A stretch of 30,742 bases of DNA from positions 1-30,742 of IMG/VR virus record IMGVR_UViG_3300048107_000004; one strand, written 5' to 3'. This DNA comes from a virus. Positions 1 to 30,742 of the stretch are shown in pieces (within the stretch, counting starts at the first letter, position 1; the number at the start of each line of letters is the position of its first letter). The translations under genes were made by a program, and so were the position numbers. Under the pieces are notes generated by a model. That model ran no database searches. It was not told the DNA's origin and worked only from the letters and a program-made list of their open reading frames with translations.

Positions 1-2
1 AT

Positions 3-1268
3 GGTAAGTCGCAGCTCGTGTCGATATTTTACCCCGCTTGGTTTTTAGGGCGGAATCCTGATAAGAAAGTAATGATGGTGTCGCACACCACAGACTTGGC
101 GGTGGATTTTGGACGTAAAGTCCGTAATTTGATCGCCTTAGACGACTATAAGTCCATATTCCCGGAGGTTTCTCTTGCGGTGGACAGTAAATCAGCGGGG
201 AGATGGAATACAAACTTTGGAGGAGAGTATTTTGCGTGTGGTATTGGTTCTGCTTTGGCTGGGCGTGGCGCTGACCTATTGCTGGTCGACGACCCACACT
301 CTGAACAAGATGTTATCAACGGGAACTTTTCTGTCTTTGAAAAAGCTTACGAGTGGTTTACCTTCGGTGCACGAACAAGGCTAATGCCCGGCGGGCGTGT
401 AGCTATCGTGCAGACTAGATGGCATATGGACGACCTGACAGGGCGTGTAACCAACGATATGGTCAAGAATGAGATGGCCGATCAGTACGAAATCGTTGAG
501 TTCCCAGCTATTTTAGACTCTGAGGACAAAGATGGTAAGCCAATACAGAAACCTTTGTGGCCGGAGTTCTTTGACCTCCCTGCGTTAGAACGAACCAAGG
601 CTTCGATGCCTGCGTTCCAGTGGAACTCGCAGTATCAACAGCAGCCCACGTCCGAAGAAGCGTCGATTGTTAAGCGTGAATGGTGGAATATATGGGAAAA
701 TGACAACATGCCAAGCGTTGAGTACGTGATTATGTCCTTAGATGCGGCCGCAGAGAAGCATAATAGGGCCGATTACACCGCACTTACCACTTGGGGCGTG
801 TTCTTTCACGAAGAATCAGGCTCACACAACATTATTTTACTTGATAGCATAAAAGAACGGCTAGAATTTCCCGAACTCAAAGAGTTGGCGATGGAAAACT
901 ACAGACATTGGGACCCTGATGCGTTCATTGTGGAGAAGAAAAGCTCTGGAGTTGCACTTTATCAAGAGATGAGACGCATGGGACTGCCCGTCACCGAGTA
1001 TACACCCCACCGGGGGACTGGTGATAAGCTGGCAAGGCTCAACTCTGTATCAGATATTATATCTTCAGGCATGGTCTGGGTACCGGCGACACGCTGGGCG
1101 GACGAGCTTGTAGAAGAAGTGGCTGGGTTTCCGTTCATGTCGAACGATGACTTGGTCGATAGCACGGTCATGGCTCTCCTAAGATTCCGTCAGGGTGGAT
1201 TTATCCGCTTACCTACGGATATGGAAGACGATGATTCGTATTTACATCGCAGGGCGGCGTATTATTGA
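3..1268 (+). CDS. terL: Terminase large subunit, 5'-truncated by window edge
   Basis: This is the ATPase/nuclease motor that packages phage DNA through the portal. The reading frame is open from the first bases. The first codons read GKSQLVS, the end of a Walker A loop of the RHGKS type, so the gene starts outside the window and the in-frame GTG at 18 is not its start. Walker B is visible as LLLVDDP near 270-295, followed by a coupling-type segment QTRWHMDDL near 412-440. The C-terminal RNase H-like nuclease shows candidate metal-binding acids: Asp at 741 (SLDAAAE), Glu at 933 (IVEKKSSG) and the Asp cluster at 1146-1160 (NDDLVDS). About 421 residues are present. No small terminase subunit is visible. 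The portal gene follows after a 179-base gap, the usual order. Family assignment is from motifs and is very secure. Confidence 0.96.
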   Translation, partial: GKSQLVSIFYPAWFLGRNPDKKVMMVSHTTDLAVDFGRKVRNLIALDDYKSIFPEVSLAVDSKSAGRWNTNFGGEYFACGIGSALAGRGADLLLVDDPHSEQDVINGNFSVFEKAYEWFTFGARTRLMPGGRVAIVQTRWHMDDLTGRVTNDMVKNEMADQYEIVEFPAILDSEDKDGKPIQKPLWPEFFDLPALERTKASMPAFQWNSQYQQQPTSEEASIVKREWWNIWENDNMPSVEYVIMSLDAAAEKHNRADYTALTTWGVFFHEESGSHNIILLDSIKERLEFPELKELAMENYRHWDPDAFIVEKKSSGVALYQEMRRMGLPVTEYTPHRGTGDKLARLNSVSDIISSGMVWVPATRWADELVEEVAGFPFMSNDDLVDSTVMALLRFRQGGFIRLPTDMEDDDSYLHRRAAYY

Positions 1269-1277
1269 TGGGGATGA

Positions 1278-1290
1278 CATACATGTACAT
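1278..1290. promoter_or_regulatory. TGTACA-centred motif, copy 1 (CATACATGTACAT)
   Basis: A perfect 12-base palindrome, ACATGTACATGT, occupies 1281-1292 just after the terminase stop codon. The 13-base string CATACATGTACAT that overlaps it recurs with a single change at 4066-4078, also just after a stop codon. A dyad-symmetric sequence repeated in two intergenic spaces suggests a protein-binding or processing site, but this is inference. Confidence 0.3.
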
Positions 1291-1310
1291 GTGTAGTATG
1301 GCTGTCTACA

Positions 1311-1373
1311 GGACGTTGGTAGCGTCCGTGGGGACACTGCGCATCGGCTCTCCCTCGTTCGTTGTGTCTCCAC
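1311..1373 (+). other. Two adjacent hairpins in the terminase-portal gap
   Basis: The first hairpin pairs GGACG (1311-1315) with CGTCC (1323-1327) around a 7-base loop. The second begins at the next base and pairs GTGGGGACAC (1328-1337) with GTGTCTCCAC (1364-1373), ten pairs with one G-U, around a 26-base loop. No T-run follows, so this is not a classical intrinsic terminator. It may be a structured RNA element or a transcript-processing site. No reading frame here looks like a gene. Confidence 0.4.
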
Positions 1374-1400
1374 CCTACGAAGATATCTTTCTATTTAGGT

Positions 1401-1417
1401 ACTATATCTGCTATAGT
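1401..1417 (+). promoter_or_regulatory. Possible -10 element with dyad upstream of portal
   Basis: ACTATA (1401-1406) and TATAGT (1412-1417) form an inverted repeat with a 5-base spacer, and TATAGT resembles a sigma-70 -10 box. The best-spaced -35 candidate (TTCTAT, 1389-1394) is poor. It could be a weak promoter or an operator for the portal gene. Low confidence. Confidence 0.2.
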
Positions 1418-1447
1418 GCCATCAAACGCACAGAGTGAGGCAAAAAC

Positions 1448-3880
1448 ATGGCAGTCGAAAAACCTATGGAACCTAGTGATATCCTTGAAACATCCGAGGA
1501 GTCTTTATCCCCCGATCTAACGGTCGTAGTAGAAGACCCCGAGGCTGTAGAAGTCGAAATGGACGATGGATCAGTTGTTATTGAGTTTGGAGACACTCCT
1601 GAAATGGACGAAGATGTCTCTCACGACTCTAACCTCGCCGAATACATTGAGGATGACGAACTAGAAGAAATAGCAAACGAACTGATAGAACATTTTTCAT
1701 CTGATCGTGAGTCTCGTGGTGAGTGGGCTAGTGCCTATATTAAGGGTATGGACCTTTTAGGGATGAAAGTGGAGGAGCGTACGGAGCCGTGGAACGGTGC
1801 TTCTGGCGTGTACCACCCTATGATGACCGAGGCAGTGGTTAAATTCCAAGCACAAGCGATGGGGGAACTTCTTCCAGCATCAGGCCCAGTACGTAGTAAG
1901 ATTGTAGGCAAAGTAACAACTGAGAAGTTTGAGCAGGCACAACGTGTCGAGACTGAACTTAACTACCTCATCACTGAGAAAATGCCCGACTATCGTGACG
2001 AAATGGAGCAGATGCTGTTTAAATTACCTATGGCGGGCTCTGCGTTCAAGAAAATATACTTCGATCCTATTACAGAACGTCCTGTATCCCAGTTTGTACC
2101 TGCAGAAGACCTCGTAGTGTCCTACGGTGCGTCTAACTTACGTACAGCCCCGCGGTTTACGCACGTTATGAAGAAGACACCTGAAGAAGTACTCAAGCTA
2201 CAGGTTAACGGGTTCTATCGTGATGTTGAGCTCCCTGAAGCAACTAGGGATGTTACTGACATTGAAGAAAAATACAACGAGCTAGAAGGTTCTGAACCTA
2301 CTTTCTCTGACGATCCACGACATACTATCTTAGAGATGCACGTAGATTTAGACTTGCCGGAACCTTTTGACGATATAGATGGCGTTGCGCTACCTTACGT
2401 AGTGACAGTTGATAAATCATCTAGCATCGTCCTGTCTATTCGCCGAAATTGGTACGAAGACGATAGCAAACGTGAGAAACGTATGCACGTCGTACACTAC
2501 CCGTATTTGCCCGGTATGGGCTTCTACGGCACAGGGCTTATACATACGCTTGGTGGCCTTACAAAGTCTGCCACCTCCATCATGCGCCAACTTATTGACG
2601 CAGGTACGCTGTCTAACCTCCCTGCAGGCTTTAAAGCCCGAGGCATGCGTATCACCGGGGACAACACTCCCATCATGCCCGGTGAGTTCCGAGATGTAGA
2701 TGTACCGGCAGGTACTATTAAGGATGCGATTGTTCCATTACCTTATAAAGAGCCATCAAGCGTACTTTACAGTCTTTTAGGCAACGTCGTAGACGAGGGA
2801 AGACGTATTGGAGCTGTAGGTGACATACAAGTGGGTGATATCAACGCCCAAGCTCCTGTAGGCACAACTCTGGCGCTTATGGAGCGTTCTATGCAGGTTA
2901 TGTCTGGTATTCAGGCTCGCTTACACGCAGCTATGAAACAAGAGCTTCGTATCTTAGCTGGGATCGTACATGACTACATGCCCGCTGAATATGCGTACGA
3001 GATGGATGAACCTGCAGACCGTATATCTGACTTTGATGGTCGGGTGGACGTTATTCCGGTATCTGACCCTAACGCAGCTACAATGGCACAGCGCATAATG
3101 CAGTACCAAGCAGCCCTACAGTTAGCGCAACAAGCACCTCAAATGTACGACATGGGCAAACTACATCGCCAAATGTTAGAGGTTCTAGGCATCAAGGATG
3201 CGGAGGACATCATTAAATTACCAGATGATATTAAACCTGCTGACCCAGTAACGGAGAATATGGCTATTCTTAAACAAGAACCAGTCAAACCTTTCGCTTA
3301 CCAAGACCACGAAGCGCACATCCAGACACACATGATGGCGATGCAAGACCCTAAGATCATGCAAATTGTGGGACAATCACCGTTCGCAAGCGCAATTCAG
3401 TCTGCTATGATGTCCCATATTACAGAACACGTAGCCCTGCAGTACCGTGTGGAGATACAGAAACAGTTGGGTGTAGAACTACCAGACCCAGAGGCACCGC
3501 TACCAGAAGATGTAGAACTTCAAGTTTCACGTCTAGCTGCACAAGCCGCAGAGAAGTTGTTCAAGAAAGACCAAGCTGAAGCGTCTGCAGAGAAAGCAGC
3601 GGCACAACAAGCCGACCCACTTACTCAAATACAGCAGCGTGAGTTGATGATTAAAGAGACTGAGCTGAAACATAAGATCGAGATGGACAAGCTGAAAGTA
3701 AACATCGACGCTATGGCTAAACAAGAGAACGCCCGACTACAACAAGCGCGTATCGACTCTGAGGAAGAGAAAGAGGCGGCACGTATCGGCGTTAAGGTGG
3801 CCGAGCTTGAAACAGACCAGAAAGAATCTGCAGCCCGCCTAGCCCTAGATATTGCAGAGAAAGTGAACTTAGATGGCTGA
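1448..3880 (+). CDS. Portal protein, P22-like
   Basis: An 810-residue protein expected to form the dodecameric DNA-entry ring at one capsid vertex. The N-terminal ~70 residues are strongly acidic. The core contains the segment EPWNGASGVYHPMMTEAVV and a long conserved portal body, including a YPYLPGMGFYGTGLIH stretch near residue 350. The last ~170 residues are rich in Ala, Gln, Lys and Glu and predicted helical, resembling the C-terminal barrel of P22-type portals. At 810 residues it is somewhat longer than P22 gp1 (about 725), partly because of the acidic N-terminus. GAGG at 1436-1439 lies before the ATG. Position directly after TerL supports the call. The gene overlaps the next start by 8 bases. 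Confidence 0.94.
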   Translation: MAVEKPMEPSDILETSEESLSPDLTVVVEDPEAVEVEMDDGSVVIEFGDTPEMDEDVSHDSNLAEYIEDDELEEIANELIEHFSSDRESRGEWASAYIKGMDLLGMKVEERTEPWNGASGVYHPMMTEAVVKFQAQAMGELLPASGPVRSKIVGKVTTEKFEQAQRVETELNYLITEKMPDYRDEMEQMLFKLPMAGSAFKKIYFDPITERPVSQFVPAEDLVVSYGASNLRTAPRFTHVMKKTPEEVLKLQVNGFYRDVELPEATRDVTDIEEKYNELEGSEPTFSDDPRHTILEMHVDLDLPEPFDDIDGVALPYVVTVDKSSSIVLSIRRNWYEDDSKREKRMHVVHYPYLPGMGFYGTGLIHTLGGLTKSATSIMRQLIDAGTLSNLPAGFKARGMRITGDNTPIMPGEFRDVDVPAGTIKDAIVPLPYKEPSSVLYSLLGNVVDEGRRIGAVGDIQVGDINAQAPVGTTLALMERSMQVMSGIQARLHAAMKQELRILAGIVHDYMPAEYAYEMDEPADRISDFDGRVDVIPVSDPNAATMAQRIMQYQAALQLAQQAPQMYDMGKLHRQMLEVLGIKDAEDIIKLPDDIKPADPVTENMAILKQEPVKPFAYQDHEAHIQTHMMAMQDPKIMQIVGQSPFASAIQSAMMSHITEHVALQYRVEIQKQLGVELPDPEAPLPEDVELQVSRLAAQAAEKLFKKDQAEASAEKAAAQQADPLTQIQQRELMIKETELKHKIEMDKLKVNIDAMAKQENARLQQARIDSEEEKEAARIGVKVAELETDQKESAARLALDIAEKVNLDG

Positions 3881-4061
3881 TACTGTATTTCACCATGTAC
3901 TAACCCGACTTGAAGAAAGTCGCACATCTATCGCCGAACATCTCGCAGAGGGCGGCGCTAAAGACCAAGAGACCTACTGGAAGCTAGTAGGGAAGTATGA
4001 AGCATTAACTATTATACGTAATGATGTTAAAGATATTGAACAAAGGTATATTGAAGATTAG
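3873..4061 (+). CDS. Small hypothetical protein after portal
   Basis: A 62-residue charged, helix-prone protein whose ATG overlaps the last codons of the portal gene (ATGGCTGA), suggesting translational coupling. It contains no Cys, no membrane segment and no motif that I recognise. The composition (many Glu, Arg, Lys and Leu, with heptad-like spacing in LTRLEESRTSIAEHLAEGG) would suit a small coiled-coil protein. Short genes in this position often encode head-assembly accessory proteins, but that is only context. Function unknown. Confidence 0.65.
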   Translation: MADTVFHHVLTRLEESRTSIAEHLAEGGAKDQETYWKLVGKYEALTIIRNDVKDIEQRYIED

Positions 4062-4065
4062 ATAT

Positions 4066-4078
4066 CATACGTGTACAT
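4066..4078. promoter_or_regulatory. TGTACA-centred motif, copy 2 (CATACGTGTACAT)
   Basis: Twelve of 13 bases match the copy at 1278-1290, and both copies begin within 10 bases of a stop codon. It lies upstream of the GroES-like gene. Possible operator or processing site; inference only. Confidence 0.3.
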
Positions 4079-4146
4079 ATATGACATAACGTGGAATAAT
4101 CCATGCAAAGGGCGCTGTGAGCCTTTAATCACTGCAGGAGACGAAG

Positions 4147-4515
4147 ATGTACGCTACCGACAAAGTAGACGACAAGCAACTACTGGCAAAATTGCCCGAA
4201 CCGAAAGGTTATAAGCTGCTTATCGCAATACCAGAACTTGAAGGCAAGACAGATGGCGGTGTTTATATGCCCGATTCTTTAACCAAAATGGAAGAAACCG
4301 CGACCATTATTGGATATGTCATCAGTATAGGTGAAGAAGCCTATACAGATAAAGAGCGGTTCCCGAATGGACCTTGGTGCGAAAAAGGTGATTTTATCAT
4401 CTTCCGTTCGTATTCAGGTACACGTTTTAAATTACATAACAAAGAGTTCCGTATTATCAACGACGATACTGTTGAAGCGGTAGTCGAAGACCCACGGGGG
4501 TACAGTAGAGCATGA
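4147..4515 (+). CDS. groES: GroES-like co-chaperonin (viral Cpn10)
   Basis: A 122-residue protein resembling the GroES/Cpn10 fold. It would cap the host GroEL ring and assist folding of phage proteins, as T4 gp31 does for its capsid protein. PKGYKLLIAIPE near residues 19-30 matches the first strand. GKTDGGVYMPDS at about 34-45 corresponds to the GroES mobile loop that contacts GroEL. GYVISIGEEAY, KGDFIIFRSYSGTRFK and a C-terminal FRIINDDTVEAVVED complete the beta-barrel pattern (turnover glycine, basic pocket, final strand). The C-terminus extends about 10 residues past the usual end. No GroEL gene is in the window. The ribosome-binding site is GCAGGAGA at 4134-4141. It sits between portal and scaffold, and its stop overlaps the scaffold ATG. 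Confidence 0.87.
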   Translation: MYATDKVDDKQLLAKLPEPKGYKLLIAIPELEGKTDGGVYMPDSLTKMEETATIIGYVISIGEEAYTDKERFPNGPWCEKGDFIIFRSYSGTRFKLHNKEFRIINDDTVEAVVEDPRGYSRA

Positions 4516-5471
4516 GTGAAGAATTAGAAACAGTCGTTGAAGACACAGTAGTAGAGACCGGAGCGTTAGAAGTAGACGTTGAAGGTGAAGATGATTTTGA
4601 AGTCGAAATCGCTGACGATACTCCTGAAGAGGACAAAGGTCGCCCGCGTAGGGCAGCTGATGCCGAGGCGGATATCCCAGAAGACGAAGAGCTTGAGAAG
4701 CACAGCGACTCGGTACAGAAGCGTATCAAGAAGCTAAAGTTCGAGTATCACGAAGAACGTCGTCGTAAGGAAGAAGCTGAACGCGAACGTGAAGTGGCAG
4801 TTCAGTATGCAGAATCGCAGAAGAACGAAGCAGCGCGTCTCCGTAAAAATCTTTCTGAAGGTGAAGGTGTATTGGTTAATGAAGCCAAGGCACGAGTAGC
4901 ATCAGAACTTAATAGTGCTAAACGCGCCTACAAAGAAGCTTATGAAGCTGGGGACACCGATGCTGTGCTTGAAGCGCAAATGTCATTGTCTAAGCTACAG
5001 CTTGAAGCTGATCGTGTAGAAAACTGGAAACCAGCAGAGAGGGTTGTACAAGACCAGTCTCAAGCTCCAGCACCGCAAGCAGCGCCTCGTGTTCCTGTAC
5101 CAGATCGTAAGGCACAGGAATGGGTAGCTGAGAACGATTGGTTCCAGAAAGACACGGGCATGACAAGGTATGCTATGCTCATACATGAAGAACTATTAGA
5201 GACAGGCGTTGATTCTACGTCAGATGTGTACTATAGTAAGATAAACGAGGCCATGCGGTCTCGATACCCAGATCGCTTTGCGGACGTGGAACCAGAGGTT
5301 CGACAACCACAACGTAAAGCTGGCTCCGTGGTGGCCCCGGGCGGTAGAAGTACCGCCGCATCACGCAATAAAGTTGTCATCACCTCATCTGAGGCCGCAA
5401 TCGCCAAGCGCCTTGGATTATCTAATAAAGAATATGCGGCGCAAAAGCTAAAGGATATGCAAAATGGCTGA
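4512..5471 (+). CDS. Scaffolding-like capsid assembly protein
   Basis: A 319-residue, highly charged protein between portal and capsid genes, the usual place for a scaffold. Residues 1-65 are very acidic. About 66-180 form a long Lys/Glu/Arg-rich predicted coiled coil. A Pro/Ala/Gln linker near 185-205 leads to a small folded-looking region (AQEWVAENDWFQKDTGMTRY). The C-terminus is basic, with SNKEYAAQKLKDMQNG. Acidic N-terminus, central coiled coil and basic capsid-binding tail are typical of scaffolding proteins, which occupy procapsids and then leave. Its ATG overlaps the GroES-like stop (ATGA), and it overlaps the next gene by 8 bases. The call rests on position and architecture, not on a specific motif. 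Confidence 0.75.
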   Translation: MSEELETVVEDTVVETGALEVDVEGEDDFEVEIADDTPEEDKGRPRRAADAEADIPEDEELEKHSDSVQKRIKKLKFEYHEERRRKEEAEREREVAVQYAESQKNEAARLRKNLSEGEGVLVNEAKARVASELNSAKRAYKEAYEAGDTDAVLEAQMSLSKLQLEADRVENWKPAERVVQDQSQAPAPQAAPRVPVPDRKAQEWVAENDWFQKDTGMTRYAMLIHEELLETGVDSTSDVYYSKINEAMRSRYPDRFADVEPEVRQPQRKAGSVVAPGGRSTAASRNKVVITSSEAAIAKRLGLSNKEYAAQKLKDMQNG

Positions 5472-5892
5472 TAGAAAACCACGTACAACCGAAACCCGCG
5501 AAGCGGGAGAACGTCGTAAACCTTGGAAGCGCTCGTCAATGCTACCTACCCCCGAACCACGAGACGGACTTTCGTTTCGCTGGATTCGCACATCTACATT
5601 GGGTAACGCAGATATGACAAATGTCTCTGGGAGGTTTCGTGATGGCTATGTGCCCGTAAAGGCAGTGGATTATCCTGAGCTACACATCATGTCAGATATT
5701 GATTCTCGATTTAAAGACAATATCGAAGTTGGTGGGTTATTGCTTTGCGCTATCCCGACCGAACTAAGAGATGATCGTATTCATGGTCAACTTGAGTCTG
5801 CACAAAATCAGGCTGAGGCTGTCGATAGAAACTACATGCGTGAGTCTGACCCGCGGATGCCTATGCTTAAACCTGAGCGTAGTTCGCGGTAA
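5464..5892 (+). CDS. Hypothetical head-region protein
   Basis: A 142-residue protein starting inside the end of the scaffold-like gene. The N-terminus is Arg/Lys/Glu-rich and probably disordered to about residue 35. The middle contains FRWIRTSTLGNADMTNVSGR and GYVPVKAVDYPELHIM, followed by VGGLLLCAIPTELRDDRI, which looks like a compact beta fold. I do not recognise a named family. Proteins of this size and position accompany capsid genes in several marine podophages and could be minor head or assembly proteins. There is no signal peptide or membrane helix. Function unknown. Confidence 0.7.
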   Translation: MADRKPRTTETREAGERRKPWKRSSMLPTPEPRDGLSFRWIRTSTLGNADMTNVSGRFRDGYVPVKAVDYPELHIMSDIDSRFKDNIEVGGLLLCAIPTELRDDRIHGQLESAQNQAEAVDRNYMRESDPRMPMLKPERSSR

Positions 5893-5899
5893 CTATAAG

Positions 5900-5935
5900 G
5901 TAAGGGGCAATGAGGCTCTTTACTTCAAAAGTAAA
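5900..5935 (+). other. Two mutually exclusive hairpins
   Basis: GTAAGGGGC (5900-5908) can pair with GCTCTTTAC (5915-5923), nine pairs including two G-U, around a 6-base loop. TTTACTT (5919-5925) can instead pair perfectly with AAGTAAA (5929-5935) around CAA. The two stems share 5919-5923 and cannot form together. The region ends just before a strong ribosome-binding site (GGAGG, 5943-5947). Confidence 0.35.
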
Positions 5936-5956
5936 TAAATCTGGAGGAAGAGCATC

Positions 5957-6562
5957 ATGGCTACTACAGCTGCTCCCTATGGTCTAAAGCCGGTAAAACG
6001 TGCCGACGGAATGGCCTACGCTGGGGCGACATCCCAGTACTTGATCGACCCCGCTGGAGAGGCAACAAACCTCTTTAACGGTCAAGTCGTTCATATCGGT
6101 GCTGATGGTTACATCGCACTATCAACTGCAACAGGTGCCGACGGTACTACAAACGCATTACCAACAGGAACAACCTTAACTGGTTCTCTTGGTGTGTTTG
6201 TAGGGTGTGAGTACGAGAATGACCTTGGTCAGACTGTATACTCGCAATATTACCCGTCTGGTGCAATAAACGCGAAAGCATTGGTTGTAGACGATCCAAA
6301 CGTACTATTCCAAGTACAAGCAGATGGCGCTATGGACCAGTCTGATATAGGTGCGAACACTTTCTTCGCAGCTGCTCAGTCTACATCTACTGGCAGAACT
6401 GCTACTGGTAACTCTACAAGTGCCGTTGACGCGACAACTAAGACTACCACCGCCGCCTTCCGTATCGTGGCCGCTGTATCACCTATTGGTGATGCGTTTC
6501 CTGATCTTTTGGTTAAACTTAACCCCGGCTACAGCAGCATGACTAACGCTGTTGGCTTGTAA
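5957..6562 (+). CDS. Head decoration/minor capsid-type structural protein
   Basis: A 201-residue Ala/Thr/Gly-rich protein immediately before the major capsid gene. It starts with APYGLKPVKRADG and contains an FNGQVVHIGADGYI stretch and a GVFVGCEYENDLGQTVYSQYYPSG segment, predicted almost entirely beta. Proteins beginning with a similar GLxPVxxxxG phrase sit next to capsid genes in other marine phages, as far as I recall, and are taken as structural. A decoration or minor head role is inferred from position and composition. The strong GGAGG ribosome-binding site suggests high expression. There is a single Cys and no membrane segment. Confidence 0.7.
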   Translation: MATTAAPYGLKPVKRADGMAYAGATSQYLIDPAGEATNLFNGQVVHIGADGYIALSTATGADGTTNALPTGTTLTGSLGVFVGCEYENDLGQTVYSQYYPSGAINAKALVVDDPNVLFQVQADGAMDQSDIGANTFFAAAQSTSTGRTATGNSTSAVDATTKTTTAAFRIVAAVSPIGDAFPDLLVKLNPGYSSMTNAVGL

Positions 6563-6575
6563 GGAGGGATAACAC

Positions 6576-7481
6576 ATGGCTATTTCACGCGCACAGGCGC
6601 TTAAAGAGCTCTTACCCGGACTTAATGCCTTATTTGGGCTTGAGTACGGCAAATACGAAAACGAACACGCGGACATCTATGAGACAGAAAATTCAGAGCG
6701 TAGCTTTGAAGAAGAAGTTAAATTGTCTGGTTTCGGTGCAGCACCAACAAAGGCTGAAGGTTCATCTATTGCGTACGATAATGCGCAAGAGGCGTTCACA
6801 GCTCGCTACACACACGAAACTATCGCTATGGGTTTCGCCATCACTGAAGAAGCGATGGAAGATAACTTGTACGATTCTTTGTCCTCACGTTACACAAAAG
6901 CTTTAGCTCGCGCTATGGCATACACTAAGCAGGTTAAAGCCGCCTCATTGCTCAACACGGGCTTTGACACTTTCCAGTCTGGTGATGGTGTAACATTGTT
7001 CAACACTGCACACCCAACAGTTGGTGGCGGTACAAACTCTAACCGTCCAGCGGTTAGTGCTGACCTTAACGAGACTTCGCTTGAACAAGCGATTATCGAC
7101 ATTGGTGGATACACAGACGAACGTGGCTTACTTATCGCAGCTCGCGCTAGAAAGCTAATCATCCCGTCTGCGTTACAGTTCGTAGCAACTCGTTTGTTGG
7201 AAACAACTTTACGTGTAGGTACAGCGGATAACGATATCAATGCAATCAGCTCTAACGGTGCAGTTGCTGAAGGATATGGCGTAAACCATTATCTTACAGA
7301 CGCTGACGCTTGGTTCCTGACTACAGACATCCCTAATGGTATGAAGCACTTCGTACGTTCTGCGATGGCTACAGGAATGGATGGAGACTTCGACACTGGC
7401 AACGTGCGCTACAAAGCGCGTGAGCGTTACAGCTTCGGTGTTTCTGACCCATTAGGTATCTACGGATCACAAGGCGCGTAA
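6576..7481 (+). CDS. Major capsid protein, HK97 fold
   Basis: A 301-residue protein forming the icosahedral shell. It resembles capsid proteins of the Mu gpT-like HK97-fold group. The N-terminus (ISRAQALKELLPGLNALFG) starts directly with a short helix and has no delta-domain of the HK97 type, consistent with a separate scaffold upstream. Further marks are AMGFAITEEAMEDNLYDSL near residue 85-105, LFNTAHPTVGGG near 140, TDERGLLIAARARKLIIPSALQFVATRLLE in the A-domain region, and a C-terminal RYKARERYSFGVSDPLGIYGS. AGGAGG just before the ATG is the best ribosome-binding site in the window. A strong terminator follows, as expected for the most expressed gene. Confidence 0.92.
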   Translation: MAISRAQALKELLPGLNALFGLEYGKYENEHADIYETENSERSFEEEVKLSGFGAAPTKAEGSSIAYDNAQEAFTARYTHETIAMGFAITEEAMEDNLYDSLSSRYTKALARAMAYTKQVKAASLLNTGFDTFQSGDGVTLFNTAHPTVGGGTNSNRPAVSADLNETSLEQAIIDIGGYTDERGLLIAARARKLIIPSALQFVATRLLETTLRVGTADNDINAISSNGAVAEGYGVNHYLTDADAWFLTTDIPNGMKHFVRSAMATGMDGDFDTGNVRYKARERYSFGVSDPLGIYGSQGA

Positions 7482-7502
7482 GCTCCTAATACTTAAATTT
7501 GG

Positions 7503-7532
7503 AAGGCTCCGCTTCGGTGGGGCTTTCTTTTT
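7503..7532 (+). terminator. Intrinsic terminator after the major capsid gene
   Basis: A ten-pair stem of 7503-7512 with 7517-7526 is closed by a TTCG tetraloop on a C-G pair, the very stable UUCG class. A T-rich run (TTTCTTTTT) overlaps its 3' end up to 7532. It lies 22 bases after the capsid stop codon. This is the only classical intrinsic terminator that I can see in the window. Confidence 0.85.
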
Positions 7533-7541
7533 GTCTAAAGG

Positions 7542-7571
7542 TGTTGTATGATCCAGTTAACGGGTACAACA
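7542..7571. repeat. Inverted repeat TGTTGTA/TACAACA
   Basis: Seven-base arms, TGTTGTA (7542-7548) and TACAACA (7565-7571), are separated by 16 bases just after the terminator. It could be an operator, or the upstream part of a promoter for the next transcript. No convincing -35/-10 pair is present. Confidence 0.3.
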
Positions 7572-7577
7572 TTAGCT

Positions 7578-7622
7578 TTGTAGACAGGTTTATATACCCA
7601 CCTGACGTTGCATAGACTACAA
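7578..7622 (+). other. Nested inverted repeats in leader of 7651 gene
   Basis: TTGTAG (7578-7583) can pair with CTACAA (7617-7622), and inside it CAGGT (7585-7589) pairs with ACCTG (7600-7604) around TTATATACCC. This makes a possible folded leader between the terminator and the small structural gene. Individual stems are short, so this could be chance. Confidence 0.25.
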
Positions 7623-7650
7623 GGCGAATCCTTATGCAAAGGGTACTAAA

Positions 7651-7875
7651 ATGGCTTCAACTACATTCTCAGGTCCAGTGACTTCAACTGCTGGATTTAT
7701 TGGCGACATTGTCGTCCCAACATATACAGTTGCAAATGCACCTTCAGCTTCAGCGGCTGGCGCAGGTACTGTTGTATTTGTTTCAAACGGCGCAGCAGGC
7801 GCAGCAATATTAGCTTTCTCTGACGGAACAAACTGGAAGCGTTCTGACACAGGCGGCACAATAGCAGCAGCATAG
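7651..7875 (+). CDS. Small structural protein, possible decoration protein
   Basis: A 74-residue Ala/Gly/Thr/Ser-rich protein just downstream of the capsid terminator. It ends in AILAFSDGTNWKRSDTGG, a beta-strand phrase common at the ends of phage fibre and decoration proteins. There is no Cys, membrane helix or signal peptide. Its own leader region (7533-7650) with several inverted repeats suggests independent expression. A virion surface role is inferred from composition and position; I cannot name a family. AAAGGG at 7638-7643 serves as ribosome-binding site. Confidence 0.65.
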   Translation: MASTTFSGPVTSTAGFIGDIVVPTYTVANAPSASAAGAGTVVFVSNGAAGAAILAFSDGTNWKRSDTGGTIAAA

Positions 7876-7885
7876 GGGGTATCTA

Positions 7886-8071
7886 ATGAGTAGATTTGCC
7901 CCTCCATCCGAAGAAGAACTAGCAGCCCGAGGAATTGGTACTGTTAAAGTTCGCGCACGAAAAAAAGACGGCACTCTCCAAGCGGATGATCCTTCTACAC
8001 CTGATGTAAATGAGGCGTGGGAAGAAAAACCTGTTAAGAAACGTGGCCGTCCTGCAAAGAAAAAGGACTAG
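7886..8071 (+). CDS. Small charged protein with AT-hook-like tail
   Basis: A 61-residue protein: acidic or neutral N-terminus (SEEELAARG), basic patch KVRARKKDG, acidic middle, and a C-terminal KKRGRPAKKKD. The RGRP core flanked by lysines matches the AT-hook consensus that binds the minor groove of AT-rich DNA. This suggests DNA binding, though no experiment supports it. GGGGG at 7875-7879 is the ribosome-binding site. The AT-hook-like tail links it in theme to the run of basic proteins that begins 290 bases downstream. Confidence 0.6.
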   Translation: MSRFAPPSEEELAARGIGTVKVRARKKDGTLQADDPSTPDVNEAWEEKPVKKRGRPAKKKD

Positions 8072-8074
8072 ATT

Positions 8075-8359
8075 ATGGCTGGTCAAGAAGTACGAGCTTA
8101 TAACTTTGCGGTAGGCGATAGCGCCGCACTTGTAGGCCCATCACGCGGTAGACTGCAGGGGGTTCTAGTGAACGCTGCATCTGCAGCCGCTTTCACTATT
8201 CGTAGTGGGTCAGCTACCGGCCCTATTATACTACAGTTAACTTTACCTACTGGTTGGAACGATGTTTATATCCCCAACGATGGTATTTTAGCTGATAACG
8301 GTTGTTTTGTTTCTGCCTTTACAGGTTCAGGAAACAAGATGACATTGCTTATAGAGTAA
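8075..8359 (+). CDS. Small beta-rich hypothetical structural protein
   Basis: A 94-residue protein, mostly beta by pattern (alternating hydrophobics in LQGVLVNAASAAAFTIRSG, GPIILQLTLPTGW and DVYIPNDGILADNGC). It starts 3 bases after the previous stop and ends 1 base before the next gene. The compact beta layout and location among head genes fit a small virion surface or plug protein. I do not recognise the family. Confidence 0.6.
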   Translation: MAGQEVRAYNFAVGDSAALVGPSRGRLQGVLVNAASAAAFTIRSGSATGPIILQLTLPTGWNDVYIPNDGILADNGCFVSAFTGSGNKMTLLIE

Positions 8360-8360
8360 C

Positions 8361-8654
8361 ATGGCTGCTAAGAAAAAAGGTACAATGAAAGGTCACACCA
8401 TAAAAGGTGGTCAAAAACGCCCAACTAAGTCTGGCGCGGGGATGACTAAAAAAGGTGTGGCCAAGTATCGTCGGGATAACCCCGGCTCTAAACTAAAAAC
8501 AGCCGTTACTGGCAAGGTTAAAAAGGGAAGTGCGGCAGCTAAACGCCGTAAGTCCTATTGCGCACGTTCTGCGGGACAGATGAAACAATTCCCTAAAGCG
8601 GCCAAAGACCCTAACAGTAGATTGCGGCAAGCTAGAAAAAGGTGGAAATGTTGA
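8361..8654 (+). CDS. Lysine-rich basic protein 1
   Basis: A 97-residue, strongly positive protein (Lys and Arg about a third of residues, almost no acids). The central phrase KGVAKYRRDNPGSKLKTAV followed by GSAAAKRRKSYCARSAG is familiar from small basic proteins of marine phages and may belong to a DUF family (DUF6321-like, from memory). It has two Cys, one at the penultimate region (RWKC). It could bind DNA or RNA, or act as a packaged condensing protein; the sequence proves only the charge. It is the first of four consecutive basic genes. Confidence 0.65.
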   Translation: MAAKKKGTMKGHTIKGGQKRPTKSGAGMTKKGVAKYRRDNPGSKLKTAVTGKVKKGSAAAKRRKSYCARSAGQMKQFPKAAKDPNSRLRQARKRWKC

Positions 8655-8655
8655 T

Positions 8656-8928
8656 ATGATGGGACGTAGTTCTATGGGAAGACAACTTACAGGAAACCGC
8701 GTTAAAAAAGCAGTGCCCCGTAAACCTGTAGCGGCTATGGCTAAGGGTGGTAAGGCCAAGAGTCGTGTGAACGAGGCTGGTAATTACACTAAACCTACAA
8801 TGCGTAAGGCATTATTCAACAAGATTAAGGCTGGTGGTAAAGGTGGTAAACCCGGACAGTGGTCTGCACGTAAAGCTCAGATGCTCGCAAAACAGTATAA
8901 AGCTAAAGGTGGGGGCTACAGGAAATGA
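8656..8928 (+). CDS. Lysine-rich basic protein 2
   Basis: A 90-residue basic protein with Gly/Lys-rich stretches. The core SRVNEAGNYTKPTMRKALF is followed by KAGGKGGKPGQWSARKAQML and a C-terminal YKAKGGGYRK. This core recurs in small proteins of other marine phages as I recall them, but I cannot give a function. AAMAKGGKAK near residues 26-35 carries the Met-Ala-X-Gly-Gly phrase also seen in other proteins of this window. It starts 1 base after the previous stop and overlaps the next ATG by 4 bases. Confidence 0.65.
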   Translation: MMGRSSMGRQLTGNRVKKAVPRKPVAAMAKGGKAKSRVNEAGNYTKPTMRKALFNKIKAGGKGGKPGQWSARKAQMLAKQYKAKGGGYRK

Positions 8929-9116
8929 AGGGTGTAAAGCACTATAAAAAAGATGGGACTCTTTATACAGGAGGTACACACAAGATGCCTAACGGTTCGT
9001 TGCACACAGGCAAGACCCACGGCAAAACAAGTGTTAAGTTATCCCACTACAAAGATTTGAGTAAGAAAGCGAAGGCTAAAGCCGATGGCAAAAGCAAAAA
9101 GTCAAAAAAGTCTTAG
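8925..9116 (+). CDS. Lysine-rich basic protein 3
   Basis: A 63-residue protein: GVKHYKKDGTLYTGGTHKMP and then NGSLHTGKTHGKTSVKLSHY, two similar Gly/His/Lys phrases that look like an internal duplication (K-DGTLYTGGTHK versus NGSLHTGKTHGK). It ends in a nearly pure Lys/Ser/Ala tail. The His-rich TGxTH repeats might bind metal or nucleic acid, which is inference. The start overlaps the previous stop (ATGA), and the 3' end overlaps the next gene by 32 bases. Confidence 0.6.
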   Translation: MKGVKHYKKDGTLYTGGTHKMPNGSLHTGKTHGKTSVKLSHYKDLSKKAKAKADGKSKKSKKS

Positions 9117-9342
9117 TAAATGGACTAAGCAGAAATGGCGTACAAAGTCTGGTAAGCCATCGACGCAAGGGAAAAAGGCTACAGGTGAGCGGTATCTACC
9201 CGCTAAAGCTATAAAAGCTTTGTCATCTAAAGAATACGCTGCTACTACCAAGGCTAAACGAGCGGCTACTAAAAAAGGTAAACAGGTTTCTAAGCAACCT
9301 AAAAAGATAGCCAAGAAGACGGCAAAGTATAGAAAGACCTAG
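9085..9342 (+). CDS. Lysine-rich basic protein 4
   Basis: An 85-residue basic protein with SLSKWTKQKWRTKSGKPSTQ, then GERYLPAKAIKALSSKEYAAT and a long basic tail. The WTKQKWRTKSGKPS and GERYLP phrases resemble a small phage/bacterial domain family (DUF5872-like, from memory). It begins 32 bases before the end of the preceding gene in another frame, a longer overlap than others nearby, but the conserved-looking core makes it real. Possible DNA-binding or condensing protein; no direct evidence. Confidence 0.65.
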   Translation: MAKAKSQKSLSKWTKQKWRTKSGKPSTQGKKATGERYLPAKAIKALSSKEYAATTKAKRAATKKGKQVSKQPKKIAKKTAKYRKT

Positions 9343-9345
9343 ATC

Positions 9346-10023
9346 ATGGCAGTTGTTGTACCAGAGCTAAATGAATTATTTGAAGAGGCGTACGAACGTG
9401 CGGGACTTGAAATGCGTTCGGGGTATGACTTAAAAACCGCCCGTCGAAGCCTTAATATTATGACGCTAGAGTGGCAGAACCGTGGTTTAAACCTATTTAC
9501 TATAGAGGCTGGAACTATACCTCTCACTGCAGGTACAGCTACTTATACACTGCCTTCTGATACTATTGACCTGATAGAACATCAACTTCGCACTGATGAA
9601 GGCACGACGCAACAACTTGATTCGTATATCCAACGTATGAGTGTTTCTACATATTCACAGCAAGGGAATAAGAACACACAAGGGCGTCCGTCCCAAATAT
9701 ATGTACAGCGTAATGCCACAGACGTGCAAGTTACCCTTTGGCCTGTACCAAATGATGATACTACATACAAGTTAGCTTACTACCGTCTTAAAGGTATAGA
9801 TGGGCTATCAAGTGGTGTTGGAGGAGCTACTACTTCTATACCACCACGTTTTGTACCCGCTCTTGTGTCTGGTTTAGCGTACTACATCGCTATGAAAAAA
9901 CCCGAAGTCGCAGAAAGAGTTGGCCCTTTAAAACAAGAGTATGAAGAGCAATTCCGTATGGCTGCAGACCAAGACCAAGACAGGTCTACTCTTCGTATGG
10001 TTCCGTTTAGAGGAGCTATGTAA
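9346..10023 (+). CDS. Head-tail adaptor-like protein 1
   Basis: A 225-residue protein resembling podovirus head-tail adaptors (P22 gp4 / SU10-adaptor type), which dock under the portal. The N-terminal helices (PELNELFEEAYERAGLE, then KTARRSLNIMTLEWQNRGLN) are followed by TIEAGTIPLTAGTATYTLPSD, the strand phrase typical of these adaptors. RPSQIYVQRNATDVQVTLWPVPN leads to a helical C-terminus (RFVPALVSGLAYYIAMKKPE). A second adaptor-like protein with a similar layout lies at 10642. The length suits the family. The stop overlaps the next ATG (TAATG). Confidence 0.8.
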   Translation: MAVVVPELNELFEEAYERAGLEMRSGYDLKTARRSLNIMTLEWQNRGLNLFTIEAGTIPLTAGTATYTLPSDTIDLIEHQLRTDEGTTQQLDSYIQRMSVSTYSQQGNKNTQGRPSQIYVQRNATDVQVTLWPVPNDDTTYKLAYYRLKGIDGLSSGVGGATTSIPPRFVPALVSGLAYYIAMKKPEVAERVGPLKQEYEEQFRMAADQDQDRSTLRMVPFRGAM

Positions 10024-10343
10024 TGCCCGGATATGCTAGTGGTAAACACGCATACGGTATATGTGACCGGACTGGGTTTCGCTACAAGCTGGAAGACCTT
10101 ATATATGAGGTTCAACATGGAGTACGTACAGGGCTACGTGTTGGTAAGGATGTGCTTGATCCTGACCAACCACAGAACTTTCTTGGGGACGTTAATTCGA
10201 CAGACCCGCAATCTTTACTTAACCCACGCCCAGATGTTAATCCGGGAAGAGGTTTATTTGGTTGGAATCCTATTTGGAACCCGGCTCAATATATGGTAGG
10301 CTCTGTAGGAAGCGTTACCATAGCAACAACAGATGGAGACTAA
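10023..10343 (+). CDS. Hypothetical protein, possible minor structural
   Basis: A 106-residue protein starting with GKHAYGICDRTGFRYKLEDL. This phrase, with HAYGxCDRTGFR near the N-terminus and VRTGLRVGKDVLDPDQPQNF downstream, is familiar from marine phage genomes where it lies among adaptor genes, but I know no function for it. It has a single Cys and Pro/Asn-rich central stretches (LNPRPDVNPGRGLFGWNPIW). It is probably a virion or assembly protein, inferred from its place between two adaptor-like genes. Confidence 0.65.
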   Translation: MPGYASGKHAYGICDRTGFRYKLEDLIYEVQHGVRTGLRVGKDVLDPDQPQNFLGDVNSTDPQSLLNPRPDVNPGRGLFGWNPIWNPAQYMVGSVGSVTIATTDGD

Positions 10344-10344
10344 T

Positions 10345-10635
10345 ATGCAGACCCCTAGACTTAGACCAAAAAACTTAGGCAAGAAGAAAAAATCTTCGAA
10401 TAAACCTAAACTTCGCCCAGCAGGTTTGGGTGCTACTAAAGAAGAGATGGACGCAATGGACCGAGGTTTCCGTATTCAAAAGATGGAAGGCCGCGAGAGG
10501 GAAGACGTTAAGAAGAAGGCTTACGGTGGCAAAGTCAAGAAGATGGCTCCGGGTGGCAAACTAATGACGGCTTCCGGCGGTCAATGCCGTGGTATGGGAG
10601 CTGCTACTCGTGGTGGCGGTTATAAGGCGGGGTAA
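10345..10635 (+). CDS. Small basic protein with MAPGG motif
   Basis: A 96-residue basic protein. I place the start at the ATG at 10345, 1 base after the previous stop, because GGAGA (10335-10339) sits at proper distance; an in-frame ATG at 10333 inside the previous gene is less likely. The N-terminus contains two related phrases, RLRPKNLGKKKK and KLRPAGLGATKE. The C-terminus is Gly-rich, with AYGGKVKKMAPGGKLM and CRGMGAATRGGGYKAG. The MAPGGK phrase recurs in internal virion proteins at the right of the window. Function unknown. Confidence 0.6.
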   Translation: MQTPRLRPKNLGKKKKSSNKPKLRPAGLGATKEEMDAMDRGFRIQKMEGREREDVKKKAYGGKVKKMAPGGKLMTASGGQCRGMGAATRGGGYKAG

Positions 10636-10641
10636 GTTCTA

Positions 10642-11277
10642 ATGAACTACACAGAGCTGGTTGCAGCGATAAAAGATTATACACAGAATGAGGAGACGAG
10701 CTTCGTCTCTAACATTCCTACGTTCGTTAGGCAGTCAGAAGAACGCCTTAACCGATCTATTATGGTACCTGAACTACGTAAAAATGTTACGGGACTTACT
10801 TCTAATGGCAGTGTATATTTAGGCCGACCAGATGATTTTCTCTCTGTGTTTTCTTTAGCTGTTATAGATTCGTCTGGGGATTATTCGTTCCTTATAGACA
10901 AAGACGTTAACTTTATTCGTGAAGCCTACCCTTCAGCGAGTACTTCTGCATTACCAAAATACTACGCTCAGTTTGACGGAGACTACGAGGGGGAGCAAGG
11001 TAACTTTATTCTTGGCCCAACACCTGACGACACCTACACAGTTGAGCTACATTACTACTACGACCCGGCTTCAATCGTTGCTGCAGGGACATCTTGGTAT
11101 GGCGACAACGCCGAATCCGCTTTGCTTTATGGTTCTTTGATTGAGGCGTACACATACATGAAGGGTGAGGCCGACCTCATCCAACTATACACTACTCGTT
11201 ACGACGAAGCTCTTGGGCAGCTTACCGGGGTTCAAATACGTAGCTCGACAGACGAGTACAGAGATGGGAGACTTTGA
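10642..11277 (+). CDS. Head-tail adaptor-like protein 2 (SU10 adaptor type)
   Basis: A 211-residue protein that resembles the SU10-type adaptor family of podophages. NYTELVAAIKDYTQNEE at the N-terminus, then FVRQSEERLNRSIMVPELRK and VYLGRPDDFLSVFSLAV, are characteristic: helix, helix, then strands. KYYAQFDGDYEGEQGNFILG follows, then TVELHYYYDPASI and a helical C-terminus. It would sit between portal and nozzle. Having two adaptor-like genes fits a short tail with stacked rings. The stop overlaps the following ATG (TGATG). Confidence 0.8.
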   Translation: MNYTELVAAIKDYTQNEETSFVSNIPTFVRQSEERLNRSIMVPELRKNVTGLTSNGSVYLGRPDDFLSVFSLAVIDSSGDYSFLIDKDVNFIREAYPSASTSALPKYYAQFDGDYEGEQGNFILGPTPDDTYTVELHYYYDPASIVAAGTSWYGDNAESALLYGSLIEAYTYMKGEADLIQLYTTRYDEALGQLTGVQIRSSTDEYRDGRL

Positions 11278-11564
11278 TGCAAGTTGAAATGGATTTTGGC
11301 TTTGACGCCATAAAAGTACATACCGCTAACAAAGGAGGGCACAGTCCTGATTCTGTAGCGGAAATGTGTGTAGACAAGCTAATGAGTGTGTCTACTTCTG
11401 CCCCGCCCGAGATACGAATGCAAGCAGAAGCGTATAAATCGCAGATGTTGCAAATTATCGCGCATTATATTAAAGTAGCGGTTAAGGAAGACCGCGCAAC
11501 AACGTGCGTAAAACTACAAGAGGCTGGGTTTCCTGACCTCGCAAATCAACTTAGGAGACTTTAA
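11277..11564 (+). CDS. Hypothetical 95-residue protein
   Basis: I start this at ATG 11277, overlapping the adaptor stop (TGATG), with GGGAG at 11267-11271 as ribosome-binding site. A TTG one codon earlier is possible but unnecessary. The protein looks helical (SVAEMCVDKLMSVSTS, then EIRMQAEAYKSQMLQIIAHY) with a C-terminal LQEAGFPDLANQLRRL. It has two Cys and no membrane helix. I do not recognise the family. The location suggests a tail-completion or assembly protein. Confidence 0.65.
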   Translation: MQVEMDFGFDAIKVHTANKGGHSPDSVAEMCVDKLMSVSTSAPPEIRMQAEAYKSQMLQIIAHYIKVAVKEDRATTCVKLQEAGFPDLANQLRRL

Positions 11565-12002
11565 ATGGCCTTTTCAGGTAACTTCATGTGTACATCGTTC
11601 AAGAAAGAACTTCTTCAAGGTAAACACAACTTCACTGCTTCTTCAGGCAATACATTCAAACTTGCTCTATATACAAATAGCGCATCGTTCAACGCGACTA
11701 CTACTGCGTATACTTCTGCAAACGAAGTATCTAACTCAGGTTCGTACAGCGCTGGTGGGGGTACACTTACAAACGTGACACCGACATCTTCAGGGACAAC
11801 AGGGTTAACAGACTTTGCTGACCTTGCGTTTACATCTGCTACGATTACAGCACGGGGCGCGTTAATATATAACGACACTGCCGCAGGTGATCCAACAGTT
11901 GCAGTGTTGGACTTCGGTGCAGACAAAACTTCGACTACTGGTACATTTACTATTCAGTTCCCAACAGCGGACGCTTCGAACGCTATTATTCGAATCGCTT
12001 AA
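11565..12002 (+). CDS. Beta-rich tail structural protein
   Basis: A 145-residue Thr/Ser/Ala/Gly-rich protein. The N-terminus has CTSFKKELLQGKHNFTASSG, then NTFKLALYTNSASFNATTTAY and EVSNSGSYSAGGGTLTNVTP, followed by regular strands to the end (GTFTIQFPTADASNAIIRIA). The FKLALYTNSA phrase is seen in phage structural proteins located before fibre genes, from memory. It is probably a tail or fibre-base protein. AGGAGAC at 11551-11557 gives a good ribosome-binding site. The S74 fibre gene follows after 18 bases. Confidence 0.65.
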   Translation: MAFSGNFMCTSFKKELLQGKHNFTASSGNTFKLALYTNSASFNATTTAYTSANEVSNSGSYSAGGGTLTNVTPTSSGTTGLTDFADLAFTSATITARGALIYNDTAAGDPTVAVLDFGADKTSTTGTFTIQFPTADASNAIIRIA

Positions 12003-12020
12003 AAATAAAGGGGTTGCCCT

Positions 12021-14192
12021 ATGGCCTTAATCGTCGCTGATCGCGTACAAGAAACCACTAACTCTACGGGGACTGGGGCTTATACTCTGGGAGGCGCGGT
12101 TCCGGGCTTTCAAACATTTTCTTCCGAGGTATCTAACGCTGACACTGTCTATTACTCGGTAACGGATAATGCGGATTTCGAGGTTGGCCTTGGAACTTAT
12201 GCGTCTAGTGGGGGGACTATTACCCGCACGACGGTATTTACATCGTCTAACTCCAACAACGCTGTTAACTGGGGTATAGGAACAAAGAATATATTCCTGA
12301 CCTACCCAGCAGATAAGGCTGTAGTTGAGGATGCGAGTAATAATGTAGCCATTGGTAACAACTTAGTTGTGGGCGGCACAGTTGACGGGCGTGATGTAGC
12401 CGCTGACGGAACTAAGTTAGACTTTGTTACGGTTACACAAGCGGTCGATCTTGACCAAATGGAAACTGATATTGCCGCACTTGAAAACGGTATGGTCTAT
12501 AAAGGTGATTGGAACGCAGGTTCAGGTAGTTTCCCCGGTGGTGGCTCTGCTCAAACAGGCTGGTTCTATTACGTTTCAGGGGCGGGTACGGTTAATGGTA
12601 TATCGTTTGTAGTGGGGGACAACATCGTTGCTACTACAGACAATGCGTCTACTTCTACTTATGCAAATAATTGGTCAAAACACGATCAGACAGACGCCGT
12701 ACAAGCTGTTGTGGGTTTAACTGGGTCTGTATCAAAAAGCGGACTGTTATCTGCACTAAACGTAGAAGATGGCGCGAACGTAACAGATGCGGCTAACGTA
12801 AACCCGCTAGTGGATTCACATGTAAATGTCAGTAGTGCGGGCAGTGGGCAGTATCTTGGTTGGAACGGTAGTGATTACGCTTGGTCAACTGTAGATTTAT
12901 CCACTAAGTTGAACTTGTCTGGTGGTACTATGTCGGGTGATATAGATGGCAACGGCAACAAGATGCTATTCGCTAACATGTATTCAAACCTAGTTAACTT
13001 GCCAAGTGCTACTACTTATCACGGTATGTTTGCTCACGTCCATGCAACAGGAAAAGCCTACTTCGCACACTCTGGTGCATGGGTTCCGTTAGCTAATGAA
13101 TCAACCACCTTGGCACTATCTGGTGGTGCAATGACAGGTCCGATTACTACCAACAGCACCTTCGATGGTCGAGATGTAGCTACAGACGGCACAAAACTTG
13201 ATGGCATAGAGTCCGGTGCAGATCAGACAGACACCGCCAACGTTACTGCCGCAGGAGCCTTGATGGATTCTGAAGTAGATGGTGATATTAAGACTTTGTC
13301 GTTACCGGCTAATACAACTATCAGTGCATTTGGTAAAACGCTAGTTGACGATGCCGACGCTGCTACAGCTAGATCAACATTAGGTTTAGGCACAGCCGCT
13401 ACCACTGCAAGCTCCGCATATGCTACAGCGGGACAAGGAACTAAGGCTGACGCTGCTTTACCTAAAGCTGGCGGGGCTATGACAGGTGCTATCACAACTA
13501 ACTCAACCTTTGACGGACGTGACGTAGCTGCAGACGGCTCTAAGTTAGATGGTATTGAGACCGGAGCTACAGCGGATCAGACAATCACTGCAGGTTCTGG
13601 GTTATCAGGCGGCGGCACTGGCAATGTAACACTAAGCCACTCTGACACTTCCTCACAAAGCAGTGTTAACAACTCCGGTGCTACAGTCATCCAAGACGTT
13701 ACGCTTGATACATATGGGCATGTTACAGGGCTTGGCTCTCACACCCTGACTTTAGCTAACTTAGGCTATACTGGTGCAACAAACGCTAACTATATTACAA
13801 ACAATAACCAGCTTACTAACGGTTCTGGGTACACAACGTACACCTCTAATCAGGCTACGAACACAAATAGCACGGTAACGTTTACTACGGTTAACGCGGG
13901 TACAATTAATACCACTTCAGACGAACGTGCTAAAGACGACATAACGCCGATCACTGATGCTTTGGATAAGGTTCAACAGCTGGGTGGGTATTCATTTACT
14001 CTTAAAGCAACTGACGAGAAGTCTTCAGGTGTTATAGCTCAAGAGGTACAAAAAGTTATGCCAGAGCTAGTTCAAGAAGGTGCTGAAGGGCTCCTATCTG
14101 TACAGTACGGCAACATGGTTGGTTTGTTAATCGAAGCAATCAAAGAACAACAGGCTCAGATTGACGAGCTAAAACAAAAACTTAACGGCTAA
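12021..14192 (+). CDS. Tail fibre with C-terminal S74 self-cleaving chaperone
   Basis: A 723-residue fibre for host recognition. Residues 1-105 form a virion-proximal domain (ALIVADRVQETTNSTGTGAY). The shaft contains the phrase TFDGRDVAxDGxKLDGIExGA twice, as part of longer repeats near residues 368-403 and 484-520, plus a related VDGRDVAADGTKLDF near 122. The last ~91 residues are a peptidase S74 intramolecular chaperone: SDERAKDDI contains the Ser633/Lys638 dyad, followed by GVIAQEVQKVMPELV and a C-terminal coiled coil (IEAIKEQQAQIDELKQKL). In this family the chaperone trimerises the shaft and then cuts itself off just before the Ser. It is well preserved here, so the fibre is likely functional. 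Confidence 0.9.
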   Translation: MALIVADRVQETTNSTGTGAYTLGGAVPGFQTFSSEVSNADTVYYSVTDNADFEVGLGTYASSGGTITRTTVFTSSNSNNAVNWGIGTKNIFLTYPADKAVVEDASNNVAIGNNLVVGGTVDGRDVAADGTKLDFVTVTQAVDLDQMETDIAALENGMVYKGDWNAGSGSFPGGGSAQTGWFYYVSGAGTVNGISFVVGDNIVATTDNASTSTYANNWSKHDQTDAVQAVVGLTGSVSKSGLLSALNVEDGANVTDAANVNPLVDSHVNVSSAGSGQYLGWNGSDYAWSTVDLSTKLNLSGGTMSGDIDGNGNKMLFANMYSNLVNLPSATTYHGMFAHVHATGKAYFAHSGAWVPLANESTTLALSGGAMTGPITTNSTFDGRDVATDGTKLDGIESGADQTDTANVTAAGALMDSEVDGDIKTLSLPANTTISAFGKTLVDDADAATARSTLGLGTAATTASSAYATAGQGTKADAALPKAGGAMTGAITTNSTFDGRDVAADGSKLDGIETGATADQTITAGSGLSGGGTGNVTLSHSDTSSQSSVNNSGATVIQDVTLDTYGHVTGLGSHTLTLANLGYTGATNANYITNNNQLTNGSGYTTYTSNQATNTNSTVTFTTVNAGTINTTSDERAKDDITPITDALDKVQQLGGYSFTLKATDEKSSGVIAQEVQKVMPELVQEGAEGLLSVQYGNMVGLLIEAIKEQQAQIDELKQKLNG
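13122..13580 (+). repeat. Duplicated shaft module in the S74 fibre gene
   Basis: Two related segments (about 13122-13230 and 13470-13580) encode the phrase GGAMTGxITTNSTFDGRDVA and its continuation to GADQT/TADQT. Synonymous differences are frequent, so the duplication is old. A partial third copy lies at about 12375-12425. Confidence 0.7.
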
Positions 14193-14210
14193 TAGTAAAG
14201 GAAAACGAAG

Positions 14211-15416
14211 ATGGCTATAAAAGTAAATAATACTACTGTTATTAACGATAGTAGGGCTTTACAGAATATTTCGTCTGTTGATTCAGCTACAGTGACAGCT
14301 TTGAACAACGCCGGTGTTGGAGGTTCTTCTTATGCTAATAAAACCGCTAACTATACTGCTTCGGCGGGGGATTTATTGACAGCTAACACCACTGGCGGAG
14401 CTTTTACCATAACACTGCCTTCAAATCCTTCGGCGGGCGATTCAGTAGGTATAATAGATGTTAATAGGTCTTGGGTGACCAACAGTTTAACTGTAGCTGC
14501 TAGTGGCAAAACGATTACAGACGAGAGAGGAATTACAGCGTCTAATAGTACAGCTTTCAACCAATCTAAAGCGCTTGAATTTATATATAGAGCAGACGGA
14601 GCATGGTACTTTAAACAAACTGTCTCGGGCGAGTTCCCCTCACTGTTGTTTATACCTAGTGATTGGACTTCACCAGATGTAACACTAACAGGATCGGGGA
14701 CATGGAACGCCCCAGCTAGTTGGAGAGAAGAAGACATTATAGTTATGTATCTTACATGCGGGGGTTCCAAAGCGGCGGCCTTTATATACTCAGGACAAAG
14801 TTGGCAGCCGGGAGGGACTGGTGGTTCAGCCAGATTCTTTATCGGTAATGTTTCAGATTTTGACGGAGCTGCTTATGTTTGTGGTAGTGGAGCCACTTCG
14901 ACCAGCTGGAATAGGCAACCTTTACAGAACGATCAAGAAACGAAGATAACGGACAATTTAGGCGTTAATACATACAGCGCATTAGTTACAGGGTCTGAAA
15001 GCGTCGGTACATACACTAATATAGGACAGATCGTCTCTACGACAAACTTTACTGCGACCAGCGCTTCAGCGGTACAGGACTCTTATATGTCATATACACA
15101 GTCTACAGTTAACCCTATAAACACGGGTACAGTAAGTTTAAGTGTAACGTTCGGTAATAGAGACCACGACAGCTCTGGCCAAAACCCCGGGGTAGTAGGA
15201 CCTAGTATATTTAGTGGCGGGAATGGTAGAAGTACTGGATTTGGTGAAACATCTGCAGCGGGATCGGTAAGTCTTTATTCTGGAAACGGGGGCGCCAGTT
15301 TTGGCGCAAATGGAACTTATCCGGGCGGCGCCGGAGGCGGCCCAACCAGCTACTCTGGAACCACTGGGGGTACTAGCGCCGCAGGTAATATTCGAATTTA
15401 TAGACAGCCGCAGTAA
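14211..15416 (+). CDS. Second tail fibre/adhesin, glycine-rich tip
   Basis: A 401-residue fibre-like protein. The N-terminus (AIKVNNTTVINDSRALQNIS) is a common phage-fibre attachment phrase. Residues ~45-150 resemble a beta-structured domain that ends fibres (AGDLLTANTTGGAFTITLPS, then FIYRADGAWYFKQTVSG). The C-terminal ~90 residues are rich in Gly, Ser and Asn (SGGNGRSTGFGETSAAG and repeated GGxG segments), recalling the polyglycine-loop specificity domains of T4-like gp38 adhesins. Such tips determine receptor binding and vary rapidly. A receptor-binding role is inferred. It is followed directly by a tail-assembly-chaperone-like gene. Confidence 0.78.
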   Translation: MAIKVNNTTVINDSRALQNISSVDSATVTALNNAGVGGSSYANKTANYTASAGDLLTANTTGGAFTITLPSNPSAGDSVGIIDVNRSWVTNSLTVAASGKTITDERGITASNSTAFNQSKALEFIYRADGAWYFKQTVSGEFPSLLFIPSDWTSPDVTLTGSGTWNAPASWREEDIIVMYLTCGGSKAAAFIYSGQSWQPGGTGGSARFFIGNVSDFDGAAYVCGSGATSTSWNRQPLQNDQETKITDNLGVNTYSALVTGSESVGTYTNIGQIVSTTNFTATSASAVQDSYMSYTQSTVNPINTGTVSLSVTFGNRDHDSSGQNPGVVGPSIFSGGNGRSTGFGETSAAGSVSLYSGNGGASFGANGTYPGGAGGGPTSYSGTTGGTSAAGNIRIYRQPQ

Positions 15417-15430
15417 TAGGGAGATAGAAA

Positions 15431-15703
15431 ATGAGCGACTTTGACAATGTTTGGAACCTCACTGAAACAGAGATTAACAATCTTACCGCACAGTTTCGTG
15501 TTAATAGAAATAATATGCTGAAAAAAACAGATGCGATTATCATGCCTGATAGAAACCCTGATGAGCGATGGAATCAGTTCCGTCAAAAACTAAGGGATAT
15601 ACCCCAAAACCAACTTAATTTCCTTAATGGCCTAGATGATGATTATTTCACAGAGTGGGAGTGGGAAAAATGGATGCTCCTTGGCGCGGGGATGATGGAT
15701 TGA
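15431..15703 (+). CDS. Phage tail assembly chaperone-like protein (APC family)
   Basis: A 90-residue protein. RVNRNNMLKKTDAIIMPDR and then ERWNQFRQKLRDIPQNQ match the pattern of the phage tail assembly chaperone family often found after fibre genes (Phage_tail_APC type: R...L..TD...D.....W..[YF]RQ.LRDIP). The C-terminus is acidic and Trp-rich (DDYFTEWEWEKWMLLG). In related phages such proteins assist folding or attachment of fibres; the exact job is poorly known. GGGAG at 15419-15423 is the ribosome-binding site. Its stop codon TGA overlaps the TTG start that I assign to the halogenase, so the two are likely translated together. Confidence 0.75.
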   Translation: MSDFDNVWNLTETEINNLTAQFRVNRNNMLKKTDAIIMPDRNPDERWNQFRQKLRDIPQNQLNFLNGLDDDYFTEWEWEKWMLLGAGMMD

Positions 15704-16860
15704 AGGTTGCTATAATAGGTAAAGGTACAGCGGGATGTATGACAGCCGCGCACTGCAAAAGATGGATAAATGCGGACGAAATAGAGTGGTACTTTGACCC
15801 TTCTATAAAACCGCAGGCTGTAGGCGAAGGGTCAACTTTAAATCTACCTAATAGGCTTAACGATTCTTTAAACTTTTCGCCAAGACATTTTGATTCTGTA
15901 GGCGCGACTGTAAAGACAGGTATCTATAAAGAAGGTTGGGGGAGTAAACGAAAGCCTTTTATCCATGACTTCCCGAGCCCTTCAACGGCTTTGCATTTTG
16001 ATGCAACTCTATTGCAGGGTTTTGTCTATGATAAGTTAAAAGATTCAGTGTCTATAAAAGAAGCTAACGTATCTTCAGATGACATAGATGCAGACTATAT
16101 TATTGACTGTTCTGGCAGACCTTCCTCTTTTGAAGACTTTGAGATGTCAAAGTATATTCCTGTAAACGCCGTACATGTAACACAGTGTTCTTGGGAATAT
16201 CCACGGTTTAGTGAGACATTAGCTATCGCAAGACCTTATGGTTGGGTGTTTGGTATACCCCTTAAAAACCGCTGCTCTGTAGGGTATATGTACAATAAAG
16301 ATATAAATACTTTAGAAGAAGTTAAAGCGGATGTAGAGGTTATATTAAACGAATATAACTTAGTGCCTAATGGGGATACTAACTCATTTAGCTTTTCTAA
16401 CTATAGGCGTAAGAGTAATTTTAAAGACAATATTGTGTATAACGGCAATGCTTCTTTCTTTTTAGAACCTCTTGAAGCTACTTCGTTCGCTACTGTAGAC
16501 AATGTTAATACTATGGCGGTTCAAAGATGGTTTGGGAATACTTCTTTAGAGCTATCGAACCTTAGATATCACGCTAATTTAGACGCCTGCGAAAACATTA
16601 TAATGTTGCACTACGCATCGGGGTCTTCTTTCAAAAGTGACTTTTGGTCCTACGCTAAAGAAAGAGGTATAAAATGTATGGAAAATGCAGACCCTAGCTT
16701 GGATTACATGATTAAAAACTCGAAAGAGCCTAGTAGTACAGGTTCGTATTCTGACGTATTTAAACTGCCCCCTGTTATGACCGAACATTTTGAAGCGTTG
16801 TATAAAAACTGGTGGGAGGGTTCGTTCTCTCAAAACACTAAAGGACTTGGATTAACATAA
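15700..16860 (+). CDS. Flavin-dependent halogenase (tryptophan halogenase-like)
   Basis: Expected to use reduced FAD, oxygen and a halide to make hypohalous acid that halogenates an electron-rich substrate. I choose TTG 15700, overlapping the upstream stop, because the N-terminus then starts KVAIIGKGTAG, the usual first strand and GxGxxG FAD loop (Gly7, 9, 12). In-frame GTG 15655 and ATG 15670 would add residues inside the previous gene. AVGEGSTLNLPN (40-51) fits the next FAD segment. Lys72 (GATVKTGIYKEGW) aligns with the catalytic Lys of PrnA/RebH, and Glu259 in LEPLEATS with their catalytic Glu. Deviations: the WxWxIP signature reads WVFGIP (182-187), and PLESTG reads PLEATS, changing a halide-site glycine. 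At 386 residues it is shorter than the 500-540 of bacterial tryptophan halogenases. Substrate unknown. Confidence 0.9.
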   Translation: MKVAIIGKGTAGCMTAAHCKRWINADEIEWYFDPSIKPQAVGEGSTLNLPNRLNDSLNFSPRHFDSVGATVKTGIYKEGWGSKRKPFIHDFPSPSTALHFDATLLQGFVYDKLKDSVSIKEANVSSDDIDADYIIDCSGRPSSFEDFEMSKYIPVNAVHVTQCSWEYPRFSETLAIARPYGWVFGIPLKNRCSVGYMYNKDINTLEEVKADVEVILNEYNLVPNGDTNSFSFSNYRRKSNFKDNIVYNGNASFFLEPLEATSFATVDNVNTMAVQRWFGNTSLELSNLRYHANLDACENIIMLHYASGSSFKSDFWSYAKERGIKCMENADPSLDYMIKNSKEPSSTGSYSDVFKLPPVMTEHFEALYKNWWEGSFSQNTKGLGLT

Positions 16861-16861
16861 C

Positions 16862-17497
16862 ATGTTAGGATTTTCCCCATATTCAGCTGCAGCCTTTTCC
16901 GATGTAGGTAGTGGGGAACAGCTATTTGTTGCTACAGGCGTTGTTAGTACTGGGGCTGTTGGTACGGTATCAGTTACGGGGAATCAGAGCGGGTTAACTC
17001 TTGGCTCAGTGCAAGGTTCTGCAACAATCGGTGGCGTGGCAGTAGACGCTGGCGGAACACCTGTAATCACATCTCCAAACGCTATGGTAAGTGGTCTAGG
17101 CACAGTTATAGCTTCTACAGACTTAGAGCTTACACTTACAGGCGTTGCGGCTACTGGGTCGCTGGGCACTGTTACTATAATAAACGCCTCGGTTATTAGC
17201 CCTACGGGACTTGCGGGTACTACGAATACCCCTAGTGTTTCTACTATCTCTAACGCTACATTCTCCGTAACCGGTGTAGCTGGAACTATGTCTGTGGGCA
17301 GCGCACAAGGCCAAGCAGGTGCAGGTGCGGATGTTACTGGAGTTTTAGCTACAGGTAGTGTAGGCTCTGTAACAACGACGGCCGCAGCATTGGTAACTAC
17401 TACTGGAGTATCAGCTACAGGAACCGTTGGACAAGCACTTGTATGGGGTAGGATTAAACCTGATCCCGGTACAATATGGACAAGAATAGCAGCGTAA
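16862..17497 (+). CDS. Repeat-rich tail/fibre structural protein
   Basis: A 211-residue protein built of degenerate repeats of the type TGVxATGSxGTV (for example TGVVSTGAVGTVSV, TGVAATGSLGTVTI, TGVLATGSVGSVTT, TGVSATGTVGQALV). Almost all residues are Gly, Thr, Val, Ala or Ser. Such repeats suggest an extended beta-helical or fibrous domain. The N-terminus (LGFSPYSAAAFSD) and C-terminus (RIKPDPGTIWTRIAA) differ from the repeats and may be attachment and capping parts. The position between halogenase and another fibre-type gene suggests a virion surface or tail part. Low complexity prevents a family call. Confidence 0.65.
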   Translation: MLGFSPYSAAAFSDVGSGEQLFVATGVVSTGAVGTVSVTGNQSGLTLGSVQGSATIGGVAVDAGGTPVITSPNAMVSGLGTVIASTDLELTLTGVAATGSLGTVTIINASVISPTGLAGTTNTPSVSTISNATFSVTGVAGTMSVGSAQGQAGAGADVTGVLATGSVGSVTTTAAALVTTTGVSATGTVGQALVWGRIKPDPGTIWTRIAA

Positions 17498-17506
17498 GGA
17501 TGAACA

Positions 17507-18295
17507 ATGCCTAGTACATACACAGACAACGGTGGCATTGAGCTTCCAGCCAGCGGAGAACAGTCCGCTACATGGGGCAACACCGTAAACGATAACATGA
17601 GCATTATAGACCGCTTAACAAACGGTGTCGGTGCTATTACTTTATCTGGTACAACACATACTCTAGCGATTAGTGACGGCGCTCTCTCGGATGGACAGTA
17701 TAAAACCCTCGTGCTTGGAGGGTCTCCTTCAGGTACCAATACGGTGACTGTATCCCCAAATAACGGACAACATATATACATTGTTAAGAACAATAGCGGC
17801 CAAACAGCTGTATTTACTCAAGGTTCTGGGGCAAATGTCAATGTATTAACAGGTACAACTAAGGTTATATACTGTGATGGGGCAGGTGCAGGTGCAGCTG
17901 TTGTAGATGTTACGGGCTCTTTGGACCTTGGCGCACTGATAGTAGGAGGCGTAACTGTCACTTCTACGGCGGCAGAACTCAATATACTAGACGGGGTCAC
18001 TGCAACTGCCGCAGAGTTAAACATAATGGATGGTGTTACAGCTACAGCAGCTGAAATTAACTACGTTGACGGGGTCACATCCAACGTACAAACACAACTT
18101 AACACTAAAGCACCCTCTTCAAACCCTACCCTTGGTGGTACTATCACAATAACAGGTGGCACACAAAGCTGGACAGTAACAGCGGCGGGAACAAATTTAA
18201 CCTTTGCTTATAACGGCACAAATGTTCTTCGTGTAGATAGCTCCGGCAACTTAATAGCATCGGGTGATATAACTACTAATGGAACTATTTCATAA
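17507..18295 (+). CDS. Tail fibre-like protein with AAELN repeats
   Basis: A 262-residue fibre-type protein. The N-terminal PSTYTDNGGIELPASGEQSA, followed by TWGNTVNDNMSIIDRL, is a common phage tail protein start. A strand-rich middle includes GQHIYIVKNNSGQTAVFTQG. Three tandem 13-residue units (TATAAELNILDGV and variants) at 17960-18076 continue into TSNVQTQLNTKAPSSNPTLG, a widespread shaft phrase of phage fibres. The C-terminus (GTNVLRVDSSGNLIASGDIT) looks like an end-cap strand. No chaperone or enzymatic domain is visible. It is probably a side fibre or a fibre linker. Confidence 0.78.
   Translation: MPSTYTDNGGIELPASGEQSATWGNTVNDNMSIIDRLTNGVGAITLSGTTHTLAISDGALSDGQYKTLVLGGSPSGTNTVTVSPNNGQHIYIVKNNSGQTAVFTQGSGANVNVLTGTTKVIYCDGAGAGAAVVDVTGSLDLGALIVGGVTVTSTAAELNILDGVTATAAELNIMDGVTATAAEINYVDGVTSNVQTQLNTKAPSSNPTLGGTITITGGTQSWTVTAAGTNLTFAYNGTNVLRVDSSGNLIASGDITTNGTIS
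17960..18076 (+). repeat. Three tandem 39-base repeats (TATAAELNIxDGV)
   Basis: Units at 17960-17998, 17999-18037 and 18038-18076 each encode 13 residues of the form T-A-T-A-A-E-[LI]-N-x-x-D-G-V. The DNA copies differ at many synonymous positions, so the protein repeat is old and maintained by selection. Confidence 0.85.
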
Positions 18296-18316
18296 CTATC
18301 TCGTTGGAGGTTTATA

Positions 18317-20173
18317 ATGCCACTACAAAAACTCCAGTTTCGCCCCGGGATTGTAAGGGATACAACTGATTACACTAACGAAGGCGGTTGGCGTGACGGG
18401 GATAAAATCCGTTTTCGTTTGGGTTTCCCCGAAACTATAGGTGGTTGGACTCAGTACACAAACTCAGTTATGCTTGGTATTTGCCGCGACCTGCATGCGT
18501 GGACTTCTTTGGCGGGTACAAGGTTTGTTTCAGCGGGTACTAATTTAAAACTATATGTTTTAGACGGCAATAGCCCTGTAGACATTACGCCTATCAGACA
18601 AACTACTTCTGCAGGGGATGTTACCTTTGCGGCTACAAATGGCTCTTCTACAATTACTGTTTCAGATGCAAGCAACGCCGTTTTTTTAAATGATTTCGTT
18701 ACGTTTTCCGGGGCTGCCAGCCTTGGGGGAGCTATAACCGCCGCAGTACTAAACAAAGAGTATCAGGTAACTTCTATTATAAATGCTAATTCCTACACTA
18801 TTACCGTTTCAGCTACGGCTAATTCTTCAGATACAGGGAATGGTGGGAGTTCCGTAGTAGGTGTTTACCAAATAAACACAGGATTAGAATCTCCCGCTAC
18901 TGGTAGTGGATGGGGTGCGGGCGTTTGGGGGCGTAGTACATGGAACTCTCCAGCCGACGTAACAATTCCGGGTGCGCAACTTCGTTTATGGTCTATGGAC
19001 AACTTCGGAGAAGATTTATTAGCAAATGTACGGGGCGGGGGTATTTATTATTGGGATACTTCTACAGGTACTTCTTCCCGTGCTGTAGATATAACTACTT
19101 TAAGTGGTAGCAATCAACCTCAAGTTGCTAATATTGTTCTTGTTTCTGAAAGAGATAGACACGTCATTGCATTTGGTTGTGACCCACAAGGTGATCCCGG
19201 AAACCTTGACCCTTTAACTATACGTTTTTCTGACCAAGAGAGTTTTACTGATTGGGCGGCAACGTCAACTAACACTGCTGGAGAGCTACGCATTGGTACC
19301 GGGTCTGAAATTATAGCTGCAGTACAAACAAAGCAACAAGTTATAATTTTTACAGATCGTTCCGTGTCTTCGATGCAATTTATTGGTGCTCCGTTTACTT
19401 TTGGCCTTACTGAAGTCTCCACAAACACGTCTATCGCAGGGCAAAACGCTGCTGTTGCTTTTGGAGATGCAGTGTATTGGATGGGCGATCAAGTATTTTA
19501 CAAGTATGACGGTAACGTACAACCTATACCATGCCCTATAGAAGAATATGTATTTGAAAACATGAACATTCCACAACGTTCTAAAGTCACTGCTGCAGCC
19601 AATAGTAAGTTTAATGAGATATGGTGGTTTTATCCTTCAGCTACTAGCCAAACAAACGATAGCTACGTTGTATTTAACTATGTAGAAAACAGTTGGTATT
19701 ACGGGACTCTACCCCGCACTGCGTGGTTCGATAATGCTGTTTCTAATTTACCTATCGCTGCTTCACCCGATGGGTACTTATATTTCCAAGAAAACGGTGT
19801 AGACGACGGAAGTACCAACCCACCTAGCCCGATAAGTAGCTACATAGAATCTAGTTCTATAGATATGGGTGACGGAGATCAATTTATGTTTATGTCAAGG
19901 GTTTTACCAGACCTGACATTCCGAAACTCCACGTCTACTCCACAGGCTACGTTTGAAGTAAGTGCGAGGGACTTCCCCGGAGCCAGCTTCGATCAGACAA
20001 ATTCTGGTAGCGCAGTACGTACATCAATAGCACCCGTCGAACAGTTTACGGAGCAGTTGTTCTTCCGGTTACGGGGCCGATCTATGGCCTTGAAAGTTTC
20101 CTCGAATACTCTTGGAACGCAGTGGAGACTTGGCACACCACGCGCAGATATGCGTACAGATGGGAGGCGGTAA
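18317..20173 (+). CDS. Tail nozzle/stabilisation-type protein (P22 gp10-like)
   Basis: A 618-residue protein, predicted mainly beta. The N-terminus (LQKLQFRPGIVRDTTDY, then GGWRDGDKIRFRLGFPETIGGW) is typical of podophage tail hub or stabilisation proteins that close the tail under the adaptors. Propeller-like features include repeated short strands (VFLVSERDRHVIAFGCDPQG-type segment near 270) and Trp/Tyr-containing phrases (DQVFYKYDGNVQPIPCPIEEYV, interrupted by turns). The middle insert of residues ~95-190 is Ser/Thr-rich. C-terminal FFRLRGRSMALKVSSNTLGT resembles the final strand set of this group. Size and position after the fibres fit a nozzle. The exact family name is inferred rather than proven. 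Confidence 0.75.
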   Translation: MPLQKLQFRPGIVRDTTDYTNEGGWRDGDKIRFRLGFPETIGGWTQYTNSVMLGICRDLHAWTSLAGTRFVSAGTNLKLYVLDGNSPVDITPIRQTTSAGDVTFAATNGSSTITVSDASNAVFLNDFVTFSGAASLGGAITAAVLNKEYQVTSIINANSYTITVSATANSSDTGNGGSSVVGVYQINTGLESPATGSGWGAGVWGRSTWNSPADVTIPGAQLRLWSMDNFGEDLLANVRGGGIYYWDTSTGTSSRAVDITTLSGSNQPQVANIVLVSERDRHVIAFGCDPQGDPGNLDPLTIRFSDQESFTDWAATSTNTAGELRIGTGSEIIAAVQTKQQVIIFTDRSVSSMQFIGAPFTFGLTEVSTNTSIAGQNAAVAFGDAVYWMGDQVFYKYDGNVQPIPCPIEEYVFENMNIPQRSKVTAAANSKFNEIWWFYPSATSQTNDSYVVFNYVENSWYYGTLPRTAWFDNAVSNLPIAASPDGYLYFQENGVDDGSTNPPSPISSYIESSSIDMGDGDQFMFMSRVLPDLTFRNSTSTPQATFEVSARDFPGASFDQTNSGSAVRTSIAPVEQFTEQLFFRLRGRSMALKVSSNTLGTQWRLGTPRADMRTDGRR

Positions 20174-20424
20174 TGGCCCAACAAACAACAATACCATTCT
20201 TCGCTGATGCTCCTCAAGAGTACACGCAGTCCTACATGGCGCAAGTTACAAGAGCGTTTGCCTTGTATGCACAACAGCAGCAGAACCCCGGTCCGAGTAG
20301 GGCTAGTACGCTTAACTTGACCGGACTTTCCGTCTACGCAAACAATGCGGCCGCCGTGTCTGGTGGTCTTGCGGTTAATGATGTATATAAGACCGCAACT
20401 GGAGAACTAAGGATAGTAGTATGA
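20173..20424 (+). CDS. Small hypothetical protein after nozzle gene
   Basis: An 83-residue protein. I start it at ATG 20173, overlapping the nozzle stop (TAATG) with GGGAGGCGG (20161-20169) as a strong ribosome-binding site; an ATG at 20122 in the same frame lies inside the previous gene and is unlikely. The N-terminus is helical (QQTTIPFFADAPQEYTQSYM) and the rest is small-residue-rich with short strands (LNLTGLSVYANNAAAVSGGL). It ends in DVYKTATGELRIVV. No known motif; possibly a minor tail component. Confidence 0.65.
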   Translation: MAQQTTIPFFADAPQEYTQSYMAQVTRAFALYAQQQQNPGPSRASTLNLTGLSVYANNAAAVSGGLAVNDVYKTATGELRIVV

Positions 20425-20504
20425 CTGATAAAACAACACCTGAACGTAAAGATATATCTGTGCCGATCACTGCGCCGAAACCTGCTGGCGGGGGCGTATT
20501 CTAG
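20421..20504 (+). CDS. 27-residue micro-ORF
   Basis: An ATG overlapping the previous stop (ATGA) opens a 27-codon frame rich in Thr, Lys and Pro, ending PKPAGGGVF. Its TAG overlaps a GTG that opens the next gene (TAGTG). A frame linked to both neighbours by stop/start overlap is likely translated, and without it the GTG would be far from any terminating ribosome. Function unknown; it may serve translational coupling. Confidence 0.45.
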   Translation: MTDKTTPERKDISVPITAPKPAGGGVF

Positions 20505-20740
20505 TGGAGATGGCTGCAATTTGGAATATTGGCTTAACCGCAGGGGGCGGTTTTTTGGTGTGGTGGATTAAATCCCACCATGAAGAAGTCAAGCGGGTAA
20601 CTATCCTACTTAACAGAACTCGAGAAGAACTAGCTAAAGAGTACGTCACTAAGTACGACTCTAACCAAGTGCTTGGTCAAATAATGAGTAAATTTGACAA
20701 GATAGAAGAAAAGCTAGACAGACTGGTGGAAAGAAAATGA
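20504..20740 (+). CDS. Small membrane protein with C-terminal coiled coil
   Basis: A 78-residue protein starting at GTG 20504 (overlapping the upstream TAG) or ATG 20510; GGCGGGGGC about 9 bases upstream favours the GTG. Residues ~4-24 (AAIWNIGLTAGGGFLVWWIK) form one membrane helix. The rest is a charged coiled coil (KSHHEEVKRVTILLNRTREE, then FDKIEEKLDRLVERK). One N-terminal helix with a long coiled coil is the layout of an i-spanin or of a small accessory holin protein. It lies 3.5 kb before the obvious holin, so the role is uncertain. Its stop overlaps the next ATG. Confidence 0.65.
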   Translation: MEMAAIWNIGLTAGGGFLVWWIKSHHEEVKRVTILLNRTREELAKEYVTKYDSNQVLGQIMSKFDKIEEKLDRLVERK

Positions 20741-21303
20741 AACGTTTATTTATAGCGATACTCTTCTTTGTTGCAGGTCTTGCTATAGGTAACGTTGTCC
20801 CTGCTAACGAAGACGACACAATTAAGTCGGAAAGCACAGTCACTTCTAGCGGCACGATGGACACTACAATTAATAGTCCACCACCTTCTGCTATATCACC
20901 CCAGATTAGCGCAAGTAACTCTGACTTATGTACTGTAGGCGTTGCTGGTGCTGTGCAAACACAAATACTAGGTATATCCGCAGGTAGAACTGTACGGGAT
21001 ATGAACTGTGAAAAGTTAAAGAACGCCAAAACCATGTATGATATGGGTATGAAAGTGGCAGCGGTATCTGTAATGTGCCAAGATTCTCGCGTGTTTGAAG
21101 CCATGCTCAACGCGGGGACGCCCTGCCCCAAGGATGGGTTGGTGGGGGATAAAGCTAGGCTAGCATGGGAAATGGAAGCTGTTGAGCAAACTATTCAACG
21201 CGAACAGAACAACCCAATGAGAAAGATTTTCAATGAAAACGTTGAAACAAAAACAGGTCTTAGTGTTATTATTAGCACTTTGGCCTTCTTACTCTTCTTG
21301 TGA
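20737..21303 (+). CDS. Exported protein 1 with C-terminal membrane helix
   Basis: A 188-residue protein. KRLFIAILFFVAGLAIGNVVP at the N-terminus is a signal peptide or anchor. A Ser/Thr/Pro linker (TTINSPPPSAISPQISAS) leads to a domain with four Cys (SDLCTV, MNCEKL, VMCQD, TPCPKD), suitable for two disulfides in an oxidising compartment. TGLSVIISTLAFLLFL at the end is a second hydrophobic helix. Similar proteins with SPPPxAxxP followed by CxxxxxGA occur in marine phages, from memory, without known function. The 3' end overlaps the next gene by 71 bases in another frame. It could be a periplasmic or virion membrane-interacting protein. Confidence 0.7.
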   Translation: MKRLFIAILFFVAGLAIGNVVPANEDDTIKSESTVTSSGTMDTTINSPPPSAISPQISASNSDLCTVGVAGAVQTQILGISAGRTVRDMNCEKLKNAKTMYDMGMKVAAVSVMCQDSRVFEAMLNAGTPCPKDGLVGDKARLAWEMEAVEQTIQREQNNPMRKIFNENVETKTGLSVIISTLAFLLFL

Positions 21304-22105
21304 CCCCTATAGCTACGGGGCAACAGGGAACGCGGCGTCCACAGCACTGAGCTGGAGCATGGGTTCCGTTTTACCGGATATTCCCGGGATTGATATCAAT
21401 GGTCTCCTGTATAGATATACCACTGTGAAGAACCCTGAAGATGATATGAAAGTCCACGTTGGCAACAAGAATGTTGATGGCGGTGGCTATATCTTTCGAA
21501 AAACAGACGATTGGTCAGGAGTTCCCGGTAACACTATCGTTAGATCATTTCCTTTATCGAATATTCCAGCTCCCCAATGGGGTACGGGTTCGATTGACAT
21601 TGAAGGGGAAGGTACGGTCGAAGATGCTATGGTTATATATAGCTATAGAATAGACGAATGTTACGACGAACAATCTAACCCTGCATGTCCGGGATATGTC
21701 AAACCTATACCTGTAATACCCGTAGTTGAGCTGTATGATGTACTAGAAGATGAAGATGCTATGGCTGCTATAGACGCGGATACAGACTTTCAGTATGATG
21801 AAGATGGCAATCTGATACTTTCTGAAGAAGAGGAAGAGGAAGAGAATAGGATTGAAATGGGTTTGACTGCATCTGCCAATGCACTGACCCTGTTTAAGAC
21901 ACAAGGACAAGATGACATTATTATGGCTATTAACCAACAGACTAATATAGCTATGTACTACAATGCGTCTATCAATGGAGGCGTGTATGCTGACGCCCCC
22001 GGTCTTGCTGATTCAGAGATAGCTGACAACAAGAAAGCCTTGCGTAATAACTTAGCACAACAGATTCTGCACGAACAAATGGTCGATATGCAGTATAACA
22101 AATGA
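21233..22105 (+). CDS. Exported protein 2, acidic
   Basis: A 290-residue protein. MKTLKQKQVLVLLLALWPSY, followed by SSCDP, is a clear signal peptide; the Cys might be a lipoprotein site, but Tyr at -3 is poor for a lipobox. The mature part has a beta-type domain (LLYRYTTVKNPEDDMKVHVG, GYIFRKTDDWSGVPGNTI, then WGTGSIDIEGEGTVEDAMV) and ECYDEQSNPACPG with two Cys. A very acidic loop (SEEEEEEENR) is followed by a helical C-terminus. The start lies inside the preceding gene. I associate similar proteins with marine phages, but no function is known to me. Possible virion or periplasmic component. Confidence 0.7.
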   Translation: MKTLKQKQVLVLLLALWPSYSSCDPYSYGATGNAASTALSWSMGSVLPDIPGIDINGLLYRYTTVKNPEDDMKVHVGNKNVDGGGYIFRKTDDWSGVPGNTIVRSFPLSNIPAPQWGTGSIDIEGEGTVEDAMVIYSYRIDECYDEQSNPACPGYVKPIPVIPVVELYDVLEDEDAMAAIDADTDFQYDEDGNLILSEEEEEEENRIEMGLTASANALTLFKTQGQDDIIMAINQQTNIAMYYNASINGGVYADAPGLADSEIADNKKALRNNLAQQILHEQMVDMQYNK

Positions 22106-22113
22106 GGTTTAAT

Positions 22114-22602
22114 ATGAAATATTCTATTGCGATACTTTCGCTATTCGCGTTTCCTGCATTAGCTAACGTCGAGATCACAGGTAGCGTAGAAGCTAAATGT
22201 GTTATTCAAACAACTAAAGCAGGGGCGTACGGCAACCCTATTGCTAGTAAGTTAAGCACTACCCCTGCAGACGGAGGTGTCCTACCTATAATGAGGTATG
22301 ACGTTTCAATAGCAGATGCTTATATAGCTAGTATAACACACCCAACAGCTTTTAGCTCATCGCCTTCCTTATCTGACACAGTTGCATGGACAGGTAGCAC
22401 AAGCGTTACACAAACGTCTGTCTCTGGGATGTCAGCCTACGAAGCCGCTAAGACAGTTGTGGGAAACACTACAAACTTCAACTTAACACTAGCAGGATCG
22501 ACGTGGTTCTCTACTGCTTCTAGTGCTACGTATGGTTCAGCTAAACCCTTACCCGGTGGCAATTACACGGCAGTAGTGCAGGCAAGTTGCATTGCTAAGT
22601 AG
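22114..22602 (+). CDS. Exported protein 3, pilin-like
   Basis: A 162-residue protein. Start ATG 22114 is chosen over 22102 because GAGG (22104-22107) lies 6 bases before it and the signal peptide then starts properly: MKYSIAILSLFAFPALA with cleavage before NVEITGS. The mature protein is nearly all beta with one Cys near each end (EAKCVIQ and QASCIAK), likely joined. This layout, a C near the first strand and a final GGNYTAVVQASC strand, recalls chaperone-usher-type or SCPU/spore-coat-U-like pilin subunits. Similar proteins occur in marine phages, as far as I recall. Resemblance is structural pattern only, so function is open. Confidence 0.65.
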   Translation: MKYSIAILSLFAFPALANVEITGSVEAKCVIQTTKAGAYGNPIASKLSTTPADGGVLPIMRYDVSIADAYIASITHPTAFSSSPSLSDTVAWTGSTSVTQTSVSGMSAYEAAKTVVGNTTNFNLTLAGSTWFSTASSATYGSAKPLPGGNYTAVVQASCIAK

Positions 22603-22978
22603 GATAACCATAGCCTTTTTGGTTTGGGGGACTTGTGCAATTCCGCATGAGATGACCCCCGCATACCCAGAAGTAAAGATGTCTCACGTCAAGGACGTGG
22701 TTAAGGTAGAGATGTCTCTCTTTAATTCAAGAGAAGAGATAAGGTATTACCAGATTGATTTGTTTGATTTAAACTGGATGAATATACCTTTTTCTACAAC
22801 GTATAGGATTATGAAAGTTGAGTACAAAGAGCATAAAGCTTTTGATGTCTACATAAGAAAAAGAGATATGCCCGAAGCTGTATACCTATGCACAACGTCA
22901 AAGGTAAGGAAGACTAACCAATCAAGAACTCTTATATCTTCTAGGATATGCTCAAGGTTAGATGGTGAACCTGCATGA
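22592..22978 (+). CDS. Exported protein 4, possible Ig-like fold
   Basis: A 128-residue protein. The best start is TTG 22592, 11 bases before the end of the upstream frame, because it completes a signal peptide (LSRITIAFLVWGTCA, then IPHEM). The mature part alternates hydrophobics as in a beta sandwich: VVKVEMSLFNSREEIRYYQI, DLNWMNIPFSTTYRIM, then KAFDVYIRKRDM and AVYLCTTSKV. Two Cys (YLCTT, SRICSR) could pair. The layout is loosely similar to the first domain of periplasmic pilus chaperones, but no chaperone signature residues are evident. Its stop overlaps the next ATG (ATGA). Function unknown. Confidence 0.6.
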   Translation: MLSRITIAFLVWGTCAIPHEMTPAYPEVKMSHVKDVVKVEMSLFNSREEIRYYQIDLFDLNWMNIPFSTTYRIMKVEYKEHKAFDVYIRKRDMPEAVYLCTTSKVRKTNQSRTLISSRICSRLDGEPA

Positions 22979-23373
22979 GATTAGTATTAGCTCTTTGCTT
23001 GTTATCTAGTTCTGCTGTAGCAGACAGTAGCTCTCTTTCTCTTGCGTTGCCGAGCCCTCCGATGAACTATCAATCGGATTCGTTTTCAACAGGTACTACA
23101 CGGTGCAGTAATGCTGTAGGTGGTGGTGTAAACTTAGAGTATGGCGTAACAGGTGTACTATCAGGGCTAAATACAGTGAGTAGAGGCAAGGACATAGGCG
23201 TGTACGCACGTATAGTCATACCCTTGGATAAACCCAAGGCTCGTATTAACTGCGACGACCTTTACCAAATAGAGTTAGCGCAACGTAGGCTAGAGATACA
23301 AAAGCTACGAGACGAGCTAGAAGCATTGAAAAACTTACAGAACGCCGGTGGAGAGATGGAGTTTGAGAACTAA
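22975..23373 (+). CDS. Exported protein 5 with C-terminal coiled coil
   Basis: A 132-residue protein. MRLVLALCLLSSSAVADS is a classic signal peptide with an AVA|D cleavage site. The mature N-terminus is Ser/Pro-rich (LALPSPPMNYQSDSFSTG). Two Cys follow (TTRCSN, ARINCDDL) around a beta-like Gly-rich section (GGGVNLEYGVTGVLSGLN). The last ~45 residues form a coiled coil (QRRLEIQKLRDELEALKNL). A periplasmic coiled-coil protein facing the membrane-anchored coiled-coil protein encoded next could form a complex across the periplasm. That is inference from paired architecture and a 1-base overlap. Confidence 0.68.
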   Translation: MRLVLALCLLSSSAVADSSSLSLALPSPPMNYQSDSFSTGTTRCSNAVGGGVNLEYGVTGVLSGLNTVSRGKDIGVYARIVIPLDKPKARINCDDLYQIELAQRRLEIQKLRDELEALKNLQNAGGEMEFEN

Positions 23374-23882
23374 TGGATACTACCAAGATAGCCGATAACA
23401 TTGATGGACTCGCAGATCGTGAGTTTAAGACCGGTGGCATGAAGATGTCGTTTGGTTCTATCATGGCTATACTTGCGTTCTTATCTACAGTGGTAGGTGG
23501 TCTGTACGGTGGGTTTGTTATGTACCAAAAGATCGAGGAGGTCGCAGGGCTAGACCTAGGTGCGTACCAACAAGCGATGGATGTCATGGATGCAAAAGTC
23601 ACGGGTATCGCTGATAAGGTAGAAGAATCTGTGGAGTACAGTCGTGATATCAAGAACGGCTTGAAGGATGATATACTACGCATAGAACAACAGACAGATC
23701 GTATAGAGGATATGGTGCGTAAATCTGAAGACAAGGTTCGTACTATGATTGATAACGCAGAAGTTCGCTTCGAAAATCAACGAGAACGTGTTAGAGTATC
23801 CCAAAGTGGCGATATGAAAGAGTTAGAAGATAAATTAATGGGCAAACTACAGCGGGCATTAGACAACCCCCTTGCAGATTAG
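23373..23882 (+). CDS. Membrane-anchored coiled-coil protein
   Basis: A 169-residue protein with a short N-terminal region, one membrane helix near residues 28-50 (IMAILAFLSTVVGGLYGGFV) and a long charged coiled coil to the end. It has segments such as AKVTGIADKVEESVEYSR and DILRIEQQTDRIEDMVRKSE, with no Cys. The membrane helix followed by a long coiled coil is reminiscent of i-spanins and of phage membrane scaffolds. It overlaps the upstream exported gene's stop by 1 base (TAATG), so the pair looks co-translated. An i-spanin-like role is possible given the nearby lysis genes, but spanins are usually smaller and no o-spanin lipobox is certain here. Confidence 0.68.
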   Translation: MDTTKIADNIDGLADREFKTGGMKMSFGSIMAILAFLSTVVGGLYGGFVMYQKIEEVAGLDLGAYQQAMDVMDAKVTGIADKVEESVEYSRDIKNGLKDDILRIEQQTDRIEDMVRKSEDKVRTMIDNAEVRFENQRERVRVSQSGDMKELEDKLMGKLQRALDNPLAD

Positions 23883-23891
23883 GAGATTATT

Positions 23892-24212
23892 ATGACAGAA
23901 TTTGACAAAGCCGATTTAGATGGTAGCGGTACAATAGACCAAGCCGAATGGGATAAATTAGCATTAGAAGACAAACGTCTTAAAATGGCTGATGAGGATG
24001 CTCAAAGAGATGCCCAAAGACAGATGGCATGGTTTGCATTATTCGGCATGTTGTTGTACCCTTTTGCAATAATTATTTGTAACTTGGCTAGTCTCGACGA
24101 AGCCATGAAGTCGCTAGCTTCTATCGCTGGTGTGTATTTTGTTTCTGTAGCTGCTATAGTTGCCGCATTTTATGGTAAAGAAGCCTACACAAAAGGGAAG
24201 GAAAATAACTAA
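23892..24212 (+). CDS. EF-hand protein with two membrane helices
   Basis: A 106-residue protein. Residues 8-19 (DLDGSGTIDQAE) form a complete EF-hand calcium loop: Asp8, Asp10, Ser12, Gly13, Ile15, Asp16 and Glu19 sit at the canonical positions (23913-23948). A charged helix (DKRLKMADEDAQRDAQRQ) leads to two membrane segments (WFALFGMLLYPFAIIICNLA and SIAGVYFVSVAAIVAAFYG). A single EF-hand on a two-helix membrane protein directly before a holin suggests a calcium-sensitive holin, antiholin or channel. This is inference; I know no characterised example. AGGAG at 23880-23884 is the ribosome-binding site, and the stop overlaps the holin start. Confidence 0.75.
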   Translation: MTEFDKADLDGSGTIDQAEWDKLALEDKRLKMADEDAQRDAQRQMAWFALFGMLLYPFAIIICNLASLDEAMKSLASIAGVYFVSVAAIVAAFYGKEAYTKGKENN

Positions 24213-24616
24213 TGATGAGTTTAGTAAGTAATTTGGTAGGGCCTGTCACTGGCCTACTAGACAAAGTTATTGAGGACAAAGATCAAAAGGCCAAGTTAGC
24301 CCATGAGATTGCCACAATGTCCGATAACCATGCCCAGCAAGCCTTAATGGGGCAGTTAGAGATAAACAAAGCCGAAGCTGCATCGGGTTCTTTGTTCAAA
24401 GGTGGGTGGCGACCATTCATAGGTTGGGTATGTGGCGTTGCTTTTGCCTACCATTTTGTGTTGCAACCTCTTATAGTCTTTGGTGTAACTGCTGCTGGAG
24501 TTGACATACCTGCGTTACCAGAGTTTGATATGGGTAGCTTGATGACTGTGATGATGGGAATGTTAGGATTGGGCGGACTCCGCAGCTACGAGAAGAAACA
24601 AGGAATTACAAAATGA
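24212..24616 (+). CDS. Holin, 3-TM (GTA holin family)
   Basis: A 134-residue protein expected to open the inner membrane for the endolysin. An amphipathic N-terminus (LVSNLVGPVTGLLDKVIEDK) precedes the family phrase SLFKGGWRPFIGWVCGVAFAY. Hydrophobic helices follow at about residues 68-85, 84-100 and 108-122 (LMTVMMGMLGLGGL), ending in SYEKKQG. GGWRPxxGWxC is the hallmark of the GTA_holin_3TM family. The start uses TAATGATG overlapping the EF-hand gene. The stop overlaps the endolysin ATG (ATGA), so holin and endolysin are coupled. ATG 24215 is an alternative start, which would allow a two-start holin as in lambda S, but this is unproven. Confidence 0.87.
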   Translation: MMSLVSNLVGPVTGLLDKVIEDKDQKAKLAHEIATMSDNHAQQALMGQLEINKAEAASGSLFKGGWRPFIGWVCGVAFAYHFVLQPLIVFGVTAAGVDIPALPEFDMGSLMTVMMGMLGLGGLRSYEKKQGITK

Positions 24617-25227
24617 GTGACTCTTTAAAACTACTGCAAGAGAAATGTGGGGTTACACCCGACGGAGGCTTCGGGCCAAATACAGCCCGTGCTATTGTAT
24701 CTCACTACGAGTTGTCTCCTGAACATGGGGCGCACTTACTGGGGCAAGCCGCGCACGAAAGCGGCGGCTTTAGACTTTGCCGAGAAAACTTAAACTACGG
24801 TTGGGAAGCTCTTATGAGAACTTGGCCTAGCAGGTTTACGGAAGAAGAAGCCAAAGAGTACGAAAGACAGCCTAGTAAGATTGCAGGGAAAGTATACTTA
24901 CGTAAATCACTTGGAAACCTCACGGAGCAAGATGCTAAAGATTTTATCGGTCGAGGATTTTTACAATTAACCGGTAAGGCAAATTACCGCTCTTTCTCTA
25001 GTGATATGGGTTTACCTGATGTAATGACTGACCCCGACCTAGCTGCTACAGACTATGCGTTTGAGACAGCGTTGTGGTTCTTTAAGAAGAACAAACTCTT
25101 TGATATCGCCGACGAAGGTGTAACCGAGGATGTAATCAAACGGATTACTAAGCGTGTTAATGGTGGGTATCATGGGTTAGACGACCGTATAGAGCAAACT
25201 AATAAGATACATGGGTGGTTAAGCTAG
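24613..25227 (+). CDS. Endolysin, GH19 (chitinase-like muramidase)
   Basis: A 204-residue lysis enzyme that cuts the peptidoglycan glycan backbone. HESGGFRLCRENLNYGW at residues 48-64 carries the GH19 catalytic pair (Glu49 in HE, Glu58 in EN). FIGRGFLQLTGKANY near 116-130 is the second signature (GRGxxQLTGxxNY). FETALWFFKKNKL and ITKRVNGGYHGLDDRI complete the domain. The first ~30 residues (LQEKCGVTPDGGFGPNTARA) look like a short peptidoglycan-binding or remnant segment. There is no signal peptide, so it depends on the adjacent holin, with which it overlaps (ATGA). The size fits phage GH19 endolysins. Confidence 0.93.
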   Translation: MSDSLKLLQEKCGVTPDGGFGPNTARAIVSHYELSPEHGAHLLGQAAHESGGFRLCRENLNYGWEALMRTWPSRFTEEEAKEYERQPSKIAGKVYLRKSLGNLTEQDAKDFIGRGFLQLTGKANYRSFSSDMGLPDVMTDPDLAATDYAFETALWFFKKNKLFDIADEGVTEDVIKRITKRVNGGYHGLDDRIEQTNKIHGWLS

Positions 25228-25228
25228 T

Positions 25229-25687
25229 ATGCCTATACGTCCTATAGAACCAAAAGATGTACCTGCGGCTATTGATCTTGGCTATCAGATGCACCAAGAA
25301 AGTGTTTATAGGCATTTTAACTACGACCCAGATAAGTGTGGTCGATTAATATATGACTTTATGACTAACCCAGACACACGTTTTGCATACATTGGCACTG
25401 CTAATGGCGTACCTAATAGTATTCTTCTTGGGTCTATAGGCGAACATTATTTCGGTACTGACTTGATAGCATCCGACACAGTGTGGTATGTGTCTACACA
25501 AAGTAGAGGTTCTCGCGTTGGACTGCAGTTGCTGAGAGCCTTTGAAAAATGGGCTAAAGAGCGTAAAGCCGCAGAGATATACATGGGTGTTTCTAGTGGT
25601 TTAAGTGCCGGTAAAACCGGTGCAATGTTACAAAAGTTAGGATATAATGTTGTGGGTGGAAATTATAAGCAACGTGTAGTAGAATAA
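25229..25687 (+). CDS. GNAT-family acetyltransferase
   Basis: A 152-residue GCN5-related N-acetyltransferase. IRPIEPKDVPAAIDLGYQMH is the typical first strand and helix. DTVWYVSTQSRGSRVGLQLL is motif A, with the acetyl-CoA pyrophosphate loop (QSRGSRVG). EIYMGVSSGLSAGKTGAML precedes the last helix, and LGYNVVGGNYKQRVVE is the usual end (LGY/F...). Acceptor unknown: it could modify a host protein, small molecule or virion protein. Such genes are common cargo in the structural region of marine phages. It starts 1 base after the endolysin stop and probably shares its transcript. Confidence 0.9.
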   Translation: MPIRPIEPKDVPAAIDLGYQMHQESVYRHFNYDPDKCGRLIYDFMTNPDTRFAYIGTANGVPNSILLGSIGEHYFGTDLIASDTVWYVSTQSRGSRVGLQLLRAFEKWAKERKAAEIYMGVSSGLSAGKTGAMLQKLGYNVVGGNYKQRVVE

Positions 25688-25717
25688 CACAACAAGTTTA
25701 AGAAAAAGGGTTTTTAC

Positions 25718-27484
25718 ATGTGTGGCGGCGGTGACTTAGGCGGATCAAACAATAAAGATAACGACAAGAAAAAAGGCTCTGGCAACAGTGCTGGAGAAAA
25801 GTTAGCCAACGCTATCACTCCGAACGACGGGTTTTCGTATCGAGACGGTGTGTTAACTGCCGATAGGGCTAGGAATACTTATACAGCAGTATCCTCAAAC
25901 CCTAACGAAGAGCGAGACAGAAATATCCTTGTACGCAATAACGATGACACGGGGTCGTTCTTTGTGCCGAAAAGCGAAACTAAAGCATATAACGATGGCA
26001 TAGTTAGGGCAGCTGTTATTGGCGGGCTGACTGGTGGACTTGGTGGTGTAGCTCTTGGTATAGGCGGGAACGCTGTAAAAAACGCTTTGTTCTCCGGTGG
26101 CGGTGACGGTAACAGGGATAGAAGAAACGTTTCTGCAGCAAATACAAATGTTAATACCGGTATACTGAGCGGGCGTAACGGCAGTACTATACAAGGCGCT
26201 ACGGGGATTGCTTCAGGCATAGTTCCGGGGGGAATGGGAGACCCAAGTACCTATACTAAAGGCGTACATTACGGTACAACAAACGATGGTGGTTTTAAAG
26301 GTATGTTCCAACCCGGAGGCTTTTTTGCAGGTCCGGAGTTTAGCAGTGCTGAAGAACGATCAAAATACATGCTCGAACAAAAACGGAAAGCTGTTGAAGC
26401 TGGGCGGTCTATGGCAGATGGCTCTGACAATAATGACGATAGAGTTAGACAAACAGTAGCTACACCTACAGTTGCAGGGCCAGCAGGGCCAGCTATGTCT
26501 AATATGAGTGCGGCAGCTGCAGAAGGTGCATTTGAGCCGATTCCAAATCCTGACTACGACCCTAACGATCCGATGTCTCCTAGATTCATAATCAACCCAA
26601 GCTATGCACAGTTACTTGAGTACCAACAAAGCCAAGTAACAAAGATGCGCGGCGGTGGGTATCCGGGTCAAATGCTATCAGCAAATGCAGCATTTAAAAT
26701 GCGACGACCTGCGTATAGCGAGCCTTTAAAGCAGTACGGTAACTACCTAGAGGGTGAATACGGCGATGCTGGCTTTGAGCAAAAGAAGGATAACTTTCTA
26801 GAAGAAGTCAACATGAAAGAACGGCAGACATTTAGTAACAGTGGAGTTCTTCCTACTGCTGGTGGCGGACTCTCGAGCATGTTTATGGCACAGCCTAGAC
26901 CCGATCCTCGTGGACCCAATAACTTCCAAGGTTTCGCAGAACTTCAAAGGAATATCGTCGATCAAGGCACTTTCCCACAGAACATTCTAGGCTCAGTGAG
27001 AGGTTTTGCACCGGGTGGTGAGCTTGAAGTAGTCCCACAAGAAGGTATTGCAGCTGTCCCACAAGAAGGTGGTAATGAGAAGACTGATATAGTCGATGCA
27101 GTTAGAGCTGTAAAAGGTGATATGTCTAAAGAGGAAGCATCCGTTGCGTTAGGTAAATTCTTAGCTACCTACGGTGAAGAAGCTCTTAAAAACTTAGTTG
27201 AGGCAGTACAGTCTGGCGAGCTAGACGATACAATAGAGCGTTTCGCTAATGGTGAAGCTGGTGAAGTCAACGGGCCGGGCGATGGTTCTGGTGTTGACGA
27301 CAAAGTACCTGCGTCCCTTGAAGGACAGGAAGATGTGTTACTTGCAGATGGAGAATATGTACTCCGTGCAAAAACTGCAAAAGCACTTGAAAAGATGTAC
27401 GGTGGCGGGTTTCTCGACACTATAAACGAATCCGAAGATAATGCACCGCGTGTTATACGCGAGCTTGCAGCTAGAACAGCGTAA
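25718..27484 (+). CDS. Internal virion (ejection-type) protein 1, glycine zipper
   Basis: A 588-residue protein starting MCGGGD. Residues 95-120 (GIVRAAVIGGLTGGLGGVAL and continuation) form a glycine-zipper hydrophobic stretch that can insert in membranes. The middle is low-complexity and Gly/Asn-rich. PNPDYDPNDPMSPRFIINPS near 285-303 is a compact phrase. FAPGGELEVVPQEGIAAVPQ near 430 contains a doubled PQEG unit. The end carries GSGVDDKVPASLEGQEDVLL followed by ADGEYVLRAKTAKALEKMYG, a phrase type (DD.PA.L..GE.V) seen in tape-measure and internal proteins. An ejection role is inferred from composition, position with two similar genes, and lack of a tape measure. Confidence 0.7.
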   Translation: MCGGGDLGGSNNKDNDKKKGSGNSAGEKLANAITPNDGFSYRDGVLTADRARNTYTAVSSNPNEERDRNILVRNNDDTGSFFVPKSETKAYNDGIVRAAVIGGLTGGLGGVALGIGGNAVKNALFSGGGDGNRDRRNVSAANTNVNTGILSGRNGSTIQGATGIASGIVPGGMGDPSTYTKGVHYGTTNDGGFKGMFQPGGFFAGPEFSSAEERSKYMLEQKRKAVEAGRSMADGSDNNDDRVRQTVATPTVAGPAGPAMSNMSAAAAEGAFEPIPNPDYDPNDPMSPRFIINPSYAQLLEYQQSQVTKMRGGGYPGQMLSANAAFKMRRPAYSEPLKQYGNYLEGEYGDAGFEQKKDNFLEEVNMKERQTFSNSGVLPTAGGGLSSMFMAQPRPDPRGPNNFQGFAELQRNIVDQGTFPQNILGSVRGFAPGGELEVVPQEGIAAVPQEGGNEKTDIVDAVRAVKGDMSKEEASVALGKFLATYGEEALKNLVEAVQSGELDDTIERFANGEAGEVNGPGDGSGVDDKVPASLEGQEDVLLADGEYVLRAKTAKALEKMYGGGFLDTINESEDNAPRVIRELAARTA

Positions 27485-27495
27485 GGAGCTAAATT

Positions 27496-28551
27496 ATGTG
27501 TGGTGGCAGTAAAACTGTATACGATCAAACTACTGGGCAGACAACTACTCAGTCAGATTTACCAGATTGGGCGAAGCCTTACTTTGAGCGCAACATAGCC
27601 AAAGCAGAGGCAGAGTTTAACAAACCGTATGAGGCCTACACGGGTGATCGCCTAGCGGCAACCGATCCGAATGTAACCGCATCTCGTGATAACATGCTGG
27701 GCATAGCCGATACCGGAGTTTCTGGACTTGGAGATGCACAAGACTACGCTGCTGCAGGCATGGATCGTGCTACTGAGCTTGGTAATTACAACGCTGACAA
27801 CTATTCACAGTTTGGCTACTCTGACCCAGCTATGTTTACTGGTGACAACGTATCTCAGTACATGTCTCCGTATCAACAGCTAGTGACAGACCAGCAAAAA
27901 GAAGCAGCGGTCACAGACTTTAATCGTTTACAGGGTGCTAGAGATGCTAAGGCAGTCCAAGCCGGTGCTTTCGGTGGGTCACGACAAGCAGTACAACAAG
28001 GTCTAGCGGAAGAACAACTACTAGGTCAGTTGGCTAACATCCAAGCCAAAGGCTCACAGAGTGCATTTGACGCTGCATCGAAACAGTTCGGTGCCGATAG
28101 AGCCGCACAGATGACCGCAGAGCAACGACAAGCCGCAGAGCTTGGACGAGTACAAACAGGTCAAGAAGCATCGGATCAATTCGGTGCAGGGCAAGGACTT
28201 GCGGCACTTAGAGCCGGTGCTGGTATGGGTACAGAGCTTACTCGTTTGGGTGAGATTGAACGGCAGACACAAATACAGAACGAGCAGTTGCGTGAAGGCG
28301 TAGGCCAAGACATACAAGCTGAAGGTCAAGCAGGGCTCGATTTAGACTATGCTAACTTCCTTGAACAGCAAGGCTACACTCGTGAGCAGATTGGTAATAT
28401 GACGGGTATCTTATCTGGTATGCCTATTGCTGCAACGGGTTCAACGTCAGGAACAAGCACTACGACTACTCCTAGACAACAACCCGGCGCGGCACAGCAA
28501 GCGGTTGGTGCAGGTTTAACTGGACTATCTCTATATAAGGCTTTCGCATAA
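27496..28551 (+). CDS. Internal virion protein 2, coiled-coil
   Basis: A 351-residue protein starting MCGGSKTVYDQTTGQTTTQ. The N-terminal third has LPDWAKPYFERNIAKAEAEF and YEAYTGDRLAATDP. The central part is Gln/Ala-rich and helical (QQKEAAVTDFNRLQGARDAK, GAFGGSRQAVQQGLAEEQLL, then many Gln/Ala heptads). The C-terminus has a low-complexity Thr/Ser stretch and a hydrophobic AVGAGLTGLSLYKAFA. The LPDWAKPY.E....A.. start and GAFGGSR.A phrase are familiar from podophage internal virion proteins. It overlaps the next gene by 1 base (TAATG). The ribosome-binding site is AAGGAG at 27483-27488. Confidence 0.75.
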   Translation: MCGGSKTVYDQTTGQTTTQSDLPDWAKPYFERNIAKAEAEFNKPYEAYTGDRLAATDPNVTASRDNMLGIADTGVSGLGDAQDYAAAGMDRATELGNYNADNYSQFGYSDPAMFTGDNVSQYMSPYQQLVTDQQKEAAVTDFNRLQGARDAKAVQAGAFGGSRQAVQQGLAEEQLLGQLANIQAKGSQSAFDAASKQFGADRAAQMTAEQRQAAELGRVQTGQEASDQFGAGQGLAALRAGAGMGTELTRLGEIERQTQIQNEQLREGVGQDIQAEGQAGLDLDYANFLEQQGYTREQIGNMTGILSGMPIAATGSTSGTSTTTTPRQQPGAAQQAVGAGLTGLSLYKAFA

Positions 28552-30602
28552 TGCTTAATATGATCGACACTCAAGACAAACTAAAGAACTTCTCCGAAGA
28601 ACAGTTGATAAGAGAAATGCAAATGCCTACGGGTTCTGCGCCTCAGTTCATGGTGTTGAGTGAGATTGAGCGTCGAAAGCGTATGCGATCAGATGCACAG
28701 CGACAAGAAGGATTAATGCAACCTACTGTTGCTCAGGAAGCTGTGTCTGCGGCGGGCGTACCACAACAAGGTATTGCACAAGTTGCACAGTCTATGGCTC
28801 CTAAAACAGACATGACACAGAATACAGGCGTGTCGAACATGCAAGCATCGAAACTACCCGGACAACCTAATCAACCTCAACGTATGGCTGAGGGTGGCAT
28901 TATGCGCCTAGCCCCCGGTGGGTTTGTGTCAGGTGATGATATGAGCGCTATTGCAAGATTAAAAGTAAGCAATCCAGCTTTATACGAACAGTACAAAGAC
29001 AACCCAGAAGAACTTGCTCGGATTGCAGCGTCTTTATCCTCTAGCATGTTAACACAGCTTGGCGAGAGTGAGAGTCAAGGAAGTGGGGGGTATAACGCAC
29101 AGAACAGTGAAGGTTTTGTTGGTAAGTACCAGTTTGGAGAAGATAGGCTAACAGATTTTCGTGACGCGACAGGTAAAGATTTTACTATGGAGCAGTTTAA
29201 AGCTACTCCAGCTCTACAAGAAGAAGTTGTCCAATGGCACCAAAAAGATATTTCGGACTATGCAAGTGGCACAGGCTTGGATGAGTATAAGGGGCAAACA
29301 ATTAATGGTGTGTTAATTAACGACGACAGCATCATGGCTATGGCTCATTTAGGTGGTAAAAGTGGTATGCGTCAGTTTATAGAATCTGGGGGTGAGTATA
29401 ACCCAGCGGATTCCAACGGCACGACTTTAAGGGATTATGGCCTAAAGTTCTCTGGGCAGTTGAACCAAACTTCTAAGTTACTTAACGATCCTACGACTAA
29501 CCCGATAAACCAAACTTCTAACTCTCCGGACGAAGTCGCACAGGCTATACTAGCACAGAAGCAAGGGCTATATGCTCCTGATGCTATTAAGACTACTGAG
29601 TTAGATAAATTTTATCCAAACGCTGATCCAAATTTTGTTCCTAAAGCATACCCCGGACAGCAGGTGCAAGGAGGCATGGGCTTAGGTCAAATCTTAGACC
29701 CTAACGCCACTTCTATCTATGGTGGGTATGGCCGTGACCCAGAAAATCCCGGCTTTGTAGAAAGAATAGCGGAAGGGGTCGGCCCTTTTCTTGACCGTGC
29801 TTCTAAGGGATTCCCTAGATATGAAGGGCAATCTGCTTTTAGTGGGTTCATGCGTGACCCCAACAACCCCAGCGGACTTGACCAGTATTTTATAGACGTG
29901 GAAAAAAGAGCGCAAGAGAAGCGCGATCAAACCAACAACAACATCGCTAGGTTTAACGCAGCTGAGAGACAAGGTAACGCTATGGGTGCTGCAGCCGAGG
30001 TGTTCGCTCCGCCGACCCCTTATGAAGTTAAGATGCAGGAGAAGAAAGACGACGCCGAAAGAGCTAAACGAATAGCGGATGAAGATGAGGCTATGTCAAA
30101 AGTAGGTATTGCGAGTGTTAAAAAGGCTCCGGTTGAAACATCCGATGACAAGTCATTTAAGGCCGGTGCAAGTAAGCTAAATCAAGATCAGTGGTTGGCG
30201 CTAGCCCAAGCTGGCCTTACGTTAATGAGTACAGGTGACTTTGGTAAAGCAGGGCAAGCTGGCCTATCTGCATATAAAGACTTAACGTCGATTCAGCTAG
30301 CCAAAGCAAAAGCAGGCATGCGCAAACCCGTTACTGGGGCGTACCTTACAGATATGCGAAAGCAGCTAGAGGCGCTAGTAGCAGAACGTGAGTCGCTTAG
30401 AGAACCTGAAGAATCGTCGATTCTAGGATTTGGCACGGGGAAAATGGTCGATCCTGATAGAGTAGCTCGTGAAAGAATAAACGACCGAATAGCTGAGTTA
30501 GAACAGGCTATAAGACAAGCATACCGTAGTGCTAACATTAACGTTAACCCTACAGGTAGTAAAAACTCTGCATACGATTTGCGAGACAAAGTACAAACTT
30601 AA
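28551..30602 (+). CDS. Internal virion protein 3, transglycosylase-like
   Basis: A 683-residue protein. Residues 170-200 (GESESQGSGGYNAQNSEGFV, then GKYQFGEDRL) match the catalytic region of lytic-transglycosylase/lysozyme-like domains (E-S-x-G..YNA.N..G..G.YQFG), with Glu172 or Glu174 as candidate catalytic acid. INDDSIMAMAHLGGKSGMRQ near 256-275 is the expected later helix. It would locally open peptidoglycan during DNA entry. RMAEGGIMRLAPGGFVSGDD (111-130) precedes this domain. Beyond residue ~310 the protein is Pro/Asn-rich, then charged and coiled-coil, ending in a Ser/Asn-rich tail. ATG 28560 is an alternative start. Confidence 0.8.
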   Translation: MLNMIDTQDKLKNFSEEQLIREMQMPTGSAPQFMVLSEIERRKRMRSDAQRQEGLMQPTVAQEAVSAAGVPQQGIAQVAQSMAPKTDMTQNTGVSNMQASKLPGQPNQPQRMAEGGIMRLAPGGFVSGDDMSAIARLKVSNPALYEQYKDNPEELARIAASLSSSMLTQLGESESQGSGGYNAQNSEGFVGKYQFGEDRLTDFRDATGKDFTMEQFKATPALQEEVVQWHQKDISDYASGTGLDEYKGQTINGVLINDDSIMAMAHLGGKSGMRQFIESGGEYNPADSNGTTLRDYGLKFSGQLNQTSKLLNDPTTNPINQTSNSPDEVAQAILAQKQGLYAPDAIKTTELDKFYPNADPNFVPKAYPGQQVQGGMGLGQILDPNATSIYGGYGRDPENPGFVERIAEGVGPFLDRASKGFPRYEGQSAFSGFMRDPNNPSGLDQYFIDVEKRAQEKRDQTNNNIARFNAAERQGNAMGAAAEVFAPPTPYEVKMQEKKDDAERAKRIADEDEAMSKVGIASVKKAPVETSDDKSFKAGASKLNQDQWLALAQAGLTLMSTGDFGKAGQAGLSAYKDLTSIQLAKAKAGMRKPVTGAYLTDMRKQLEALVAERESLREPEESSILGFGTGKMVDPDRVARERINDRIAELEQAIRQAYRSANINVNPTGSKNSAYDLRDKVQT

Positions 30603-30615
30603 ATAGGTTAAATAA

Positions 30616-30742
30616 ATGGGTATTTTCCAATACGTAGACTCCCAAACGGGTAAAGGTTACGACTTTACTATATCCGGAGAAAATCCTTCAGACGTAGAGT
30701 TTGCTAAAATAGCGCAGATTCTTCAGCGTGATAGAGAAGAAG
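30616..30742 (+). CDS. Partial gene at right edge, possible large internal protein
   Basis: An ATG 13 bases after the previous stop opens a frame that continues to the end of the window (42 codons, no stop). It reads GIFQYVDSQTGKGYDFTISG followed by NPSDVEFAKIAQILQRDREE. Short N-terminal phrases of this kind (strand phrase, then helix) begin very large internal or ejection proteins in some marine podophages, but the visible part is too short to assign. Gene order (after two to three internal proteins) supports that possibility. Confidence 0.55.
   Translation, partial: MGIFQYVDSQTGKGYDFTISGENPSDVEFAKIAQILQRDREE

Follow-up and report, generated by a model that had tools for sequence, protein, structure and literature searches.

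A short flavin-dependent halogenase homologue encoded with a glycine-rich fibre tip and an assembly chaperone in phages

What viral halogenases are for has been an open question since prnA-like genes were reported in cyanophages, and the published ideas are speculative. Here we ask it of a halogenase-like gene lying among fibre genes in a marine virus of the IMG/VR collection (record IMGVR_UViG_3300048107_000004). The window analysed is the whole of that record, 30,742 bases. A sequence-only reading had described the gene as a reduced and divergent halogenase linked to fibre genes, which could act on tyrosine or tryptophan in a fibre, on a host surface compound or on a host metabolite.

The halogenase and its active site

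The longest reading frame, 15655-16860, opens with GTG; an ATG at 15670 would give a protein of 396 amino acids and a TTG at 15700 one of 386. The TTG shares bases with the preceding gene's stop codon (TTGA) and agrees with the start position in relatives, and it is the start used below. Residue equivalences are alignment-based, and conservation was counted in an alignment of 95 short homologues.

15700-16860, plus strand: short flavin-dependent halogenase (FDH), 386 amino acids from TTG (PF04820, AlphaFold2 model, Foldseek)
15913-15915, plus strand: codon of catalytic Lys72, aligned to Lys79 of PrnA and RebH; Lys in 94 of 95 relatives
15964-15972, plus strand: codons of His89-Asp90-Phe91, counterpart of the substrate-stacking H-x-F of FDHs, aligned with the H-x-F of 9luq, 6frl and 5lv9
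16474-16476, plus strand: codon of Glu259 (PrnA Glu346); Glu in 90 of 95 relatives
16810-16812, plus strand: codon of Trp371, aligned by profile with RebH Trp466 and PrnA Trp455; 86 of 95 relatives

The protein matches PF04820 with 120 bits (E = 1.6e-34) against a curated cut-off of 21 bits, and PHROG 2928, ‘tryptophan halogenase’, with E = 1e-68. Its sequence matches in the PDB are FDHs only (9luq, BrvH 6frl, Th-Hal 5lv9, VirX1 6qgm, RebH and PrnA), and a profile of the family finds RebH at 6e-39 and VirX1 at 1e-31. Homology to FDHs, as proposed from the letters alone, is thus far above chance. An AlphaFold model built from a 60-sequence alignment has a mean pLDDT of 93.2 and a pTM of 0.90, its least certain stretch being residues 251-260, adjoining Glu259. 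The best PDB fold matches found by Foldseek are BrvH (E 1e-21) and PrnA (TMq 0.76), within a TMq range of 0.69-0.76, and the VirX1 crystal structure is matched as well. Top matches by fold and by sequence were all FDHs, with no non-halogenating monooxygenase among the best. Profile score and fold together place the protein in the FDH superfamily (PF04820). The gene is under strong purifying selection, with dN/dS of about 0.09-0.15 in pairs whose dS is not saturated. We considered and rejected assignment to the VirX1 type of viral halogenase: the window protein has 386 residues against about 530, and other FDHs score higher, VirX1 ranking fourth among its PDB matches by phmmer and 24th by profile.

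The motifs had been read correctly from the sequence. The FAD loop GKGTAG (GxGxxG) begins at residue 7, with Gly7, Gly9 and Gly12 nearly invariant, WVFGIP lies at residue 182 and PLEATS at 257, and the catalytic pair Lys72 and Glu259 is conserved in relatives, Glu259 being replaced by Gln in 3 of 95. The stacking triad is likewise retained (His89 in 85, Phe91 in 87 and Trp371 in 86 of the 95), and Trp371 is invariant within the clade of fibre-linked halogenases described below. In PrnA the indole is sandwiched by the H-x-F and Trp residues. The label ‘divergent’ holds in that the motif changes are present, but they are not oddities of one protein: the Phe of W-x-F occurs in 93 of 95 relatives, and Ser or Thr replaces the halide-loop Gly in 92 of 95, giving A-T-S in the window protein where canonical variant A enzymes have S-T-G. 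Divergence here therefore means membership of a distinct short phage family. ‘Reduced’ is likewise right in that the protein is shorter than PrnA, RebH and VirX1, yet it is not peculiar, being one of hundreds in a viral family.

Since the strict WxWxIP signature of canonical variant A is replaced by WVFGIP, we class the protein as a short variant of the FDH superfamily and not as a canonical Trp halogenase. It also departs from such enzymes at the Glu that binds a free amino acid: in a RebH profile alignment, Ala366, variable among relatives, occupies the position of PrnA Glu450 (first-sphere substrate residues of PrnA are listed in PMC9764358). About 65 residues are missing relative to RebH chain positions 110-185, plus a smaller hairpin. 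Judged by its sequence, the window gene appears to encode a shortened, apparently intact FDH homologue.

A cassette of fibre tip, chaperone and halogenase

The halogenase gene follows two fibre genes and a chaperone gene, and further structural genes lie downstream.

12021-14192, plus strand: tail fibre with a C-terminal S74 intramolecular chaperone, 723 amino acids (PF13884, E = 1.2e-16; PHROG tail fibre, E to 1e-37)
14211-15416, plus strand: second fibre protein, 401 amino acids (tip homologous across clade loci; AlphaFold2 model)
14619-15413, plus strand: Gly-rich tip domain, the C-terminal 265 residues of the second fibre protein
14802-14804, plus strand: codon of Trp198 (SWQPGG) in the tip protein, invariant in 16 of 16 tips
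14907-14909, plus strand: codon of Trp233 (TSWNRQ) in the tip protein, invariant in 16 of 16 tips
15431-15703, plus strand: Phage_tail_APC assembly chaperone (APC), 90 amino acids (PF16778, E = 2.3e-9; PHROG tail fibre assembly)
16862-17497, plus strand: repetitive protein, 211 amino acids, probably structural; right flank of the cassette
17507-18295, plus strand: fibre-like protein, 262 amino acids (PHROG 31104)
18317-20173, plus strand: virion structural protein, 618 amino acids (PHROG 3287, E = 2.9e-70)

The APC scores 37.4 bits against a PF16778 cut-off of 26.6, adjoins the fibre gene and overlaps the halogenase start with its stop. The repetitive protein matched no Pfam or PHROG family; antisense to its gene lies a 269-residue open frame (16984-17793, minus strand) that is probably a by-product of its composition. 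In its portal-like protein the window phage is similar to Pelagibacter phage HTVC023P and Roseobacter phage CRP-901, and all three carry a GroES-like co-chaperonin (Cpn10, PF00166), which in the window lies in the head module at 4147-4515. The annotated CRP-901 region lists no halogenase.

The link to fibre genes proved much stronger than the sequence-only reading had claimed: it holds across 25 loci, and the genes move as one block. In each of these loci, which are the 25 closest and include the window, a fibre with a Gly-rich tip is followed by Phage_tail_APC (PF16778) and then by the halogenase, and in most of them the upstream stop and the halogenase start overlap by 1-8 nt. This linkage of the halogenase with a fibre tip and APC is new here. 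In a quick maximum-likelihood tree, all halogenases with fibre and APC upstream form one clade of 15 (SH-aLRT 95); L027, the one member whose neighbour is not seen, begins at the edge of its contig. The cassette sits on several unrelated backbones, which vary in phage type and in the genes that follow: neck and gp15 genes of T4-like type come after it in L022, L018 has a gp15-like gene and L019 a PHROG 38 terminase. A sister group (L041, L042, L047 and L053) keeps an APC-like gene and the halogenase with an unrelated tip; one of these, L041, shares the 618-residue structural gene with the window at 85% identity and carries this other cassette type. The collection scans behind these counts covered close relatives and incomplete contigs.

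Wherever it can be read in inner-clade loci, the C-terminal part of the fibre directly 5′ of APC is a Gly-rich domain that is homologous between loci and evolves fast, while the rest of the protein differs; a collagen-like region precedes the domain in L010, L018 and L024. The tip domain itself matched no Pfam family and no PDB sequence. Its AlphaFold2 model has a pLDDT of 70.7 and is read with caution for that reason; it bears a weak likeness to the Cyanophage Pam3 fibre and the Bxb1 tail tip, and it also resembles many phage ‘glycine-rich domain’ and collagen-like fibre proteins. These resemblances are consistent with a receptor-binding tip.

A tip profile matched 7 of 7 clade records, none of 42 other short-halogenase records and none of 35 records with APC and no halogenase. 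Every contig returned by tip-based scans was already among the halogenase contigs, so that the tip was seen only beside a fibre-clade halogenase; because whole-clade tip alignments were too variable for scanning the collection, these scans used subgroup alignments, which reach close relatives only and draw in part on the Trp motif, and the result is biased toward the known set. Two tips compared with cultured phages by tblastn with low-complexity masking on gave no match, and a local search for remote Trp-free homologues gave nothing significant outside the clade and no halogenase-free contrast case. In an alignment of 16 tips, which represent only some ten independent lineages, the gap-free columns with no variation comprise nine Gly, one Ser and two Trp (Trp198 and Trp233). 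Each tip has 7-16 Tyr, several at positions shared by 12-14 of the 16, none invariant. Many folded domains retain Trp because their structure requires it.

Exchange of the cassette is seen in L006 and L020, which come from nearly the same phage. On the left, 3.8 kb match at 98.4% identity, and on the right identity reaches 100%. Between these flanks the match breaks down within the fibre gene (L006 position ~3,840) and remains poor across tip, APC and halogenase, the halogenase proteins being 62.5% identical; identity is back at 97% between L006 positions 6974 and 7074, the halogenase stop being at 7046. Chaperone and halogenase thus changed along with the tip, in a single differing block. The pairing of enzyme and tip is not absolute, however, as L020 and L026 differ strongly in the tip and also in APC while most of the halogenase is 85-98% identical in DNA. 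Protein distances of halogenase and tip are correlated (Mantel r 0.84, reached in none of 2000 permutations), as expected for co-inheritance, and correlated trees can arise from close physical linkage alone.

We do not claim a general slot for modifying enzymes after fibre and APC: one locus (L134) gave a weak glycosyltransferase match, and CRP-901 gave none that was firm. In CRP-901, gp49 (L164:7573-8124, minus strand), after a fibre gene, encodes 183 residues with an N-terminus that looks sulfotransferase-like by eye and no significant Pfam match.

Short halogenases are numerous in viruses, at least 561 relatives being confirmed in one viral scan, on hundreds of contigs. No fibre-clade halogenase was found in bacterial or archaeal species genomes, where a search for the wider family gave nothing beyond one distant long FDH, in Actinomadura; the lack of a fibre-clade relative in bacterial genomes led us to set aside a prophage or host origin. 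Short halogenases that diverge further are found away from fibre genes, beside 2OG-Fe(II) oxygenases or carbamoyltransferases. Outside the fibre clade, two oxygenase families occur near them at 13 and 12 of 78 dereplicated loci, and PF13640 and PF13759 recur in this position (L085:5372-5950, L083:7794-8423 and about 25 similar loci), a neighbourhood that suggests a shared modification pathway there. A Nol-like carbamoyltransferase lies immediately 5′ of the halogenase in L044 (4331-5995) and L050, an arrangement similar to the cluster of jumbo cyanophage S-SSM6a (PMC7824862). Halogenases also occur in tandem or near-tandem arrays, with three copies in L077 and L084 and two in L057, L063, L067, L070, L089 and L102; these arrays lie on metagenomic virus contigs, and some pair short copies with a long one of about 490 residues.

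A candidate substrate in the fibre tip

What, then, might the enzyme act on? Among the substrates proposed earlier, a fibre is favoured by genomic context and Trp over Tyr by the invariant residues, so far as sequences can tell. The catalytic residues are intact, the pocket lacks the clamp for a free amino acid, a segment is missing near the substrate side, and the gene keeps constant company with a chaperone and a tip in which two Trp are invariant amid hypervariable sequence. Taken together these features point to halogenation of the fibre tip, and we put the chance that the enzyme modifies a Trp in its own fibre tip during assembly at about even. Since the gene is inherited and swapped with the tip and its assembly helper, its product probably chlorinates, brominates or iodinates the fibre itself. 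The fuller proposal is more tentative, and we hold it at somewhat less than an even chance: a phage-only halogenase would modify the conserved tip Trps of its own fibre, and enzyme, chaperone and tip would be exchanged between unrelated marine phages as a host-recognition cassette.

What we infer, namely an activity, a protein-level substrate, a target residue, a halide and a benefit, could fit together as follows. Reduced FAD would be supplied by a host flavin reductase, which we assume because the flavin reductase family PF01613 was absent from the 11 clade contigs searched. With O2 and a halide it would give hypohalous acid, which Lys72 would guide, with assistance from Glu259, to an aromatic ring sandwiched by His89, Phe91 and Trp371. 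That ring would preferably belong to a Trp (less probably a Tyr) of the neighbouring fibre's Gly-rich, receptor-binding tip, offered to the enzyme while the tip folds or is assembled together with Phage_tail_APC; its modification may tune receptor binding or stability. FDHs that halogenate peptide-bound Trp are known (MibH, SrpI and ChlH), and ChlH modifies a single internal Trp within a large protein (PMC12615548, PMC12518702).

The main alternative is an auxiliary metabolic enzyme that halogenates free indole, phenol or a host cell-surface compound, the fibre linkage then reflecting late expression or shared host specificity. Cyanophage enzymes lend it substance: VirX1 halogenates many small aromatics (PMC8407142), protection from antibiotics was proposed, speculatively, for cyanophage halogenases (PMC2984593), and the jumbo-phage cluster of halogenase, 2OG oxygenases and carbamoyltransferases has been read as decorating metabolites or capsule (PMC7824862). 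Distant relatives of the window gene do sit in such oxygenase and carbamoyltransferase contexts, and antibiotic protection or secondary metabolites may fit those better. The fibre clade, by contrast, has no biosynthetic neighbour genes, the gene accompanies tip and chaperone from backbone to backbone and in the block swap, and the equivalent of the Glu that holds the amine of free Trp is lost; we consider a small-molecule substrate rather unlikely for this clade.

Other readings keep the fibre and change the chemistry or the target. The protein might be a non-halogenating flavoenzyme that oxidises fibre residues, for example by hydroxylation, or serves as a scaffold. Replacement of WxWxIP and of the loop Gly throughout the family would suit this, as would the Gln that three relatives carry in place of Glu259, a substitution that reportedly leaves FDHs inactive (PMC8407142). 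Against it, a Ser backbone amide can stand in for that of Gly, and Lys72 is almost absolutely retained, along with Glu259 and the stacking triad; in Thal the equivalent Lys is reported to be essential for halogenation and dispensable for formation of the flavin hydroperoxide (PMC7948982). We regard loss of halogenation as distinctly improbable. That a fibre-directed halogenase targets a tip Tyr or another virion protein instead of the two invariant Trps seems very unlikely, even though FDHs act on phenols too (PMC8407142) and the tips hold many Tyr, several of them widely shared: no Tyr is invariant whereas two Trps are, and the indole-stacking triad is retained.

A literature search found no paper linking a halogenase to fibre modification. 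If halogenation of the tip is borne out, it would to our knowledge be the first halogenated phage structural protein, and covalent modification that tunes receptor binding would be a new axis of phage-host adaptation. The cassette offers a concrete and testable substrate, the protein encoded two genes away, and a compact 386-residue FDH with a natural protein substrate would be of use for protein labelling.

Comparison with known systems

Short FDHs are already known, cyanophage copies being annotated ‘tryptophan halogenase’. Cultured members are mostly cyanomyoviruses (T4-GC 212), S-RIM4 being 45% identical to the window protein. These enzymes (PHROG 2928; T4-GC 212 of S-SSM7, S-ShM2 and S-SSM5; S-RIM4) share its 360-390 residue length, motifs and full-length homology. 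They differ in that no APC is recognised directly 5′ and in the varying position of the gene, by transaldolase and fibres, head genes or gp33. Some have Gln for Glu259, as in L032 (S-SSM7) and L037 (P-TIM40), where the protein is otherwise conserved.

VirX1 of cyanophage Syn10 (PDB 6qgm) is also a viral FDH with the same fold, Lys and Glu, but it has 531 residues, the canonical GWVWNIP and about 19% identity in a fold alignment; the preference for iodide is known only for VirX1. The variant A enzymes PrnA, RebH and BrvH resemble the phage protein in fold (Foldseek E to 1e-21), catalytic Lys and Glu, H-x-F and Trp stacking residues. They are about 110-150 residues longer, and the phage protein lacks a stretch between the Lys79 equivalent and the second half, lacks the amino-acid-binding Glu and has WxF for WxW.

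The RiPP halogenases MibH, SrpI and ChlH are alike in the proposed chemistry on peptide-bound Trp and in being encoded beside their peptide (PMC12615548, PMC12518702), the likeness drawn here being one of chemistry and gene arrangement. They act on short precursor peptides, where a virion fibre is proposed here, and they have no chaperone partner. Host-recognition modules of Alteromonas phages, for which the accessible part of the source reports no halogenase, likewise swap a fibre and its cognate chaperone between unrelated phages (PMC10579305).

Follow-up and report, generated by a model that had tools for sequence, protein, structure and literature searches.

A two-helix membrane protein with a conserved EF-hand loop in phage lysis cassettes

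Genes of the lysis cassette

The analysed stretch, referred to here as the window, is a virus record of 30,742 bases (IMGVR_UViG_3300048107_000004). Four genes on the plus strand at 23373-25227 encode, in order, a protein with a single transmembrane (TM) segment and a coiled-coil-like region, a small EF-hand membrane protein that we call EF-TM, a PF11351 holin and a GH19 endolysin. The features are as follows.

23373..23882, plus strand: upstream single-TM protein with a long coiled-coil-like region; no family assigned
23881..23885, plus strand: EF-TM ribosome-binding site AGGAG, six bases 5' of the ATG, by inspection
23892..24212, plus strand: EF-TM gene, 106 amino acids, EF-hand and two TM helices
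23913..23948, plus strand: EF-hand loop, residues 8-19, DLDGSGTIDQAE
23940..24086, plus strand: single continuous helix, residues 17-65, EF exit helix into TM1, predicted by AlphaFold2
24024..24080, plus strand: TM1, residues 45-63, hydropathy scan and AlphaFold2 model
24114..24170, plus strand: TM2, residues 75-93, hydropathy scan and AlphaFold2 model
24212..24616, plus strand: holin, PF11351 GTA_holin_3TM / phrog_3427, Pfam and PHROGs matches
24613..25227, plus strand: endolysin, GH19 / phrog_181, Pfam and PHROGs matches

The preliminary description had reported an EF-hand loop on a two-TM protein whose stop codon overlaps the holin start, and this was confirmed. The 106-residue reading frame ends with TAA at 24210-24212, and base 24212 is also the A of the holin ATG (TAATG); ATGA at 24613-24616 is likewise common to the holin end and the endolysin start. 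The protein encoded at 24212-24616 matched PF11351 with an E value of 1.2e-23 (84.4 bits, curated cut-off 24.8) and, in PHROGs, the 'holin' family phrog_3427, with a weak contact to phrog_2524. Its earlier designation as a 3-TM holin was borne out by the family match but not by a crude hydropathy scan, which gave one strong TM segment only. The same kind of scan revealed no strong hydrophobic segment, N-terminal signal or anchor in the GH19 endolysin. An endolysin without an export signal needs a holin to exit the cytoplasm, and the window enzyme would therefore require one. The 23373-23882 protein has, by eye, an i-spanin-like layout, and proteins of this type also precede EF-TM in many relatives.

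Several neighbouring genes were recorded. Five consecutive small genes (20737-23373) lie before the cassette, mostly without known families; at least three have signal-peptide-like starts and the group looks like an exported set. A GNAT-type acetyltransferase (25229-25687; phrog_1249, 2.8e-28) directly follows the endolysin. The 15655-16860 protein resembles a flavin-dependent tryptophan halogenase, an enzyme that is also annotated in phage HTVC008M. No near-identical named phage was found for window positions 1-20000.

The EF-hand loop and the predicted membrane topology

The loop (D8-L-D10-G-S12-G-T-I-D16-Q-A-E19) has the canonical 12-residue form, with D8, D10, S12, D16 and E19 as ligands, glycine at loop positions 4 and 6 and isoleucine at position 8. 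Pfam EF-hand_5 matched the window protein at E = 2.9e-5 with 23.8 bits, below the curated cut-off of 25.9; in the PDB, a 13-member family profile hit the EF-hands of calmodulins with an E value of about 1e-8. Shuffling of the window protein yielded such a loop in 7 of 100,000 trials. Among the loci collected at that stage, all but one of 137 distinct complete relatives have the loop (136), and in the exception, L162, the residue at its first position is masked. In all 136, position 1 is D, position 12 is E, position 3 is D or N, position 5 is D, N, S or T and position 9 is D, S, T or E; the non-ligand positions 2, 7, 10 and 11 drift, with 11 to 13 different residues each. L216 and L233 had failed the stricter search pattern, which was then relaxed once to accept N at position 6.

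Across 38 closely related nucleotide sequences, raw pN/pS was 0.06 at the ligand positions, 0.017 at G4, G6 and I8, 0.65 at the other loop positions and 0.21 for both the TM hairpin and the whole gene; the values are rough because pS is saturated at ligand sites. As a control against the loop being selected by the query itself, a query containing only the TM region was used, and the best 80 of its 593 relatives had an in-frame loop in 80 of 80 loci. By these sequence measures the EF-hand loop is real, under selection and no chance feature. The Pfam score below cut-off would suit a chance look-alike without metal binding, which the family-wide ligand conservation, the calmodulin profile match and the selection pattern make extremely improbable. 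The EF-hand very probably binds a divalent metal.

Like the EF-hand proteins of PF13202 and PF00036, EF-TM has the canonical loop and an exit helix. It differs from them in that the loop is unpaired (the listed proteins each have a single one), the entering helix is very short in the window member and the exit helix continues, by prediction, directly into a TM segment. A lone EF-hand is usually a weak calcium binder.

The hydropathy scan marked residues 45-63 and residues 75-93 as hydrophobic segments. Charge bias predicted an N-in/C-in topology in 136 of 136 relatives, with a mean K+R count of 3.2 before TM1, 0.65 between the TM segments and 3.1 after them. The EF-hand loop is thus predicted on the cytoplasmic side, in agreement with the orientation considered in the preliminary description. 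AlphaFold2 placed a helix at residues 3-7, the loop, and helices at 17-65 and 69-105 (mean pLDDT 78.4, pTM 0.45), a model that contains the helix-loop-helix. Straight coupling of the EF loop to TM1 through one helix is only suggestive, given the low pTM and the pLDDT values of 61 and 67 for the first two ten-residue blocks. A structure search of BFVD returned one match at E <= 0.001 (A0A516M8G9, 49% identical), and a search of the PDB with the EF-TM model, in which one chain was compared, returned none.

Distribution, settings and slot exchange

At least 562 EF-TM relatives were found among viral-contig stretches, mostly in marine phages. Six loci in bacterial genomes are all in metagenome bins and are not clearly host genes. 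Tblastn with the window protein recovered 10 phage records, and this widespread family is still annotated 'hypothetical protein' in all 10; divergent members used as queries recovered further phage records. Freshwater and soil phages keep the loop as well, namely Limnohabitans phage DC31 from freshwater and Sinorhizobium phages phiM12 and phiN3 from soil. The loop therefore does not depend on a steep fall in calcium from sea to cell, which weakens the earlier rationale built on the high calcium of seawater. Persistence in soil and freshwater phages would fit a lysis protein whose EF-hand is purely structural, holding constant Ca2+ or Mg2+ that stabilises the fold or oligomer without sensing, and ligand conservation would be equally expected of such a protein. 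A cytosolic site, as predicted from the N-in topology, would however hold little calcium as long as the cell is intact, and we regard the structural role as unlikely.

Settings were counted over 50 clusters at 80% identity: 18 have a holin and a lysin nearby, four a holin only, seven a lysin without a recognised holin (the lysin match lying more than 1 kb upstream, and possibly unrelated, in four of the seven), nine lie in a T4 tail slot and 12 in neither a lysis nor a T4 tail setting. Eleven of the 50 representatives come from holin-query loci (L163-L240) and inflate the holin-plus-lysin and holin-only classes; without them the counts are 11/39 holin plus lysin, 7/39 lysin only, 9/39 T4 slot and 12/39 other. 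Three holin-like families (PF11351, phrog_2524, whose function is given as unknown in PHROGs, and phrog_6637) and three lysin types (GH19, GH108 and M15-type) stand beside EF-TM in these cassettes. Of the recurrent settings, lysis shows the greatest variety of partners, which supports a lysis role. EF-TM itself matched no described holin family beyond noise in PHROGs, Pfam or NCBIfam; weak NCBIfam matches, among them XopAW and a single Na/Pi symporter hit, were attributed to generic EF-loop similarity or to noise.

The chief counter-evidence to a lysis role comes from the T4 tail slot, and the 12 clusters outside both settings also count against it. The order gp26, gp51, EF-TM, tape measure was found in phiM12 (EF-TM being gp121), phiN3, HTVC008M (EF-TM being gp021), Melnitz and further clusters (9/50), as would be expected of a tail-assembly or virion-associated membrane protein whose presence in lysis cassettes is secondary. 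The T4-type gp26, gp51 and tape measure genes, however, do not accompany EF-TM into lysis cassettes, and in phage Mosig the slot is held by an EF-less two-TM protein (Mosig_00135) of a family that otherwise adjoins phrog_2524-type genes and lysins in roseophages and HMO-2011. We consider a tail function improbable. The 12 clusters in neither setting would accord with a superinfection-exclusion or host-membrane protein that has no link to release, and small two-TM phage proteins of unknown function are common. The stop/start overlap with the holin and the repeated co-location with endolysins and spanin-like genes argue against that assignment, which we hold to be very improbable.

The preliminary description had proposed a survey of holin neighbours for EF-hands, and a search was also made from the holin side. 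By tblastn, the best 80 PF11351 loci comprise 48 with EF-TM, 16 with the EF-less two-TM protein in the same place upstream of the holin, none with both and 16 with neither, three of the latter having less than 200 bases of upstream sequence. Forty of the 48 EF-TM genes lie within 20 bases of the PF11351 holin. Locus L072 and phage CRP-13 have downstream phrog_2524 genes that are 87% identical, with EF-TM in the slot of the former and the EF-less protein in that of the latter. Two unrelated positions, upstream of the holin and in the T4-superfamily slot, hence take either protein, from which we infer that the two share one job. The EF-less protein resembles EF-TM in its slots and its two TM segments and differs in having no EF-hand. 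Since it fills the same slot without the loop, folding alone need not require the loop, a further point against a purely structural EF-hand, although the two families are not established as homologous: hhalign, run twice, gave E values of 0.029 and 0.014 with a probability below 4% (3% at 0.014).

The EF-less family (phrog_10198-like) has 358 phage records, mostly from Vibrio phages, and its members are annotated 'hypothetical protein' or 'TMhelix' where inspected. They include KVP40.0094 (L242, 3965-4195), where a pair of annotated spanin genes is about 2.8 kb away, Mosig_00135 (L241, 3932-4204) and the HMO-2011 protein (L243, 2983-3171). This family is another candidate holin or holin partner.

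Proposed role of EF-TM in lysis

The CRP phages bear on whether EF-TM is a holin. CRP-1 and CRP-9 have the order EF-TM, M15-type endolysin, u-spanin-like protein, and CRP-345 the order EF-TM, u-spanin-like protein, M15-type endolysin, with no recognised holin in either arrangement. The u-spanin-like proteins combine a lipobox, read by eye, with a TM segment, the layout given for u-spanins in the consulted part of PMC6139136; that of CRP-345 also matched an Rz-like spanin family weakly. PF11351 and phrog_2524 both gave no match in nine of 10 EF-TM phages searched (Melnitz, HTVC008M, CRP-207, CRP-345, DC31, phiM12, phiN3, CRP-9 and CRP-1; CRP-810 has PF11351), although the lack of these two families does not mean that every holin is absent. 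A search of eight phages with PF11031 (T4 t-holin) gave no match, the controls likewise giving none. The HTVC008M annotation names no holin product in 12,033-118,000 of its 147,284 bases. Another possible holin is CRP-345 gp02 (56 amino acids, two TM), which lies far from the cassette, and in CRP-1 a tail-anchored protein with one TM segment is encoded two genes upstream. Because EF-TM stands where a holin should be in the CRP-1, CRP-9 and CRP-345 cassettes, it may act as the holin in its own right, beyond any regulation of the gene that follows. It is also a candidate for the unnamed holin of HTVC008M and Melnitz. The recognised holin in the window, which would make a second one superfluous, counts against a holin role; PF11351 shares the operon and the start/stop overlap with EF-TM but is a separate gene and family.

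Class II holins or pinholins of the phage 21 S type are small and have two TM helices with both ends inside. EF-TM is likewise small, with two TM segments, a predicted N-in/C-in topology and a basic C-terminal tail, and in CRP-1, CRP-9 and CRP-345 its gene has endolysin and spanin-like genes as neighbours. It differs in adding an EF-hand and in matching no holin family tested, and its hole formation is putative. The most likely reading is that EF-TM is a lysis protein resembling class II holins, itself a holin or the partner of one, and that it carries a calcium-binding module in the cytosol. Taken part by part, EF-TM probably acts in lysis and has a somewhat better than even prospect of being a holin or holin partner. 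The narrower statement that it is a lysis membrane protein whose EF-hand binds calcium, leaving gating aside, we place at even odds. Calcium gating of lysis is plausible, but we hold an effect of metal occupancy on lysis timing to be less likely than not.

On this reading EF-TM would sit in the inner membrane with both ends cytoplasmic, as a holin or as the partner of a PF11351 or phrog_2524-type neighbour. If gating exists, cytosolic calcium would be low and the loop empty in an intact infected cell. The first lesions, or a drop in membrane potential, would let calcium enter and fill the loop, and filling would pass through the exit helix into TM1 and shift hole formation. The sequence fits either a trigger or a brake. 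In the strongest form, a calcium-gated holin, the continuous EF-helix-TM1 would make hole formation all-or-none, because the first leak admits calcium that drives more holes, and EF-TM would be the missing holin of HTVC008M, Melnitz and phiM12-type phages; we think this rather doubtful. From the preliminary interpretation of EF-TM as a possible trigger or brake of lysis, the selected loop, the predicted topology and the lysis-cassette residence are retained; the seawater argument is not, and part of the family lies beside tail genes.

The preliminary description knew of no characterised calcium-gated phage holin, and likewise we found no calcium-gated or EF-hand holin in open-access full text, the subscription literature lying outside the search. 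In the consulted parts of the papers, 'holin' at a word start has no match in the Melnitz paper (PMC9004378) and 'holin' none in the pelagimyophage paper (PMC7029224). The CsgG curli pore, which is not an EF-hand protein, has been put forward as a pinholin analogue in Melnitz (PMC9004378, as far as consulted) and is thus also a proposed answer to lysis timing; EF-TM would be a second candidate in that genome. PMC6139136, in the part consulted, describes a holin's timing as dependent on its sequence and linked to the membrane potential; an ion-binding input, if true, would be a new control over this timing. EF-TM is a specific candidate, open to experimental test, for the means by which HTVC008M and Melnitz lyse cells.

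Two further observations concern membrane proteins in these phages. CRP-207 gp73 (L001, 3292-3873) is annotated 'putative lysozyme'; it matched no lysozyme family in PHROGs and looks like one TM segment plus a coiled coil. A tail-anchored protein of about 155 residues recurs (L075, 3325-3894; L257, 2254-2715; and upstream of the holin in L198 and L205); the L075 copy belongs to phrog_32327 and appears to be a further membrane protein of lysis cassettes.
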